A DNA stretch of 64,000 nt, taken from positions 248,001 to 312,000 of the forward strand of contig NZ_QYRN01000003.1 in NCBI RefSeq assembly GCF_003583935.1. Direction: 5' to 3'. Of this stretch, positions 1 to 64,000 are shown in pieces. Position 1 is the first letter of the stretch. Each line of letters starts with the position of its first letter. The notes beneath the pieces are model-generated. The model was not told where the DNA came from. It made no database searches and worked only from the letters and a program-made list of their open reading frames with translations. The translations under genes and the position numbers were made by a program. This DNA is from Aureimonas flava. GTDB lineage: Bacteria; Pseudomonadota; Alphaproteobacteria; Rhizobiales; Rhizobiaceae.

Positions 1-143
1 ACGCGGCGCTCCGGCTTCTGGCCGACCCGGTGCTCGACCGTCTGTTCTCCGGCGAAAGCGCGTTCTCGCGCCTCGACCGCGACTACGCGGCGATCCTCGC
101 CGACCCCGACACGCTCTGCCACCGCATCCGCTACGCGGACTGA
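1..143 (+). CDS. C-terminal fragment, probable zinc-binding alcohol dehydrogenase
   Basis: Only the last 46 codons are in the window, read from base 3 to a TGA at 141-143. The visible end reads LRLLADPVLDRLFSGESAF and closes with TLCHRIRYAD. That style of ending occurs on MDR-type zinc-binding dehydrogenases which, in alphaproteobacteria, stand directly upstream of a 6-carboxytetrahydropterin synthase homologue, a glycosyltransferase and a SAM methyltransferase. The same neighbours follow here, 32 bases downstream. The assignment rests on neighbourhood and on recall of this C-terminus; no catalytic motif is visible because the gene enters from outside. Confidence 0.5.
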   Translation, partial: AALRLLADPVLDRLFSGESAFSRLDRDYAAILADPDTLCHRIRYAD

Positions 144-175
144 CCCCTTCCCCTTCTCCAGCGCGAGGCCCGCCG

Positions 176-574
176 ATGTTCGCCGTCGAAGTCCGTGACC
201 GCATCATGATCGCCCACAGCCTTCCCCGTCCCGTGTTCGGCCCGGCCCAGGGCATGCACGGGGCGACCCTCGAGGTGGACGCGGCCTTCTTCACGCAGGA
301 CCTGGACGAGGACGGCCTCGGCGTCGACATCGGCCTCGCCGCCGCGGTGCTCGGCGAGGTTCTGGCGCCGCTGAACTACCAGAACCTCGACGCGCTGGAG
401 GTCTTCCGCGGCCGCGTCACCACGACCGAGGTGCTGGCGCGCCACGTGTTCGACGCCCTGGCCGGGCGGATCGCGGCGGGTGCCTTCGGGCCCGGCGGCG
501 CGCGCATCCGGCGCCTGCGCGTGACCCTGCACGAGAGCCAGGCGGCGCGCGCCTGGTACGAGGCGGAGCTTTGA
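176..574 (+). CDS. QueD/6-pyruvoyltetrahydropterin synthase-like protein with degenerate active site
   Basis: A 132-residue protein with the T-fold arrangement of QueD/PTPS: an AHSL segment with His14, an MHGAT segment with His28, an LNYQNLD segment, a TTTEVLA segment and a C-terminal VTLHES with the conserved Glu. Compared with E. coli QueD (Cys27, Asp70-His71, zinc ligands His16, His31, His33), the nucleophilic Cys position is Ala24, the Asp-His pair is Asn-Tyr, and the third zinc ligand is Ala30. Canonical 6-carboxytetrahydropterin synthase chemistry is therefore unlikely. It may bind a pterin or purine-like compound without turning it over, or do other chemistry. The stop overlaps the TTG start of the next gene by 4 bases, so it is co-translated with a glycosyltransferase and a methyltransferase. 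Confidence 0.8.
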   Translation: MFAVEVRDRIMIAHSLPRPVFGPAQGMHGATLEVDAAFFTQDLDEDGLGVDIGLAAAVLGEVLAPLNYQNLDALEVFRGRVTTTEVLARHVFDALAGRIAAGAFGPGGARIRRLRVTLHESQAARAWYEAEL

Positions 575-1629
575 ACGCGGCGGTCGCGCGCGATCTCGTT
601 TTCGCCATTCCGGGCGACCTCGACGCGCCGAGCGGCGGCTACGGCTACGACCGGCGCATGATCGCCGAACTCGCCGATCTGGGTTGGCGCTTGCGCGTGC
701 TCGCGCTGCCCGCCGCCTTTCCGGCGCCGGGGCCGGCCGACCATGCGGCCACGGCCGAAGCCTTCGCCGGGCTCGACGACGGCGCGCTGGTGCTGGTCGA
801 CGGGCTCGCCTTCGGCGCCCTGCCCGCCCTGGCGCGGCGCGAGGCCGCGCGGCTGCGGCTGGTCGCGCTGGTGCACCACCCGCTGGCTTTGGAAGACGGG
901 CTGGCGCCGCCGGTGGCCGAGGCGCTGCGCCTCAGCGAACGCGAGGCGCTGGCGCACGCGCGGGCGATGGTCGCCACCAGCGCCACCACCGCCCGGCTCC
1001 TGAAGATCGGCTTCGGGGTCGCCGCGACGGTCGCCGTCGCCCCGCCCGGCACCGAGCGCCCCGATCGCCTCCCAACCACCCGCGACGCGCCGGTGCCGAC
1101 GATCCTGTCGGTCGGCGCGCTGATCCCGCGCAAGGACCACGCCTTGCTGGTGGATGCGCTGGCGCGCCTCGCCGATCGCCCCTGGCGATGCCGCATCGTC
1201 GGCAGCCCGACGGCCGATCCGGCCACCGCCGAAATGGTGCGGGCGCGCGTCGCGGCCGCGGGTCTGGAGCGGCGCATCGTGCTGGCCGGTGCCGTTGCCG
1301 ACGTCGAGGCGGAGTACCGCGCGGCCGATATCTTCGCCCTGCCGTCCCGCTTCGAGGGCTACGGGATGGCCTTCGCGGAGGCGATGGCGCACGGGCTGCC
1401 CGTGGTCGGCTGCGCGGGCGGCGCGGTCGCGGAGGTGGTGCCGCCGGAGGCCGGGCGGCTGGTGGAGCCCGGCGACGCCGCCGGCTTCGCCGAAGCCCTG
1501 CGCGCGCTCCTTGACGAACCGGCGCTTCGCCGAGACCTCGCGCTCGGCGCGTGGCAAGCGGCCCAAGGCCTGCCTACCTGGGCCGATTCCGCCCGGATCC
1601 TTTCCGACGCCTTGGAGGCGGTGCATTGA
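571..1629 (+). CDS. Glycosyltransferase family 4 (GT-B)
   Basis: A 352-residue GT-B glycosyltransferase that would transfer a sugar from a nucleotide-sugar donor; the acceptor is unknown. The N-terminal half begins IPGDLDAPSGGYGYDRR, a typical acceptor-domain opening. The C-terminal donor domain carries ILSVGALIPRKDH, then SRFEGYGMAFAEAMAHGLPVV, the family 4 phosphate and ribose binding region with the E-x7-E pattern. The start is TTG at 571, chosen because it gives a TTGA overlap with the preceding TGA and because the IPGD motif follows closely. It sits in the middle of the QueD-like - GT4 - methyltransferase operon, which suggests assembly of a modified small molecule or surface glycan. The family is certain, the substrate is not. 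Confidence 0.88.
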   Translation: MNAAVARDLVFAIPGDLDAPSGGYGYDRRMIAELADLGWRLRVLALPAAFPAPGPADHAATAEAFAGLDDGALVLVDGLAFGALPALARREAARLRLVALVHHPLALEDGLAPPVAEALRLSEREALAHARAMVATSATTARLLKIGFGVAATVAVAPPGTERPDRLPTTRDAPVPTILSVGALIPRKDHALLVDALARLADRPWRCRIVGSPTADPATAEMVRARVAAAGLERRIVLAGAVADVEAEYRAADIFALPSRFEGYGMAFAEAMAHGLPVVGCAGGAVAEVVPPEAGRLVEPGDAAGFAEALRALLDEPALRRDLALGAWQAAQGLPTWADSARILSDALEAVH

Positions 1630-2411
1630 GCGGCTTCGACACGACCTGGCTCGACCTGCGCGAGCCCGCAGACCACGCCGCGCGGGACCATACCCTCCTG
1701 AATGCCGCGCGCGCCCACCTGCGGGCGGGCGGAGCGTCCGCGCTCGCGGTGGACCTCGGCTCGGGCACGGGCTCGACCCTGCGCGCCTTCGGCCCCGACG
1801 GCGGGACGCGCTGGCGGCTGGTGGACCACGACCCGCGCCTTCTGGAGGCCGCCTCGGCACGCCTTGCCGGGTTCGGCGTCGTGGAACGGGTGGAGGCCGA
1901 TCTCGGCGCCCTGCCGCCCGCGATCCTCGACGGCGCGCGTCTGGTCACGGCGTCCGCGCTGTTCGACCTCGTGTCGCGTCCCGTGGTGGAGCGTCTCGCG
2001 GCGGTGCTGGCCGAGCGTCGGTGCGCCCTCTACGCCGCCTTGAACTACGACGGCAGGACGAACTGGGACCCGCCGCTCGAAGCCGATCCTGAGATGCTGG
2101 CCGCCTTCAACGCGCATCAGGCGGGCGACAAGGGTCTCGGGCCGGCGCTCGGCCCCGGTGCCGCCGATGCGTTGCGCACCACCTTCGAGGGGCACGGATA
2201 CACGGTGCGGGTGGCGCCGAGCCCCTGGCGGCTCGGCCACGAGAGCGAAGCTTTGCGCGACGCGCTGCTCGACGGGTTCGCGGGCGCGGTGCGCGAAACG
2301 GGGCGGGTCGAGCGCGCCGTGCTGGATCGCTGGACGGAGGCGCGCCGGGAGCGGCCGGGCGCCTGCCATGTCGGCCACTGGGACGTGCTGACGCTGCCTC
2401 CCGGGCCCTAG
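1626..2411 (+). CDS. Class I SAM-dependent methyltransferase
   Basis: A 261-residue Rossmann methyltransferase. Motif I is VDLGSGTGS near residue 40, and the acidic loop LVDHDPRLLE follows. The middle has VTASALFDLVS and a later YAALNYDGR stretch in the post-I region. The start is taken as TTG at 1626, which gives the same 4-base TTGA overlap seen one gene upstream; a longer reading from 1551 would run deep into the glycosyltransferase gene. The target is unknown. Its TAG stop lies in the palindrome CTAG at 2408-2411, which also supplies the stop of the gene on the other strand. Confidence 0.85.
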   Translation: MSGFDTTWLDLREPADHAARDHTLLNAARAHLRAGGASALAVDLGSGTGSTLRAFGPDGGTRWRLVDHDPRLLEAASARLAGFGVVERVEADLGALPPAILDGARLVTASALFDLVSRPVVERLAAVLAERRCALYAALNYDGRTNWDPPLEADPEMLAAFNAHQAGDKGLGPALGPGAADALRTTFEGHGYTVRVAPSPWRLGHESEALRDALLDGFAGAVRETGRVERAVLDRWTEARRERPGACHVGHWDVLTLPPGP

Positions 2412-3373
2412 GGGCAGGACCGGGCGGGCGCCTTGCGTCCGGCGACGGCGTGGCGCATCGGCACGAGCGCGCCCGGCAGGGCGCCGACGAGCGAGGCGAT
2501 GCCGTAGACGACGCTGGCCGCGAAGGCCGCGTCCGCCCCGACCCCGGCGACCGGCAGGATCGCCGCGGCCGCCGCCTCGCGCACGCCCCATCCCCCGACC
2601 GAGACGGGCAGCAGCATCGACAGGAGCACGAGCGGCACCAGCAGGAGCGTCGCGCGCCATCCGAGCGGTGCGCCGACGGCGGCCGCCGCCAGGGCGAACA
2701 CCGCAAGATACGACCCGACCACGGCGAGCGAGAGCATCGCCTGGACCGCCCAGGCGCCTCGCCGCAGGAAGGTTTTCGCGAGGACGGGACCGAAGGCCCG
2801 CCGAAAGCGAAGGACGCGCTCGCCCAAGAACGCAGACGCGAGCCATCCGAGGAGCAGCGCCGCCGCCGCGAGCCCCACGAGGAAGAGGAGACCCGACCCG
2901 CCCGGCGGCACCGTGCCGAACGCGACCGGCGCGGCGAGGAGGCCGACGCCGGCGGCACCGAACAGCACCGCCTGTCCCGACAGCCGCTCGAGAACGACGG
3001 CCTGCCCGGCCCGGCCCGTCCAGCGGCCGTCGCCGCCCTCGCGCGCCGCCCGCACCACGCGCATCGCGTCGCCGGCGACGCCTCCCGGCAGCACCTGGTT
3101 CAGGAGGGTCGCGAAATAGTATTCGCCGACCGCGCGCCGGAGCGGCAGCGGCTGGCCGAGGCGGAGCGACGTGAAGCGCCAGCGCAGCGCCGACAACACG
3201 ATCTGCGGCTGGACCACAAGCACCGCCAGCGCGAACAGGGCGGGATCGGCTTCGATCAGCCGGCGCGCCACCTCCCCTTCGTCCAGCCTCACGGCGACGA
3301 GCGTCAGAATGGCAACGCCGGCGAGAACGGGAATCACGGCACGCAGCGAGGGACGCGGGAAACGAGGTCGCAA
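2408..3373 (-). CDS. Lysylphosphatidylglycerol synthase TM-like / UPF0104 membrane protein
   Basis: An integral membrane protein of about 321 residues with seven or eight hydrophobic segments. It carries the two signatures of the flippase-like UPF0104 family: LLNQVLPGGVAGDAMRV near residue 95 and PVSVGGWGVREAA near residue 255. Members resemble the lipid-translocating domain of MprF and often sit with glycosyltransferases, so moving a lipid-linked product across the inner membrane is a reasonable guess. The start is uncertain. TTG at 3373 has a GGAG five bases upstream; an in-frame GTG at 3412 has no visible ribosome binding site. It converges on the methyltransferase gene and shares its CTAG stop. 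Confidence 0.82.
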   Translation of the reverse strand: MRPRFPRPSLRAVIPVLAGVAILTLVAVRLDEGEVARRLIEADPALFALAVLVVQPQIVLSALRWRFTSLRLGQPLPLRRAVGEYYFATLLNQVLPGGVAGDAMRVVRAAREGGDGRWTGRAGQAVVLERLSGQAVLFGAAGVGLLAAPVAFGTVPPGGSGLLFLVGLAAAALLLGWLASAFLGERVLRFRRAFGPVLAKTFLRRGAWAVQAMLSLAVVGSYLAVFALAAAAVGAPLGWRATLLLVPLVLLSMLLPVSVGGWGVREAAAAAILPVAGVGADAAFAASVVYGIASLVGALPGALVPMRHAVAGRKAPARSCP

Positions 3374-3601
3374 GAACACTCCATCGACGCCGGCAGCGCG
3401 TTCGAGATGCACCTAGCGTCGAGCAGGCCCGGGGACAGGCCATGCTCCACCAGGCCCGGCCGATCAAAAATCCGCGAAGCGCCGCCGAATCGTCTAGTTC
3501 TCCCGCACCGCGCGCCTAAGCGACGCGGCGGATCATACCGCACTGCACAGTAAATCGTCCCGATGATCCAAGATGAGGCGTTTCGCCCTGGGACATCGGT
3601 G

Positions 3602-3611
3602 GAAACGTTTC
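3602..3611. promoter_or_regulatory. GAAACGTTTC palindrome upstream of the peptide transporter
   Basis: A perfect 10-base palindrome in the 388-base gap between the UPF0104 gene and the ABC transporter operon, 151 bases before the first start codon. The GAAAnnnnTTTC form resembles LacI/GalR-family operators, but no such regulator is encoded nearby, so the role is open. Confidence 0.3.
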
Positions 3612-3701
3612 GTTTCCCGGGCCTCGTGAATGCTTTTGCCGGCGCACGGGGGCGTTCCGACTTGCCTTGGCTCGCCGGGCCATGCTTGAACCTTCGCTTC
3701 C

Positions 3702-3717
3702 GCTCGACCGGTCGAGC
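3702..3717. promoter_or_regulatory. 16-base perfect palindrome before the ABC operon
   Basis: GCTCGACC followed by its exact reverse complement GGTCGAGC, ending 45 bases before the start of the substrate-binding protein gene. It could be an operator overlapping the promoter or a hairpin in the leader. Apart from this and the smaller palindrome at 3602, nothing recognisable was seen in the 3374-3761 gap. Confidence 0.4.
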
Positions 3718-3761
3718 CCTTGCTGGCTCCCGGCGGCCAACCGACATGGAGACGTCACCCG

Positions 3762-5357
3762 ATGACCCTTCGCCCGATCCGCGCCCTTCTCGGCGCCGCC
3801 CTCCTCTCGTCCACCCTTCTGGCCGGGCCCGCGCTCGCGCAGACGCTGCACCGGGGCAACGCGGGCGAGCCGCAGACGCTGGATCAGGCGCGCACGTCGG
3901 TGAACATCGAAGCCTTCGTGCTGAAGGACCTCTACGAGGGACTGACGATCTACGACCCCGACGGCAAGATCGTGCCCGGCGCCGCCGAGAGCTGGGACGT
4001 ATCGGACGACGGCACGGTCTACACGTTCAAGATCCGCGACGACGCCGACTGGTCCAACGGCGATCCGGTCACGGCCGAGGACTTCGTGTTCTCCCTGCGC
4101 CGCATCCAGGACCCCAAGACCGCCGCGCCCTACGCCAACATCCTCTACCCGATCAAGAACGCCGAGAAGGCGAACAAGGGCGAGGTCGCGCTCGACCAGC
4201 TGGGCGTGCGCGCGGTGGGCGATAAGACGCTCGAGATCACGCTGGAGCGTCCGACGCCCTTCTTCGTGGAGCTCCTGGCCCATCAGACGGGGCTGCCCGT
4301 CCATCCGGCGACGGTCGAGGCCCAGGGCGACAACTTCGTGCGGCCGGGCGTGATGGTCTCGAACGGCGCCTTCAAGCTCACCGAGCAGGTCGCCAACGAC
4401 CACATCACCGTCGCCAAGAACCCGGAATACTGGGACGCGGCGAACGTGAAGCTGGAGAGCGTGATCTTCTACCCGATCGACGACGCGGCCGCCGCGCAGC
4501 GCCGTTTCCAGGCGGGCGAGCTCGACATGACGTTCGACTTCGCCGCCGACCAGCTCGAGTTCCTGAAGAAGGAGTTCGGCGACCAGGTGCGCGTCACGCC
4601 GAAGCTCTCCACCGAGTACTACGTCTTCGATACGCGCACCGCGCCCTTCGACGACGTCAACGTGCGCAACGCCCTGTCCATGGCGGTGGACCGGGACTTC
4701 CTGTCGACCGAGATCTTCCAGGGCGCCCGCCTGCCCTCGCTCTCCTTCGTCCCGCCGGGTATCTCGGGCTACGGCGAGCCCGGCGAGCCGAGCTTCGCCT
4801 CGCTCGACCAGCTCGACCGCGAGGACGAGGCGCTGCGCCTCATGAAGGACGCCGGCTACGGCGAGGGCGGCAAGCCGCTCAACATCTCGATCCGCTACAA
4901 CACCAACACCAACCACGAGCGCGTGGCCACCGCCATCGCCGACATGTGGCGCACGCAGTTCGGCGCGAACGTGACGCTCCAGAACTCGGACGTCGCCTCG
5001 CACTACGCCTATCTCCAGGAGGGCGGCACGTTCAACGTGGCGCGCGCCGGCTGGGTGGCCGACTACGCCGATGCCGAGAACTTCCTCGCGCTGACGACCA
5101 CCGGCAACGCGACGTTCAACTATTCCAAGTGGTCGAACCCCGAATACGACCGGCTGATGGCCGCGTCCTACGAGGAGCAGGACCCGACCAAGCGCGCCGC
5201 GCTCCTGCACGAGGCCGAGGCGCTGCTCCTGAAGGAGCAGCCGATCGCGCCGCTGCTCAACTCGGCCTCGCTCTGGCTGATTTCCGACAAGGTGTCCGGT
5301 TGGGGCGACAACGCCGCCGACGAGCACCTGTCCAAGTACCTCTCGGTCAACCGCTGA
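3762..5357 (+). CDS. Peptide-type ABC transporter substrate-binding protein (SBP family 5)
   Basis: A 531-residue periplasmic binding protein of the OppA/DppA/MppA type. A Sec signal peptide with a long Leu/Ala-rich core ends at ALAQ near residue 27. The mature protein opens RGNAGEPQTLDQ, the standard first strand of the family, and contains the YTFKIRDDADWSNGDPVTA segment that identifies SBP_bac_5 domains. The start is the ATG at 3762, preceded by GGAGAC at 3748-3753. It is the first gene of a four-gene importer with oppB-, oppC- and fused oppDF-like genes. Oligopeptides are the likely ligand; nickel, glutathione or another small peptide-like ligand is possible. Confidence 0.9.
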   Translation: MTLRPIRALLGAALLSSTLLAGPALAQTLHRGNAGEPQTLDQARTSVNIEAFVLKDLYEGLTIYDPDGKIVPGAAESWDVSDDGTVYTFKIRDDADWSNGDPVTAEDFVFSLRRIQDPKTAAPYANILYPIKNAEKANKGEVALDQLGVRAVGDKTLEITLERPTPFFVELLAHQTGLPVHPATVEAQGDNFVRPGVMVSNGAFKLTEQVANDHITVAKNPEYWDAANVKLESVIFYPIDDAAAAQRRFQAGELDMTFDFAADQLEFLKKEFGDQVRVTPKLSTEYYVFDTRTAPFDDVNVRNALSMAVDRDFLSTEIFQGARLPSLSFVPPGISGYGEPGEPSFASLDQLDREDEALRLMKDAGYGEGGKPLNISIRYNTNTNHERVATAIADMWRTQFGANVTLQNSDVASHYAYLQEGGTFNVARAGWVADYADAENFLALTTTGNATFNYSKWSNPEYDRLMAASYEEQDPTKRAALLHEAEALLLKEQPIAPLLNSASLWLISDKVSGWGDNAADEHLSKYLSVNR

Positions 5358-5415
5358 CACGCGGCAACGGCAGCGGGCGCCCCGGCGCCCCCGCCTCGCA
5401 CCGAGAGATCCCATC

Positions 5416-6339
5416 ATGACCCGTTTCGTCTTCGGCCGCCTCCTGAGCGCGGTGCCGACGCTGTTCGTCGTCGTCACCATCTCCTTCTTCCTGATGCGCA
5501 TGGCCCCCGGCGGCCCCTTCAACCTCGAGCGCCCGCTGCCGCCCGCCACGATGGCCAACCTGATGGCCACGTACCAGCTCGATCAGCCGCTGGTGGTCCA
5601 GTACTGGACCTACCTCACGAACGCCCTGACCGGCGATTTCGGGCCGAGCTTCATCTACCGCGACTATTCGGTCGCCGAACTGATCCTCCAGGCCCTGCCC
5701 TATTCGGTCACCCTCGGCCTGTGGGCCCTCGGCTTCGCCGTGATCGGCGGAACCGTGGCGGGCGTCGTCGCCGCGCTGCGGCAGAACGGCTGGGTGGACT
5801 ATCTCGTGATGGGCGTCGCGACGGTCGGCATCACGGTGCCGAACTTCGTGGTCGGCCCGGTCCTGACGCTGGTCTTCGCCATCATCCTCTCGCTGGTCCC
5901 GGCCGGCGGCTGGGGCGACGGCTCGTTCCGCAACCTCGTGCTGCCGGTGATCGCGCTGGGCCTGCCGCAGCTCGCCGTGTTCGCACGGCTCACCCGCGGC
6001 TCGATGATCGAGGCGATGCGCACCGACCACGTGCGCACGGCCAAGGCCTACGGCCTGCCGTGGCGCTCGGTGGTGGTCACGCACGCGATGCGCGGCGCGA
6101 TGCTGCCCGCCGTGACCTATCTCGCCCCCTGCTGCGCGGCGCTCCTCACCGGATCCACGGTAGTGGAGACGCTGTTCACGATCCCCGGGGTCGGCCGCTA
6201 CTTCGTGGAAGGGGCGCTCAACCGCGACTACACGCTGGTGATGGGCACGGTGGTGCTGATCTCGGTCTTCATCATCGGCTTCAACCTTCTGGTCGATCTC
6301 CTCTACGCCTTCCTCGACCCGAGGATCCGCCATGACTGA
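5416..6339 (+). CDS. Peptide ABC transporter permease, OppB type
   Basis: A 307-residue inner-membrane permease with about six transmembrane helices. The N-terminus, FGRLLSAVPTLFVVVTISFF, is the first helix typical of OppB/DppB proteins. The cytoplasmic coupling loop is recognisable at ARLTRGSMIEAMRTDHVRTAKAYG, which fits the EAA consensus. The C-terminus ends LDPRIRHD. It follows the binding protein gene by 58 bases and overlaps the next permease by 8 bases, so the two permeases are probably made in equal amounts. Confidence 0.92.
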   Translation: MTRFVFGRLLSAVPTLFVVVTISFFLMRMAPGGPFNLERPLPPATMANLMATYQLDQPLVVQYWTYLTNALTGDFGPSFIYRDYSVAELILQALPYSVTLGLWALGFAVIGGTVAGVVAALRQNGWVDYLVMGVATVGITVPNFVVGPVLTLVFAIILSLVPAGGWGDGSFRNLVLPVIALGLPQLAVFARLTRGSMIEAMRTDHVRTAKAYGLPWRSVVVTHAMRGAMLPAVTYLAPCCAALLTGSTVVETLFTIPGVGRYFVEGALNRDYTLVMGTVVLISVFIIGFNLLVDLLYAFLDPRIRHD

Positions 6340-7498
6340 CCTCGCCTCCACGACCCCGGATCCCGGCCCGCTCCCCGGGGACGCCCCGCCGGCGGCCACG
6401 CAGGTGCGCGGCCGCTCGCTGTTCCAGCTCGCGCTCCTGCGCCTCCGCCGCAACCGCGCGGCGATGGCCGGCTTCGCGGTGCTCGTCCTCGTCTCGCTGT
6501 TCTCCTTCCTCGGACCGCAGTTCACCGACCACCGCTACGACCAGGTGTTTCCCTCCTACGTGTCGGTGCCCCCCTCGCTCGAGCCCTGGCCGCGCGAGGA
6601 GAACCTTCGGGGCGTGGTCGAGAACGTGGCGCGGCGCGCCCGCGTCGAACTCGCGGACTTCGACGTCGAGGACGGGCGCTACCGCGCCACGCTGCGCGAC
6701 GACCAGCCGATCGACGCGCGCGTCCTGCGCTACTTCGACCGCGCGGGCGAGCTCGGCGGCGCGAGCGAAGTGGCCGAGACGCGGCAGGACGGGCGCGAGC
6801 TCGTCGTCACCGGGGCGGTCGCCCAGCAGTACTTCCCCTTCGGCACCGACCGGAACGGGCGGGACCTGATGGTGCGCACCATGGTGGGCGGGCAGATCTC
6901 GCTGGTGATCGGCGTGCTGGCCAGCCTCGTATCGCTGGTGATCGGCGTCACCTACGGCGCGGTGTCGGGCTATGTCGGCGGGCGCGTCGACAACCTGATG
7001 ATGCGCCTCGTGGAGATCCTCTACTCGCTGCCCTTCGTGTTCCTGGTGATCATGCTGGTGGCCTTCTTCGGCCGCTCGTTCGTCCTGATCTTCGTGGCCA
7101 TCGGCCTCGTGGAATGGCTCGACATGGCGCGCATCGTGCGTGGGCAGACGCTGTCCATCAAGCGGCGCGAGTTCGTGGCCGCCGCCGAGGCGATGGGCCT
7201 GACCGACCGGCAGATCGTGCGGCGCCACATCGTGCCCAACACGATCGGGCCGGTGGTGGTGTTCGTCACCATCGTGGTGCCCAAGGTGATCCTGCTCGAG
7301 AGCTTCCTGTCCTTCCTCGGCCTCGGCGTCCAGGCGCCGCTGACGAGCTGGGGGGCGCTGATCTCCGACGGCGCGCAGACGATCCAGGCCGCCCCCTGGC
7401 TCCTCGCCTTCCCCGCCACCCTGTTCTGCGTGACGCTGTTCGCGCTGAACTTCATCGGCGACGGGTTGCGCGACGCCTTCGACCCGAGGGATCGCTGA
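6332..7498 (+). CDS. Peptide ABC transporter permease, OppC type, with enlarged periplasmic domain
   Basis: A 388-residue partner permease. Helix one follows the LRLRRNRAAMAGFAVLV opening. A periplasmic insertion of about 100 residues then precedes FGTDRNGRDLMVR, the usual entry to the permease core. The EAA-type loop is at RREFVAAAEAMGLTDRQIVRRH, and the protein ends GDGLRDAFDPRDR, a standard OppC ending. The long insertion after helix one is the feature that distinguishes it from E. coli OppC. It overlaps the upstream gene by 8 bases, and two bases separate it from the ATPase gene. Confidence 0.92.
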   Translation: MTDLASTTPDPGPLPGDAPPAATQVRGRSLFQLALLRLRRNRAAMAGFAVLVLVSLFSFLGPQFTDHRYDQVFPSYVSVPPSLEPWPREENLRGVVENVARRARVELADFDVEDGRYRATLRDDQPIDARVLRYFDRAGELGGASEVAETRQDGRELVVTGAVAQQYFPFGTDRNGRDLMVRTMVGGQISLVIGVLASLVSLVIGVTYGAVSGYVGGRVDNLMMRLVEILYSLPFVFLVIMLVAFFGRSFVLIFVAIGLVEWLDMARIVRGQTLSIKRREFVAAAEAMGLTDRQIVRRHIVPNTIGPVVVFVTIVVPKVILLESFLSFLGLGVQAPLTSWGALISDGAQTIQAAPWLLAFPATLFCVTLFALNFIGDGLRDAFDPRDR

Positions 7499-7500
7499 CC

Positions 7501-9126
7501 ATGACGGACGCCGTGCTTTCCATCCGCGACCTGCGCGTCGCCTTCGACACCGAGGACGGACCGGTGGAGGCCGTGAAGGGCGTGTCCTTCGAGGTGGCCC
7601 CGGGCGAGACGCTGGCCGTGGTCGGCGAATCGGGCTCGGGCAAGAGCCAGACCATGATGGCGGTGATGGGCCTCCTGGCCGCCAACGGGTACGCCTCGGG
7701 CTCGGCACGCTATCGCGGCGAGGAGATCCTCGGCCTCCCCGCCCGCCGGCTCAACCGCTATCGCGGCGCGAAGATCTCGATGATCTTCCAGGAGCCGATG
7801 ACCTCCCTCGATCCGCTCTACCCGGTCGGCCGGCAGATCGGCGAGGTGATCCGCCACCATTCGCGGCGGCGCGGCGGGGCGGTGCGCGAGCGGGTGCTGG
7901 AGCTCCTGCGCCTCGTCGGCATCCCCGAGCCCGAGCGGCGGATCGACAGCTTCCCGCACGAGCTGTCGGGCGGCCAGCGCCAGCGCGTGATGATCGCCAT
8001 GGCGCTCGCCAACGATCCCGAGCTTCTCATCGCCGACGAGCCGACGACCGCCCTCGACGTGACCGTGCAGGCGCAGATCCTCAAGCTCCTGGCCGAGCTG
8101 CAGGCGCGGCTCGGCATGGCGATCCTCCTGATCACCCACGACCTCGGCGTGGTGCGCCACTTCGCCGGGCGGGTGGTGGTGATGCGGCGGGGCGAGGTGG
8201 TCGAGGAGGGTGCGACGGAAACGATCTTCTCCGCGCCCCGGCGCGACTACACGAAGATGCTGCTCGCGGCCGAGCCGCAGGGCGGCAAGGGTCCGGTCCC
8301 GCCCGGCTCGCCCGTGGTGCTTTCGGCAAGGGACGTTGTGGTGGACTACGACCTGCGCGGCACGCGCGGCCTCTTCTCCAAGGGGCCGGACACGTTCCGG
8401 GCGGTGGACCACGTGTCGCTGGAGCTGCGCAGCGGCCAGACGATCGGCGTGGTCGGCGAATCGGGTTCGGGCAAGTCGACGCTCGGCCGCGCCATCCTGC
8501 GCCTCCTGCCCAGCGGCGGACACTACCGCTTCGAGGGTCGGGATATCGGTGCCTTCGACCGCCGGCGGATGCGCCCCTTGCGGCGCGAGCTCCAGCTCAT
8601 GTTCCAGGACCCGTTCGGCTCGCTGAGCCCCCGGCTCACCGTGGGCGAGATCGTGACCGAGGGCCTGCTGGTCCACGAGCCGGCCCTGTCGGCCGCCGAC
8701 CGGGCGAGACGCGCGGCGGCGGCGCTGGAGGAGGTCGGCCTGCCGCCCGAGGCGCACAACCGCTATCCGCACGAATTCTCCGGCGGACAGCGCCAGCGCA
8801 TCGCCATCGCGCGGGCGATGATCCTGAAGCCCAAGGTCGTGGTGCTGGACGAGCCCACCTCGGCGCTCGACCGCTCGGTGCAGGTGCAGATCGTGGACCT
8901 CCTGCGCGCGCTCCAGCGCGACCACGGCCTGTCCTACGTCTTCATCAGCCACGACCTCGCGGTGGTGCGGGCGATCTCGGACCATATCCTGGTGATGAAG
9001 GACGGGCGGCTGGTGGAAGAGGGCGCGACGCAGGACATCTTCTCCGCGCCGCGCCAGGACTACACGCGCACCCTGATCGCCGCCGCCTTCGACGCCAAGC
9101 GCCCGCGCGAGGCGGCGGCCTCCTGA
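7501..9126 (+). CDS. Fused dipeptide ABC transporter ATPase (OppD-OppF / YejF type)
   Basis: A 541-residue protein with two complete ABC ATPase domains. Domain one (about 1-260) has Walker [10 protein letters not shown], signature LSGGQRQR and Walker B LLIADEP. Domain two (about 275-535) has Walker [10 protein letters not shown], signature FSGGQRQR and Walker B VVVLDEP. Both have the switch His (ITHD and ISHD), so both sites look competent. The start is the ATG at 7501, three bases after the stop of the oppC-like gene; an upstream reading extends far into that gene. Fusion of the two ATPases is as in YejF of the microcin C importer. Confidence 0.92.
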
Positions 9127-9134
9127 CAACGAGG

Positions 9135-9169
9135 AAGGGGCGCCGGGGCTTCCTGCCCCCGCGCCCCTT
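9135..9169 (+). terminator. Rho-independent terminator after the peptide transporter
   Basis: A GC-rich hairpin begins 9 bases after the ATPase stop. The left arm AAGGGGCGCCGGGG (9135-9148) pairs with the right arm at 9156-9169 with a single mismatch, and the right arm ends in CCCCTTT. It separates the rightward operon from the convergent tctA gene. Confidence 0.7.
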
Positions 9170-9201
9170 TCCCATGCGGGTTCCGGCCGACGCGCCGCCG
9201 G

Positions 9202-10704
9202 TCAGGCGGTCCGGGCGGGGCGGATCGTCTGGATGCCCCGCGAGATCAGCGGCCAGGCGAGGAGCAGCAAGGCCAGCGCCATCAGCATGCCCACGAGCCC
9301 GTTCGACCAGAAGATCGACAGGGAGCCGCCCGAATACAGCATCGACTGGCGGAACGCGTCCTCGGCCTTGTCGCCCAGCACCATGGCGAGCACCAGGGGC
9401 GCGATCGGGTAGTCGAGGCGCTTGAAGACGTAGCCGACGATGCCGAAGGCCACGGCCATCATCACGTCGAACTCGGCGTTCGCCACCGTGTAGGCGCCGA
9501 TCAGGCAGACCACGATGATGATGGGCCCGATGATGCCGAACGGAATGCGCAGGATCGAGGCGAACAACGGCACGGTGGCGAGCACCAGCACCACGGCGAC
9601 GATGTTGGAGAGGTACATGGAGGCGATCAGGCCCCAGACGAAGTCGGGCTGCTCCACGAACAGGAGCGGACCGGGCTGGAGGCCCCAGATCATCAGGCCG
9701 CCCATCATCACCGCCGCCGTCGCCGAGCCGGGCACGCCGAGCGCCAGCATCGGCAGGAGCGCCGCGGTGCCGGCCGAGTGGTCGGCGACCTCCGGCGCGA
9801 TCACGCCCTCGGGCTCGCCCTTGCCGAAGTTCCGGCCGTACTTGCCGAAGCGGCGGCCGAGGCCGTAGCTCATGAAGGAGGCGGCCGTGGGCCCACCGGG
9901 GGTGATGCCCATCCAGACGCCGACCGCGGCCGAGCGCAGGAAGGTCACCCAGTAGTGCGGCAGGCGGGCGAGCGCACGGAAGATCTCGTGCACCTCGATC
10001 CGCGAGGACACGCCCTTGAACTTCAGCTCCTCCTGGACCGTGAGCAGCAGCTCGCCGATACCGAAGAGGCCGATCACGGCGACCAGGAACGAGATGCCGC
10101 GCAGGAGGTCGGTCCAGCCGAAGGTGAGGCGCAGCTCGCCCGACACCGTGTCCATGCCCACCGTGGCGAAGGCGAGGCCCGCGAGCAGCGATACCGCCGC
10201 CTTGAGCGGATCGCCGCCGCCCAGGCCGATGAAGGAGCAGAAGGCCAGAAGGTAGATCGCGAAGAACTCGGGGCTCGAGAAGCGCAGCGCGAACTGCGCG
10301 ATCCAGCCGGCCAGGAGGGTGATCACGATGACGCCCGTCAGCGCGCCGATGCCGGCCGAGAAGAAGGCGGTGGACAGCGCCTCCGTCGCCCTGCCCTGCT
10401 TGGCCATCGGGTAGCCGTCGAAGGTGGTGGCGACCGAGGACGGCTCGCCAGGAATGTTGAACAGGATCGAGGTGGTCGACCCGCCGAACAGAGCGCCCCA
10501 GTACATCGAGGAGAGGAGGATGATCGCCGACACCGGGTCCATGGTGAAGGTGAGCGGCAGGAGCAGCGTGACCCCGTTGGGCGCGCCGAGCCCCGGCAGG
10601 ACCCCGACCAGGATGCCGAGCAGCACGCCCATCACGATCAGCGCGACGTGGTAGAAGGAGAACGCGACGGAGAACCCGTGCATCAGGTTGGCGATGTCGG
10701 CCAT
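9202..10704 (-). CDS. tctA: Tripartite tricarboxylate transporter large permease TctA
   Basis: A 500-residue membrane protein with about 11-12 hydrophobic segments, the large subunit of a secondary, binding-protein-dependent carboxylate importer. The family hallmark GVLPGLGAPNGVTLLLPLTF appears near residue 35, and the matching repeat ITPGGPTAASFMSYGLG near residue 270. LALGVPGSATAAVMMGGL is also conserved. It is the last gene of the leftward catabolic operon. The presence of acid-handling enzymes upstream suggests that the substrate is a sugar acid or hydroxycarboxylate rather than citrate itself. Confidence 0.93.
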   Translation of the reverse strand: MADIANLMHGFSVAFSFYHVALIVMGVLLGILVGVLPGLGAPNGVTLLLPLTFTMDPVSAIILLSSMYWGALFGGSTTSILFNIPGEPSSVATTFDGYPMAKQGRATEALSTAFFSAGIGALTGVIVITLLAGWIAQFALRFSSPEFFAIYLLAFCSFIGLGGGDPLKAAVSLLAGLAFATVGMDTVSGELRLTFGWTDLLRGISFLVAVIGLFGIGELLLTVQEELKFKGVSSRIEVHEIFRALARLPHYWVTFLRSAAVGVWMGITPGGPTAASFMSYGLGRRFGKYGRNFGKGEPEGVIAPEVADHSAGTAALLPMLALGVPGSATAAVMMGGLMIWGLQPGPLLFVEQPDFVWGLIASMYLSNIVAVVLVLATVPLFASILRIPFGIIGPIIIVVCLIGAYTVANAEFDVMMAVAFGIVGYVFKRLDYPIAPLVLAMVLGDKAEDAFRQSMLYSGGSLSIFWSNGLVGMLMALALLLLAWPLISRGIQTIRPARTA

Positions 10705-10717
10705 CGGGCGATCCTCC

Positions 10718-11263
10718 TCAGTAGATGCCCAGAAGCGGCATGACGACGCCCTTGGCGAGCGGCACCTGGAACCAGAACTCGAACGTCACGAAGAACACGG
10801 CCATGGTGGCCACGGCGATGGTGGTCGCCTTGAGAAGGCCGACCTTGCCGAGGGTCATCATGGAGAACACCAGGAACAGCGCGCCGGCCAGGTAGACGCC
10901 GAGCCACGGGATCAGGGCCGCCGCCACGGCGGTCGGCACGAACACGGCGGCGATGCGCCCGAGCGCCCCGTCCTCCAGGAAGCGTTCGTCGAGCCCGGTG
11001 GGCTCGTGCAGCGCCGCCGCGCCGCCGGCCGCCTGCGCCTCGAGGTTCTCCGGTGCGCGCCGGCGCATGGTGAGGCCGTATTTCACGGCGATCACGAGGC
11101 CGAGCACGGTGAGGATCACGCCGATGCGGAACGGGAAATAGCCGGCCGACGGACCGAAGTCCGTCCAGCCGGTTCCGTTCTCCAGGCTTCCATAGGCCGT
11201 GACGACGCCGAGCAGCGTCGCGCTCAGGCCGGTCGCGACTTCGATATGACGACGGGTGACCAT
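10718..11263 (-). CDS. tctB: Tripartite tricarboxylate transporter small permease TctB
   Basis: A 181-residue membrane protein with four hydrophobic segments, of the TctB size and pattern. It is poorly conserved in sequence, as is usual for this subunit. The segment SAGYFPFRIGVILTVLGL is typical: TctB proteins place a G-x-x-FP motif after helix one. The ATG at 11263 was chosen because it gives the normal length; longer readings enter the tctC gene in another frame. It lies between tctC and tctA, with 13 bases between its stop and the tctA start. Confidence 0.88.
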   Translation of the reverse strand: MVTRRHIEVATGLSATLLGVVTAYGSLENGTGWTDFGPSAGYFPFRIGVILTVLGLVIAVKYGLTMRRRAPENLEAQAAGGAAALHEPTGLDERFLEDGALGRIAAVFVPTAVAAALIPWLGVYLAGALFLVFSMMTLGKVGLLKATTIAVATMAVFFVTFEFWFQVPLAKGVVMPLLGIY

Positions 11264-11340
11264 CGCGCGTCCTCTCCCTTTGAAGACGGTGGTGCGACGG
11301 GACGGCCGGCGCGCGGCCGCCCCGCTTGCGGCTTGGCGGC

Positions 11341-12339
11341 TCAGTTCACCAGCCAGCCGTCCGCCTCGAACTGCTTGCGCGAGCGCTCGACGTCGGCGGC
11401 GATGTAGGACTTGAACTCGTCGCCGGTCAGGAAGCGCGCCGTCTGCGAGGTGTTCTTGAGGTAGGCCTTGAACTCCGGCGTCTCGGACACGCGCCTCAGG
11501 AGGCCGGTGTACCAGGCGACCGCCTCGGCCGGCACGTCGGCCGGGGCGAACACGGTGCGCGGCATCTGGTAGGCGTCGACCTGGAGCCCCTGCTCCCGGC
11601 AGGTCGGAATGTCGTTCCACGACATGGTCTCGGTGACCTTGGTCGTGTCCGCCATTCGCTGGTCGGCCATCACGCAGAGCGGCTTGGCCTGACCGGCGCG
11701 CCACTGTCCGACGTTCTCGGCCGGGTTGTTGGTGTTGGCGTCGATGTGGTTGCCGGCGAGCTGCACGGCGGCCTCGGAGCCCGACTTGAAGGGGATGTAG
11801 AGGAACTTCGCGCCCGTGGCGCCCTCGATGCGGCGTACCAGCGTCTGGTCGACGTCCTTGGACTGCGAGCCGCCGAAGCGGACCTTGCCGGGGTTCGCCT
11901 TTCCGGCCTCCACCAGGTCGGCGATCGTGTTGTAGGGGCTGTCGGCCTGCACCCAGACCACGAACTCGTCCACCGCGAGCGTGGCGATCGGCGTCAGGTC
12001 CTCGGCCTTGTAGCCGAGGCGGGTGACCAGCGGGAGCTGCCACTCGTTCGAGGTGCCGAAGATCAGCTTGTACTCGTCGCCGGACGCGCCCGCGCCGTAG
12101 ATGAAGGCCTCGGCGCCCGAGCCGCCGCCCTTGTTGGCGACCACGACGTTCTGCGGCGACAGGTCTTCCTTGGCGATCGCGGCCTGGATCTGGCGCGCGA
12201 ACTGGTCGGTTCCCCCGCCGGCCCCGCCGGCGGCCACGAACTCGATGGGCTTCGTCGGAGCCCATTGCGCCTGGGCGGGCGCGGCGAGCGTGGCCGCGAG
12301 GGCGAGGGTCGCGAGGGCGGTGGTGGTGAAGAGCTTCAT
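11341..12339 (-). CDS. tctC: Tripartite tricarboxylate transporter substrate-binding protein (TctC/Bug family)
   Basis: A 332-residue periplasmic receptor. A signal peptide ends at APAQAQ near residue 25. The mature protein starts with PIEFVAAGGAGGGTDQFAR, the carboxylate-binding loop of Bug proteins, and later shows GGSQSKDVDQ and YIPFKSGSEAAVQLAGNHID, both standard in the family. It captures a carboxylate ligand and hands it to TctAB. It is preceded by 76 bases without a gene after the kinase. Bug receptors are strongly expanded in some proteobacteria and the ligand cannot be read from sequence. Confidence 0.92.
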   Translation of the reverse strand: MKLFTTTALATLALAATLAAPAQAQWAPTKPIEFVAAGGAGGGTDQFARQIQAAIAKEDLSPQNVVVANKGGGSGAEAFIYGAGASGDEYKLIFGTSNEWQLPLVTRLGYKAEDLTPIATLAVDEFVVWVQADSPYNTIADLVEAGKANPGKVRFGGSQSKDVDQTLVRRIEGATGAKFLYIPFKSGSEAAVQLAGNHIDANTNNPAENVGQWRAGQAKPLCVMADQRMADTTKVTETMSWNDIPTCREQGLQVDAYQMPRTVFAPADVPAEAVAWYTGLLRRVSETPEFKAYLKNTSQTARFLTGDEFKSYIAADVERSRKQFEADGWLVN

Positions 12340-12415
12340 GGATCATGCCTCCCAGACGGATCGTTGAAGGAAAGGGAACCCGGCCGCCTGCGCGACCGGG
12401 CCATGCGTCGGCCGG

Positions 12416-14128
12416 CTAGCCGGCGTTCAGGACCTCGCCCACGGTGCGGGCGCAGAGCGCGAGCGAGACGGCGCCGGCATCGGGATGGCCGATGCTCTTG
12501 GCGGCGAGCGGACGGGCGCGCCCGAGGCGCGGGGTGAGCTTGGCGGTCTCGTCGGCGGCGCGGGTCGAAGCTTCCGCGGCCCGGACCCAGGCGTCGCGCA
12601 GCCGCGCCCCGCCCCGGACCTCGGCTTCCAGCGCATCGACGAAGGGCACCAGAGCGTCCACCAGCGTCTTGTCGCCGGGCTTGGCGCGGCCGAGCGTCGT
12701 CACCGCCTCGCGGGCGGCCAGCGCACCGCGCACGGCGGCGTCGGCATCGACACCCGCCCGGTCGCCGAGAGCCGTGCCGAAGCCGCGCAGGAGAAGGCCC
12801 CAGATCGCCCCGGACGTGCCGCCAGCCGTGTCGGCCCAGCGGTCGCCGGCATGGGCGAGGAGCGAGCCGGCACCCGCGCCGGCGGCCAGCGCCTTGCGCG
12901 CGCCTTCGGCGGCCGAGGCCGAGCCGCGGCGCATGCCCTGGCCATGGTCGCCGTCGCCGGCCACCGCGTCGATCCGCCCGAGCTCCTCCTCGGCCTCGGC
13001 CAGCACCGCCGCGAGCCGCTCCACGATGGCGCAGGCCTTGGCCGCGCTCTCGCGCGAGGCGTCCGAGGCCTCGGGGAAGCTCGGGACGTCCGTGCCCGTC
13101 TCCACCGGCTTGGGTGCCGCCGGGCGCGGTTCGACATGACCGCGCCGGAAGGCGGCGCCGTGCGCCGGGGCCAGCCAGAGCGGCTCCAGCTCCGCGTCGA
13201 GCCAGGTGAGCGTCAGCGAGCAGCCGGCCATGTCGAGCGAGGTGACGAACTCGCCGACCTCCGGGTGGACCAGCGTCAGCCCCGCGCCGCGCAGACGCCG
13301 GGCGACATGGGTCCAAAGGACGAAAAGCTCCTCGTATTTCGTGGCGCCGAGCCCGTTGAGCAACACGGCGACGCGCCCGTCCGCACCCTCCGGGCGCTCG
13401 GCGAGCAGCGGCTCGACCAGGAGGTCGGCGAGCGCCTCGGCGGACATCGCCTTCTCGTCGCGGATGCCCGGCTCGCCGTGGATGCCGAGGCCGATTGCGA
13501 CGGCGCCCTTCTCCACCGTGAAGAGCGGCGCCTCGGCGCCGGGCAGCGTGCAGCCGGAGAACGCGATGCCGAGGGACTGGGTGCGCGCGTTGGCGTGGCG
13601 CGCCAGGCGCTCCACCTCGTCGAGGCTCATGCCCGCTTCGGCAGCCGCGCCCGCGATCTTGAACACCGGCACGTCGCCCGCGACCCCGCGCCGAAGCTCG
13701 GGCGTCTCCTTCGGCGCGCTCGCCACGTCGTCGGTGACGGCCAGGACGCGCACGTCGATCCCCTCGCCGCGCAGGCGGGTCGCCGCCGCGCCGAAGTTCA
13801 GGACGTCGCCGGCATAGTTGCCGAAGCCGAGCACGATGCCGCCGCCGCGATGGGCCTGCCGGCAGATGCGCGCGACCGATTCCGTCGAGGGCGAGGCGAA
13901 CACGTCGCCGGCCACCGTGGCATCGGCCAGGCCGACGCCGACATAGCCGCCGAAGGCCGGGTAGTGTCCCGAGCCGCCGCCGATCACCAGGGCGACCTTG
14001 CCGTCCGGCGTCCCGGTCGCCCGCACGGCGCCGCCGCGCACATGGTGGACCAGATGGGAATGGACGTCGCAGAAGCCCTCGAGGGCGTCCCTTGCGAAAC
14101 GTTCGGGTTCGTCGTGGATCAGCGTCAT
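12416..14128 (-). CDS. Fused DhaK-DhaL dihydroxyacetone kinase family protein
   Basis: A 570-residue ATP-dependent kinase of the dihydroxyacetone kinase family. The DhaK domain (1-330) has GGGSGHYPAFGGYVG with His55, GNYAGDVLNF with Asp108, and GIHGEPG with His217, the residue that binds the keto substrate covalently. After a Pro-rich linker, the DhaL domain (about 355-570) has the magnesium-binding GDGDHGQGM (Asp392, Asp394) and DTAGGTSGAIWG. Both active centres look intact. Relatives phosphorylate dihydroxyacetone, D-glyceraldehyde or erythrulose. Placement beside a PdxA-type dehydrogenase and a TIM-barrel enzyme points to a four-carbon or branched keto-sugar. The ATG overlaps the stop of the upstream gene in ATGA (14125-14128). 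Confidence 0.9.
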   Translation of the reverse strand: MTLIHDEPERFARDALEGFCDVHSHLVHHVRGGAVRATGTPDGKVALVIGGGSGHYPAFGGYVGVGLADATVAGDVFASPSTESVARICRQAHRGGGIVLGFGNYAGDVLNFGAAATRLRGEGIDVRVLAVTDDVASAPKETPELRRGVAGDVPVFKIAGAAAEAGMSLDEVERLARHANARTQSLGIAFSGCTLPGAEAPLFTVEKGAVAIGLGIHGEPGIRDEKAMSAEALADLLVEPLLAERPEGADGRVAVLLNGLGATKYEELFVLWTHVARRLRGAGLTLVHPEVGEFVTSLDMAGCSLTLTWLDAELEPLWLAPAHGAAFRRGHVEPRPAAPKPVETGTDVPSFPEASDASRESAAKACAIVERLAAVLAEAEEELGRIDAVAGDGDHGQGMRRGSASAAEGARKALAAGAGAGSLLAHAGDRWADTAGGTSGAIWGLLLRGFGTALGDRAGVDADAAVRGALAAREAVTTLGRAKPGDKTLVDALVPFVDALEAEVRGGARLRDAWVRAAEASTRAADETAKLTPRLGRARPLAAKSIGHPDAGAVSLALCARTVGEVLNAG

Positions 14129-15078
14129 GCCGTGGCCTCCGGTCTGGGAAGGATGCGGCGCAGATAGTCGCGGTTGGTGGCGCTCACGGAAAGTCCGTCG
14201 CCCCCGTAGTGCTCGACCAGGAAGGGCGAGCGGAAGCCGTGGGCGAGCGCCATGCCGATCGCCGTGCGATAGTTGATCGTGCCGAACTCGAGGGGCGCCG
14301 GCGCGGTCATGATCGCGCCGGTCGTCTCGTCCTCGATCCGGGTGTAGTTCTTGACGTGCCAGAAGCCGGCGAAGGGCGCGATCTTCTCCATCATCGCGTG
14401 CCAATGCTCGACCGGCCGGTGGAGGCGGACGAGGTTGCCGATGTCGGCGTTGATCCTGACATTGGGCAGGTCGACGTCGGTGACGAAGCGCACCGCCCCG
14501 TCCGCCGTACCGATCAGCGTGTCCTCGTACATCTCCAGCGAGATCTCGAGACCGAGCTCGGCGGCATGCCGGCCCAGCTCGCGCAGGCGCGAGACGGCCA
14601 GCGCCCAGGTGTCCGCGTCGGTCGGGTTGCGCTCGCCCTGCACCGTCCAGAACCATAGCGCCCGCTTCTGCGCCTCGTTCAGCGGCCCGAAGAAGCCGAA
14701 GGAGACCGCACGCGCGCCAACATTGGCGGCGGTGTCGAGCACGCGGTGCCCGTAGGCGAGGTGCGCCTCGCCGAGCGCTGGGTCGATCAGGTTCTTGCGC
14801 GCCGTGGAGATCGCCGGGATCGTCAGCCCGTGCGAGCGGACCACGTCCATGAACTCCGCGAGCCGCGCGGGCTCCAGGTCGGCGATCCGCAGCCAGCCGT
14901 CCGTCGGGTCCAGCTCGGTGAAGCCCGCGTCCGCGACATCGGCCAGCGCGGCGGACCACTCCTCGGGCGCCTGGTCCTGCGTGGACCGGCCGTCCGGCAG
15001 CGTGCCCGGATACTGGATCATCGCGGCCGCGATCGGCCAGTTGGTTCGGTCGAGCCTCGGCTCGGCTTCAAGGGACAC
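14125..15078 (-). CDS. Xylose-isomerase-like TIM-barrel protein (sugar phosphate isomerase/epimerase family)
   Basis: A protein of about 317 residues with the AP_endonuc_2 fold. Metal-site strands are visible: FTELDPTDGWL near residue 50, ISLEMYEDTLIG with a candidate Glu ligand near 200, VRINADIGNLVR with Asp near 230, FWHVKNY with His near 258, and FLVEHYGGDG with Glu near 300. Isomerases, epimerases and decarboxylases all occur in this superfamily, so the reaction is undetermined. The start is taken as GTG at 15078, 7 bases after GGAGG (complement of 15086-15090); in-frame ATGs at 15084 and 15099 are alternatives. It is coupled to the kinase gene by a 4-base overlap. Confidence 0.82.
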   Translation of the reverse strand: MSLEAEPRLDRTNWPIAAAMIQYPGTLPDGRSTQDQAPEEWSAALADVADAGFTELDPTDGWLRIADLEPARLAEFMDVVRSHGLTIPAISTARKNLIDPALGEAHLAYGHRVLDTAANVGARAVSFGFFGPLNEAQKRALWFWTVQGERNPTDADTWALAVSRLRELGRHAAELGLEISLEMYEDTLIGTADGAVRFVTDVDLPNVRINADIGNLVRLHRPVEHWHAMMEKIAPFAGFWHVKNYTRIEDETTGAIMTAPAPLEFGTINYRTAIGMALAHGFRSPFLVEHYGGDGLSVSATNRDYLRRILPRPEATA

Positions 15079-15113
15079 GCGCATTCCTCCCTCACGCATG
15101 CGGATCGGCGGGC

Positions 15114-16151
15114 CTACTCGGCGGCGGTAGCCAGCGCCCGGCGCTGCTCGGCCATGCGCACGGCCAGGCGGAACGCCTCCCGCGTCGCGCCGAGGTCCGC
15201 CTTGCCCTTGCCGGCGATGTCGTAGGCCGTGCCGTGGGCGGGCGTGCAGAGCGGGAACGGCAGGCCGCCCATCATGGTCACGCCCTTGTCGAAGCCCATG
15301 AGCTTCATCGCGATCTGGCCCTGGTCGTGATACATGGTCAGCACCGCGTGCCAGCCCTCCTTGAGGGCCCGCAGGAACACCGTGTCGGCCGGGAACGGCC
15401 CGTCCACGTCGTAGCCGGCCTCCTTCGCGGCGCGCACGGCGGGCTCGATGATCTCGATCTCCTCCATGCCGAAGGCGCCGCCGTCGCCCGCATGCGGGTT
15501 GAGGCCGTTGACGGCGATGCGCGGGCGCTCGATGCCGGACTGCCGAAGGCAGTCGTGCGTCAGCCTCACCTCCGCCAGGATCGCCTCCACCGAAAGGTGG
15601 GCCGACACGTCCTTGAGCGGGATGTGCGAGGTGACCCGCGCGTTCCAGACCCGCTCCAGAACGTTGAACTCGCGCACCTTGCCCCGGAAGCCGGTGACGT
15701 CCACCACGAAGCGGATTTCGTCGTCGTAGCCCTCGTAGGCGAAGCGCATGGCCTGCTTGTTGAAGGGCGTGAAGATCACCGCGTCGGCGCGCCCGGCATG
15801 GGCCATCTCGAGAGCGCGGCGGAAGTTGGTGGTGGCGAAGGTGCCGCCCTCCAGCGTCGCCTCGCCCCGGCGCACGTCCCTCACGTCGAGATTCTTGAGG
15901 TCGATCATCACCGGGCGGCGGCCGTCGCCGATCGCGTCGATGCCGGACGCCTCGTCGAGATCGAGCGCGACGCCCGCCTCGGCGGCGCCGCGATCGAGGA
16001 TGCGGCGGTCGCCGAACACGACGACGCGGGCGCGCTCGGCCGTCTCCCGATCGGCCAGCAGCATGGCGGTCAGCTCCGGGCTGATACCGGCCGGGTCGCC
16101 CATCGCGAGGGCCACGATCGGACGACCGGCGTCGGTGGTAGCAGAAGCCAT
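15114..16151 (-). CDS. 4-hydroxythreonine-4-phosphate dehydrogenase family protein (PdxA2 type)
   Basis: A 345-residue NAD-dependent dehydrogenase of the PdxA family. It opens ALAMGDPAGISPELTA. The three metal-binding His are present: His176 in TSHIPL, His220 in GLNPHAGDGG and His275 in YHDQG. GLPFPLCTPAHGTAYDIAG closes the active site. Pathway-type PdxA2 proteins oxidatively decarboxylate D-threonate-, D-erythronate- or L-threonate-4-phosphate to dihydroxyacetone phosphate, and the catabolic context favours such a role over pyridoxine synthesis. No DUF1537 kinase, the usual partner, is present. It is the first gene of the leftward operon, divergent from a GntR regulator. The start is the ATG at 16151; an upstream reading extends into the regulator gene. 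Confidence 0.87.
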   Translation of the reverse strand: MASATTDAGRPIVALAMGDPAGISPELTAMLLADRETAERARVVVFGDRRILDRGAAEAGVALDLDEASGIDAIGDGRRPVMIDLKNLDVRDVRRGEATLEGGTFATTNFRRALEMAHAGRADAVIFTPFNKQAMRFAYEGYDDEIRFVVDVTGFRGKVREFNVLERVWNARVTSHIPLKDVSAHLSVEAILAEVRLTHDCLRQSGIERPRIAVNGLNPHAGDGGAFGMEEIEIIEPAVRAAKEAGYDVDGPFPADTVFLRALKEGWHAVLTMYHDQGQIAMKLMGFDKGVTMMGGLPFPLCTPAHGTAYDIAGKGKADLGATREAFRLAVRMAEQRRALATAAE

Positions 16152-16224
16152 TCCCAATTCTCCCGAATGAAGCTCGGCGACAGGGCTAGCCGATCCGCAT
16201 GCAGGTATCAAGCCTTTTTCATTT

Positions 16225-16239
16225 TGTATTCTGCATACA
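16225..16239. promoter_or_regulatory. Candidate GntR/FCD operator, TGTAT-n5-ATACA
   Basis: A perfect 5-base inverted repeat around five bases, in the 190-base divergent region between the pdxA homologue and gntR. FCD-type GntR proteins commonly bind TNGTATACNA-like dyads, and TGTAT/ATACA matches that half-site. It is in an AT-richer stretch than its surroundings, which fits promoter DNA. Confidence 0.55.
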
Positions 16240-16240
16240 G

Positions 16241-16260
16241 CATTCCGGTTTGACGGAATG
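16241..16260. promoter_or_regulatory. Second dyad, CATTCCG-n6-CGGAATG
   Basis: A perfect 7-base inverted repeat with a 6-base spacer, one base downstream of the TGTAT dyad in the same divergent control region. Centre-to-centre distance between the two dyads is about 18-19 bases. It may be a second operator or part of a composite site. Confidence 0.45.
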
Positions 16261-16300
16261 GGCCGTTTGTGGTGATAGGGAGGCCGTCTTCGCGACAGAC

Positions 16301-16318
16301 GCCGCCTGGGCAGGCGGC
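16301..16318 (+). promoter_or_regulatory. Terminator-like hairpin in the gntR leader
   Basis: GCCGCCT, loop GGGC, AGGCGGC, then CTTTTG: a perfect 7-base stem followed by a short T run, ending 23 bases before the gntR start. A transcript started further upstream would meet it before the gene. It could be an attenuator, or could simply block read-through. Confidence 0.45.
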
Positions 16319-16341
16319 CTTTTGCGCTTCGGGAGGGATCG

Positions 16342-17040
16342 ATGAGCGATACGATGTCGACGCCGCGCCCGCTGGACGGAGCCATCGGCTCGGATCTCGG
16401 CCGCATATCGCGCACCTCCTTGCACGACACGATCGTCAACCGGCTGCGCGACATGATCATCGAAGGGGCTCTGGAGCCCGGCACGCGCCTGCACGAGGGC
16501 CAGCTCGGAGAGCAGCTCGGCGTTTCGCGCACGCCGCTGCGCGAGGCGATCAAGTATCTGGCGAGCGAGGGGCTGGTGGAGCTCGTGCCGAGCCGCGGCG
16601 CCGTGGTTCGCCGCTTCGGCCGGAAGGACGTTCACGACATGCTCGTGGTGATCCGCGAGCTGGAGCACCTGGCCGGGCGCCTCGCCTGCGAGGCAGGCAG
16701 CGACGCGGGCATCGCCGGCGTGCGCCGCGCCCACGACGCGATGATCGAGCGCTACCGGGCGGGCGACCGGCTCGCCTACTACAAGCTCAATCAGGAGATC
16801 CACACCCTGATCGTGGAGCTGAGCGGCAACGCGGCGCTCGCCCATGTCCATGCGGGATTGCAGATGCGGCTGAAGCGCGTGCGCTTCATCGGGCACGAGG
16901 GCCCGGAGAAGTGGGCGGCCGCCGTGGCCGAGCACGAGGAAATGATCGCCGCCCTCGAAAAGCGCGACGGCGACGCCCTGGCCGAGATCCTCACCCGCCA
17001 CCTTGCCCGCGCCTGGGACCGCGTGGCGGACATGATCTAG
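16342..17040 (+). CDS. GntR family transcriptional regulator, FCD subfamily
   Basis: A 232-residue regulator. The winged helix (about 25-95) shows LHDTIVNRLRDMIIEGALEPGTRL, then GVSRTPLREAIKYLASEGLVELVPSRGAVV, the textbook GntR DNA-binding segment. The C-terminal all-helical FCD domain has the metal-binding His pattern in NQEIHTLIVE, AEHEEMIAAL and LTRHLARAW. FCD regulators usually sense organic or sugar acids. It is transcribed away from the pdxA-TIM-dhaKL-tctCBA operon, its most likely target. The start is the ATG at 16342, with GGGAGGG upstream. Confidence 0.92.
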   Translation: MSDTMSTPRPLDGAIGSDLGRISRTSLHDTIVNRLRDMIIEGALEPGTRLHEGQLGEQLGVSRTPLREAIKYLASEGLVELVPSRGAVVRRFGRKDVHDMLVVIRELEHLAGRLACEAGSDAGIAGVRRAHDAMIERYRAGDRLAYYKLNQEIHTLIVELSGNAALAHVHAGLQMRLKRVRFIGHEGPEKWAAAVAEHEEMIAALEKRDGDALAEILTRHLARAWDRVADMI

Positions 17041-17095
17041 GGACCGTTCGGCGCGCGCGGCACGGGCGTGCCAGGCGCCGCGCCGGCGTTCGGGG

Positions 17096-17812
17096 TCAGC
17101 GGCTTGGCGGCGCGTCCAGCCGCTTGTCCCAGTCCAGCATCCGCCCCTTCAGCGCCGAGCGGAAGCGGGCCGCGCGGGGAAAGTCCCAGTTCGGGTCGCC
17201 GCCCAGGAACAGGTCGAGAAAGGGGATCGCGAGATCCGGATCGGAGGCCACGTTCTCGCGGAACGAGGCCCAGGAGCGCAGCTCCAGCGCTCCGGCCGAC
17301 AGGTGGATGCCCTCCAGGTCCTGCTCCGCCAGCACCTTGTCGAGCACGGTGATGCAGAACTCGAAATAGAAGACGCCCTCCGGCCAGAAGGCGACCAGCG
17401 CCTCCTCCGGGCGCGCGTCCGCCCCGCCCTGCCCCTTCGCCGCGCCGGCCGCGACGGGCCGGTTGCGGATCAGGCTGGACAGGAGGATGCCGGCCGCGAA
17501 GTGGCTGAAGTCGCGCCGGTCGCGGTCCGCCAGCGCGCGCTGCGCGTCGAACCGGCGCATCCATTCCAGGAAGGCGCGCGTCAGGCTGCGCTGCGTCAGG
17601 TGCAGCTCCACGCCGTAGCGCGTGTTGAACTGCCCGAGCGCGAGCTCGACGGTGCGCGAGAAGTCGCCGAGCCGGCGGATCGAGCGCCGCAGGGCCTGGC
17701 GACCGTCCGCCGCGGGCGTGTCGAGGCTGAGCGTCAGGCCGGGATCGATCAAGGGGCGGGTCGCCTTTCCTGCGGTGGTCTTCAGGGTAGATAGGGAACC
17801 GTGGCGCGCCAT
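17096..17812 (-). CDS. Conserved-looking protein of unknown function
   Basis: A protein of about 238 residues that I do not recognise. It is soluble, mixed helical, and has no signal peptide or transmembrane segment. Notable parts are a helical region rich in Arg and Phe (RSIRRLGDFSRTVELAL), an aromatic patch (FWPEGVFYFEFCITVLDK) and a C-terminal FPRAARFRSALKGRMLDW. The ATG at 17812 lies inside the end of the upstream gene, a 31-base overlap in another frame. No other start was seen near that gene's stop, so the two are probably co-translated. It may belong with the neighbouring SorC regulator only by position. Confidence 0.6.
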   Translation of the reverse strand: MARHGSLSTLKTTAGKATRPLIDPGLTLSLDTPAADGRQALRRSIRRLGDFSRTVELALGQFNTRYGVELHLTQRSLTRAFLEWMRRFDAQRALADRDRRDFSHFAAGILLSSLIRNRPVAAGAAKGQGGADARPEEALVAFWPEGVFYFEFCITVLDKVLAEQDLEGIHLSAGALELRSWASFRENVASDPDLAIPFLDLFLGGDPNWDFPRAARFRSALKGRMLDWDKRLDAPPSR

Positions 17813-18486
17813 GCAGCGGCGAGATCGGCGAAACGCGCCTCGCGCAGCATCGCCCGCCACTCCGCGCCCTCGGCCTCCACCGCGCGATGCGCGCCAAGGA
17901 TCGCAAGCTCGCCCGGCGCCCCGCCGTCGCGCCGGACCAGAACGCCCAGCCAGACCGACAGGGCCATGTGGTCGTTGACGACGGCGCCTTCCTCCGGGTC
18001 GAGCGGTCCCAGCGCGCTGCTGAGGCAGGGGCGCGCCGCGCCGACGGCCGCGAGCCGAGCGGCGGCGCGCGCGGCCGCCGTCGGCGCGTCGGCGACGGGG
18101 TCGCGGCGCCCCGGCTCTTCCGGCGACATCGCGAGACGCAGTTCCGAGACCACCGCGTCGCGCGGGCCGCCGAGCGCCACCACGGCGCGGCACGACGCGT
18201 AGAGATCGGCGCTGTCGGGCGCGGGGCCGCCCGGCCGCAGCGAGGCCGCCAGCCGGTCCAGCGCCTGCCCGAGGTCGGCGTCGCCGCGCGGCAGCATCCG
18301 GCCCGCCATGCGCTCGGCCCGTGTCAGCACGCCATCGGCCACGCGCGCGATGCGCCGCGCCGGCTCCGGCGTTCCCAGAAGCCGGGCGGACAGGACGCCC
18401 GACGCGGCTTCCAGCCGAATCGAGGTGCGAAGGTCCCGTATCCCTTCCTTGAACGGCAGCGTCAGACTATGGGGGTGGGGCAGCAT
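17782..18486 (-). CDS. Protein of unknown function, paired with the downstream gene
   Basis: A 234-residue Ala/Arg-rich soluble protein without a family I recognise. It opens MLPHPHSLTLPFKEGIRDL and contains an NDHMALSVWLGVLVRRDG segment and a helical C-terminus ending in TVPYLP. The ATG at 18486 has GGAGAG upstream at good spacing; longer in-frame readings lack one. It is divergent from the SorC gene across 106 bases and overlaps the next gene by 31 bases. Third-position GC bias supports real coding, but its role is unknown. Confidence 0.6.
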   Translation of the reverse strand: MLPHPHSLTLPFKEGIRDLRTSIRLEAASGVLSARLLGTPEPARRIARVADGVLTRAERMAGRMLPRGDADLGQALDRLAASLRPGGPAPDSADLYASCRAVVALGGPRDAVVSELRLAMSPEEPGRRDPVADAPTAAARAAARLAAVGAARPCLSSALGPLDPEEGAVVNDHMALSVWLGVLVRRDGGAPGELAILGAHRAVEAEGAEWRAMLREARFADLAAAWRATVPYLP

Positions 18487-18592
18487 GGGGCTCTCCGGGC
18501 TGGAGCAACGATTACCATACGATCGGCGGAAGCATGAGACGTTTTGCTGACAACGCAGCCCCCGCGACCGATGCGGCGGACCGGGGCCGCCC

Positions 18593-19564
18593 GTGAAGGG
18601 GCGCTCGCGAAACGGCGCCGAGGCGTCCGCCTCGGACACGCGCGCCGACCGGATGCGGGTGCGGGCCGCATGGATGTACTACGTCGAGGAGATGACGCAG
18701 AGCGACATCGCCGCCGCGCTCGATATCGGACGCGTCAGCGTGGTGCGGATGCTGGCCGAGGCGCGCGCGCGCGGCGAGGTTCGCATCTCGGTATCGGGGG
18801 CGCTGGCCGAGCTGACGGCGGCGGAACGGGCGCTGGAAACCCGCTACGCGCTCGGGAGCGCGGTGGTGGTGCCGGCCCCGGGGCGCGGCGAGGATCCCTC
18901 GCCGGCGATCAGCGCGGCGATCGGCGCCGTCCTGTCCGAGGCCGTGGGCAGCGGCATGGCGGTGGGGCTGGGCTGGGGGCGCACGCTCCTCGAATCCCTG
19001 CCCTTCATCGCGCCCCGGGCGCTGGACGACATGCGCGTGGTGTCGCTGCTCGGCGGCATCTCGCAGGCGCACCGCTTCAATCCGGCCGAGTTCGTCTGGC
19101 GCTTCGCCCAGATCTTCAACGGCGACGCGTTCCTGCTCAGCGCCCCCGCGATCGTCGACGGCCCGGACACCAAGACCGCGCTGGTGGAGCGATGCGGCCT
19201 GCGCTCGACCTTGGAGATGGCCGAGAAGCTCGACCTCGTGGTGCTCAGCGTCGGCGGGATCGAGCGCAACGCCACGACCTACCGCACCGGCTACATCGCC
19301 GAGACCGAGCGCCGCTCGCTGCAGGCGGCCGGCGCGGTCGGCGATCTCCTGTTCCACTTCCTGGACCGCGACGGCGCTTTGGTGGATCATCCGATCAACG
19401 GGCGCATCGTGTCGGCCGACATGGAGGCGATTCGCAGGGCCCCGGAACGCATCCTCGCCTCGGGCGGACCGGAGAAGACGGAGATCCTCCGGGCGGCGCT
19501 GGCCTTCCTGAAGCCCACCGTTCTCGTCACCGACGAAACCACCGCCTCCCGCCTCCTCGACTGA
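18593..19564 (+). CDS. SorC/DeoR-type sugar-binding transcriptional regulator
   Basis: A 323-residue SorC-family regulator. The N-terminal helix-turn-helix reads AAWMYYVEEMTQSDIAAALDIGRVSVVRMLAEAR. The C-terminal effector domain has VGLGWGRTLLESLPF, VVSLLGGISQ and LVVLSVGGIE, and ends in the family's VLVTDETTASRLLD. SorC proteins bind phosphorylated sugars or polyols. The start is GTG at 18593. The gene stands 117 bases upstream of gutM and the PTS genes on the same strand, with a long dyad between them, so it is the likely controller of that operon. Confidence 0.93.
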   Translation: MKGRSRNGAEASASDTRADRMRVRAAWMYYVEEMTQSDIAAALDIGRVSVVRMLAEARARGEVRISVSGALAELTAAERALETRYALGSAVVVPAPGRGEDPSPAISAAIGAVLSEAVGSGMAVGLGWGRTLLESLPFIAPRALDDMRVVSLLGGISQAHRFNPAEFVWRFAQIFNGDAFLLSAPAIVDGPDTKTALVERCGLRSTLEMAEKLDLVVLSVGGIERNATTYRTGYIAETERRSLQAAGAVGDLLFHFLDRDGALVDHPINGRIVSADMEAIRRAPERILASGGPEKTEILRAALAFLKPTVLVTDETTASRLLD

Positions 19565-19603
19565 CCCCGCAGGCCAAGCCTGCCCACTCTTCCCGAGAGT
19601 CTA

Positions 19604-19635
19604 GAACATATTGACTTTCCCTAAGTCAAATGTTC
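19604..19635. promoter_or_regulatory. Long dyad, candidate SorC operator before the PTS operon
   Basis: GAACAT-A-TTGACTT, a 5-base spacer, then AAGTCAA-ATGTTC. The arms match except for one unpaired A at 19610. It lies between sorC and gutM, 47 bases before the gutM start. SorC regulators bind long imperfect palindromes of this kind as tetramers. The inner core TTGAC-TT / AA-GTCAA resembles that of the dyad at 33806. Confidence 0.6.
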
Positions 19636-19681
19636 ACCTGCCTTGACGGGAGCGGGAAACCGAGGTCTCGGGGAGGTTGGC

Positions 19682-20113
19682 ATGACGGGATGGCAAGCCG
19701 CACTCGCGCTTCTGGCGCTCGCCTGGACGCTGCAATGCGTCGGCACCGTGATTCAGGTCCGGCGCTACCGCGCGGCGTTCCGCGACGTCGGCGCCTCGTC
19801 GCAGGACGGCTGGCTGGGCGTCGGCAAGGGCGGCGGCGCGCTGCGCGGCGGCGCGATCGCCATGATCGTCGTGGCGCCGGACGGGCGGGTTCGGCGCGCC
19901 TCCAGCCTCCAGGGACGCACGGTCTTCGCCAAGGCGCGGCGTCTGCACGAGCTGGAAGGGCGCTCCACGGCGGACCTGCGCGTCGAGGCCGAGGCACGGC
20001 GGCGCGAGCCGCTCGGCGCCGCGATCCTCAGCGCGCTCGACCAGGTGGCGCAGGCACGCGCGCGGCAGGCGCCGCCGGGCGCGGCGGACCGGCGCGAGCC
20101 CGTCACCGCCTGA
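19682..20113 (+). CDS. gutM: GutM-like glucitol operon activator / membrane-anchored protein
   Basis: A 143-residue protein with one N-terminal hydrophobic helix (about 4-24) followed by a basic, helical cytoplasmic region, the usual form of GutM. Family-typical pieces are RRYRAAFRDV, a Gly-rich GVGKGGGALRGGAIAMIVV and VRRASSLQGRTVFAKARR. GutM was described as an activator of the E. coli glucitol operon, although its membrane helix suggests a signalling or adaptor role. The ATG at 19682 was chosen for the GGGGAGG just upstream. It is the first gene of the PTS operon. Confidence 0.8.
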   Translation: MTGWQAALALLALAWTLQCVGTVIQVRRYRAAFRDVGASSQDGWLGVGKGGGALRGGAIAMIVVAPDGRVRRASSLQGRTVFAKARRLHELEGRSTADLRVEAEARRREPLGAAILSALDQVAQARARQAPPGAADRREPVTA

Positions 20114-20189
20114 CGGGCGCCCCGCGCCGAGATTTCCGACAACCGCGACGTCGCAACGCCCCGCGCGGGCACGGCTGGGAGGGCCGAAC

Positions 20190-21041
20190 ATGCTGACGAT
20201 GATGATGCTGGCGCAGGGGGCGGCGGATCTGGCCGCGCACGGCGCGATCCACGCCCACGCCCTGGCCGACCCGGCGCTCGCCGCGCCCTTGGCCGACATG
20301 GCCGCCCATCACGGCGCGGCCGCCGCGGACGCCGCGCACGGCGGCGCGACGCTGCTGGCCCAGGCGGCGGATCCGGGCGCCGCCGGCACCGCGGCCGCCA
20401 CGGCTCCGGCCTCGGGCGGCGGGGCGATCTCCTCGGAGGAATACGCCCGGCGCGTGCAGCAGCTTTCCGCCACGGGCAACCAGGAGGAGCAGCTCGGCTG
20501 GCTGGCGACGATCGGCCGTCACTTCATCGGCGTCTTCCAGAAGGGCGGCGAGGTGTTCCTAGGCTTCGTCACCGGCATCATCCCGACGCTGGTGGTGCTG
20601 ATGACCGCCTTCTACGCCCTCACCGGCATGATCGGCGAGGAACGCGTCCACGGCCTCGCCCAGAAGGCCGGCCGCATCGCGCTCACGCGCTACACCGTGC
20701 TTCCCGTGCTCGCGATGTTCTTCCTCACGAACCCGATGGCCTACACGTTCGGCACGTTCCTGGAAGAGAAGCACAAGCCGGCCTTCTACGATTCGGCGGT
20801 GTCCTTCTGCCACCCGATCCTCGGCCTCTTCCCCCATGCCAACGCCGGCGAGTACTTCGTCTGGGGCGGTGTGCTGGTGGCGCTCCTCGAGCTGGAGAAC
20901 CGCGGCGTGATCCCGGCCGGCTACCACATCAATCTCGCGATCTACTACTTCATCGTCGGCGTGGTGGTGATCCTCCTGCGCGGCATCGTTACCGAGCGCG
21001 TCACACGCTTCCTCGCCCAGCGCGAAGGCGTGACGCTGTAA
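20190..21041 (+). CDS. srlA: PTS glucitol/sorbitol-specific EIIC component (SrlA)
   Basis: A 283-residue membrane component of a glucitol-type PTS permease. The conserved core begins near residue 100 with FIGVFQKGGEVFLGFVTGIIPTL and includes FFLTNPMAYTFG and HANAGEYFVWGGVLVAL, hallmarks of the EIIC2 (Gut) family. Relative to the roughly 187-residue E. coli SrlA, it has an N-terminal extension of about 90 residues rich in Ala, His and Asp, with a helical EEYARRVQQL segment before the core. The start ATG has GGGAGG eight bases upstream, so the extension seems real. Confidence 0.92.
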   Translation: MLTMMMLAQGAADLAAHGAIHAHALADPALAAPLADMAAHHGAAAADAAHGGATLLAQAADPGAAGTAAATAPASGGGAISSEEYARRVQQLSATGNQEEQLGWLATIGRHFIGVFQKGGEVFLGFVTGIIPTLVVLMTAFYALTGMIGEERVHGLAQKAGRIALTRYTVLPVLAMFFLTNPMAYTFGTFLEEKHKPAFYDSAVSFCHPILGLFPHANAGEYFVWGGVLVALLELENRGVIPAGYHINLAIYYFIVGVVVILLRGIVTERVTRFLAQREGVTL

Positions 21042-21064
21042 CGGCCCGAAGGGAGGATCGATCG

Positions 21065-22108
21065 ATGAGCAAGACCTTCAACGCCATCCGCGTGTCGCAG
21101 GGCAAGGGCGGCTGGGGCGGTCCGCTGGTGATCCAGCCGACGCCCGAGCGCGACAAGATCGTGGCCGTCACCGGCGGCGGCATCCCGCCCGTCGCCCAGC
21201 GGCTCGCCGAACTCACCGGCGCCACCGTGGTGGACGGCTTCCGCAACCCGCCGCTGGAATCGGAGATGGCGGCCGTGGTGATCGACTGCGGGGGCACCGC
21301 GCGCTGCGGCGTCTACGCCCGCAAGCGCATCCCGACCATCAACATCATGCCGGTGGGCCAGTCGGGCCCGCTCGCCCAGTTCATCACCGAGGACATCTAC
21401 GTCTCGGGCGTCACGACGGCCGACATGGCGCCGGCCGACGGCTCCGCCCCGCCGGCCGGCCAGCAGGCGGCTTCGCCGGCCGCCATGGGCTCGCCCGCCG
21501 CCGCGCCCCGGTCCTTCTCGACGCCGGCCGAAGCGGCGGCCGCGCTCGGCTCGGGCCCCGCGCCCCAGTCCAAGGGCGGTCTGATCGGCGCGATCACGAG
21601 CGTCGGCCGCGTGATGGGCCGCGCGGTCGGCATCTTCTTCAACGCCGGCCGGCGCACGATCGACATGGTGGTGCGCAACGTGCTGCCGTTCATGGCCTTC
21701 GTGACCATGCTGATCGGCATCATCCTCTACACGGGGATCGGCGACCTCCTGGCCGCGCCGCTCGGGCCGCTCGCCAACAACATCGTCGGCCTCGTGGTCC
21801 TGTCGGCGATCTGCGCGCTGCCTTTCCTGTCGCCGATCCTCGGACCCGGCGCGGTGATCGCGCAGGTGATCGGCGTCGCCATCATCGGCCCGCAGATCGC
21901 CAACGGCACCATCGCTCCGGCGATGGCCCTGCCGGCGCTGTTCGCTTACAACGCGCAGGTCGGCTGCGACTTCGTGCCCGTGGGCCTCGCGCTCGGCGAA
22001 TCCAAGCCGAAGACGATCGAGATCGGCGTGCCGGCCGTGCTCATCAGCCGCCAGATCACCGGGCCGATCGCGGTGCTGATCGCCTGGGGCGCGAGCTTCC
22101 TCCTCTGA
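21065..22108 (+). CDS. srlE: PTS glucitol/sorbitol-specific EIIB component (SrlE)
   Basis: A 347-residue EIIBC component. The cytoplasmic EIIB domain (about 1-115) contains VVIDCGGTARCGVYARKRIPT with Cys75, which aligns with the phosphorylated Cys of E. coli SrlE. An Ala/Pro-rich linker (about 120-175) leads to a membrane domain of about five helices, with MAFVTMLIGIILYTGIG and LPFLSPILGPGAVIAQVIG. It passes phosphate from EIIA to the incoming polyol. It lies 23 bases after srlA. Confidence 0.93.
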   Translation: MSKTFNAIRVSQGKGGWGGPLVIQPTPERDKIVAVTGGGIPPVAQRLAELTGATVVDGFRNPPLESEMAAVVIDCGGTARCGVYARKRIPTINIMPVGQSGPLAQFITEDIYVSGVTTADMAPADGSAPPAGQQAASPAAMGSPAAAPRSFSTPAEAAAALGSGPAPQSKGGLIGAITSVGRVMGRAVGIFFNAGRRTIDMVVRNVLPFMAFVTMLIGIILYTGIGDLLAAPLGPLANNIVGLVVLSAICALPFLSPILGPGAVIAQVIGVAIIGPQIANGTIAPAMALPALFAYNAQVGCDFVPVGLALGESKPKTIEIGVPAVLISRQITGPIAVLIAWGASFLL

Positions 22109-22175
22109 TCGACGCGACCGGGCGGCGCAGGGTCGCCCGGTCCCTCCCCCGCCCGAAAGCCTGCCCGAGGACATC

Positions 22176-22556
22176 ATGACCCAGTTCCTGCGCACCCGCG
22201 TCACCGCCGTCGGCCCCGACGTTCCCGACCTCCTGGAGGGCGGCGTCCTGATCCTCTTCGCCGAGGGCGCCCCGCCCGAGCTCGCCGAGGTCTCGGTGAT
22301 GCACGCGGTGGTGGGCGCGCCGGCGGCCGAGCCTCCCGCCCCGGGCGCGGCGATCCGCGTCGGCGCCGTGGAGGCGCGGCTCACGGGCATCGGCGAGCTC
22401 GCCTGGGCCAAGGTGCGCGACATCGGGCACGTGGTCGTCAACTTCAACGGCTCGGCGACGCCCGAGCGTCCCGGCGAGCTGACGGCGAGCGCCGTGGACA
22501 GCGCCGAGCTCGCCGCGGCCCTCCAGCCCGGCGCCGAGATCGTCATCGGCGACTGA
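22176..22556 (+). CDS. srlB: PTS glucitol/sorbitol-specific EIIA component (SrlB)
   Basis: A 126-residue cytoplasmic EIIA-Gut protein. His43 in VSVMHAVVG aligns with the phospho-accepting His of E. coli SrlB. The later IGELAWAKVRDIGHVVVNFNG and the ending ALQPGAEIVIGD are family-typical. Length is normal (E. coli 123). It receives phosphate from the HPr domain encoded by the next gene and passes it to SrlE Cys75. The ATG at 22176 lies 67 bases after srlE. Confidence 0.93.
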   Translation: MTQFLRTRVTAVGPDVPDLLEGGVLILFAEGAPPELAEVSVMHAVVGAPAAEPPAPGAAIRVGAVEARLTGIGELAWAKVRDIGHVVVNFNGSATPERPGELTASAVDSAELAAALQPGAEIVIGD

Positions 22557-22589
22557 ACCCTTCTCCCCTTCCGATCGGGATCACGAGCC

Positions 22590-24527
22590 ATGATCGAGCG
22601 CTCCGTCGTCGTGCGCGTCCACGACGGCCTCCATGCCCGCCCGGCCACCCAGTTCGTGAAGCTCGCCAAGAGCTTCGCCTGCGACGTCGAGATCCGCTGC
22701 AACGGGCGGGGCGCCAGCGCCAAGAGCGCGGTGAAGCTCATGCTGCTCGGCGTCAAGGAGAACGACGAGGCGACCCTGCGGGCCGAGGGCGACGACGCCG
22801 CCGAGGCCGTGTCGGCGCTCGCGACCTTCCTCCAGACGCCGGACGCGGGCGAGGTGGACCTGTCGGCCCCGCGCCCGGCCGACGGCCCGGCGACCGCCGC
22901 CGCGCCCGTCGCGGCCGGCGAGCGTGGCGTGGCGGCCAGCGAGGGCACCGCGATCGGGCCGGCCTTCCCCTTCTTCCCGGCCGCGCTCGAGATCCGGCCG
23001 CGAACCCTGACGCCCGACGCCGTCGTGCCCGAGCGCGCGCGCTATCGCGCGGCCCTCGCCGCCACGATCTCCTCGTTCCGCGAGGCGCGCGCGAAACCCG
23101 GCCTGCGCCGCGACGACGCCGCCATCATCGAGGCGCTGGTGGAGGTGGCGGAGGACGCCGACTTCATCGCGGCGGCCGAAGATGCGATCGGCGCCGGACG
23201 GGACGCCGAGAGCGCCGTGGAAAGCGCCGGACGCGCGATCGCGGAGAGCTTCGAGGCGTTGACCGACCCCTATCTGCGCGCGCGCGCCGAGGACATCCGT
23301 TCGGTGACGCGGGCCATCGTGCTCGCCCTTCTCGGCCGGCGCGACACCACCTTGGCGGACCTGCCGAAGGGGGCGGTGATCGTGGCGGACGAGATCGCGG
23401 CGCTCGACCTCGCCAAGGCGACGCTGGCCGACATCGGCGGCATCGTCTGCCGCAAGGGCGCGGCCACCAGCCACGTCGCCATCATGGCGCGCGCCCACGG
23501 CATTCCGGCCGTGCTCGGCTTCGGCGTCGACGCCGCGCACCTCCGGGACACGCGCACGGTGGCGCTCGACGGCGCGAGCGGCGAGGTCGTGCTGGACCCG
23601 GACGAGCCGGTCGCCGCGCGCTTCCGGGGCGCCATCGCGCGCGAGGCCGAGGAGCGTACGCGCCTTGCCGCCTACCGCACCGTGGAGCCGAGGACGCGCG
23701 ACGGGCGGCGGATCGAGATCGCGGCCAATCTCGGCTCGCTCGCCGAGATCGACGCCGCGCTGGCGGCGGGCGCCATGGGCGTCGGCCTGTTCCGCACCGA
23801 GTTCCTTTTCATGGAGCGCCGCACCCTGCCCGGCGAGGAGGAGCAGACCGAGACATACGTGAAGCTCGCGCAGGCCTTCGCGCCCCATCCCGTGGTGATC
23901 CGCACGCTCGACATCGGCGGCGACAAGCCGGTGGCCGGCATCGACTTCGAGCACGAGGACAACCCGTTCCTGGGCTGGCGCGGGGTGCGCATGTGCCTGG
24001 AGCGGCCGGACGTCTTCAAGCCGCAGCTCCGCGCCCTGCTGCGCGCGTCGGCGGTCGGCAACGTCAAGGTCCTCCTGCCGATGATCGCCGACGTCGGCGA
24101 GGTGCGCGCCGTGCGCGCGCTGATCGGCGAATGCCGCGCGGAGCTCGATGCTTCCGGCCACGCGCACGGCGCGTTCGAGCTCGGCGTCATGGTGGAGACG
24201 CCGGCGGCCGTGTTCGTGGCGGCCGAGATCGCGCGCGAGGTGGACTTCTTCTCCGTCGGCACCAACGACCTGACGCAATACGTGATGGCGGCCGACCGCC
24301 TCAACGCGCGCGTCGCCAAGCTCAACCGCACGGAGCACCCGGCGGTGCTCGCCGCCATCCGCATGGCCGCGGCGGCCGCGCGCGAGGCGGGCATCTGGAT
24401 CGGCGTCTGCGGCGAGGCCGCCGCCCGGCCCGACCTCATCCCCTTCTTCGTGGAGAACGGCGTGACCGAACTCTCCATGAGCCCCGCGTCCATCCCCCGC
24501 GCCAAGAAATGCGTGACGGAGATCTGA
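22590..24527 (+). CDS. Fused HPr - PTS Enzyme I (PtsH-PtsI)
   Basis: A 645-residue fusion. The HPr domain (1-88) has LHARPAT with the phospho-carrier His15, and a Ser46 in AKSAVKLM. After a Pro/Ala linker, Enzyme I (about 108-645) has GGIVCRKGAATSHVAIMAR with the phospho-His295, the PEP-binding GVGLFRTEFLFMERRTLPGE and the C-terminal GVCGEAAARPDLIPF catalytic Cys. All phosphotransfer residues are present, so it should feed the adjacent EIIA from PEP. No EIIA-Ntr or GAF domain is attached, which separates it from PtsP. It closes a self-sufficient PTS operon. Most Hyphomicrobiales encode only the nitrogen-type PTS, so this set was probably acquired. Confidence 0.94.
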   Translation: MIERSVVVRVHDGLHARPATQFVKLAKSFACDVEIRCNGRGASAKSAVKLMLLGVKENDEATLRAEGDDAAEAVSALATFLQTPDAGEVDLSAPRPADGPATAAAPVAAGERGVAASEGTAIGPAFPFFPAALEIRPRTLTPDAVVPERARYRAALAATISSFREARAKPGLRRDDAAIIEALVEVAEDADFIAAAEDAIGAGRDAESAVESAGRAIAESFEALTDPYLRARAEDIRSVTRAIVLALLGRRDTTLADLPKGAVIVADEIAALDLAKATLADIGGIVCRKGAATSHVAIMARAHGIPAVLGFGVDAAHLRDTRTVALDGASGEVVLDPDEPVAARFRGAIAREAEERTRLAAYRTVEPRTRDGRRIEIAANLGSLAEIDAALAAGAMGVGLFRTEFLFMERRTLPGEEEQTETYVKLAQAFAPHPVVIRTLDIGGDKPVAGIDFEHEDNPFLGWRGVRMCLERPDVFKPQLRALLRASAVGNVKVLLPMIADVGEVRAVRALIGECRAELDASGHAHGAFELGVMVETPAAVFVAAEIAREVDFFSVGTNDLTQYVMAADRLNARVAKLNRTEHPAVLAAIRMAAAAAREAGIWIGVCGEAAARPDLIPFFVENGVTELSMSPASIPRAKKCVTEI

Positions 24528-24624
24528 GACGCACGGGCCGACCGGAACCGTCGGGGCTGTTTCGCGACGGTCGGCTCGCGGCCGAACCGCGGGCGCAGGC
24601 ACCTCGCGAGGCCGTCCGTCGCCG

Positions 24625-25370
24625 TCAGAGCAACGATCGCGAAGCCATCTCCAGGCCGAGAAGGAGCAGGAACGCGAGGAACACGCGGCGGAAGGCGAGA
24701 GGGCTGATCCGGGTCCGGACCACCTGACCGACCTGCATCCCCGCGAGGGCGGGAACCACCGCGAGGACCGAGGCGAGCCAGCCGTCGCGCGCGATTCCCC
24801 CGTTCCAGCCGAGACCGACGCCGAGCGCGATCGTGGACACGGTGAAGGACAGGCCGAGTGCCTGGACCAGTTCGTCCTTCGCGAAGACGAGCGACTGAAG
24901 GTAGGGGACGGCGGGGATGACGAAGACGCCGGTTCCCCCGTGACGATACCCGTGACGAACCCGACGACCGGCGAGGCGAGGCGCTCCAGCCTTTCGGGAA
25001 CGCGAACGGGTCGGCCGAACAGCGAGTAGGCCGCATGGGCGACGAGGGCGACGCCGAGCGCCGTCGTCGTCGTCCGCGTGTCGCCTCGGGCGAGGAGCGA
25101 CGAACCCAGCACCGTCCCCACGACGATCGCCAGCATCATCGGCCAGAGCTTTCGCATCAGCACGGCGAAGCGCGGGCCGGCCAGAAGCTGCCAGACGTTC
25201 GTCACGAAGGACGGCGCCAGCAGCAGCGAGGCGGCGGCGAGCGGCGACAGGAAGGCGCCGAGCGCGCCCATGGCCACGGTCGGCAATCCCATGCCCGTCA
25301 CGCCTTTGACGATGCCGGCGGCGAAGAAGGTCGCCGTGATCGCGGCGAGGAGGGGAAGGTCCTGTTGCAT
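24625..25370 (-). pseudogene. TauE/SafE family permease gene with a one-base frameshift
   Basis: The gene would encode a membrane protein of about 248 residues in the sulfite exporter TauE/SafE family. The N-terminal part reads TFFAAGIVKGVTGMGLPTVAMG and runs to GFVTGIVTG; the C-terminal part (VFVIPAVPYLQSLVF to the stop) is in another frame. The break is at a run of five C at 24935-24939. One extra base there restores TGGTGVFVIP, the conserved junction of the second TauE repeat. Everything else looks undamaged, so this is either a recent mutation or a homopolymer sequencing error. It is divergent from the LysR gene. Confidence 0.8.
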
Positions 25371-25466
25371 CCCGCCATTCCACCGATCGGACGAACTGGC
25401 GCAATTCGGAAGCGGCGGCATCACCCTTCGGCTGTTCCGAACCCTTCCCGCATGCCACCGTGCGCC

Positions 25467-26357
25467 ATGCGCTTCGATCTGGCCGACCTCCGCCTGTTTC
25501 TCGCCGTGGTGGATGCCGGCAGCATCACGCACGGATCGAGGGCCGCGAACCTGTCGCTTGCAGCGGCAAGCGAACGACTTCGCGACATGGAGGCCGCAGC
25601 CGGCGTTCCCCTGCTCCTGCGCAATCGGCGCGGCGTCGTGCCGACGAGGGCGGGCGACACGCTCGCGCACCATGCCCGCCTCGTCCTGCGCCAGGTCGGC
25701 GCGATGCAGGCCGAGCTCTCCGACCATGCGAAGGGGTTCAGGGGCTCAGTCCGCGTGCTCGCCAACTCGGCCGCCATGGCTGGATGGCTGCCCGAGCGTC
25801 TCGGACCCTTCCTGGCGCGGCATCCGGGAACGGACATCGACCTTGCGGAGCGTCCGAGCCCCGACATCGTGAAGGCGGTGGCCGGCGGGCGGGCCGAGAT
25901 CGGGGTCGTGTCGGATGCGGCCGACGTGAGCGGCGTCGCCACCCTGCCCTTCGCGATCGATCGTCTGGCCCTCGTGGTCGTCCGCGATCACCCGCTCGCC
26001 GGGGCCAAGCGCGTCGCGTTCGCGCAGATCGCGCCCGAGCCCATGGTCGGGTTCGATGGCGCCCTCCAGGTGCAACTCCGCCTCGAGGCCGAGAGCGTGG
26101 GCGTTCGTCTGCGTCCGCGCGTCTTCGTGCGGACCTTCGACGGCGTCGCCCGAATGGTCGCGGACGGCGTCGGATTCGGCATCATGCCCGAGTTCGCCGC
26201 CCGGCGTGCCCGCCGCACGATGCCGCTGTGCTGCCTCCGGCTGACTGACCCGTGGGCGACGCGGCGCCTCCTCCTTTGTACGCGAGCCCGGACCGAACTG
26301 GAGCCGTTGGCCCTCAGCCTGCTCCGGCATCTGGCGGAGAGCGCGAGCCCCGCTTGA
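25467..26357 (+). CDS. LysR family transcriptional regulator
   Basis: A 296-residue LysR protein. The winged helix (about 1-65) reads RFDLADLRLFLAVVDAGSIT, then ASERLRDMEAAAGVPLLLRNRRGVVPTRAG. The effector domain follows with VRVLANSAAMAGWLPERL and GGRAEIGVV. The second ATG at 25467 was chosen because the family starts close to its first helix; ATG 25452 is an alternative. It is transcribed away from the TauE-like gene across 96 bases, the standard arrangement for a LysR regulator and its target exporter. Confidence 0.9.
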   Translation: MRFDLADLRLFLAVVDAGSITHGSRAANLSLAAASERLRDMEAAAGVPLLLRNRRGVVPTRAGDTLAHHARLVLRQVGAMQAELSDHAKGFRGSVRVLANSAAMAGWLPERLGPFLARHPGTDIDLAERPSPDIVKAVAGGRAEIGVVSDAADVSGVATLPFAIDRLALVVVRDHPLAGAKRVAFAQIAPEPMVGFDGALQVQLRLEAESVGVRLRPRVFVRTFDGVARMVADGVGFGIMPEFAARRARRTMPLCCLRLTDPWATRRLLLCTRARTELEPLALSLLRHLAESASPA

Positions 26358-26511
26358 ACGGTTCGGGGGACAGGACGGATCAGGGTCCGCTCGCGCGGCC
26401 CGCCTGGGCGCGATCCATTCGCCACGCAAGCCGGTGTGACCGCCGCAAGGGCTGACAACGCGTCGAGATGCTGACAAAAGCGGCCTATCCATGGGGAGGG
26501 TGGCTTCCATC

Positions 26512-27387
26512 GTGCAGAGCATCTCGACGCGCGCGGACCTGCGTGGGTTCGTTTCGTCCCATCGGCGGGCCGGCCGGACGGTCGGCTTCGTTCCGACCAT
26601 GGGGGCCCTGCATCACGGCCACATGGCGCTGGTCGAGCGATGCCGTGCCGAGAACGACGTGACCATCGTCAGCATCTTCGTGAACCCGACGCAGTTCGGC
26701 CCGAACGAGGATTTCGACGCCTACCCGCGCCGCATCGACCACGATCTCGAACTCTGCCGCTCGCACGGGGTCGACGCCGTGTTTCATCCCGGGATGCAGG
26801 AGATGTATCCCGAGCCGCTTCGGACCGTCGTCGAGGTCGCCGAGCTTTCGTCGATCCTGATCGGGGAGCAGCGTCCCGGGCACTTCCGGGGCGTCGCGAC
26901 CGTGGTCGCCAAGCTGCTCAACATCGTGGAGCCCGACCGCGCCTATTTCGGAGAGAAGGACTTTCAGCAGCTCGCCGTCGTCCGACGCATGGCGTTCGAC
27001 CTGTCGATGCGCGCCACGATCGTCGGCGTTCCCACCGTTCGCGAGGCGGACGGCCTGGCCGCCTCGTCTCGCAACCTGCGCCTCACGCCCGCCGAGCGGC
27101 GCGTCGCGCCGGTGGTCCATCAGGCGATGTTGGACGCGAAGCGCCTCTTCGAGACCGGAGAGCGCGACGCCGCGACGCTCCTTTCGGCCGTGCGCGCGCG
27201 CGCGGCGAGCGAACCGTCGATCGCCCTCCTGTCCTGCGACCTCTGCGACAGCGCGACGCTCGGCGCGCTCCGGCGTGTCGCGGACGGTCCGGCCGTGCTG
27301 CTCGTGACCGCCCGGCTCGGCTCGGTGGTGCTGATCGACCAGTTCGAACTGAAACCCGACCTCGCCACCGGAGGGCCCGCCGCATGA
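26512..27387 (+). CDS. panC: Pantothenate synthetase (pantoate-beta-alanine ligase)
   Basis: PanC joins pantoate and beta-alanine using ATP, the last step of pantothenate synthesis. Visible motifs are [18 protein letters not shown] with the HxGH-type nucleotide site, [42 protein letters not shown] and SSRNLRLT with the Ser-Arg-Asn signature. About 291 residues from GTG 26512, which lies 11 bases after GGGGAGGG; ATG 26491 is possible but has no ribosome binding site. The stop overlaps panB as ATGA. Confidence 0.95.
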
Positions 27388-28211
27388 GCGTCGAGATCGC
27401 GCAGAAGCGCCTTTCCGTCCCTGATATCCGAGCCCGCAAGGGTGGGCGCCCCATCGTGGCGCTCACCGCCTACAACGCCCTCACCGCGCGGTTCGTCGAC
27501 CGCCACGCCGACATCGTCCTCGTGGGCGACAGCGTGGCGATGGTCGAGCACGGTCTGCCGTCGACGCTCGGGGCGACCATGGAGATGATGATCCTGCACG
27601 GGCGGGCCGTCGCCAAATCGACGCAGCGGGCGCTGGTCGTGGTCGACATGCCGTTCGGCTCTTACGAAGGCAGCCCCAAGGACGCGTTCCGCAACGCGTC
27701 GCGCCTCCTGGCCGAAACCGGTTGTTCCGCGGTGAAGCTCGAGGGCGGTCAGCCCATGGCGGAGACGGTCGCCTTCCTCGCGACGCGCGGCGTGCCGGTG
27801 CTGGCCCATGTCGGCCTGACGCCGCAGGCCGTGATGACCCTCGGCGGCTTCCGGACGCAGGGCCGCGATCGGAGCGACTGGGGCCGCCTCCAGGAGGACG
27901 CGCGGAGCGTCGCCGAGGCGGGCGCCTTCGGCGTGGTGCTGGAGGGCGTGGTGGAGCCCTTGGCCGCGGAGATCACCGGGCAGATCGCCGTGCCGACGAT
28001 CGGCATCGGCGCCTCGGCCCAGTGCGACGGGCAGATCCTCGTGCTGGAGGACATGCTCGGCTTCAACGACCGCGTCCCGCGCTTCGTCCAGCGGTTCGGC
28101 GATCTCGGCAAGGACATGGACGCGGCCATATCGGCCTATGCCGAAGCGGTCGCCGACCGGCGCTTTCCGGGCGAGGCGAACGTCTATCAGCCCCGGAAGG
28201 AAGACGGCTAG
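27384..28211 (+). CDS. panB: 3-methyl-2-oxobutanoate hydroxymethyltransferase
   Basis: A 275-residue ketopantoate hydroxymethyltransferase that adds a one-carbon unit from methylenetetrahydrofolate to 2-oxoisovalerate. Motifs include [58 protein letters not shown] and [17 protein letters not shown]. The ATG at 27384 overlaps the panC stop by four bases, so the two are translationally coupled. The order panC-panB on one transcript is usual. Its TAG shares CTAG (28208-28211) with the stop of the facing HAD gene. Confidence 0.96.
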
Positions 28212-28897
28212 GGCTTGAACGCCGGGTCCACCGATCCTCGGCCGGCCATCGCGGCGGCGATCTCGTCCCAGGTGCGGGCGACGAAGTCGGCTCCCGCCTC
28301 GCGCAGGGCGTCGCCCGTGTTGGCCAGGAGATGGGCGCCGCCGAGGAAGCCGTAGGCGACCATGCCGGCGGACTTGGCGCCGAGGATGCCGAAGCGCGAA
28401 TCCTCGATCACCAGGCTGCGGGCCGGGTCGAAGCCCATGCGCGCGGCGGCGTGGAGCACGAGGTCGGGCTCCGGCTTGCCGCGCTTCACGTCGTGCGAGG
28501 AGAAGATCGCCTCGTCTCGGAAGAAGCGGTCGAGGCCGGTCACTCGCAGGCTGTGGCGTATGCGCTCGTGGTCGGACGAGGAGGCGACGCAACGCGGCAG
28601 GTCCGAGGCCTCGAGAAACGCGACGACGCCGGGCGTCGGGGCAAGTTCGGCGTTGAACAGCGCCTTGGTCTCGGTCCAGAAGCGCGGGTGGTAGTCGGCC
28701 GCCAGCGAGCGTCCGGTGCGCGCCTCGATGCCCCGGAGGATGTCGGCCATCTTCATGCCGACCATGGCGTTGACCATTTCGGCCGTGACCTCGATGCCGG
28801 CCTGGCGGTAGACCGACTGCATGGCGCGGCGCGCCAGGACCTCGCTGTCCACAAGAACGCCGTCGCAATCGAAGATGATGCCGTCGAATCGCGCCAT
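28208..28897 (-). CDS. HAD superfamily hydrolase, beta-phosphoglucomutase/phosphatase-like
   Basis: A 229-residue haloacid dehalogenase-like protein. Motif I is [13 protein letters not shown] with both catalytic Asp, motif II is CVASSS, motif III is KRGKPEPD and motif IV is [10 protein letters not shown] helical cap lies between motifs I and II, as in class I phosphatases of the YniC/Gph type. It probably dephosphorylates a sugar phosphate or a related metabolite. It converges on panB. It may belong to the leftward sugar island that starts 39 bases away, but no coupling is visible. Confidence 0.85.
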
Positions 28898-28936
28898 GTC
28901 CGCCCTTTCGGATGCCCCGCCCCGGGGCCGGCGCGG

Positions 28937-30337
28937 CTAGCGCGTCAGCTCGCGGAGCAGGCGGGCGACGTCGCCCTTCTGTTCGATCTGCGGCATATGT
29001 CCCGTCCTCGGGAACACATGCAAGGCGATCCGCCCGGGCAGGCCGGCGAAGTGGCGCGCCGGCACCACGCGGTCCTCGGCGCCGGCGACGATCTTCACCG
29101 GCATGGAGAGCCCCGCCGCAAGATCGCGCACCGAAAGGTGCTGCGTGCCGTTGGAGAAGAGGCGCGTCCCCAGCCGCGCCTGCGCCTCGGCCTGCCGCCC
29201 GTCGGCGCGACCGCGCGCGGTGGCCCGCACGAAGCCGTCCGACAGCGTGGCGGGGTCGGCCACCAGGTGGCGCAGCCAGGCGCGCACCGGCGCTTCCTGC
29301 GTGGCGCGCGCGAAGCCCTCGGTGAAGCCCGTGTCGATGTCCGGGCCGAAGCCGGCCGGCGACAGGAGCATCAGCGAGCGCACGTCGCTCGCCGTGCCGC
29401 TCGCCACCGCCGTCGCCACCGCGCCGCCCAGCGAATGGCCGACCAGATGGCAGCTCGCGAGCCCCAGCGCGAGGAGCGTTTCCTCCACCCCGGCGACCAG
29501 CGCGGCGAACCCGTCCGCCTCGCGGTCAAGCGAGGCACCGTGACCTGCCAGGTCGATGCCGAGCACCGCGCCGCCCTCGCCCATCTCCGACAGGAGCGGA
29601 CGCCAGCTTGCCGACTCCGAGCCGAAGCCGTGGATCAGAACGACCGGGACGCCCGCGCCTTCGCGCAGACGCACCACCGCCAGCGGCGTATCGGCCTCCG
29701 CTGCGGGCGCGGAAACGCGCGAGGCCGGCCCGCTATCGGGGGCGCGGGCGAGAGGCTGAGGCTCGGCGCGGACCTGCGACCCGCCCGCCGGCGCCGACGC
29801 GGCCTCCGCCGTCGCGGCCCGCTCCACGTCGTCGCGGCCGATGCGCCCGAGCGGCCCGGTGCCGGTGACGGTGGCGAGATCGACGCCCCGCTCGCGGGCG
29901 ATGCGGCGGGCGAGCGGCGTCGCGCGCACGCCCCGGCGTTCGCCGCCCGGCTGGGCACAGCAGGTCTTCCCGACCAGGCCGTTCGCCGGGGTCGCGACCG
30001 CGTCGGCGGACACGGGAGCCGCGTCCGTCTCGACGTCCGGGTCGGGCCCGACCTCGACGGGCACGCGCCCCGGCGCGGAGGCCGGATCGAAGGCCTCGCC
30101 CTCGGCGTAGATCCAGGCGACGGGGGCGCCCACCGCGATGTCGACGCCCTCGGCGCCCGTCACGTTGCGCAGCGTTCCGCTCGCCGGCGCGTCCACCTCC
30201 ATGGCCGCCTTGTCGGTCTCGATCTCGAAGAGCGGCTCGCCCTTCCGGATCGCGTCGCCCTCCTTGTAGAACCAGCGCGAGATCTGGCCGGTCGCCATGT
30301 CCATGTCGACCTTCGGCAGGATCACTTCGGTCGGCAT
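28937..30337 (-). CDS. acoC: Acetoin dehydrogenase E2-like protein with lipoyl and alpha/beta hydrolase domains
   Basis: A 466-residue protein of the AcoC type. The lipoyl domain (1-80) has the modified Lys43 in ETDKAAMEV. A peripheral subunit-binding domain (about 137-172) reads ATPLARRIARERGVDL and GPLGRIGRDDV. The catalytic part (about 220-466) is an alpha/beta hydrolase with VVLIHGFGSES, GHSLGGA (Ser302), an EDRVVP acid loop and a C-terminal TGHMPQIE His. This replaces the usual acyltransferase domain, as in AcoC. It is the last gene of an E1 alpha - E1 beta - E2 set; no E3 gene is in the window. Confidence 0.88.
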   Translation of the reverse strand: MPTEVILPKVDMDMATGQISRWFYKEGDAIRKGEPLFEIETDKAAMEVDAPASGTLRNVTGAEGVDIAVGAPVAWIYAEGEAFDPASAPGRVPVEVGPDPDVETDAAPVSADAVATPANGLVGKTCCAQPGGERRGVRATPLARRIARERGVDLATVTGTGPLGRIGRDDVERAATAEAASAPAGGSQVRAEPQPLARAPDSGPASRVSAPAAEADTPLAVVRLREGAGVPVVLIHGFGSESASWRPLLSEMGEGGAVLGIDLAGHGASLDREADGFAALVAGVEETLLALGLASCHLVGHSLGGAVATAVASGTASDVRSLMLLSPAGFGPDIDTGFTEGFARATQEAPVRAWLRHLVADPATLSDGFVRATARGRADGRQAEAQARLGTRLFSNGTQHLSVRDLAAGLSMPVKIVAGAEDRVVPARHFAGLPGRIALHVFPRTGHMPQIEQKGDVARLLRELTR

Positions 30338-30341
30338 GGCG

Positions 30342-31355
30342 TCAGCGCTCCCTCTTGTGCAGGGCGCGCACGGCCGAGACGATGTCGGGAACCTGCGGCA
30401 CCACCGCCTTTTCCAGCTCGGGATTGTAGGGGATGGGCGCCTCGGCCCCGCCCAGGCGGACCACCGGCGCGTCGAGATAGTCGAAGGCCTCGCTTTCGGC
30501 GATCATCGCCGAGATCTCGGCGCCGACGCCCAGCGTCTTTACGCCTTCGTAGACGCAGACGAGGCGGCCGGTCTTCATCACGCTCGCGACGATCGTCTCG
30601 CGATCCATCGGGCGCACGGTGCGAAGGTCCACGACCTCGACGTCGATGCCCTCCTCCGCCAGCTCCTCGGCCGCCGCGAGCGCCTTGTGGACCATGATCG
30701 CAGAGGCGACGATCGTCAGGTCGCGCCCCTCGCGCACCACCGCCGCCTTGCCGATCGGCACGGTGTAGCGGCCCTCGGGGACGATGCCCTTCGACTTGTA
30801 GAGGATCTTGTGCTCGAAGATCATCACCGGGTCGGGGTCGTCGATCGCGGCGAGCAGCATCCCCTTGGCATCGTGCGGCGTGGAGGGTTGGAGCACCTTG
30901 AGGCCGGGCACGTGGCCGAGCCAGGCCTCGAGGCTCTGCGAGTGCTGCGCGGCCGCGCCGGTGCCCGAGCCGGCGGGAAAGCGCATCACCAGCGGCACCG
31001 AGACGTTGCCGCCCAGCATGAAGCGCAGCTTGGCCGCCTGGTTGACGATCTGCTCCATCGCGAGCGTGGCGAAGTCGGAGAACTGGAACTCGTAGATCGG
31101 CTTCATGCCGGTGAGCGCGGCGCCCACGGCCACGCCCGCCCCGCCGAGCTCGGCGATCGGCGTGTCGATCACGCGGTCGGCGCCGAAGCGGTGAACGAGG
31201 TCGCCGGTCACCTGGAAGGCACCGCCGTAGACGCCGATGTCCTCGCCCATGATGAAGACGCGGGGGTCCTCCTCCATGGCGATCGCGATCGCTTCCTGGA
31301 TCGCCTGGGCATAGGAAAGCTCGCGGCCGCCGGCCGCGTTCGCAGGTTCGCTCAT
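30342..31355 (-). CDS. acoB: 2-oxo acid/acetoin dehydrogenase E1 beta subunit
   Basis: A 337-residue thiamine-diphosphate enzyme beta subunit. It has the opening [34 protein letters not shown], then [23 protein letters not shown] and [24 protein letters not shown], all conserved in PdhB/AcoB. The C-terminal transketolase domain ends with [18 protein letters not shown]. It combines with the upstream E1 alpha. Relatives act on acetoin, pyruvate or branched 2-oxo acids. The ATG at 31355 was chosen as the family start. The stop is only 4 bases from the acoC start. Confidence 0.92.
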
Positions 31356-31381
31356 CCGGGTGGTTCCTTGGGGTCGGCCGC

Positions 31382-32434
31382 TCAGGCCGTGTAGACGAAA
31401 CGCGTCGCGTCGGACGGGTCGGGGGACGGCGAGTTCTTGGCGAACTCGATGCCGTCCGCGATCTCGCGCTCGACCCCTTCGCGGATCTCCTCGATCTCGC
31501 CCTCGGCGAGGATGCCGTACTGGATCAGCTCGGCCTCGAAGCGGCCGATCGGGTCCTTGCCGATCCAGTCGTCGATCTCCTCCTTGGTGCGATAGCGGTT
31601 GCGGTCGCTCTTGGAGTGGCCGCGATGGCGATAGGTCTTGCACTCGATCAGGGTGGGGCCCTCGCCCCGCCGCGCCCGCTCGATCGCGGCGACGGAGGCC
31701 TCCGACACGTCGGACAGCGAGTTGCCGTCCACCGTGACGCCCGGCATCGAATAGGCCACCGCGCGCTCCGCGATGTTCTTGACCGCCGTGGACCGTTCGG
31801 TGGAGACCGACATGCCGTACTTGTTGTTCTCGCACACGAACACGACCGGCAGCTTCCAGATCGAGGCCATGTTGAGCGCCTCGTGGAAGGCGCCCTCGTT
31901 GTTGGCGCCGTCGCCGAAGAACGAGACCACGACGTCGGGCCGCTTCTGCATCTTCATGGAGAGCGCGGCGCCGACCGCGATGGGCAGGCCGCCGCCGACG
32001 ATGCCGTTCGCGCCGAGGTTGCCCTTGGTCACGTCCGCGATGTGCATCGAGCCGCCGCGCCCGCGGCAATAGCCCGTCTCCTTGCCGAAGAACTCGGCGA
32101 ACATCCGCCCGACCTCGGCGCCCTTGGCGATGCAGTGCCCGTGGCCGCGATGCGTCGAGGTGATCTGGTCGGTGTCGGTGAGCGCGAGGCAGGTGCCGAC
32201 CGCCGAGGCCTCCTGCCCGATCGACAGGTGCATCGTGCCGTGGATCAGGCCGCGCGTGTAGCTTTCCTCCGCCCCTTCCTCGAAGCGGCGGATGAGGTGC
32301 ATCTGGCGCAGCGCGTCCTTCAGGACGGCCGGCTCGAAGTGGCGGAAGGCGAAGGGACGGTTGTCGCCCTCACGTCCGGCGCCGGCGGCCGGCGCGGCCT
32401 CGGCGACTTCGGATGCCTTGGGGATGGCGGACAT
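31382..32434 (-). CDS. acoA: 2-oxo acid/acetoin dehydrogenase E1 alpha subunit
   Basis: A 350-residue thiamine-diphosphate-binding alpha subunit. The cofactor motif [22 protein letters not shown] is complete. Other conserved parts are [42 protein letters not shown] and [15 protein letters not shown], the last being the phosphorylation-loop region. In this family it carries out decarboxylation or C-C cleavage and passes the acyl group to the E2 lipoyl arm. An Ala-rich leader of about 25 residues precedes the core. It follows the SAF-domain oxidoreductase gene by 21 bases in the same leftward operon. Confidence 0.92.
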
Positions 32435-32455
32435 GGGATGCCTCTCCTGATCGGA

Positions 32456-33775
32456 TCACTCGGCCGCCGTCGCGAAGCGCCCGTCGGCCTGGTCGAGACG
32501 GCGACGGATCTGGGTGATCACCAGGCTGTCGTCCGGCTCGCAGTTGGCGTAGGTCAGCTTCTCGCCGGCCTTGATCGGCTTGATGACGCGGGCCCGCTCG
32601 GCCAGGCCCAGCGGCAGCGCCCCCTCGTCGCGCGCCCCCTCCCAGGTCATGGCGAAGCCGCGATAGTCGTACTCGCCGATCTTGCCGAGCGTGTCGCCGG
32701 GCGCGAGGTCGCGCTTGGCGAGCGTGACGCACTCGGCGACCGGACGGTCGGCGGGGATCAGGTCGGGCGCGCCCTTGACCACCGCGCGCACCGCCGAGAG
32801 CGGCACTTCGAGGGAGGTCAGGTGATAGGGGCGGAAGATCGTGTAGTTCGGGCCCGGGCCCATCTTGAGGTCGCTCATGCGCTCCAGCACGCGCTCGTGC
32901 CGGGGCTTCACGATGCAGAAGACGCCGGGCGCGACGCCCTTGCCGATGGAATAGTCCACCTTGCCGGGCCCCGACAGCACGCCACCATCCTCCCGGGTGC
33001 AGAGCACCGAGGCGAGCTCGTCGCGCGTGGCGGCCGGGCCGTGCATGCCCGGAACGTCGGGCACGAGCCCCGTGGCGTTGGCGACGGCGACCATCTCGAT
33101 CATGGTCTTGGAGCCGTCCACGAACTCCACCAGCATGCGGGCGTTCATGTTGCGCCGCGCGGCCTCCTCCTCGTAGGCGTCGGGCGTCGCGTCGAACTTC
33201 AGCGGGTTGTTCTTGCCCTTGCCGGCGCACACGATGTCGAGGCCGAGCGACTGGGCGAAGCCGACGATCTCGATGGTGGCCGCCGGCTCGTCGCCCGCCG
33301 CGCCCGTGTAGACGACGCCCGCCTTGGCCGCCTCCTCGCGCAGGAAGCGGCCGATGGTGATGTCGGCCTCGACGTTCAGCATCACGACATGCTTGCCGTT
33401 GCGGAAGGCCTCCAGCGCGATCAGCGTGCCGACGTTCGGGTTGCCCGTGGCGTCGATCACCACGTCCACGTGGCCGGAGGCGCAGAGCGCCTTGAAGTCC
33501 TCGGTGAGCGCCACCTTGCCGTTCTCGATGGCGCGGTCGATGTCGGCCACGCCGCTGGCATGGGCGAACTCGCTGCCGGCCATGCGCAGCGCCGCCTCGG
33601 CGCCCGCCACGTTCAGCTCCGACAGCGCCCCGAGGCGCACGCCCGGCATCAGCGTGAGCTGCACGACCATGTCGGTGCCCATCTGGCCGGAGCCGGCAAG
33701 ACCCACCGTGACCGGGCCGTTCCGGTCGGCATAGGCCTGGAGTTCGGCCGCGAGGCCCACCTGCAGAATCGTCAT
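32456..33775 (-). CDS. NAD(P)-dependent oxidoreductase with C-terminal SAF domain (homoserine-dehydrogenase-like)
   Basis: A 439-residue protein. The N-terminal Rossmann domain reads VTVGLAGSGQMGTDMV near residue 22 and resembles the nucleotide-binding half of homoserine dehydrogenase. The middle has VVIDATGNPNVGTLIALEAF and VVYTGAAGDEPAATIEIVGFAQ. The C-terminal part (about 345-420) has the SAF-type segment AKRDLAPGDTLGKIGEYDYRG. The ATG at 33775 is preferred to 33805. Relatives occur in sugar and polyol clusters of rhizobia without a settled substrate. It is the first gene of the acoABC operon, directly downstream of a SorC-type gene and a long dyad. Confidence 0.82.
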   Translation of the reverse strand: MTILQVGLAAELQAYADRNGPVTVGLAGSGQMGTDMVVQLTLMPGVRLGALSELNVAGAEAALRMAGSEFAHASGVADIDRAIENGKVALTEDFKALCASGHVDVVIDATGNPNVGTLIALEAFRNGKHVVMLNVEADITIGRFLREEAAKAGVVYTGAAGDEPAATIEIVGFAQSLGLDIVCAGKGKNNPLKFDATPDAYEEEAARRNMNARMLVEFVDGSKTMIEMVAVANATGLVPDVPGMHGPAATRDELASVLCTREDGGVLSGPGKVDYSIGKGVAPGVFCIVKPRHERVLERMSDLKMGPGPNYTIFRPYHLTSLEVPLSAVRAVVKGAPDLIPADRPVAECVTLAKRDLAPGDTLGKIGEYDYRGFAMTWEGARDEGALPLGLAERARVIKPIKAGEKLTYANCEPDDSLVITQIRRRLDQADGRFATAAE

Positions 33776-33805
33776 CGGGTTCCTCCCATACGAAGCAAAG
33801 TACAT

Positions 33806-33825
33806 TTGTCTTTTTCAAAAGACAA
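33806..33825. promoter_or_regulatory. Perfect 9-base inverted repeat, candidate SorC operator
   Basis: TTGTCTTTT, spacer TC, AAAAGACAA, in the 77-base gap between the second sorC gene and the SAF oxidoreductase gene, 31 bases before the latter's start. It is an AT-rich island in high-GC DNA. Core arms TTGTC-TT / AA-GACAA parallel those at 19604 (TTGAC-TT / AA-GTCAA), which supports binding by the SorC protein encoded alongside. Confidence 0.65.
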
Positions 33826-33852
33826 GAGTTCAAAACCGCGGTTGCGCGTTTT

Positions 33853-34791
33853 TCAGCCGTCCAGGAGCCGCTCGGCGGTGCGCTCGTCGGTCACCAGGAT
33901 CTCGGGCGACAGGAGCGACATGGCCGCCCGGATCGCCGGGAACTTCGACCAGCCGCCGCTCGCCAGGACCGTGCGACGCGCGTCCGCGAGGCGTCGCGGA
34001 TCCACCGCCAGCACGCGGTCGTTCACCGAATGGTCGAGGACGCGCCCGTCCGCGTCGATGAAGCGGCACAGGACGTCCCCCACCGCCCCGGCCCGCTCCA
34101 GACCGTCGAGGTCGGCGCGCTCCAAAAGCCCGTAGCGCACGAAGATCGAGTCGCGCGTGAAGTCGCCGACCGAGAGGATGGCGAGGTCCAGGCGGTCGGT
34201 GCGCCGGAACACCTCGGCGATGCCGCGATGGCCGAGCAGCGCGTCGCGCGTCGCCCGGTCGGGCGCGAAGACCGGGCACGCCAGCATGTAGCAGTCGCCG
34301 CCGATCCGATCGGCGAAGCGCCAGGCGAACTCGGACGGGTTGGACAGGCTGACATGGGTGAGCCCGCCCAGCATCGAGATCGTGGTCGAGCGCCCGTAGC
34401 CCATCGGCTCGACGAAGGGCAGCGACGAGGACAGGGTGCGGCCCCAGCCGAGACCGATGGTCATGCCGTCGGCGAGGAGGTCGGGCAGGAGCTGGCCAAG
34501 CGCCGCACCGATCATGGCGGGAAGCTGCCCCTCGTCCTGCGGATCGGGCACCACCACCACGCGTTCCATGCCGAAGCGCGCACGCACCTCGCGCTCCAGC
34601 CGGGCGCAGCGGGCGATCGGCGAGGTGACGCGGATCTGCACGGTACCGTCCTCGCGCGCGGCCGCCAGCATGCGCAGGACGCGGGTGCGCGTCACGCCCA
34701 GTATCTTGGCGACCTGGTCCTGCGTCAGCCCTTCCATGTAGTAGAGCCAGGCGGCGCGCGCCTTGATGTCGTCGCTGTCGATGGAGGACAC
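33853..34791 (-). CDS. SorC-type sugar-binding transcriptional regulator (second copy)
   Basis: A protein of about 312 residues that is clearly homologous to the regulator at 18593. Helix-turn-helix: AAWLYYMEGLTQDQVAKILGVTRTRVLRMLAAAR. Effector domain: IGLGWGRTLSSSLPF, ISMLGGLTHVSLSNPSEFAWRFA and the ending EILVTDERTAERLLDG. The start is taken as GTG at 34791, which gives the usual family length; an ATG at 34887 would add a 32-residue tail unlike the family. It lies between the kinase gene and the SAF oxidoreductase gene on the same strand, so it probably controls the surrounding island. Confidence 0.92.
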   Translation of the reverse strand: MSSIDSDDIKARAAWLYYMEGLTQDQVAKILGVTRTRVLRMLAAAREDGTVQIRVTSPIARCARLEREVRARFGMERVVVVPDPQDEGQLPAMIGAALGQLLPDLLADGMTIGLGWGRTLSSSLPFVEPMGYGRSTTISMLGGLTHVSLSNPSEFAWRFADRIGGDCYMLACPVFAPDRATRDALLGHRGIAEVFRRTDRLDLAILSVGDFTRDSIFVRYGLLERADLDGLERAGAVGDVLCRFIDADGRVLDHSVNDRVLAVDPRRLADARRTVLASGGWSKFPAIRAAMSLLSPEILVTDERTAERLLDG

Positions 34792-34942
34792 GGTCTGCCT
34801 TTCGCGCGAGGAGGTCTCGTCCGGCCTTAGCCCCTCGCCGGCCTGCGCGGACAGCCCCGGCGAGCCGGCGCGCGCACGCCAGCCCATCGGTCAGCCTCCC
34901 GTTCCGGGCCGGCCGCCGGCGCCCCGCGTCACGGCCGCCGCG

Positions 34943-35923
34943 TCAGGCCGCCGTGCGGCTGACACCGTGGATCTCGATCTGCGAGGGGCGCGTGGCGCGC
35001 CGGGTGAAGGCCAGCGTTTCGTCGAAGGAGGTGACGCCCGCCTGGCTTCCGAGGCCGGTCGCGTTGAGCGCCGAGGTCGCCTGGGCGAAGCGCACCATGG
35101 ATTCGGGGTCCATGCCGCGCACGAGGCCGGTGGCGATCCCCGCGTTGAAGGCGTCGCCGCAGCCGCAGGAACAGACCATCTCGATGTCGAAGGCCGGCAT
35201 CAGGAACCGGTCGCCGTTGGCGTGGCGATAGTAGGCGCCGTTCTCGCCCAGCGTCAGGATGCAGCAGGTGACGCCCTTGTCCAGGAAGAAGCGGGCGACG
35301 TCCTCGACCTCTTCCAGCCCGGACAAGACGCGCGCCTCCTCGATCGAGGGGAGGAAGTAGTCGGTGTGCGGCAGGAGGCCGACGACGTTGGCGAGGTCCT
35401 TCTCGGCCGCCGCGAAGACGTCCACCGTGGTGACGGCGCCCCGGCGCTTGGCCTCGGCGAAGAGCCGGGCGCTCGGCTCGCCGTCCATCCGATCCATCAG
35501 CCCGACGCCGCCGATATGCACGACCGTCGCGTCCAGCACCTGGTCCAGCATGTCGGGCCCGATCACGAAGGCGCCGGTCGCACCCTTCATGTGGAGTGCG
35601 GGCCGCGAGCCGTCGGCGCGGGTCAGCACGATCGAGGTCGAGGTACCGACGCCCCGAAGGCGCTGCATGGTGGAGATGTCGATGCCGAACTGCGCCATCC
35701 GGTCGAGCACCCAGCCGGCCATCAGGTCGTCGCCGACGGCTCCCACCGCCAGGCAGCGGAGCCCGTGCTTGGCGGCGGCGATCACCGCCGCCCCGGCGGC
35801 GCCCGACACGGCGAGGTCGATCTCCTCGATGAACTGCGTGCCGCCACCGGGCGGGATGGCGCCCACCGGGCGGCCCAGGCAGTCGAACGTGTAGAAGCCG
35901 ATCGAGGCGTAGTCGTAGCGCAT
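34943..35923 (-). CDS. PfkB family carbohydrate kinase
   Basis: A 326-residue ribokinase-fold kinase. The N-terminal signature region has GGGTQFIEEIDLAVSGAAGAAVIAAAKHG. The C-terminal signature is CGCGDAFNAGIATGLV, with the catalytic base Asp and an unusual Cys in the GxGD anion hole. Substrate-facing residues include TSTSIVLTRADGSRPALHMKGA. It should phosphorylate a sugar, keto-sugar or polyol imported by the nearby ABC system. No FGGY kinase is present in the island, so this is the only obvious entry kinase. The ATG is at 35923, with GGAGG upstream. Confidence 0.88.
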   Translation of the reverse strand: MRYDYASIGFYTFDCLGRPVGAIPPGGGTQFIEEIDLAVSGAAGAAVIAAAKHGLRCLAVGAVGDDLMAGWVLDRMAQFGIDISTMQRLRGVGTSTSIVLTRADGSRPALHMKGATGAFVIGPDMLDQVLDATVVHIGGVGLMDRMDGEPSARLFAEAKRRGAVTTVDVFAAAEKDLANVVGLLPHTDYFLPSIEEARVLSGLEEVEDVARFFLDKGVTCCILTLGENGAYYRHANGDRFLMPAFDIEMVCSCGCGDAFNAGIATGLVRGMDPESMVRFAQATSALNATGLGSQAGVTSFDETLAFTRRATRPSQIEIHGVSRTAA

Positions 35924-35976
35924 CGCGCATTCCTCCCTGGAATGCCGGACCCCTTCCCGATCCGGCTGGACGTGGT

Positions 35977-37572
35977 TCAGGCGGCGGCGGCGAGGCGGAT
36001 CGCCTCGACCTCGCTCTCCAGCGCGGGTGTCACCCGGCCCGACAGGGCGAGGTCCGTGCGCCGGCGCAGGATGTCGTCCGCGGTGCGGACCTTCTCGTTG
36101 GCCGCGATCCACGCGATCTCGGCCACATGGTGATCGGGCGCGGCGTCCAGCGCCCGGCGGTCCGACGCGCCGATCGCGGCCGCGACCGCGCGCGCGCGGG
36201 TGCCGTAGCGGCGCAGCAGGCGCTCGCCCACGGGCTCCGGCGAGGCGGCCATGGCGGCAAGCTCGCGCACCAGCGCCGCGCGCGCGGCGGGGTCGGCCGG
36301 AAAGTCTCGGCCGCCGCCGATCGCGAGCTCGGCGGTGGAGGCGCGGCGGCGGACGCCGAGCCGCGCCAGAACCCGGTCCGCGACCTCCTCCGAGAAGCCG
36401 CGATAGGTGGTCCACTTGCCGCCGATCAGCGACAGGACCGGCACGTCGGCGCCGGGCAGGCGCTCCTCGGCGATCGAGTGGTCGCGGCTGATCGCGCCGG
36501 GGTCGTCCACGTCGGCGTTGGGCAGCGGGCGCACCCCGCAGAACGCGTAGACCACGTCGTCGCGCGCGATCGCGATCGCGGGGAAGACCTCGCGCACCAC
36601 CGCGATCAGGTAGGCGATCTCCGCCTCGCTGACGCGCGCCTCGTCGGGATCGGCCACCGGAATGTCGGTGGAGCCGATCAGGACGCGGCCCTTGAACGGG
36701 TAGAGGAGGTTCACCCGGCCGTCGGCCGAGCCGAAATAGACCATGCGCCCGTTCAGCGCCGCGAGGAGCTCGGGGTGCTCCACCACGACGTGGCTGCCCT
36801 TGGTGCCGCCCATGTGCCGCGTGTTGAGGCCGAGCGCGGCGTTGACGCCGTCGATCCAGGCGCCGCCCGCGTTGATCACCACGTCGGGGCGCACCCATTC
36901 GCGCGCACCGCTCAGCCGGTCCTCGATCTCGATCGCCCCGTCCGCCTGCGCGCGAACGCCGGCGTAGCTGCGGGCCTCGCTGCCGGGATTGTCGGCGAGC
37001 GCGTCGAGCACGAGTTCCAGCCCGAGCCGCTCGGCGTGGTCGAGGCGCGCCTCGTAGTAGAGGCCGACCGCGGTGATCGCCGGGTCGAGCCCCGCGAGCT
37101 CGGCCCGCGCGCATCGCCCGCCGATGAAGCGGTGCACCGGCATGGTGCGGAAGCGGCGGCCGAAGGCGTCGTACATCGTCAGGCCGAGCTTGGTGATGAT
37201 CGCCCCGCGGTCGTTGAGCCTGGCCTTCAGGCCGAGGAAGCGGCGGATCGAGGGGACGATGCCGCCGAACCAGGAGCGCACGGGCAGCGCGGTCTCCAGC
37301 GGCGTGACGAAATGCGGGGCGTTGCGCAGGAGGATGTTGCGCTCCTCCGCCGACTGGCGCACCAGTCGGAACTCGCCCGTCTCCAGGTACTTCAGCCCGC
37401 CGTGCATCAGGCGCGAGGACGATTCGCTGGCGCCCGAGCAGAAGTCGCCTCGGTCGATCAGCAGGCAGTCGACGCCCTGGAGACTGAGGTCGCGGAACGT
37501 GCCGATGCCGTTGATGCCGGCGCCGACGATGACGACCGGGACGTGGCGGGCTGTGGCGGGTGTGTCGTGCAT
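35977..37572 (-). CDS. GlpD/EryB-like FAD-dependent polyol-phosphate dehydrogenase
   Basis: A 531-residue flavoprotein of the glycerol-3-phosphate dehydrogenase family. The FAD-binding fold starts at residue 12 with VVIVGAGINGIGTFRDLSLQG, followed by GDFCSGASESSSRLMHGGLKYLE. Later come INAGGAWIDGVNAALG, TKGSHVVV, LIGSTDIP and GGKWTTYRGF, and a C-terminal helical DAO_C-type domain. It should oxidise a polyol phosphate at the membrane and pass electrons to quinone. In Brucella-type erythritol loci, the homologous EryB sits with a SorC regulator and a ribose-type ABC importer, as here, so a substrate other than glycerol-3-phosphate is possible. Two bases separate its start from the stop of the upstream dehydrogenase. 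Confidence 0.87.
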   Translation of the reverse strand: MHDTPATARHVPVVIVGAGINGIGTFRDLSLQGVDCLLIDRGDFCSGASESSSRLMHGGLKYLETGEFRLVRQSAEERNILLRNAPHFVTPLETALPVRSWFGGIVPSIRRFLGLKARLNDRGAIITKLGLTMYDAFGRRFRTMPVHRFIGGRCARAELAGLDPAITAVGLYYEARLDHAERLGLELVLDALADNPGSEARSYAGVRAQADGAIEIEDRLSGAREWVRPDVVINAGGAWIDGVNAALGLNTRHMGGTKGSHVVVEHPELLAALNGRMVYFGSADGRVNLLYPFKGRVLIGSTDIPVADPDEARVSEAEIAYLIAVVREVFPAIAIARDDVVYAFCGVRPLPNADVDDPGAISRDHSIAEERLPGADVPVLSLIGGKWTTYRGFSEEVADRVLARLGVRRRASTAELAIGGGRDFPADPAARAALVRELAAMAASPEPVGERLLRRYGTRARAVAAAIGASDRRALDAAPDHHVAEIAWIAANEKVRTADDILRRRTDLALSGRVTPALESEVEAIRLAAAA

Positions 37573-37574
37573 GA

Positions 37575-38609
37575 TCAGGATACGATGGCGACCTTGATGG
37601 CATCGCCTCTGGCGGCGGTTTCCAGCGCCTCGCCGATCGCCGGAAGCGCGAAACGATGCGTCAGGAACGGCTTCGTATCGAGCTGTCCCGAGGCGATCAG
37701 GGCGAGCGACTTCTCGAACTGGAGCCGCGTGAGGCCGAAGGAGCCGGTGACGATCAGCTCGTTGTAGTGGATGGCGTTGACGTCGAGAGGGGCCATCTCG
37801 CCCTTGTTGAAGCCGGCGAACAGCGAGACGCGGCCGCGCAGGCGGGCGAGGCCCAGCGCGTCGTTGGCGAGCGACGGCACGCCGATGGCGACGATCACCA
37901 CGTCGGCGCCGATGCCGCCCGTCTCGCCCCGGACGATCGCCCCGAGATCCTCGTTCGCCGGGTCCACCACGACGTCCGCGCCGGCCCGCAGCGCGGCCTC
38001 GCGGCGGCCGGGGTTCGGCTCCGACACGACGATGCGCCGCGCGCCGGACAGGCGGGCGACCTTGACGTGCAGCAGCCCGATCGGCCCGGAGCCGAGGATC
38101 GCCACCACGTCGCCGCGCTCCACGCCGACCTTCTCCTGCCCGTTGATGACGCAGGCGAGCGGCTCCGCCAGCGCGGCCTCCTCGAAGGAGACGCCGTCCG
38201 GCATGGCGAAGACGTTGCCCGTCTCCAGCGCGCGTCCGGGAATGCGGATGTACTCGGCGAAGGCCCCGTCGACCTCGTAGCCGATCGCGGTGAGGTTCTC
38301 GCAGACGTTCTCGAGGCCCCGCCGGCAATAGGCGCAGTGGCCGCAGGCGATCGCCGGATCGACGCAGACCGCGTCGCCCGCCTTGAAGCGCCCGGAGCCG
38401 CCGGCCTCGACGATCTCGCCGGAGAACTCGTGCCCGAGAACCGAGGGGTAGCGCACGCCCATGGTCTTGCGGCCGGTGACGATGCGGATATCGGTGCCGC
38501 AGATCGTGGCGGCGCGCACCTTCAGAACGAGATCGCCGCGCTCGGGCGCCGGGTCGGCGACATCGCCGAAGAGGACGTCGTTGGGAGCACGCAGGAGAGC
38601 AGCTTTCAT
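37575..38609 (-). CDS. Zinc-dependent MDR alcohol/polyol dehydrogenase
   Basis: A 344-residue medium-chain dehydrogenase. Catalytic zinc motifs are CGTDIR and GHEFSGEIVEAG; the structural zinc loop is CGHCAYCRRGLENVC; the cofactor motif is AILGSGPIGLLHVKVARLSGA. This combination matches sorbitol/threonine dehydrogenase-like enzymes that oxidise a secondary alcohol with NAD. The ATG at 38609 fits the family start. It is the first gene of a leftward run, transcribed away from the ABC importer genes across a 365-base control region, and is followed immediately by the GlpD-like gene. Confidence 0.9.
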   Translation of the reverse strand: MKAALLRAPNDVLFGDVADPAPERGDLVLKVRAATICGTDIRIVTGRKTMGVRYPSVLGHEFSGEIVEAGGSGRFKAGDAVCVDPAIACGHCAYCRRGLENVCENLTAIGYEVDGAFAEYIRIPGRALETGNVFAMPDGVSFEEAALAEPLACVINGQEKVGVERGDVVAILGSGPIGLLHVKVARLSGARRIVVSEPNPGRREAALRAGADVVVDPANEDLGAIVRGETGGIGADVVIVAIGVPSLANDALGLARLRGRVSLFAGFNKGEMAPLDVNAIHYNELIVTGSFGLTRLQFEKSLALIASGQLDTKPFLTHRFALPAIGEALETAARGDAIKVAIVS

Positions 38610-38666
38610 GACCGTCCATCCGAATTGGGGGCGGCGCACACGTCGCGCCGTGACGAAGGTGTAGTC

Positions 38667-38700
38667 CGCATATTTGTTTTTTGTAAATAGCAAAAATGCG
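38667..38700. promoter_or_regulatory. AT-rich dyad in the divergent control region of the second sugar island
   Basis: CGCATATTTG (38667-38676) and CAAAAATGCG (38691-38700) pair at 9 of 10 positions around a 14-base AT-rich spacer. The dyad lies 58 bases before the zinc dehydrogenase start, in the 38610-38974 gap that also serves the ABC importer. It is a plausible site for the SorC protein of this island, although its arms differ from the TTGTC core at 33806. Elsewhere in the gap a TTGACG near 38852 may be a -35 element for the importer. Confidence 0.45.
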
Positions 38701-38974
38701 GCGACGAGAACGCGTTGGTTGGGATTTCTAGCGTGCGCTTGTCCTTTGAGTATCTGCCGAATTCAGCCAAGCCCGACCGGAAAGCCTCCCTGCGTTAACG
38801 AGAGCAGCCTCGGTCCTGAACAATTGAAATACCGGAGATCAAATGTGTTGACGTCAGCCGAAAAGTGCGCGAGACGGAAAGGGCGCGCACCGCCTGGGAG
38901 AGGCGAGCCGCGCCGGGCGGCCCGCGGTCGCGCGTTTGCGGGGCGGGAGGCGCCCCTTTCGGGAGGAAGACGAC

Positions 38975-39922
38975 ATGCGCAAGGGATTCTGGTCCGCCCT
39001 GGTTCTCGGCTCCATGCTCGCCGGCACGACGCTGCCGGCACTGGCCGAGGGCCAGGAGGACCTCATCAAGCCGATCGACAAGGAGCTGACCTTCGTCTTC
39101 ATCCCGAAGGTGATCCATCCCTGGTACGACGTGGTGCGCCAGGGCGGCCAGTTCGCGGTGGACGAACTCGCCAAGGAAGGCATCAAGATCAACATGATCT
39201 GGGATCAGCCGCCCCAGGCCGACGTCGCCGACCAGAACCAGCGCATCGAGGCCAATATCGGCCGCCATCCCGACGGCCTGGCCGTCGCCTGCCTCGACCA
39301 GGCGACCAACGTCCAGCTCCTGAACGAGTCCCGGGAAGCGGGTGTCAACACCATCACCTTCAACTCGTTCTGCTCGCCCGACTTCGCCTTCGTGGGCCAG
39401 AAGGACAGCTACGGCGACGGCTACGACCTCGGCAAGTTCCTGGCCGAGCACATCGGCGGCGAGGGCAAGGTGGGCATCCTGTCCGGATCGCTGACCGCCA
39501 CCGACCACGTCGAGCGCATCAAGGGCTTCAAGAAGGCGCTGGAGGATTTCCCGAAGGTCGAGGTCGTGTTCGAGCAGCCCGACAACGACGTGCTCGAGCA
39601 GGCGGTCTCGCTCACCGAGAACGCGCTCCAGGCCCACCCCGACATCAAGGGCTTCTTCGGCTGCAACGCCTCCAACCCGATCGGCATCGCGCGCGCGGTC
39701 CAGAACGCCGGCAAGGCGGGCGAAGTGGCCGTGGTCGGCATGGACGACCTGCCGGAAGCGGTGGACTTCGTGAAGGAAGGCGTCATCACCGCCCTCAAGG
39801 CGCAGCGCCAGTGGGACATCGGCTACTGGGCCGTCCGCTACATGGTGGCGATGAACCAGAACCACACGATCCCGATGGACCACAACACCGGCTCCCGCCT
39901 GATCACCAAGGACCAGCTCTGA
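38975..39922 (+). CDS. Sugar ABC transporter substrate-binding protein (RbsB type)
   Basis: A 315-residue periplasmic binding protein of type 1. The signal peptide ends at LPALAEG near residue 23. The mature protein begins ELTFVFIPKVIHPWYDVVRQGGQFAVDEL, as in RbsB-like proteins; later come ADQNQRIEANI, GYDLGKFLAEHIGGEGKVGIL and VVGMDDLPEAVDFVKEGVITALK. The ligand is probably a pentose, tetritol or other polyol. The ATG at 38975 has GGGAGGAAG upstream. A strong hairpin follows the gene, which usually lets the binding protein be made in excess over the membrane parts. Confidence 0.92.
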   Translation: MRKGFWSALVLGSMLAGTTLPALAEGQEDLIKPIDKELTFVFIPKVIHPWYDVVRQGGQFAVDELAKEGIKINMIWDQPPQADVADQNQRIEANIGRHPDGLAVACLDQATNVQLLNESREAGVNTITFNSFCSPDFAFVGQKDSYGDGYDLGKFLAEHIGGEGKVGILSGSLTATDHVERIKGFKKALEDFPKVEVVFEQPDNDVLEQAVSLTENALQAHPDIKGFFGCNASNPIGIARAVQNAGKAGEVAVVGMDDLPEAVDFVKEGVITALKAQRQWDIGYWAVRYMVAMNQNHTIPMDHNTGSRLITKDQL

Positions 39923-39929
39923 TCCCGGG

Positions 39930-39952
39930 AGGGGCCGGCCCGCCCGGCCCCT
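39930..39952 (+). terminator. Intercistronic hairpin after the sugar-binding protein gene
   Basis: AGGGGCCGG (39930-39938) pairs perfectly with CCGGCCCCT (39944-39952) around a 5-base loop, 8 bases after the stop. There is no T run, so it is more likely a stability element or partial terminator than a full stop; the ATPase gene follows in the same direction. Confidence 0.55.
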
Positions 39953-39981
39953 TCGTTCCCCGAAGAATGGGAGAGGCTGAC

Positions 39982-41472
39982 ATGGACGCGATCGCCGCCG
40001 CCTTCGAGGCGCGCAACGTGTCGAAGAGCTTCGGCGTGGTGCACGCCCTCAAGGGCGTCTCCGTCTCGATCCGGCCCGGCGAGGTGCACGCCATCATCGG
40101 CGAGAACGGCGCCGGCAAGTCGACGCTGATGAACATCATCTGCGGGCGCCTGCGCCCCACCGGCGGCCAGCTCCTGGTGGGGGGCGCGGAGGCGCACTTC
40201 CATTCGCCCGGCGAGGCGCAGGGCGCGGGCATCGCGATCGCGCCGCAGGAGATCAACCTCGTGCCGGCCCTCACCGTCACCGAGAACATCATGCTGGGCG
40301 CCGAGATCACGCGCGGCCCGGCGATCGACTGGCGCGCGACGCGCGAGGAGGCGCTCACGCACCTCCACGCCGTGGACGACACGATCGCGGGCGAGGCGCG
40401 CGCCGGCGATCTGTCCAAGGCGCAGCAGCAGCTCGTGCAGATCGCGCGAGCCGTGGCCACCAAGGCCCGGATCCTGATCTTCGACGAGCCGACCGCCGCG
40501 CTCACGACGCGCGAGACCGAAAAGCTCTACGCCTTCATCCGGCGCTTCCGCGAGGGCGGCGGCTCGGCCTTCTACATCTCGCACCGCCTGGACGAGATCC
40601 TCGACCTGTCCGACCGCATCTCGGTGCTGCGCGACGGCGCCTATGTCGGCGAGCTCGAGCCCCGGCGCACCTCCAAGCACGAGATGGTCGCCATGATGGC
40701 GGGCCGCGAGGTGGCGCTCTCCACCCACACGCCGCGCCGCCTGGAGGACCGCCCGGTGGTGCTGCGCGTGTCGGGCCTGACGCGACCCGGCGAGTTCGAG
40801 GACGTGTCCTTCGAGCTGCACGAGGGCGAGGTGCTCGGCGTCTCGGGCCTCGTCGGCGCCGGCCGCACGGAGGTCGCCAAGTGCATCTTCGGGCTGACGC
40901 GGCAGAAGGCGGGCACCGTCGAGATCTTCGGCGACGCCCGGCCCGTCTCCGACCCGGCGGACGCCATCGCGCGCGGGCTCGTCTACCTTCCCGAGGAGCG
41001 CAAGCAGGAGGGCATCTTCCCGCTCCTGTCGATCGCCGAGAACCTGACCATCGCGACGCTGGACCGCTTCCGCGGGCCGGCCTGGATGGACTTCCGAGGC
41101 ATGGCCGGCACGGTGGACGAGTATGTCGAGCGCCTGCGCATCAAGATCGGCGCGGCGTCCGACCCGATCACCTCGCTGTCGGGCGGCAACCAGCAGAAGG
41201 TCATCCTCGGCCGCTGGCTCGCCAAGAACGCCCGCATCCTCATCCTGGACGAGCCGACGCGCGGCATCGACGTCGCCGCCAAGTCCGAGATCCAGGGCGT
41301 GCTCGACAGCCTCACCGCCGCGGGCCTGTCCATCGTCTACATCTCCTCCGAGCTGGAGGAGGTGCTGAACGTCTCCGACCGCATCCTCGTGATGCACGAG
41401 GGCCGCGTGAAGGGCACCCCGCGCACCGAGGAGATGACGCAGGAATCCCTCCTGCGCCTCGCCATGAGCTGA
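39982..41472 (+). CDS. Sugar ABC transporter ATPase with two ABC domains (RbsA type)
   Basis: A 496-residue double ATPase. Domain one has Walker A GENGAGKSTLM, a degenerate signature LSKAQQQL and Walker B ILIFDEPTAAL. Domain two has the variant P-loop GLVGAGRTEVAK, signature LSGGNQQK and ILILDEPTRGID. This asymmetry is standard for RbsA/XylG-like proteins. The ATG at 39982 was chosen because GGGAGAGG precedes it; ATG 39967 is an alternative five codons upstream. It lies between the binding protein and permease genes. Confidence 0.93.
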   Translation: MDAIAAAFEARNVSKSFGVVHALKGVSVSIRPGEVHAIIGENGAGKSTLMNIICGRLRPTGGQLLVGGAEAHFHSPGEAQGAGIAIAPQEINLVPALTVTENIMLGAEITRGPAIDWRATREEALTHLHAVDDTIAGEARAGDLSKAQQQLVQIARAVATKARILIFDEPTAALTTRETEKLYAFIRRFREGGGSAFYISHRLDEILDLSDRISVLRDGAYVGELEPRRTSKHEMVAMMAGREVALSTHTPRRLEDRPVVLRVSGLTRPGEFEDVSFELHEGEVLGVSGLVGAGRTEVAKCIFGLTRQKAGTVEIFGDARPVSDPADAIARGLVYLPEERKQEGIFPLLSIAENLTIATLDRFRGPAWMDFRGMAGTVDEYVERLRIKIGAASDPITSLSGGNQQKVILGRWLAKNARILILDEPTRGIDVAAKSEIQGVLDSLTAAGLSIVYISSELEEVLNVSDRILVMHEGRVKGTPRTEEMTQESLLRLAMS

Positions 41473-41519
41473 CGGGCGCCCCGCGCCGCGCATCCTCCCG
41501 ACCGAAAGGCACCCGAGCC

Positions 41520-42512
41520 ATGACCAACGCCGCTCTTGGGTCCCCCGCGCGGGCCCGCTCCGCCCCTCCGTCGCTGTGGTCCCGCTTCAAGGGCTGGGAG
41601 GCGAGCGGCATCCTGATCGCGCTCGGCATCTTCGCGATCGTGCTGTCGCTCGCCGCGCCGAACTTCCTGTCGGCCTACAACCTCACCGTGGTGGCGCGCG
41701 CGGCCGCCTTCGTCGGTCTGGTCGCGCTCGGGCAGACGCTGGTGCTGCTGCTTGGCGGCATCGACCTGTCGGTGGGCGCGGCGGCCGGCCTGTCGGCCAT
41801 CGTCGGCTCGCTCCTCCTCACCTCGCTCGGCGTCCACCCCTGGCTGGTGATCCCCCTCGCCTGCCTGTTCGGCCTGTGCCTCGGCCTCGTGAACGGGTTC
41901 TTCATCGCCTACCTGAAGCTCAATCCCTTCATCGTGACGCTGGCCTCCGGCGAGATCTTCGCCGGCATGACGCTGGTCATCACCGAGGGCTACCCGATCC
42001 GCCCGCTCGGGCCGGGCTTCCGGGTGTTCGGCCAGGGCGAGGTGTTCGGCCTGCCGGTGCCGGTCCTGTTCTTCCTGGTCTCGGCCGCGATCCTGATCTG
42101 GGTCCTGCGCAACACCAAGTTCGGCCGCAACATCTTCGCCATCGGCGGCAACCGCGACGCGGCGGTCCTGGTCGGCATCCGCATCCGCCGCGTCGAGCTC
42201 CTGGTCTACGGGCTGGCCGGCATGTTCGCGGCCATGGCCGGCATGCTCTACGCGAGCCGCATGGACGCCGGCCAGCCGTCGGTCGGCGAGGGCTGGATGC
42301 TGCAGGCGATCACCGCCGCGATCATCGGCGGCACGAGCCTTCGCGGCGGCCAGGGCACGATCGTCGGCACGGCGCTGGGCGCGCTGCTCCTCGCCATGCT
42401 CGCCAACGGCACGGTTCTCCTGAACGTGTCGGGCTTCTGGCAGCGCGTGATCGTCGGTCTCGTGGTTCTGGTCGCCATCCTGGTGGACCTCGCCCGTCGC
42501 CACCGCCGCTGA
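41520..42512 (+). CDS. Sugar ABC transporter permease (RbsC type)
   Basis: A 330-residue inner-membrane permease with about nine to ten hydrophobic segments. Family marks are the helix pair ending in GQTLVLLLGGIDLSVGA, then NPFIVTLASGEIFAGM, FGRNIFAIGGNRDAAVLVGI (the coupling region) and GEGWMLQAITAAIIGGTSLRGGQGTIVGT. These are all typical of BPD_transp_2 permeases for pentoses and polyols. The ATG is at 41520, 47 bases after the ATPase stop. Confidence 0.93.
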   Translation: MTNAALGSPARARSAPPSLWSRFKGWEASGILIALGIFAIVLSLAAPNFLSAYNLTVVARAAAFVGLVALGQTLVLLLGGIDLSVGAAAGLSAIVGSLLLTSLGVHPWLVIPLACLFGLCLGLVNGFFIAYLKLNPFIVTLASGEIFAGMTLVITEGYPIRPLGPGFRVFGQGEVFGLPVPVLFFLVSAAILIWVLRNTKFGRNIFAIGGNRDAAVLVGIRIRRVELLVYGLAGMFAAMAGMLYASRMDAGQPSVGEGWMLQAITAAIIGGTSLRGGQGTIVGTALGALLLAMLANGTVLLNVSGFWQRVIVGLVVLVAILVDLARRHRR

Positions 42513-42541
42513 GGCACCGAGTCCCCCGGCAGGGCCGGAAC

Positions 42542-42573
42542 GAGGGGGCCGGCGGCTGGACCGCCGGCCCCTC
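42542..42573 (+). terminator. Strong GC hairpin between the ABC permease and aldehyde dehydrogenase genes
   Basis: GAGGGGGCCGGCGG pairs with CCGCCGGCCCCTC (one bulged G) around CTGGA. No T run follows, only TTC. It lies 29 bases after the permease stop and 44 bases before the next start. It may end most transcripts or mark a processing point before the dehydrogenase gene. Confidence 0.5.
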
Positions 42574-42616
42574 TTCGGCCTACACCCGTGGCCACGCTCG
42601 ACGAGGAGGGATCGAC

Positions 42617-44044
42617 ATGAGCCACGCCCTGCAGTTCTACATCGACGGCGAATGGGTGGACCCGGCCGCGCCCGCGCGGCTTCCGGTGATCGATCCTTCC
42701 ACGGAAGAAGCCTATGCCGAGATCGCGCTCGGCGGCGCGGCCGACGTGGACCGGGCGGTGGCCGCCGCCCGCCGGGCCTTTCCCGCCTTCTCGCGCACCA
42801 CGCGCGCCGAGCGCCTGGCGCTGATGCGCCGCCTTCTCGCGGTCTACGAATCCCGCCTGCCCGAGATGGCCGAGGCGATCAGCCGCGAGATGGGCGCGCC
42901 GCGCCCCTTCGCCCTCGCCTCCCAGGCCGCGATCGGCACGGCGCATCTCGCCCGGATGATCGAGACGCTGGAGAGCTTCGAGTTCGAGCAGCGTCGCGGC
43001 GCCACGATGGTGGTGCGCGAGCCCATCGGCGTGGTCGGCATGATCACGCCGTGGAACTGGCCGATGAACCAGATCATGTGCAAGGTCGCGCCCGCGCTCG
43101 CCGCCGGCTGCACCATGGTGCTGAAGCCCTCCGAGATCGCCCCGATGAGCGGGCTGCTCTTCGCCGAGATCTGCCACGAGGCGGGCCTGCCCAAGGGCGT
43201 CTTCAACCTCGTCAACGGCGACGGGCCGAGCGTCGGCGATGCCATGTCGCGCCATCCCGGCATCGACATGATGTCCTTCACCGGCTCGACGCGGGCGGGG
43301 ATCCTGGTCGCCAAGTCGTCGGCCGACACGATCAAGCGCGTCCATCAGGAGCTCGGCGGCAAGTCGGCCAACATCCTCCTGCCCGACGTCGACCTGGAGA
43401 CCGCCGTCACCAAGGGCGTCCAGGGCTGCTTCGGAAACTCGGGCCAGAGCTGCAACGCGCCGACGCGCATGTTCGTGCCCGCCGACCGCCACGACGAGGC
43501 GGCGCGGATCGCCGCGCGCGCCGCCGACGCCTTCAAGGTCGGTCCGGCCGACGCGGAGGCGACCCAGCTCGGCCCGGTGGTGAGCCAGGTCCAGTACGAC
43601 AAGATCCAGGGCCTGATCGAGACCGGCATGCGCGAGGGCGCGCGGCTCGTCGCGGGCGGGCCAGGCCGGCCGGACGGGCTGAACCGGGGCTACTTCGTGC
43701 GCCCCACCGTGTTCGCCGACGTCACGCCCGACATGACCATCGCGCGCGAGGAGATCTTCGGGCCGGTCCTGTCGATCCTGTCCTACGAGAGCGAGGAGGA
43801 GGTGGCCGAACTCGCCAACGACACGGTCTACGGCCTCGCCTCCTACATCCAGTCGTCCGACATCGACCGCGCCCGCGCGCTGGCCGCCAGGATGCGCACC
43901 GGCAACGTCTACATCAACTATCCCGCCTGGGACGCGGGCGCCCCGTTCGGCGGCTACAAGCAGTCCGGCAACGGGCGCGAATATGCCGAGTTCGGCCTCG
44001 ACGAGTTCCTGGAGATCAAGGGGATCGTCGGCTACGGCGCCTGA
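42617..44044 (+). CDS. NAD(P)-dependent aldehyde dehydrogenase
   Basis: A 475-residue aldehyde dehydrogenase. Visible signatures are GVVGMITPWNWPMNQIMCKVAPALAAG, the Glu motif QELGGKSANILLPD, the nucleophile segment GCFGNSGQSCNAPTR, and EEIFGPVLSI, with PFGGYKQSGNGRE near the C-terminus. All catalytic residues are present. It oxidises an aldehyde to an acid, probably an intermediate of the polyol route encoded upstream. The ATG at 42617 has GGAGGG in front. It may be transcribed with the ABC genes despite the hairpin between them. Confidence 0.93.
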   Translation: MSHALQFYIDGEWVDPAAPARLPVIDPSTEEAYAEIALGGAADVDRAVAAARRAFPAFSRTTRAERLALMRRLLAVYESRLPEMAEAISREMGAPRPFALASQAAIGTAHLARMIETLESFEFEQRRGATMVVREPIGVVGMITPWNWPMNQIMCKVAPALAAGCTMVLKPSEIAPMSGLLFAEICHEAGLPKGVFNLVNGDGPSVGDAMSRHPGIDMMSFTGSTRAGILVAKSSADTIKRVHQELGGKSANILLPDVDLETAVTKGVQGCFGNSGQSCNAPTRMFVPADRHDEAARIAARAADAFKVGPADAEATQLGPVVSQVQYDKIQGLIETGMREGARLVAGGPGRPDGLNRGYFVRPTVFADVTPDMTIAREEIFGPVLSILSYESEEEVAELANDTVYGLASYIQSSDIDRARALAARMRTGNVYINYPAWDAGAPFGGYKQSGNGREYAEFGLDEFLEIKGIVGYGA

Positions 44045-44183
44045 CGCGGCAAGCCCGCGCCCGCCCTTCCGGAAGCACGCCGTCCCTTCGGGGTTTGCCT
44101 TCGTGACGATTCGGTGACATGGGAGCCGCCCGACGGACGTCGGTGGCCCCCGCCAGCGGGTGCGATGCGAGTGGAAGAACCGC

Positions 44184-44687
44184 ATGCAGGTTGAGATCGA
44201 GCGCAAGTTCCTGGTGGTCGGCGAGGGCTGGCGCGCGCGCACCGTGCGCGTCAGGGTGCTGCGCGATGGGCTCGTCAGCCGGGGCGCCAACGGCAAGGTC
44301 CGCGTGCGCGTCGAGGGGCGGAAGGCTTGGCTCACCGTGAAGGGCGCGCGCTCGGGCATCTGCCGGCCGGAGTTCGAATACGAGATCCCCGTGACCGACG
44401 CCGAGCGCCTCCTGGCGGAGGTGTGCCGCGGCCAGGTCATCGAGAAGCACCGGCACATCGTTCCGCACGCGGGACGGACCTGGGAGGTCGACGTCTTCAA
44501 GGGCCCGCTCGCCGGCCTGGTCTGGGCGGAAGTGGAGCTCGACCATCCCGACCAGAGCTTCGCCCGGCCCGACTGGGTGGGGCGCGAGGTCACGGGCGAC
44601 CCGCGCTTCCGCCACGCCAATCTCCTGTCCGCCTGCGCCGCCGCCGACGGCGCGGGCGAGACCCGGAGCCTCATCGCGGGCGGCTGA
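44184..44687 (+). CDS. CYTH domain protein (triphosphate tunnel metalloenzyme)
   Basis: A 167-residue CYTH-domain protein. The N-terminal VEIERKFLV fits the ExExK signature that binds metal and triphosphate. Basic and acidic strands follow: KVRVRVEGRKAWLTVKGARSG, FEYEIPVTDAERLL, IEKHRHIV, WEVDVFKGPLAGLVWAEVEL. Bacterial members mostly act as inorganic triphosphatases or nucleotide phosphatases. The second ATG (44184) is chosen because the motif follows immediately; ATG 44160 would add eight unlikely residues. It is a single gene between the sugar island and a SIMPL-domain gene. Confidence 0.9.
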   Translation: MQVEIERKFLVVGEGWRARTVRVRVLRDGLVSRGANGKVRVRVEGRKAWLTVKGARSGICRPEFEYEIPVTDAERLLAEVCRGQVIEKHRHIVPHAGRTWEVDVFKGPLAGLVWAEVELDHPDQSFARPDWVGREVTGDPRFRHANLLSACAAADGAGETRSLIAGG

Positions 44688-44775
44688 CGCGCGCCGCCGC
44701 TTGTCCGCGCGTCTGGCGTTTCGCCGCAATCGCGCGGCACAACCCGTGCGTCAACAATCGCACGGAGAATCGGCC

Positions 44776-45531
44776 TTGTCCACAGTTCGCCTTTTCGCCC
44801 CCCTCGCCCTGTGTGCGGGCCTCGCCCTCTCGGCTCCGGCGCTCGCTCAGGACGCCCCGCCCCCGCCCGCCCCGCCCCCGGCGCGCATTAGCGTCACCGG
44901 CGAGGGACAGGCGAACGGCGCGCCCGACCTTGCCGTCACGCAGCTCACCGTGCTGCGTACCGGCGCCACGGCGGCCGCGGCGCTGGAGGAGGCCAACACG
45001 GCGATGGAGGCCGTTCGCGGCGCCATGTCGTCCTTCGGCGTCGAGGCGCGCGATCTCCAGACGTCGGGCTTCCGCATCACGCCGCAGTACCGCTACGACA
45101 ACGGGCCGGACGGAACGCAGTCTCCGCCCGTGCTCACCGGCTACGAGGTGCGCAACACGCTGTCGGTGAAGATGCGCGACATGGCGCGGCTCGGCGAGCT
45201 CCTGGACCGGGCCGTGCAGCTCGGGGTGAACGAGGGCGGCTCGTTCTCCTTCCAGATCGAGGACGACGCCGCCTTGCGCGACGCGGCGCGGCGCGAAGCC
45301 GTCGCCAAGGCCCGCAGCAGCGCCGAGGCGCTCGCCGACGCGGCCGGCCTGACGCTCGGCCGCGTGGTCTCGATCGAGGACGCCGCCAACGCCTATGTGC
45401 CGCAGCCGCCGCCGATGCCCTTCGGCGAGATGCGGATGATGGCGTCCGGCAGCGCCGCCAAGGTGCCGGTGGAGGCGGGCGAGAACACCGTCACCAGCGA
45501 GGTGCGGATCGTCTACGAGCTTCGCCCCTGA
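44776..45531 (+). CDS. SIMPL domain (DUF541) periplasmic protein
   Basis: A 251-residue exported protein. From TTG 44776, the N-terminus LFAPLALCAGLALSAPALAQ is a clear signal peptide; CGGAG lies 8 bases before this TTG, whereas the longer reading from 44701 buries the signal. The mature part opens RISVTGEGQANGAPDLAVTQLTV, the usual SIMPL start, and contains GYEVRNTLSVKMRDMARLGELLD and AVAKARSSAEALADAAG. Function is not settled for the family; outer-membrane or stress roles have been proposed. A perfect bidirectional terminator follows. Confidence 0.9.
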   Translation: MSTVRLFAPLALCAGLALSAPALAQDAPPPPAPPPARISVTGEGQANGAPDLAVTQLTVLRTGATAAAALEEANTAMEAVRGAMSSFGVEARDLQTSGFRITPQYRYDNGPDGTQSPPVLTGYEVRNTLSVKMRDMARLGELLDRAVQLGVNEGGSFSFQIEDDAALRDAARREAVAKARSSAEALADAAGLTLGRVVSIEDAANAYVPQPPPMPFGEMRMMASGSAAKVPVEAGENTVTSEVRIVYELRP

Positions 45532-45562
45532 GCCGCCGGGGACCGCGAGCGACCGACGAGAA

Positions 45563-45594
45563 AAAGGGGGCGGCCCGCGAAGGCCGCCCCCTTT
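45563..45594. terminator. Bidirectional rho-independent terminator
   Basis: AAAGGGGGCGGCC (45563-45575) and GGCCGCCCCCTTT (45582-45594) form a perfect 13-base stem with a 6-base loop. It has A and T ends suited to termination on both strands and lies between the convergent SIMPL gene and the secreted-protein gene. Confidence 0.85.
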
Positions 45595-45619
45595 CGTCGT
45601 TCGGGCGATGCCCGACCCC

Positions 45620-45991
45620 TTACCGGTAGCCGATCACCGGGCAGCCGCGCGCCTGCGCGAAGCGCACCGCGGTCGGATGGCCGCGCTTGTGGCCGGCCAC
45701 CACCACGGCCCGGCGGTTGTCACGCACGATGTCGGCGCCGCGCACACCCATGTCGCGCGCCTTGCGCAGGGCCAGGCGCGGCGAGCAGCTTCCGCCCCGC
45801 CGGGCCTCACGCTCCCAGCGGTCGCCGTGCCGGGGCCCGCGATGCTCCCAGCGGTCGTGGCGGTGATGGCGTTCGCCGCGATGGTCGATCAGCGTCACGC
45901 CGGCCGCCTCGCGCGGGGCGGCGGTGGCGGCACTGAACGAGCCGAGAAGCGTTGCGGCGACGAGCGTGGAGCGGATGAGGCTGGACAGCAT
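45620..45991 (-). CDS. Small exported basic protein of unknown function
   Basis: A 123-residue protein. Residues 1-25 form a signal peptide ending in AATAAP. A His/Arg-rich stretch follows (RGERHHRHDRWEHRG). The C-terminal half, from CSPRLALRKARDMGVRGADIVRD to CPVIGYR, looks like a small folded domain with two Cys that could form a disulfide. This C-terminal pattern recurs in short exported proteins of rhizobia, as far as I recall. The His-rich region could bind metal. It is a single gene, convergent with the SIMPL gene. Confidence 0.75.
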   Translation of the reverse strand: MLSSLIRSTLVAATLLGSFSAATAAPREAAGVTLIDHRGERHHRHDRWEHRGPRHGDRWEREARRGGSCSPRLALRKARDMGVRGADIVRDNRRAVVVAGHKRGHPTAVRFAQARGCPVIGYR

Positions 45992-46178
45992 GGACGATCT
46001 CCTGGCGAAAGGGCCGCGCCGGCGGCGCGTCGGGAAAACCGTCCTATGCTCGCCTCGCTGAATTCCCGCCGTCCGCGCCGTTCATGCGCCGTTCAGCATA
46101 GCGCCAGAACCCACGCGCCCCGGTGCTCCGCCGCCTTGATCGACGTGAAGCTTTCACAGACTCACACTAACGTCCCTG

Positions 46179-47723
46179 ATGGTCATGGATGCGTACGGTA
46201 TGCACAAGGTCACGTCGTTCTGGAACGAAGAGGCAGGCTTCCTGCGCGAGTTGGGCAGATCCCATGCGGGTTTCACCCTGGCCTGGATCGGGCTGACGCT
46301 CGCCGGCCTCCTCGTCACGCCCTGGCTCGGCCCGGTCTCGCTCGTCGCCTTCGTCGTGACGTTCGGCCAGCTCGGCCGCCTCCACCGCACGCTCCGGCGC
46401 ACCCAAGGGGATCTCGACACCCTGCGCGTCGAGCAGCAGGAGCTCGTGGAACGGCACGTGATCGACGAGATCACCGGCCTCCTGACGCGCCGCGCCTTCC
46501 TGGAGGCGGCCGGCGAGGCCATCGGCTCGCGCGAGGCCGGCAAGTCGCTCGCCTTCTTCGCGCTCGACATGGACAACCTGAAGATCCTCAACGACAGCTT
46601 CGGCCATCGCGCGGGCGATTTCGCCCTCTTCCATATCGCGACGACGCTGACGCGGCTGGCGCCGCGCGCGGTGGCGGGCCGGCTCGGCGGCGACGAGTTC
46701 GCCTTCGTCCTGCCCTGCGCCGACGAGGACGAGGCCCTGGCCTTCGGCGAACGCCTCGGGCAGGCCCTCAACAAGCCGGTCATGGCCGGTGGGCGCCGCC
46801 TGTCGCTGTCGGCCAGCCTCGGCGTCGCGATGGTGCCGGAGCGCACCCATTACCTGTCGGAAGCCATGCAGTTCGCCGACGTTGCGCTCTATGCCGCCAA
46901 GAAGGCCGGGCGCAACAAGACCTGCGTCTTCGACGCGGAGATGCTGTCCGAGCTCAAGCATCGCCGCCTCATCGAGCGCGAGCTGCGCGCGGCGATCCTC
47001 CTGAACGAGCTCGACCTCCACTACCAGCCGATCCAGGGCCCGGACGGCCATCTCGTCGCCGTGGAAGCCCTGCTGCGCTGGCAGAGCCCGTCGCGCGGCA
47101 ACATCTCCCCCGCCCGCTTCATCCCGATCGCCGAGAGCACCGCCCTGATCGACCAGCTCGGCGAATGGGTGCTGCGCCGCGCGCTGACCGACGCGGGCGA
47201 TCTGCCGAACGCTTCCGTTTCCGTGAACGTCTCGGCCAACCAGCTCACGCGCGACGACGTCGTGGACATGGTGGCGCGGGTGCTGGAGGAGACGGATTTC
47301 CCCCCGAGCCGCCTGGTGCTCGAACTCACCGAATCGGCCGCGATCAACGCCACGCCCGATATCTGCCGGCGCCTCCAGAGCCTGCGCGACATGGGCATCC
47401 GCATCGCGCTGGACGATTTCGGCACGGGCTTCTGCGGCTTCGACTACCTGCGCCACCTGCCGGTGGACACGATCAAGATCGACCGCAGCTATATCGCCCG
47501 GCTCGGCGACAGCGAGACCGACAACGTCTTCGTCTCGGCCCTGGCGAGCCTGGCGAGCGCGATGCGCCTCAACGTCGTGGCCGAGGGCATCGAGACCGAG
47601 AAGCAGATGCTGCTCGCGCGCGCGGCCGGGTGCAACCTGTTCCAGGGCTACCACCTCGCACGGCCGATGCCCAAGGCCGACATCGTCCGGATGCACGATC
47701 ACGCCTTGAGGAAATGCGCGTGA
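46179..47723 (+). CDS. Cyclic-di-GMP regulator with GGDEF and EAL domains
   Basis: A 514-residue protein. Two hydrophobic segments near residues 30-66 anchor it in the inner membrane, then a short coiled region (RLHRTLRRTQGDLDTLRVEQQELVE) leads to the diguanylate cyclase domain. The GGDEF motif is intact (RLGGDEFAF) and no RxxD inhibitory site is visible five residues upstream. The EAL domain (about 275-510) has VEALLRW, ELTESA, DDFGTGFCGFDYL, KIDRSYI and VVAEGIETE, so the phosphodiesterase residues are also present. Either activity, or both, is possible. No sensor domain such as PAS is seen. ATG 46185 is an alternative start. Confidence 0.93.
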   Translation: MVMDAYGMHKVTSFWNEEAGFLRELGRSHAGFTLAWIGLTLAGLLVTPWLGPVSLVAFVVTFGQLGRLHRTLRRTQGDLDTLRVEQQELVERHVIDEITGLLTRRAFLEAAGEAIGSREAGKSLAFFALDMDNLKILNDSFGHRAGDFALFHIATTLTRLAPRAVAGRLGGDEFAFVLPCADEDEALAFGERLGQALNKPVMAGGRRLSLSASLGVAMVPERTHYLSEAMQFADVALYAAKKAGRNKTCVFDAEMLSELKHRRLIERELRAAILLNELDLHYQPIQGPDGHLVAVEALLRWQSPSRGNISPARFIPIAESTALIDQLGEWVLRRALTDAGDLPNASVSVNVSANQLTRDDVVDMVARVLEETDFPPSRLVLELTESAAINATPDICRRLQSLRDMGIRIALDDFGTGFCGFDYLRHLPVDTIKIDRSYIARLGDSETDNVFVSALASLASAMRLNVVAEGIETEKQMLLARAAGCNLFQGYHLARPMPKADIVRMHDHALRKCA

Positions 47724-47790
47724 AACGTCGCGCCGATACGGCTTTCCCCGATCCGGCCACGATGCGCCGGCCCGCTCGGGGAACGCCGTC

Positions 47791-48231
47791 ATGCCCTCCG
47801 CCATCGCCCAGCTTCTCGACAGACGCTGGTTCCCGCCGCTCGCGCGGCTGATCCTCACCTTCTGCTTCTGGGGCAGCGGCCTCGCCAAGCTCGCGGACTT
47901 CGAGACCGCGACCGCCGAGATGGCCTATTTCGGCTTCTCGCCCCCGGCGCTGGTCGCCGCTCTCGTGATCGCGGTGCAGCTCGTCGGCTCGGCGCTCGTG
48001 GTCCTCGACCGCGCCGCGTGGCTGGGCGCCGGCATACTGGCGACCTTCACGGGGCTGACGATCCTCCTGGTCCACGACTTCTGGGCCATGACCGGCCCCG
48101 ACGCCACGGCCCACTTCCACACGGCCACGGAGCACGTGACGGTGATCGGGGCGATGATGGTGGCCGCGCTCCTGTCCCGCCGCACCCGCGCCGCGCGCCC
48201 GACATCCGCCCCCCGCCCCACCGCCGCTTGA
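47791..48231 (+). CDS. DoxX family membrane protein
   Basis: A 146-residue membrane protein with four hydrophobic segments. The pattern [19 protein letters not shown] near the start and [31 protein letters not shown] in the middle is that of DoxX/YphA-like proteins. The exact role of the family is unresolved. It follows the GGDEF-EAL gene by 67 bases and may be co-transcribed. A bidirectional hairpin terminator separates it from rpoD. Confidence 0.87.
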
Positions 48232-48242
48232 GCGGCCAAAAA

Positions 48243-48273
48243 AAAGGGCGCCCCCCGGCGGGAGGCGCCCTTT
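48243..48273. terminator. Bidirectional terminator between DoxX and rpoD
   Basis: AAAGGGCGCC (48243-48252) and GGCGCCCTTT (48264-48273) form a perfect 10-base stem with an 11-base loop, in the 72-base convergent gap. The poly-A on one side and TTT on the other suit both directions. Confidence 0.82.
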
Positions 48274-48303
48274 CGCTGTGTCTTGCGGCGGCGGTGGAGC
48301 GGC

Positions 48304-50277
<1,974 letters not shown>

Positions 50278-50481
50278 GTGCATTCGTCTCCATCTGGCGC
50301 GGTGCGGCTTGCGGAAAGCGGCGCCTCCCGCGCCCCATTCCGCCAGCCTTAGCCGCCGGCCGTGAATGATCGATTAACCATGACCATTCGAGAGGTCTCG
50401 GTCGATCGGTCGGTCCATTCCATTTCCAACCGGCGGATGCGGCCGGCCCGGAACGCGCCGGCACCGGCGTCCGGCCGATGC

Positions 50482-50510
50482 GTGTTTCTTCTTTCCCGCC
50501 GCGAAGTCAA
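50482..50510 (-). promoter_or_regulatory. Possible rpoD promoter in the dnaG-rpoD gap
   Basis: On the minus strand, TTGACT (complement of 50505-50510), a 17-base spacer, then AAACAC (complement of 50482-50487). The -35 is good and the -10 is poor for sigma-70. It lies about 200 bases before the rpoD start. The rest of the 303-base gap (50278-50580) shows nothing else recognisable. Confidence 0.35.
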
Positions 50511-50580
50511 GGGCTTGAAGCCTCGCGGCACGATTCACGAGGCGGACGCGCCCCGTCGCGGGGTCGGGCTGCGTCGGGGC

Positions 50581-52536
50581 TCAGATCCCCTTGGCGGGCC
50601 GACCGGACAGCAGACCAAACCCGTCTATCAGCGCCTCGGTTCCCGCCAAATTGTTGATTTCCCGGTGTATCTCGACGAGTTGCGCATGGGCGAGGTCGTC
50701 GCCGTCGGTCGCCAGCGCGGCCTCCGCCGCTCGGAGTTCCCTATGTAGTGAGAGGTATCGGTGCTGCAAGTGCAGCGCCTGGCGGACCGCCTCGCGCGCG
50801 TCCTCCAGCGCCGCGCCGTCCAGGAAGCTCCACAGGCGGACGGCCTGGAGCTTCTGCTCGCAGGCCTGGAAGGGCTCCAGCAACAACCGCCGGTCGAGCT
50901 CGGCCAGGATCTCCTCGCGCGAATGGGGCTGGCCGTCGGCATAGACGTCGATCACCGCCGAGCGGAGCCGTTCCAGCTCGGGGCTGGTGAGCTCCAGGTC
51001 GGCGAAGTAGTCGAAGGCCTCGCGCAGCAGCAGCGGGTGGTTCACGAAGCCCACCAGGATCGACATCTCGCGCATCGGCGCGGCGGTGGCGCGGGCGCCT
51101 CCCCCCAGGAGCGCGCTGCGCGCCAGGCGCTCGGACACGGGTGAGCGCCGCCCGGCGCCGGGCGCGCCGGCCCGCCGCGGCGCACCGCCGCCGCCGCGGC
51201 CATCCTCGCGCCGTCGCCCGTTCCAACCCCCTCCCCCGCCGCGCGCGGGCGGGGGGCCGAAGAAGGCCGCGAGCCGCTCCTGGACGTCCTGGAGATAGTG
51301 GCGCCGCACGCTCTCGTCGCCGATCTGGCGCATCATCGCCTTCAGCCGGCCCTCCAGCTCGGCGCGGCGCTCGGGCGTGTCGAAGCCGCCGCCGCCGGTC
51401 TCGCGCATCCACACGAGGTCGGCGAGCGGCCGGGCGCGATCCAGCACCTCGCGCATCGCCTCCGGGCCGGACGCGCGCAGGAGGTCGTCGGGGTCCTTGC
51501 CCTCCGGCAGGAGGGCGAAGCGCAGCGAGCGGCCCGGTCGCAGCAGCGGCAGCGCCAGCTCGGCGGCCCGGTTGGCCGCCTTGAGGCCCGCCGCATCTCC
51601 GTCGAAGCACAGGATCGGCTCGGGCACGGTGCGCCACAGGAGGTCGAGCTGGCGCTCGGTCAGCGCCGTTCCGAGCGGTGCCACGGCGTTCTCGAAACCT
51701 CCCTGGTGCAGGGCGATCACGTCCATGTAGCCTTCGGCGACGATGAGCGTGCCCGTGCCCTTGGCCGCCCGCCGGGCTCCGGCGAGATTGTAGAGGACCT
51801 GCCCCTTGTGGAAGACCTCGGTCTCGGGCGAGTTCAGGTACTTGGCCGGCACGCCCGCCGCCAGCGCCCGACCGCCGAAGGCGATCGCCCGCTCGCGGAT
51901 GTCGAGGATCGGGAACATCACGCGGTCGCGGAACCGGTCGTAGGAGACGGCGATCCCTTCCCCGTGCACCACCAGACCGGCGCCTTCGATCTCCGCCCGT
52001 CCGACGCCCCGCCCCGCCAGGAACTCCTTCAGCCGGTTGCGGTTGTCGGGCGCGTAACCCAGCCCGAACGCCTTCTGCACCACCGGATTGATGCCCCGAT
52101 CGCGCAGGTAGGCGCGCGCCTTGGCCCCGTCCGCCTCCTGCAGGGTCTGGCGGAAGAACTCGGCGGCGAGGCGCAGCGCGTCGATGAGCGTCGCCTGCGT
52201 TTCCTGGCGCTTCTCCTCGTCTCGGTCGCGCGCGGGCATCGGCAGGCCCGCTTCGCCGGCCAGCCGCTCCACCGCCTCGGGGAAGCTCATGCCCTCCAGC
52301 TCGGTCAGGAAGCGGAAATGGTCGCCCGACACGCCGCAGCCGAAGCAATGGTAGCGCCCCTTGGCATCCTCGCAGTGGAACGAGGGTGACTTCTCGCCGT
52401 GGAACGGGCAGCAGGCCCACCAGTCGCCCTTGGACGACTGCGTCTTGCGCCGGTCCCAGACGACGCGCCGGCCGATCACCTCCGAGATGGGGATGCGGGC
52501 ACGGATCTCGTCGAGGAACTGGGGCGGAAAGCGCAT
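50581..52536 (-). CDS. dnaG: DNA primase
   Basis: A 651-residue primase that makes RNA primers at the replication fork. The N-terminal zinc-binding domain has CPFHGEKSPSF with Cys43 and His46, and YHCFGCG with Cys64 and Cys67. The RNA polymerase core includes AKYLNSPETEVFHKGQVLYNL and the Toprim segment TLIVAEGYMDVIALHQ, then LCFDGDAAG with the acidic metal site. A Gly/Arg-rich linker (about 430-475) precedes the C-terminal helicase-binding domain. ATG 52536 (MRFPPQFLDEI) is the family-typical start; ATG 52545 is three codons upstream. Confidence 0.97.
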   Translation of the reverse strand: MRFPPQFLDEIRARIPISEVIGRRVVWDRRKTQSSKGDWWACCPFHGEKSPSFHCEDAKGRYHCFGCGVSGDHFRFLTELEGMSFPEAVERLAGEAGLPMPARDRDEEKRQETQATLIDALRLAAEFFRQTLQEADGAKARAYLRDRGINPVVQKAFGLGYAPDNRNRLKEFLAGRGVGRAEIEGAGLVVHGEGIAVSYDRFRDRVMFPILDIRERAIAFGGRALAAGVPAKYLNSPETEVFHKGQVLYNLAGARRAAKGTGTLIVAEGYMDVIALHQGGFENAVAPLGTALTERQLDLLWRTVPEPILCFDGDAAGLKAANRAAELALPLLRPGRSLRFALLPEGKDPDDLLRASGPEAMREVLDRARPLADLVWMRETGGGGFDTPERRAELEGRLKAMMRQIGDESVRRHYLQDVQERLAAFFGPPPARGGGGGWNGRRREDGRGGGGAPRRAGAPGAGRRSPVSERLARSALLGGGARATAAPMREMSILVGFVNHPLLLREAFDYFADLELTSPELERLRSAVIDVYADGQPHSREEILAELDRRLLLEPFQACEQKLQAVRLWSFLDGAALEDAREAVRQALHLQHRYLSLHRELRAAEAALATDGDDLAHAQLVEIHREINNLAGTEALIDGFGLLSGRPAKGI

Positions 52537-52626
52537 GACGGACATATCGTCATCTGCCTTGGCGAATGCCACCGTTTTCCCGAGGCGCCTGGCTTGTCCA
52601 CCTCGATCCACAGGGCGCCCCGCGCT

Positions 52627-52655
52627 TTGACGGATCGGGCGACGACGCTTAATCC
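52627..52655 (+). promoter_or_regulatory. Predicted promoter of the chorismate mutase gene
   Basis: TTGACG (52627-52632), a 17-base spacer and TAATCC (52650-52655), ending 35 bases before the ATG at 52691. Position and spacing fit a sigma-70 promoter in the divergent dnaG-aroQ region. Confidence 0.5.
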
Positions 52656-52690
52656 AGGCGTCGGAGAGAAACGTCAGCGAACCGAGCCTC

Positions 52691-53008
52691 ATGGACCAGA
52701 CCCCCGCCATCCTGCCCGAGCTGCAGAACCTGCGCAATTCGATCGACAACATCGACGCGGCGATCGTGCACATGCTGGCCGAGCGGTTCCGCTGCACCCA
52801 GCGCGTCGGCGTGCTGAAGGCCGAGCACGACCTGCCGCCGGCCGATCCGGCGCGCGAGAAACGCCAGGTGGCGCGCCTGCGCGAACTGGCGGGCTCCGCC
52901 CAGCTCGACCCGGACTTCGCCGAGAAGTACCTAGCCTTCGTGGTGCGCGAGGTGATCCGCTACCACGAGGCGGCGGCGCGCGAACTGGCCGGCAAGAGCG
53001 GCGGATGA
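52691..53008 (+). CDS. Chorismate mutase, AroQ class
   Basis: A 105-residue all-helical chorismate mutase. The helix-one signature LRNSIDNIDAAIVHMLAERF and the following RVGVLKAEHDLPPADPAREKRQ contain the Arg, Lys and Glu/Gln positions that bind chorismate. It ends in a FVVREVIRYHEAAA helix. It converts chorismate to prephenate for phenylalanine and tyrosine. It is a free-standing enzyme, with no prephenate dehydratase domain. The stop overlaps the GNAT start in ATGA at 53005-53008. Confidence 0.93.
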   Translation: MDQTPAILPELQNLRNSIDNIDAAIVHMLAERFRCTQRVGVLKAEHDLPPADPAREKRQVARLRELAGSAQLDPDFAEKYLAFVVREVIRYHEAAARELAGKSGG

Positions 53009-53580
53009 CGGCGCCGGACTTCGATCCGGCCGCAACGCTCCGCGGCCCGCGGCTCACCGTTCGCGAGCTCGTGGCCGGCGATCTCGACGCGCTCCACGCG
53101 GCCGCGTCCGATCCCGAGACCTGGGCGGGCCATCCGGCGCGCGACCGGCATCGGCGCGAGGTGTTCGAGCCCTTCTTCCGCACGCTGCTGGCGCTCGGCG
53201 GCGCGGTCGCGGTGGAGGACCGGGCCGCCGGCCGGATCGTCGGCGCGTCGCGCTTCTACGTGCCGCCCGACCGGCCGGAGGCGATCGCCATCGGCTTCAC
53301 CTTTCTCGACCGCGCGTATTGGGGCGGAGCCGCCAATTTCGAGCTGAAGTCGCTGATGCTGGCCCACGCCTTCGCCTGGTTCGACGAGGTCTGGTTCCAC
53401 ATCGCGCCCGGCAACATCCGCTCGCAGAAGGCGACGGGAAAGCTCGGCGCGGTGCATGCGCACGACGCGCGGCTCGATCTCGCCGGCCAACCGGCAGACT
53501 GGCAGTGCTTCCGGCTGACCCCCGAGGCGTGGCGCGCCGCGGCGGCGCGACGCCCGTCCGAGGATGTGCGCCCTAGCTGA
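53005..53580 (+). CDS. GNAT family N-acetyltransferase
   Basis: A 191-residue acetyltransferase of the RimJ/RimL type. It opens TLRGPRLTVRELVAGDLDALHAAAS, as this group does. The middle has IVGASRFYVPPDRPEAIAIGFTFLDRAYWGGAANFELKSLML, where the FxLDRxYWG segment corresponds to the RimJ/L-like GyxL..xyWG core. IRSQKATGKLGAV is the acceptor-binding end. The target is unknown. It is translationally coupled to the chorismate mutase gene and converges on the YqeY gene with an 8-base tail overlap. Confidence 0.87.
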   Translation: MTAPDFDPAATLRGPRLTVRELVAGDLDALHAAASDPETWAGHPARDRHRREVFEPFFRTLLALGGAVAVEDRAAGRIVGASRFYVPPDRPEAIAIGFTFLDRAYWGGAANFELKSLMLAHAFAWFDEVWFHIAPGNIRSQKATGKLGAVHAHDARLDLAGQPADWQCFRLTPEAWRAAAARRPSEDVRPS

Positions 53581-54022
53581 GAAGCCCGCGCATCACGACG
53601 CCGGCCTCGATCAGGTTCAGCTTGTCCTGGTAGCGGTCCTTGAGCGCGCTCATGCAGCGTCCGACGTCGCGCAGGCCCTTGGAGCCGGTGTCGGACACGA
53701 TCTGCCGGCAGGCCGCCTCGATCTCGCCGGTCGGCACGGGCGCCGGCATCAGCTCGCGGATCATCTCCATGCAGGCGCGCTCGGCCTCCGCCTCCTCGAG
53801 GCGGCCGGCGGCGCGGAACCCTTCCTCGGCGGCCTGTCGGTGGCGTAGCATGCAGTGGAGGAGCGACACCATGTCGGCCGCGTCCGGCCGGCCCCGGCCC
53901 GCCTCGCGAAACGCCGCTTCCTTGTCCTTCAGGGCGGTGGCGACGAGGCGCAGCGTCGCGATCCGCCGCTTGTCGCCGCTCGCGATGGCCGCCTGCAATG
54001 CGTCTGCAATCTGATCGCGCAT
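53573..54022 (-). CDS. GatB/YqeY domain protein
   Basis: A 149-residue YqeY-type protein. The start reads MRDQIADALQAAIASGDKRRIATLRLV, then ALKDKEAAFREAGRG, the region shared with the tail domain of GatB. The C-terminal half ends KDRYQDKLNLIEAGVVMRGLLS, close to the usual GRADGRxVSxxVRxxL pattern but shorter. Family members may act near tRNA-dependent amidation, but a role has not been fixed. The ATG at 54022 was chosen for length; longer readings have no support. Confidence 0.87.
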   Translation of the reverse strand: MRDQIADALQAAIASGDKRRIATLRLVATALKDKEAAFREAGRGRPDAADMVSLLHCMLRHRQAAEEGFRAAGRLEEAEAERACMEMIRELMPAPVPTGEIEAACRQIVSDTGSKGLRDVGRCMSALKDRYQDKLNLIEAGVVMRGLLS

Positions 54023-54422
54023 TCCAACTCGTCCTGTTCGACCGCCGGGGCGCGTCGGCGCTCCGTAGCGGGCCGGCTCCCGTCCAGGAAGGACGAGAAT
54101 GACCGTGTCAGCTTGTGGGAAAATGGTGAGGTTTCGGATGACCGGAAGCGGTCCGGCGCCCTGCGCTAAGCGAATCCCGTGGATAACTCGTGCGTCCTCC
54201 GGCCCTGTGCGCCGGCACCTCCCAAGAGGTTGATGAACGATTAATGACGCGCCGGCGCTTTGGCAAGCGCATGCGTGCCATGCTCCACAGTCATGCGTTC
54301 CCGGCCGGGCGCCGCGCGCGAAGGGTTGCGCCCGAAGGCCGATGGCGCGATATGGACGCTCCGGAAGGGTGTGCCCGCCTTTTGTGCCGATGGCCCCCGA
54401 AGGATCTCGAGGAGTTGAGACG
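54023..54422. other. 400-base intergenic region upstream of carA
   Basis: Divergent region between the YqeY gene and carA. It contains a TTGATG near 54229 and AT-richer DNA around 54234-54243 that may belong to a carA promoter, an isolated DnaA-box-like GTGGATAACT at 54180, and a long GC-rich leader. I saw no clear PyrR-type, arginine-repressor or riboswitch structure, and no small ORF with convincing coding features. Confidence 0.4.
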
Positions 54423-55607
54423 ATGAGCGACGCCTGGACGCAGAGGAAGCCCACGGCCCTGCTCGTGCTGGCCGACGGCACGGTGATCGAGGGCGACGGG
54501 ATCGGCGCCGTGGGCGAGGCTCTGGGCGAGGTCTGCTTCAACACCTCGCTGACCGGCTACCAAGAGATCCTGACCGATCCCTCCTATGCCCGCCAAATCG
54601 TCACCTTCACCTTCCCCCACATCGGGAACGTCGGCGCCAACGACGAGGACATCGAGGACCTCGTGCCCGACAACAATGTCGGCGCGGTGGGCGCGATCTT
54701 CCGCGCCGAGGTCTCGGCGCCCTCCAACTACCGCTCGGCGGGCGGGCTCGACGCCTGGCTCAAGAAGCGCGGCGTCGTGGCGCTGTCCGGCGTGGACACC
54801 CGCGCCCTCACCGCGCTGATCCGCGAGCGGGGCATGCCCAACGCCGTGCTTGCCCACAACCCGGACGGCGTCTTCGACATCGAGGCGCTGCGCGCCAAGG
54901 CGGCCGGGTGGAGCGGCCTCGTCGGCCTCGACCTCGCCAAGGACGCCGCCTCCGATCGCGCCGAGGTCTGGACCGAGGGCCCGTGGGTGTGGAACGCCGG
55001 CTACGGCGCGGGCGAGAATCCGGCCTACACGATCGTCGCCATCGACTACGGCGCCAAGCGCAATATCCTGCGCCTGATGTCGGGCCACGGCGCGCGCGTC
55101 GTGATCGTGCCGCCGACGGCGAGCGCCGCCGATGTCCTCCAGCACGATCCGGACGGAATCTTCCTGTCCAACGGCCCGGGCGACCCGGCGGCCACGGGCG
55201 AGTACACGGTGCCGGTGATCCGCGAGCTCGCCCGCAGCGGCATCCCGATGTTCGGCATCTGCCTCGGGCACCAGCTCCTGGCCCTGGCGCTTGGCGGGCG
55301 CACGGAGAAGATGCATCAGGGCCATCACGGCGCGAACCACCCGGTGAAGGACTTCACCACCGGCAAGGTCGAGATCGTGTCGATGAACCATGGCTTCGCG
55401 GTGGCCGCCGATTCGCTGCCCGCCGGCGTCGAGGAGACCCACGTCTCGCTGTTCGACGGCACGAACTGCGGCCTGCGGATGAAGGATGCGCCGGTGTTCT
55501 CGGTGCAGCACCATCCCGAGGCCTCGCCCGGCCCGCAGGACTCGCATTACCTCTTCGCGCGCTTCTTCGAGATGATCGACGCGCATCGGACCCGGTCCGC
55601 CGCCTGA
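54423..55607 (+). CDS. carA: Carbamoyl-phosphate synthase small subunit
   Basis: A 394-residue glutaminase subunit that supplies ammonia to CarB for arginine and pyrimidine synthesis. The N-terminal domain has VCFNTSLTGYQEILTDPSYA and LSGVDTRALTALIRERG. The class I glutamine amidotransferase domain has GPGDPA, the nucleophile Cys280 in FGICLGHQ, and His364 and Glu366 in HHPEASPGP, so the triad is complete. ATG 54423 lies 5 bases after a GAGGAG-like site. Unlike in E. coli, carA and carB are not adjacent: a terminator, a small ORF and an XRE regulator gene lie between. Confidence 0.97.
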   Translation: MSDAWTQRKPTALLVLADGTVIEGDGIGAVGEALGEVCFNTSLTGYQEILTDPSYARQIVTFTFPHIGNVGANDEDIEDLVPDNNVGAVGAIFRAEVSAPSNYRSAGGLDAWLKKRGVVALSGVDTRALTALIRERGMPNAVLAHNPDGVFDIEALRAKAAGWSGLVGLDLAKDAASDRAEVWTEGPWVWNAGYGAGENPAYTIVAIDYGAKRNILRLMSGHGARVVIVPPTASAADVLQHDPDGIFLSNGPGDPAATGEYTVPVIRELARSGIPMFGICLGHQLLALALGGRTEKMHQGHHGANHPVKDFTTGKVEIVSMNHGFAVAADSLPAGVEETHVSLFDGTNCGLRMKDAPVFSVQHHPEASPGPQDSHYLFARFFEMIDAHRTRSAA

Positions 55608-55630
55608 GGCCGTCCGCCCCGCGCAGGAAT

Positions 55631-55666
55631 CGATAAGGGCGCCGGAGACATCCGGCGCCCTTATCG
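55631..55666. terminator. Terminator after carA
   Basis: A perfect 16-base stem, CGATAAGGGCGCCGGA and TCCGGCGCCCTTATCG, with loop GACA. It begins 24 bases after the carA stop and can serve both strands. Confidence 0.85.
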
Positions 55667-55704
55667 CGTTTGGCGTTCCCCCGATCCGATCCGGGCGGGG
55701 CCTG

Positions 55705-55842
55705 TCATGCCGCCTTGAACAGGTGAAGCACGCGGCGCAGGATCGAGCGCAGGCCGCAACTGAACGTCGCGTGGCGGTGCAGGTCGTCGCGGCCGCGGTC
55801 GGCGCCGAGGTTGGAGCGGCTGACGATGAGGTCGGCAAGCAT
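55705..55842 (-). CDS. Possible small protein of 45 residues
   Basis: A short reading frame from ATG 55842, with AAAGGAAA 10 bases upstream, to a stop at 55705. The product is basic (DRGRDDLHRH, CGLRSILRRVLHLFKAA) with an amphipathic C-terminal helix. No family is recognised. It is divergent from the XRE regulator gene, and the two dyads at 55916-55959 lie between them. A longer form from 55908 is possible. It may be a regulatory target of the XRE protein or a chance frame. Confidence 0.4.
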   Translation of the reverse strand: MLADLIVSRSNLGADRGRDDLHRHATFSCGLRSILRRVLHLFKAA

Positions 55843-55915
55843 GGAGCGGGTTTCCTTTCGGGTTGCGGGTCCTCGCTGATCGAAGGTCGTACGGGCCTTC
55901 ACATCCATTAGATGT

Positions 55916-55959
55916 GCACGCCGTGCGCTTTTTCAATGCGACAGGTGCGCACGTCGTGC
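55916..55959. promoter_or_regulatory. Two GCACGnCGTGC dyads, candidate XRE operators
   Basis: GCACG-C-CGTGC at 55916-55926 and GCACG-T-CGTGC at 55949-55959, each a perfect 5-base dyad around one base. Their centres are 33 bases apart, about three turns of DNA, so dimers on both sites would face the same side. They lie 101-144 bases before the XRE gene, in its divergent region. Confidence 0.6.
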
Positions 55960-56059
55960 ATTTTCGTTGTCCCAGCCGTCCGATCTGCTAGGGGACATGA
56001 CCCCGGACGCCCGAAGCCTGCGCCTCGGAGTTTGAGCGGGGCTGAGGGGAGCCGATCGG

Positions 56060-56353
56060 ATGGGGCACGGGATGGATTCGGACAGCTTCCGCGAATGGCG
56101 CCGCGCGCTCGGTTGGAAGCAGCGGGAGGCGGCCGACCGGCTCGGCCTCAAGAAGCGCGTGATCCAGTATTACGAGAAGGGCGACCGCGGCGGGAAGCAG
56201 GTCGAGATCCCCCGCGCGGTGGAGCTCGCCTGCCTTGCGCTGGCGATGGGCATCGACCGCTACGACGGCCGCGCCCTGCCGCGCGACGCGGCCGATCTTC
56301 TCGGCCGTTCGCGCCCGCCGGGCGATCCGTCCACAATCGCGTCGCCGGACTGA
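56060..56353 (+). CDS. XRE family helix-turn-helix protein
   Basis: A 97-residue DNA-binding protein. The HTH is REWRRALGWKQREAADRLGLKKRVIQYYEKG, with the usual Lys-Gln pair in helix two and Tyr-Tyr-Glu closing the recognition region. The C-terminal tail is short and lacks a sensing domain. ATG 56060 has GAGGGGAGCC upstream; ATG 56072 is possible. It lies alone between carA and carB, after two matching dyads that probably mediate autoregulation. Confidence 0.87.
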   Translation: MGHGMDSDSFREWRRALGWKQREAADRLGLKKRVIQYYEKGDRGGKQVEIPRAVELACLALAMGIDRYDGRALPRDAADLLGRSRPPGDPSTIASPD

Positions 56354-56482
56354 CGCTTCGCCCTTTCGCGCGGGCGCGGCTTTCCCTATAAGCCGGCCTT
56401 AGCCTGAAGAATGCTCTGCCCGAGACCCTCGACCGCCCTGCGGCCGGGGCCATCCGTGCGCACGAATGGAAGACGGACCGCC

Positions 56483-59914
<3,432 letters not shown>

Positions 59915-59963
59915 TTTCGGGAAGGCCGGGCGCCTTTCGGCACGGGCCTCATGCAGACGTTCC

Positions 59964-59988
59964 GGCTGGTCCCCGCTGGGGGCCGGCC
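59964..59988 (+). terminator. Probable terminator after carB
   Basis: GGCTGGTCCCC (59964-59974) pairs along its whole length with GGGGGCCGGCC (59978-59988), including two G-T wobbles, around a 3-base loop. CTTCTT follows. It lies 50 bases after carB and about 97 before greA. Confidence 0.5.
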
Positions 59989-60084
59989 CTTCTTATGTCC
60001 CGCGCGGTCCATCCGGCCGTGGGGGCTCCACGACAGAGCGTCCGGCCCTCAAGCCGGGTGCCGCGACAGCTAAGGGTTGAGGGC

Positions 60085-60558
60085 ATGGAAAAGGTCCCGA
60101 TGACGAGTGCCGGCTTCGAGTCCCTGAAGGAGGAGCTCCGCCGCCGTCAGCAGGAGGAGCGTCCGCGGATCGTCGAGGCGATCTCGGAGGCCCGCGCCCA
60201 TGGCGATCTCTCCGAGAACGCCGAGTACCATTCCGCCAAGGAGGCGCAGAGCCTCAACGAGGGCCGCATCTCGGAACTCGAGGACCTGACGGCCCGCGCC
60301 GAGGTGATCGACGTGACCAAGCTGTCGGGCGACAGGGTCAAGTTCGGCGCCACGGTCAAGCTCGTGGACGAGGACACCGAGGAGGAGAAGGTCTACCAGA
60401 TCGTCGGCGACCAGGAGGCGGACGTTAAGATGGGCCGCATCTCCATCTCCTCGCCCATCGCGCGCGCCCTGATCGGCAAGGGCGAGGGCGACACGGTCGA
60501 GGTCGCCGCCCCCGGCGGCGCGCGCTCCTACGAGATCCTGGAGCTGCGCTGGGTGTGA
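60085..60558 (+). CDS. greA: Transcription elongation factor GreA
   Basis: A 157-residue factor that rescues backtracked RNA polymerase by stimulating transcript cleavage. The N-terminal coiled coil has [24 protein letters not shown] and the acidic tip [20 protein letters not shown], with the conserved Asp and Glu. The C-terminal FKBP-like domain has [27 protein letters not shown] and [15 protein letters not shown]. Length and motifs are normal. ATG 60085 has GAGGG upstream. The carB-greA-LPS transferase order is common in Hyphomicrobiales, here with an extra gene after greA. Confidence 0.97.
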
Positions 60559-60571
60559 ACGGACGGGGGTG

Positions 60572-61159
60572 ATGAGCGAGGCAAAGGCCAGAACCTGGAG
60601 CCTGTCCGACTTCCTTCTTTGGGAGGAAGGTCAGGAATGCCGCCATGAACTGGTCGAGGGCCACCCGATCCTCATGGCCGGCGGCACTCAGGCGCACGCG
60701 CTCATCGCCGCCAACATCGTCTCTACCTTGCGTTCGCTTCTGCGCGGGTCGCCCTGCCGACCGGTCGGGTCGGACTTGCGCATCCCGATCGTCAAGACCG
60801 GCAATGTCCGATATCCGGACGCCACCATCGATTGCGGACCGTTCCGGCCCGACGCCCACGACGCCTCGGAGCCGAATGTCGTGTTCGAGGTCCTGTCGCA
60901 GTCCACGGGATGGTACGACCAGACACGCAAGCTGCGTGACTACGAAAGCGTCGCGTCGATCCGACAGTATGTCTGCGTGTCGCAGTCGGAAACCCGTGTA
61001 AGCCTCTGGCTGCGTGACGATGTCGGGCGGCTCGTTCCCCAGGATGACATCCTGCACGGAAGCGTCGCGATCGACTTGGCCACGACCTCGTTCGCGCTGC
61101 CCCTGGCGGAAATCTATGAGGGTACGGCGTTGATGCCCCCGCCCGCAGCGACCGCCTGA
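60572..61159 (+). CDS. Uma2 family (DUF820) predicted endonuclease
   Basis: A 195-residue protein of the Uma2 family, with the PD-(D/E)xK nuclease fold. Relevant pieces are ECRHELVEGHPILMAGG (Glu near 28), RYPDATIDCGPF (Asp near 82) and VVFEVLSQSTGWYDQTRKLRDYES (Glu and Lys). These fit the family active-site pattern E-x-PD-ExxS-K. Such genes are abundant in cyanobacteria and scattered in others; their role is unknown. Third-position GC is visibly lower than in greA and the next gene, so it may be a later insertion into the greA-lpcC pair. ATG 60572 follows GGGGGTG. Confidence 0.88.
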   Translation: MSEAKARTWSLSDFLLWEEGQECRHELVEGHPILMAGGTQAHALIAANIVSTLRSLLRGSPCRPVGSDLRIPIVKTGNVRYPDATIDCGPFRPDAHDASEPNVVFEVLSQSTGWYDQTRKLRDYESVASIRQYVCVSQSETRVSLWLRDDVGRLVPQDDILHGSVAIDLATTSFALPLAEIYEGTALMPPPAATA

Positions 61160-61166
61160 CCCCCCA

Positions 61167-62273
61167 TTGGCTTTGCGTCTTCCAGCGCCGGGCGACATCC
61201 TCGTGGTCGCCCCCAACTTCAAGCGTCGGCTGTCCGGCGTCACCTCCACCATCGTGCAGCTCGTGCCCGAGCAGGCCAAGCGCCTGCCCATCGCCGCCCT
61301 CGGCCCCGGCCTGCCCGCGCACCTGCCGAAGCTTCGCTGGCGCGACCTTCTCCGCTTCTGGCGCAAGCCGCCCACCAAGCCGTTCCGCATCTGGCACGCG
61401 CGGCGCAACCTCGAGATGCTGCCCGGCATCCTTCTGCGCGACGTTCTGCGCATGCCGCTGCGGCTCGTCTTCACCTCCGCCTCGCAGCGCCGGCACACGG
61501 GCTACACGCGCTGGCTGATCCGCCGGATGGACGCGGTGATCGCGACCTCCGCGCGGTCCGGTGCCTACCTCACTGTGCCCCACACGGTGATCCACCACGG
61601 CATCGACCTCGCCCGCTTCCGCCCGCATCCTGCCGGGGCGGCGGTCGCGCGCGCCGAGCTCGGGCTCGACCCGGCGAAGCGCGCGGTGGGCTGTTTCGGA
61701 CGCGTGCGTCATCAGAAGGGCACGGACCTCTTTGTCGATGCGATGATCGCCCTCCTGCCCCGGCACCCCGGCTGGCAGGCCGTCGTCGCCGGCCGCGCGA
61801 CGGCCGAGCATCAGGGTTTCGAGACCGCCTTGAAGGCGAAGGTCGCGGAGGCCGGGCTTGGCGACCGCATCCTCTTCGCCGGCGAGCACCGCGACATCGA
61901 GCGCTGGTACCGGGCCCTCGACCTTTTCGTCGCGCCCCAGCGCTGGGAGGGCTTCGGCCTGACGCCGCTGGAGGCCATGTCCTGCGGCGTGCCAGTGGTC
62001 GCCGCCGATGTCGGCGTGTTCTCCGACGTCGTCAGCGCGGCCTGCGGCACCGTGGTCCCGCCGGACGACCTCCCGGCCCTGTGCGAGGCGATCGAACCCT
62101 TCCTCGCCGACGAGCCGCGCCGCATGGACGCGGCCGCGCGCGCGCTCGCCAAGGCTCAGGCCGAGTTCGCGCTGGCGCGCGAGGCGGACGAGATCGTGGC
62201 GGTCTACGAGCGTCTCTGGGCGGATGGAGGTTCGGCCGCGAAGTCCTCGTCCACGACCGGCGTGCGCCCGTAG
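61167..62273 (+). CDS. LPS-core-type glycosyltransferase family 4 (LpcC-like)
   Basis: A 368-residue GT-B transferase. The N-terminal ILVVAPNFKRRLSGVTSTIVQLVPEQA and RIWHARRNLEMLPGI resemble rhizobial LpcC, the mannosyltransferase of the lipopolysaccharide inner core, whose gene often follows greA. The donor half has AVGCFGRVRHQKGTDLFVDAM and APQRWEGFGLTPLEAMSCGVPVVAADVG, with the E-x7-E-like motif. The start is TTG at 61167, only seven bases after the Uma2 stop; a TTG at 61173 is also in frame. The 3' end overlaps the facing GT25 gene by 70 bases. The exact sugar cannot be read. Confidence 0.85.
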   Translation: MALRLPAPGDILVVAPNFKRRLSGVTSTIVQLVPEQAKRLPIAALGPGLPAHLPKLRWRDLLRFWRKPPTKPFRIWHARRNLEMLPGILLRDVLRMPLRLVFTSASQRRHTGYTRWLIRRMDAVIATSARSGAYLTVPHTVIHHGIDLARFRPHPAGAAVARAELGLDPAKRAVGCFGRVRHQKGTDLFVDAMIALLPRHPGWQAVVAGRATAEHQGFETALKAKVAEAGLGDRILFAGEHRDIERWYRALDLFVAPQRWEGFGLTPLEAMSCGVPVVAADVGVFSDVVSAACGTVVPPDDLPALCEAIEPFLADEPRRMDAAARALAKAQAEFALAREADEIVAVYERLWADGGSAAKSSSTTGVRP

Positions 62274-63019
62274 CGGGCCGGTCCCAGCCGCATCAGGTGG
62301 TAGCGGACGAGGCCGAGCTGCGTCCGCAGCCGCCGAAGCCGGAACGGAAGGGTCTCGCGGGTCAGGCCGGCGCGGACGCGCAGGGCCTGGATCGAGGTCG
62401 CCGGATCGACGCCAGCCCGGCCCCCCCGCGCCTCCAGGATATGCGCCTGCATCACCAGCGCCGGCTCCGCCTGCCACGAAACGAGCGCCGCACAGCCGTG
62501 CAGGAAGGCGTCCACCGGCGCCGCGCCCCGACGCTCCGTGCGCTCCAGGAGCTTTCGCGCGCCCGCGGGCCAGAGGAGGTAGCCCGCCGAGCCCGACTTG
62601 TCGCGATAGACGCGCCGCACCGCGATTCCGCCGCCGAGGTCGACGGCCCGGCGGGCCGCGAAGCGCCGGCGGTCGAAGCTCTCGAGGTTCAGGAAGTCGG
62701 CGTCCTCGAACGCCGCGAGGCGGCGAAGCGCCTCGCCCGTCCGCCGCGACAGGACCGCGTCGTCCTCGAGCACGAGAACCGGCCCGTCGCCCCTCGCGAC
62801 CTCGGCCCAGATCCCATGATGCGACAGGAAGCAGCCGAGCTCCGGCCCGCTGAGCGGCCGCTCCCAGCGCCCGTTCAGGCGCGCATCGACGTCGGCCGAA
62901 ATGTCCCCCGTCTCCACCGCCCGAACGCGCTCGAGGGCCAGGCCGAGCCGCGCCCCTTGCCCCTCCATGAAGGCGCGTCGTTCGCCCGCCCGGTCGAGGT
63001 TGACGAACACCGTCCGCAT
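62204..63019 (-). CDS. Glycosyltransferase family 25 (LPS-type)
   Basis: A 271-residue protein of the LgtB/LpsA type. It opens VFVNLDRAGERRAFME, then LSGPELGCFLSHHGIWAEVARGDGPVLVLEDDAVLS, the GT25 signature with the acidic EDD. DADFLNLES and SGSAGYLLWPAGARKLLE follow. GT25 enzymes add galactose or other sugars to lipooligosaccharide. The ATG overlaps the trkH stop in TGATG, so translation is coupled to trkH. The last 23 codons lie on the opposite strand of the LpcC-like gene. Confidence 0.87.
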   Translation of the reverse strand: MRTVFVNLDRAGERRAFMEGQGARLGLALERVRAVETGDISADVDARLNGRWERPLSGPELGCFLSHHGIWAEVARGDGPVLVLEDDAVLSRRTGEALRRLAAFEDADFLNLESFDRRRFAARRAVDLGGGIAVRRVYRDKSGSAGYLLWPAGARKLLERTERRGAAPVDAFLHGCAALVSWQAEPALVMQAHILEARGGRAGVDPATSIQALRVRAGLTRETLPFRLRRLRTQLGLVRYHLMRLGPARYGRTPVVDEDFAAEPPSAQRRS

Positions 63020-64000
63020 CAGTCCCTCCAGAAGCCGGGCGACAGGATCACGAGCACGGTCACGATCTCGAGGCGCCCCATCAGCATCAGGAACGACAGG
63101 ATCCAGAGCGCCGGCGCCGAAAGCGTGGAGAAGTTGCCGGCCGGGCCGACCACCTGCCCAAAGCCCGGGCCGACGTTGCCGATGGCCGTGAGCGAGGCGG
63201 AGAAGGCCGTCAGCAGTTCCAGGCCGCAGACCGAGAGCGCCGCGGTGCCGAGCAGCAGCGCCAGGAAGAACAGGAAGATGAAGATGGTGACGCTCTGCAG
63301 CGTCTCGATCGAGATGTCGTCGTGGCCGTATTTCAGCCGCTGCACCGAATGCGGCCGGATCACCCGCGCGAAGTTCGCCCGCACCAGCGCATAGAGGATG
63401 ATGATGCGGTTCACCTTGATGCCGCCCGCCGTCGAGCCCGCGCAGCCGCCGATGAACATGGCCAGGAAGAAGATGCCGATCGCCGCGTTGGACCAGAGCG
63501 TGAAGTCCTCCGACACGAAGCCGGTGGTGGTGATCACGGAGACGAGGTTGAAGGCGGAGGACACCAGCGCCTCGCGCACCGACACCTCGTTGATGACGAC
63601 GCGCGTCACCGCCAGCGCCAGGGTCAGCACCACGCACAGCGCCAGGAACAGCGCGACCTGCGGGTCGCGCCAGCGCTGGAAGCGCCGGGGCAGGAAGAAG
63701 CGGATGTAGAGCACGAACGGCAGCGAGCCGGCGATCATGAAGACGGTCGCGACGATCAGGATCGCCTCGCTCTCGAAGAAGCCGAGGCTCTCGTCGTGGG
63801 TGGAGAAGCCGCCCGTCGCCAGCGTCGACATGGCGTGGTTCACCGCGTCGAACAGGCTCATGCCGAGCGCGAAGTAGAGCATCGCGCAGACCAGCGTCAT
63901 GACGCCGTAGACGGCGACGATCCCCGAGGCAAGCTGGCTGACGCGCGGCAGGAGCTTGCCCGAGCGGTCGGAGCTTTCCAGGTGGAACAGCGCCATGCCG
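63019..64000 (-). CDS. trkH: Potassium uptake protein TrkH (N-terminal part outside the window)
   Basis: At least 326 residues of the C-terminal part of TrkH, the channel-like subunit of the Trk potassium system. Visible are MSTLATGGFSTHDESLGFF and VITTTGFVSEDFTLW, two of the four pore-filter loops with TGGF/TTGF, then GGCAGSTAGGIKVNRI, the conserved Gly-Ser-Thr filter and loop, and IGNVGPGFGQVVGPAGNF with the last filter. It ends LVILSPGFWRD. The reading frame continues past base 64000, so the start is not seen. Its TGA overlaps the GT25 ATG by one base. Confidence 0.93.
   Translation of the reverse strand, partial: GMALFHLESSDRSGKLLPRVSQLASGIVAVYGVMTLVCAMLYFALGMSLFDAVNHAMSTLATGGFSTHDESLGFFESEAILIVATVFMIAGSLPFVLYIRFFLPRRFQRWRDPQVALFLALCVVLTLALAVTRVVINEVSVREALVSSAFNLVSVITTTGFVSEDFTLWSNAAIGIFFLAMFIGGCAGSTAGGIKVNRIIILYALVRANFARVIRPHSVQRLKYGHDDISIETLQSVTIFIFLFFLALLLGTAALSVCGLELLTAFSASLTAIGNVGPGFGQVVGPAGNFSTLSAPALWILSFLMLMGRLEIVTVLVILSPGFWRD

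Follow-up and report, generated by a model that had tools for sequence, protein, structure and literature searches.

A recurrent Rhizobiales operon with a PdxA-like dehydrogenase and a DhaK-DhaL kinase suggests an oxidation-first route for a free sugar acid

Which acid does an operon consume, and in what order, when it combines a PdxA-family dehydrogenase and a TIM-barrel protein with a keto-sugar kinase and a tripartite tricarboxylate transporter? In the D-threonate and D-erythronate route, a DUF1537 kinase phosphorylates the acid first and PdxA2 acts afterwards. The operon considered here lies in a 64,000-nucleotide stretch of Aureimonas flava (the window: assembly GCF_003583935.1, contig NZ_QYRN01000003.1, positions 248,001 to 312,000, forward strand), where a preliminary description had placed it at positions 9202 to 17040. 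Its coordinates were correct and the Pfam matches were clear, giving the following features.

9202 to 10704, minus strand: TctA, large membrane subunit (PF01970, 1.6e-143)
10718 to 11263, minus strand: TctB, small membrane subunit (position between TctC and TctA; similarity to Aureimonas relatives)
11341 to 12339, minus strand: TctC, periplasmic binding protein (PF03401, 1.2e-30)
12377 to 12402, minus strand: weak terminator-like hairpin between DhaK-DhaL and TctC (hairpin scan)
12416 to 14128, minus strand: fused DhaK-DhaL keto-sugar kinase (Dak1 and Dak2; NF011049, 737 bits against a cut-off of 492)
14125 to 15099, minus strand: AP_endonuc_2 TIM-barrel enzyme, predicted to form a ketose as a decarboxylase or an epimerase (PF01261, 6.8e-24; 5tnv, 1.1e-85)
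15114 to 16151, minus strand: PdxA-family dehydrogenase lacking the classical contacts to phosphate (PF04166, 6.8e-85; residue test)
16222 to 16243, no strand assigned: putative operator TTTTGTATTCTGCATACAGCAT between the divergent GntR and PdxA genes
16342 to 17040, plus strand: GntR/FCD-family regulator, divergent from the operon (GntR 8.9e-20, FCD 4.3e-24; in 63 of 80 loci)

The operon is real: a GntR/FCD regulator diverges from genes for the PdxA-like dehydrogenase, the AP_endonuc_2 TIM barrel, the fused DhaK-DhaL and TctCBA, with the stop codon of the barrel gene overlapping the kinase start as an ATGA at 14125-14128. All three transporter subunits are present together, TctA and TctC by Pfam and TctB, rather than by a Pfam match, by its position and its similarity to relatives (71 to 93% identity to its positional counterparts in seven Aureimonas loci), and the family of the transporter bears out the earlier idea that an acid is imported. 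To survey the neighborhood, we kept 80 loci carrying the barrel gene and counted their genes by tblastn, as a simple gene caller misplaced some of them (DhaKL in L012, for example). PdxA2 was found in 63 of the 80 and DhaK(L) directly beside the barrel in 69, and 55 held GntR, PdxA2, TctA and an adjacent DhaK(L) together, a recurrence that rules out chance assembly of the gene set. The combination had been put forward as undescribed; we found no description of it in the open literature, as judged by titles and the beginnings of abstracts, but it is not peculiar to this genome, the operon being common to many Rhizobiales. In Sinorhizobium meliloti 1021, the barrel and PdxA2 lie on pSymB (L092), and a different S. 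meliloti (L044) has the complete operon.

The preliminary description had left unclear why a PdxA would be needed, and the substrate pocket now offers a likely answer. We take the substrate-phosphate contacts of classical PdxA to include H136, T137, N283 and R292 (E. coli numbering). Our residue comparison found HT, N and R in the structures of both E. coli PdxA and D-threonate-4-phosphate dehydrogenase, whereas the window protein has E145, I146, T292 and L301 (counted from the M at 16151), so that four of the five presumed contacts are gone (HT/N/R to EI/T/L). Both the family match and the metal-binding histidine triad (H176, H220 and H275) are present. The resulting signature, E-x-K-T-(L/I/V) with HHH kept, recurred in 73 of the 76 complete tblastn rows that lie outside the window, and a PdxA adjoining an aromatic-ring dioxygenase reads YPKT- at the same positions. 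The window protein also fell below the curated cut-off of all seven PdxA-type models that it matched (257 bits against 290 for PdxA; 200 against 583 for D-threonate-4-phosphate dehydrogenase), and "PdxA2" is thus a loose label for it. Because the pocket lacks the presumed phosphate contacts, it is probably the PdxA-like enzyme that opens the route by oxidizing the free acid, and the kinase would come last.

From these features we propose, with slightly less than even confidence, an inducible operon for a free (unphosphorylated) sugar acid, which would be oxidized, decarboxylated to a ketotetrose and only then phosphorylated. TctABC would import the acid; the PdxA-family enzyme, if it keeps PdxA chemistry, would oxidize a hydroxyl, probably at C3, to give a 3-oxo acid; the metal-dependent TIM-barrel enzyme would release CO2 to leave a ketotetrose (erythrulose is the likeliest, formed from an acid of five carbons that may be branched); and DhaK-DhaL, judging by its family, would phosphorylate the ketotetrose. 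Erythrulose phosphate could then enter central metabolism through LerI/DerI-type isomerases, which are encoded elsewhere in the genome and, in some relatives, close to the kinase gene. More tentatively, the route may be a widespread one for a free five-carbon acid, pairing a PdxA subfamily for unphosphorylated aldonates with an epimerase-fold 3-oxo-acid decarboxylase and leading through erythrulose to erythrose-4-phosphate.

The identity of the ketose bears directly on this proposal. The kinase carries DhaK and DhaL domains in one 570-aa chain (Dak1 7.1e-109, Dak2 2.1e-44) and, as the preliminary description had it, is the only kinase of the operon, there being no DUF1537 gene among the operon genes. 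In a sample of genomes of the family, 14 with the barrel and 185 without it, we examined D-erythrulose-4-phosphate isomerase (DerI) and found it above cut-off in 14/14 of the former versus 44/185 of the latter (Fisher 9e-9), or, by genus, in 10/10 versus 30/99 (2e-5). Among the barrel-negative genomes, DerI was present in 21 of 64 with OtnK and in 23 of 121 without it. The co-occurrence favors erythrulose over dihydroxyacetone as the predicted kinase substrate and supports the earlier suggestion of a ketotetrose, as a likely intermediate, that DhaK-DhaL would phosphorylate. Common descent or a broad metabolism may, however, lie behind the co-occurrence: OtnK was enriched too (above cut-off in 11/14 barrel-positive versus 64/185 barrel-negative genomes; p 0.0016), and G804, a third genome of the window's genus, has neither barrel, DerI nor OtnK. 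In favor of the proposal, DerI-like genes lie in 7/80 locus stretches and TpiA-like genes in 6/80, and a DerI-like gene was also seen in Streptomyces L096; against it, DerI is missing from the window operon and from most of the stretches.

Dihydroxyacetone would be the product of a four-carbon route, in which a tetronate is oxidized at C3 without phosphate and decarboxylated, and DhaK-DhaL then yields DHAP directly. This reading, which we consider unlikely but worth weighing, draws on the dihydroxyacetone name carried by the DhaK-DhaL models and on the company that the barrel keeps: D-erythronate dehydrogenase-like genes accompany it in 14/80 loci; OtnK, with or without OtnC or OtnI, lies near it in L054, L069, L078, L086, L094, L116 and L117; and a Nitratireductor PdxA, 55% identical, sits beside OtnK, an aldolase, a TIM-barrel gene and DenD. 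DerI would be needless in such a route, however, yet it occurs in all 14 barrel-positive genomes and, in several lineages, close to the barrel or the kinase, and the genome already has LtnD-OtnK-OtnC-OtnI for L-threonate on a separate contig from the window operon. The locus survey also offers a point in favor of our main proposal. Seventeen of the 80 loci are without PdxA2 (some being cut by contig ends), and because 12 of these 17 hold a D-erythronate dehydrogenase-like SDR in its place, the barrel enzyme seems tied to a hydroxyacid dehydrogenase acting before it; the SDR scored above the D-erythronate dehydrogenase cut-off in L069 (the only one of the 12 scored), L079 and L116. Conversely, a second PdxA2 near TctABC in L064 (in two pieces), L081 and L095 suggests that the PdxA subfamily may also serve acids that bypass the barrel.

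The barrel itself is predicted to be a decarboxylase or an epimerase yielding a ketose. Its E189, D219, H248 and E296 are invariant across 13 aligned sequences, a Glu-Asp-His-Glu set that we take to be the metal set of ketose 3-epimerase-like TIM barrels. The closest solved structure among the matches listed is a Mycobacterium smegmatis TIM barrel, 5tnv (45% identity in the fold alignment), the title of which mentions magnesium; title and molecule name state no function. After it, the fold matches (best 50 of 1907) were mostly sugar and sugar-phosphate 3-epimerases, and there was a weak match to D-psicose 3-epimerase. Together with the fact that PdxA ordinarily decarboxylates its own product, which counts against the decarboxylation that we assign to the barrel, these observations would fit a scheme in which the PdxA-like enzyme both oxidizes and decarboxylates, giving a tetrulose of the wrong configuration that the barrel, as an erythrulose 3-epimerase, corrects before the kinase acts. 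We regard this scheme as rather improbable: where an SDR, 3HCDH or LtnD-like enzyme replaces PdxA, the part of the neighbors that was scored included no distinct enzyme for decarboxylating an unphosphorylated acid. Some of these loci do contain OtnC-like aldolases, the substrates of which are phosphorylated acids.

The partner set of the published apionate route had been reported as not seen, but most of it is present on another contig, where ApnL and OiaX score above cut-off, an OiaK-like kinase scores below it, and genes taken for ApnO and ApsD lie on the same contig. The window operon as the genome's sole L-threonate or D-apionate set is ruled out by these separate sets, and since most of the apionate set is elsewhere, it is probably for an acid other than apionate. 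It is very unlikely that the barrel corresponds to OiaC, the 3-oxo-isoapionate decarboxylase already published, and that the operon forms a branch of D-apionate catabolism: such a branch would share its product and the kinase and isomerases that follow, but PdxA is not known to have a place in the apionate route, the genome has its ApnL/OiaX set already, and the barrel matched no NCBIfam model named OiaC, if such a model exists. Public records annotate relatives of the window PdxA as the vitamin B6 enzyme PdxA; a role here in pyridoxal phosphate synthesis, which that annotation favors, has a negligible probability, because the genome has a separate classical PdxA on another contig with all five residues (HTKNR), and the window protein has lost its phosphate contacts and misses the PdxA cut-off.

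A 13-base core of the putative operator, with at most one substitution, occurred in 63 of 67 intergenic stretches between GntR and PdxA genes; the window accounts for two of the 67. A whole-genome search at up to three mismatches found a single operator-like site, so the GntR/FCD protein probably controls the window operon alone. The genome has two DUF1537 (PF07005) genes, both on other contigs, and, within what a single operator-like site can reveal, nothing pointed to a DUF1537 kinase under the same control. A promoter scan of the region found none, and terminator-like hairpins numbered 5 against 2.2 expected (sd 1.7).

How does the proposed route compare with known systems? The D-threonate/D-erythronate route likewise has a PdxA-family enzyme oxidize a small sugar acid, but its PdxA2 retains HT/N/R (6e85, 2hi1) and its kinase is DUF1537 rather than DhaK-DhaL; our proposal turns the order of that route around, placing oxidation at the start and the kinase at the end. 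TphB, the terephthalate dihydrodiol dehydrogenase (4aty), is presumably a PdxA fold acting on an unphosphorylated acid, albeit an aromatic one in contrast to the proposed sugar acid, and the dioxygenase-linked PdxA relative is likewise without HT/N/R. Carter et al. in 2018 reportedly described conversion of D-apionate to L-erythrulose, followed by erythrulose phosphate isomerases, a course like our proposal except that an oxidoisomerase takes the place of PdxA. L-threonate is degraded by LtnD-OtnI-OtnK-OtnC (PMC12540250), which D-erythronate enters through DenD (PMC10580937); as outlined there, oxidation again precedes phosphorylation and an isomerase-type TIM-barrel step lies mid-route, but a DUF1537 kinase acts on the 3-oxo acid and decarboxylation comes last.

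If our proposal is true, the order of kinase and dehydrogenase is reversed relative to the textbook PdxA route, and a short residue signature, from which we predict a dehydrogenase for free acids, separates the window-type enzymes from vitamin B6 PdxA. Assigning a function to the 5tnv structure family would also become easier, and the operon would offer a testable sugar-acid sink in Sinorhizobium, Ensifer, Rhizobium, Aureimonas and their relatives, bacteria of a plant-associated type.

The gene combination singled out in the preliminary description, TctABC with a PdxA-like dehydrogenase, a TIM-barrel protein and a fused DhaK-DhaL kinase under a GntR regulator, was confirmed in this genome of 4.09 Mb, where six minus-strand genes span window positions 9202-16151 and the regulator diverges from them.

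Genes of the operon and its regulator (window coordinates)
9202-10704, minus strand, TctA
10718-11263, minus strand, TctB
11341-12339, minus strand, TctC
12416-14128, minus strand, fused DhaK-DhaL (DhaKL)
14125-15099, minus strand, TIM-barrel protein (Pfam AP_endonuc_2; "the barrel")
15114-16151, minus strand, PdxA-like dehydrogenase (PdxA2)
16342-17040, divergent from the operon, GntR/FCD regulator

The stop codon of the barrel gene and the start codon of the kinase gene overlap as ATGA. Beyond the regulator lie a 365-aa minus-strand reading frame (17096-18193) with no Pfam match at E 1e-5 and, on the plus strand (18593-24527), a DeoR/SorC-type sugar-binding regulator, GutM, EII-GUT, EIIBC-GUT and then a PEP-utilizing enzyme domain, which together look like a sorbitol PTS operon; sugar-importing PTSs are uncommon in the host's order.

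A scan of the genome collection returned 388 stretches encoding barrel relatives, the closest being eight Aureimonas records (83-90%). We kept the best 80 of the 388 and counted all of them, including those cut by contig ends. PdxA2 and GntR were each found in 63 of the 80, TctA in 56 and a DhaK(L) gene adjoining the barrel gene in 69; all four occurred together in 55. Because the same gene set recurs across lineages, the operon is conserved and not peculiar to this genome. Its order is PdxA2-barrel-DhaKL-TctCBA in Aureimonas and PdxA2-TctCBA-barrel-DhaKL in some of the Rhizobium loci and most of those from Ensifer, Sinorhizobium, Shinella and Brucella, and TctABC lies downstream on the opposite strand in loci L064, L072, L081, L083 and L087. 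Near the Tct genes of those loci and of L094 and L114 there is a DRL-type oxidoreductase (scored by Pfam match in L094 and L114 and by tblastn in the others), which, speculatively, may act as a branched-acid oxidoisomerase. The distribution is patchy: in overlapping samples that each include the window's own genome, the barrel was detected in 14 of 199 family genomes (E 1e-60), 5 of 297 order genomes (E 1e-40) and 5 of 398 phylum genomes (E 1e-30). One homologue from the same order (L010) carries a single in-frame TAG, which may mark a decayed copy or be a sequencing error.

In alignments, the presumed substrate contacts, chiefly to the phosphate, are His-Thr, Asn and Arg in the structures of Escherichia coli PdxA and D-threonate-4-phosphate dehydrogenase. 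In the window protein these positions are occupied by Glu-Ile, Thr and Leu, while the three metal histidines and a Lys assigned to the same contact set are kept. A tblastn comparison across the retrieved loci gave 81 rows, of which 76 remained after removal of 2 window rows and 3 partial ones. Glu-(Ile/His/Met)-Lys-Thr-(Leu/Ile/Val) occurred in 73 of the 76, which are no random sample of PdxA proteins, most loci having been chosen for their barrel gene; His-Thr-Lys-Asn-Arg occurred in 2, both being the window genome's own classical PdxA, fetched twice, and Tyr-Pro-Lys-Thr-gap in 1, a Rhodococcus PdxA adjoining an aromatic-ring dioxygenase. Relatives that neighbor an MFS transporter and LysR regulator in Pantoea (L101) or TRAP and rhamnonate-dehydratase-type genes in Paracoccus albus (L103) likewise lack the His-Thr, Asn and Arg residues. 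TphB (structure 4aty) and similar PdxA relatives act on unphosphorylated acids. On the simplest reading of these residues, the PdxA-like enzyme is predicted to oxidize the free acid before any kinase acts, in which case a DUF1537 kinase would not be needed.

The best solved relative of the barrel, 5tnv from Mycobacterium smegmatis, carries no named function. It was also the top fold match of the AlphaFold model (mean pLDDT, 80), followed, among the best 50 of 1907 matches, mostly by sugar or sugar-phosphate 3-epimerases. Glu189, Asp219, His248 and Glu296, presumably the metal set of this epimerase-like fold, were invariant in 13 aligned sequences. A D-erythronate dehydrogenase-like SDR was present in 12 of the 17 barrel loci lacking PdxA2, and a 3HCDH-type gene in 9 of the 80. 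The three SDRs scored, those of L069, L079 and L116, exceeded the D-erythronate dehydrogenase cut-off, L079 having PdxA2 as well. In Streptomyces (L096) the barrel and DhaKL are accompanied by a DerI-like gene, a gene resembling L-threonate dehydrogenase that scores below cut-off, and a GntP permease. Since the partner dehydrogenase is swapped across lineages, the barrel seems to act downstream of a hydroxyacid dehydrogenase. A decarboxylase giving a ketose fits these settings well; an epimerase fits best where PdxA can decarboxylate unaided.

Conversion of L-erythrulose-1-phosphate to erythrose-4-phosphate by LerI and DerI is described in PMC10733421. Counted by genus, DerI, a D-erythrulose-4-phosphate isomerase, was present in 10/10 barrel-positive versus 30/99 barrel-negative genera (P = 2e-5); the barrel and DerI counts come from two draws of 199 genomes, treated as identical since the genome identifiers listed for them match. 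Catabolic breadth was controlled for with OtnK, the DUF1537 kinase of the tetronate route, found in 11/14 barrel-positive versus 64/185 barrel-negative genomes (P = 0.0016). Among the latter, DerI occurred in 21/64 with OtnK and 23/121 without it. Because OtnK is enriched too, and because another genome of the window's genus (G804) lacks barrel, DerI and OtnK alike, the DerI signal may partly reflect breadth or ancestry. The DerI association is nonetheless stronger than that of OtnK, with zero exceptions among the 14 barrel-positive genomes. DerI-like and TpiA-like genes occur in 7 and 6 of the 80 locus stretches, respectively, and the window genome's DerI is on the same contig, ~220 kb away and ~3 kb from a TpiA-type gene. 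We favor erythrulose over dihydroxyacetone as the product, and therefore a five-carbon acid rather than a four-carbon acid giving dihydroxyacetone.

That the acid is instead a four-carbon tetronate, with dihydroxyacetone as the product, we consider rather unlikely; it gains weight because tetronate-gene loci L054, with OtnK near the barrel, and L086 join the evidence against a five-carbon acid. OtnK, OtnC and OtnI lie near the barrel in L069, L078 and L086 (Gluconacetobacter) and in L116 and L117. In Paracoccus (L094) the operon extends into genes for a DRL/SAF protein, an OtnK that passes its cut-off and an aldolase, and in Nitratireductor (L102) a 55%-identical PdxA has OtnK, DenD, an aldolase gene and a TIM-barrel gene as neighbors. 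Asaia and its relatives have the barrel with no adjoining DhaK. All these loci are consistent with a four-carbon acid or with other roles, and more than one acid may be handled by the family.

A sugar-acid pathway with the kinase last and a repurposed PdxA is our best reading, at not quite even confidence. Searches of the openly accessible literature turned up no paper that seems to describe this gene combination; because many subscription papers lie outside that coverage, we call it undescribed only as far as openly accessible literature goes.

A 13-base core of the putative operator is present, intact or with a single substitution, in 63 of 67 GntR-PdxA intergenic stretches (2 of the 67 being the window itself), the exceptions being L095, L102, L112 and L114. 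The 22-base operator-like site occurs once in the window genome at up to three mismatches, so that, judged by site matches, the regulon probably comprises this operon alone. The genome holds other acid gene sets. Contig C9 encodes LtnD (427 bits; cut-off, 350) and OtnK (567; 350), with OtnC and OtnI assigned by similarity only. A D-apiose/D-apionate set on contig C5 (positions 9000-25000) includes the D-apionate lactonase ApnL (853; 750), OiaX (751; 700), an OiaK-like kinase that misses its cut-off (443; 700) and two genes taken for ApnO and ApsD with no curated match, a TctA-type gene lying ~4.5 kb away. Growth on D-apiose is reported in PMC11747546 for a member of the Rhodobacteraceae that carries an apiose gene cluster. 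The window operon is probably a third acid route of this genome.
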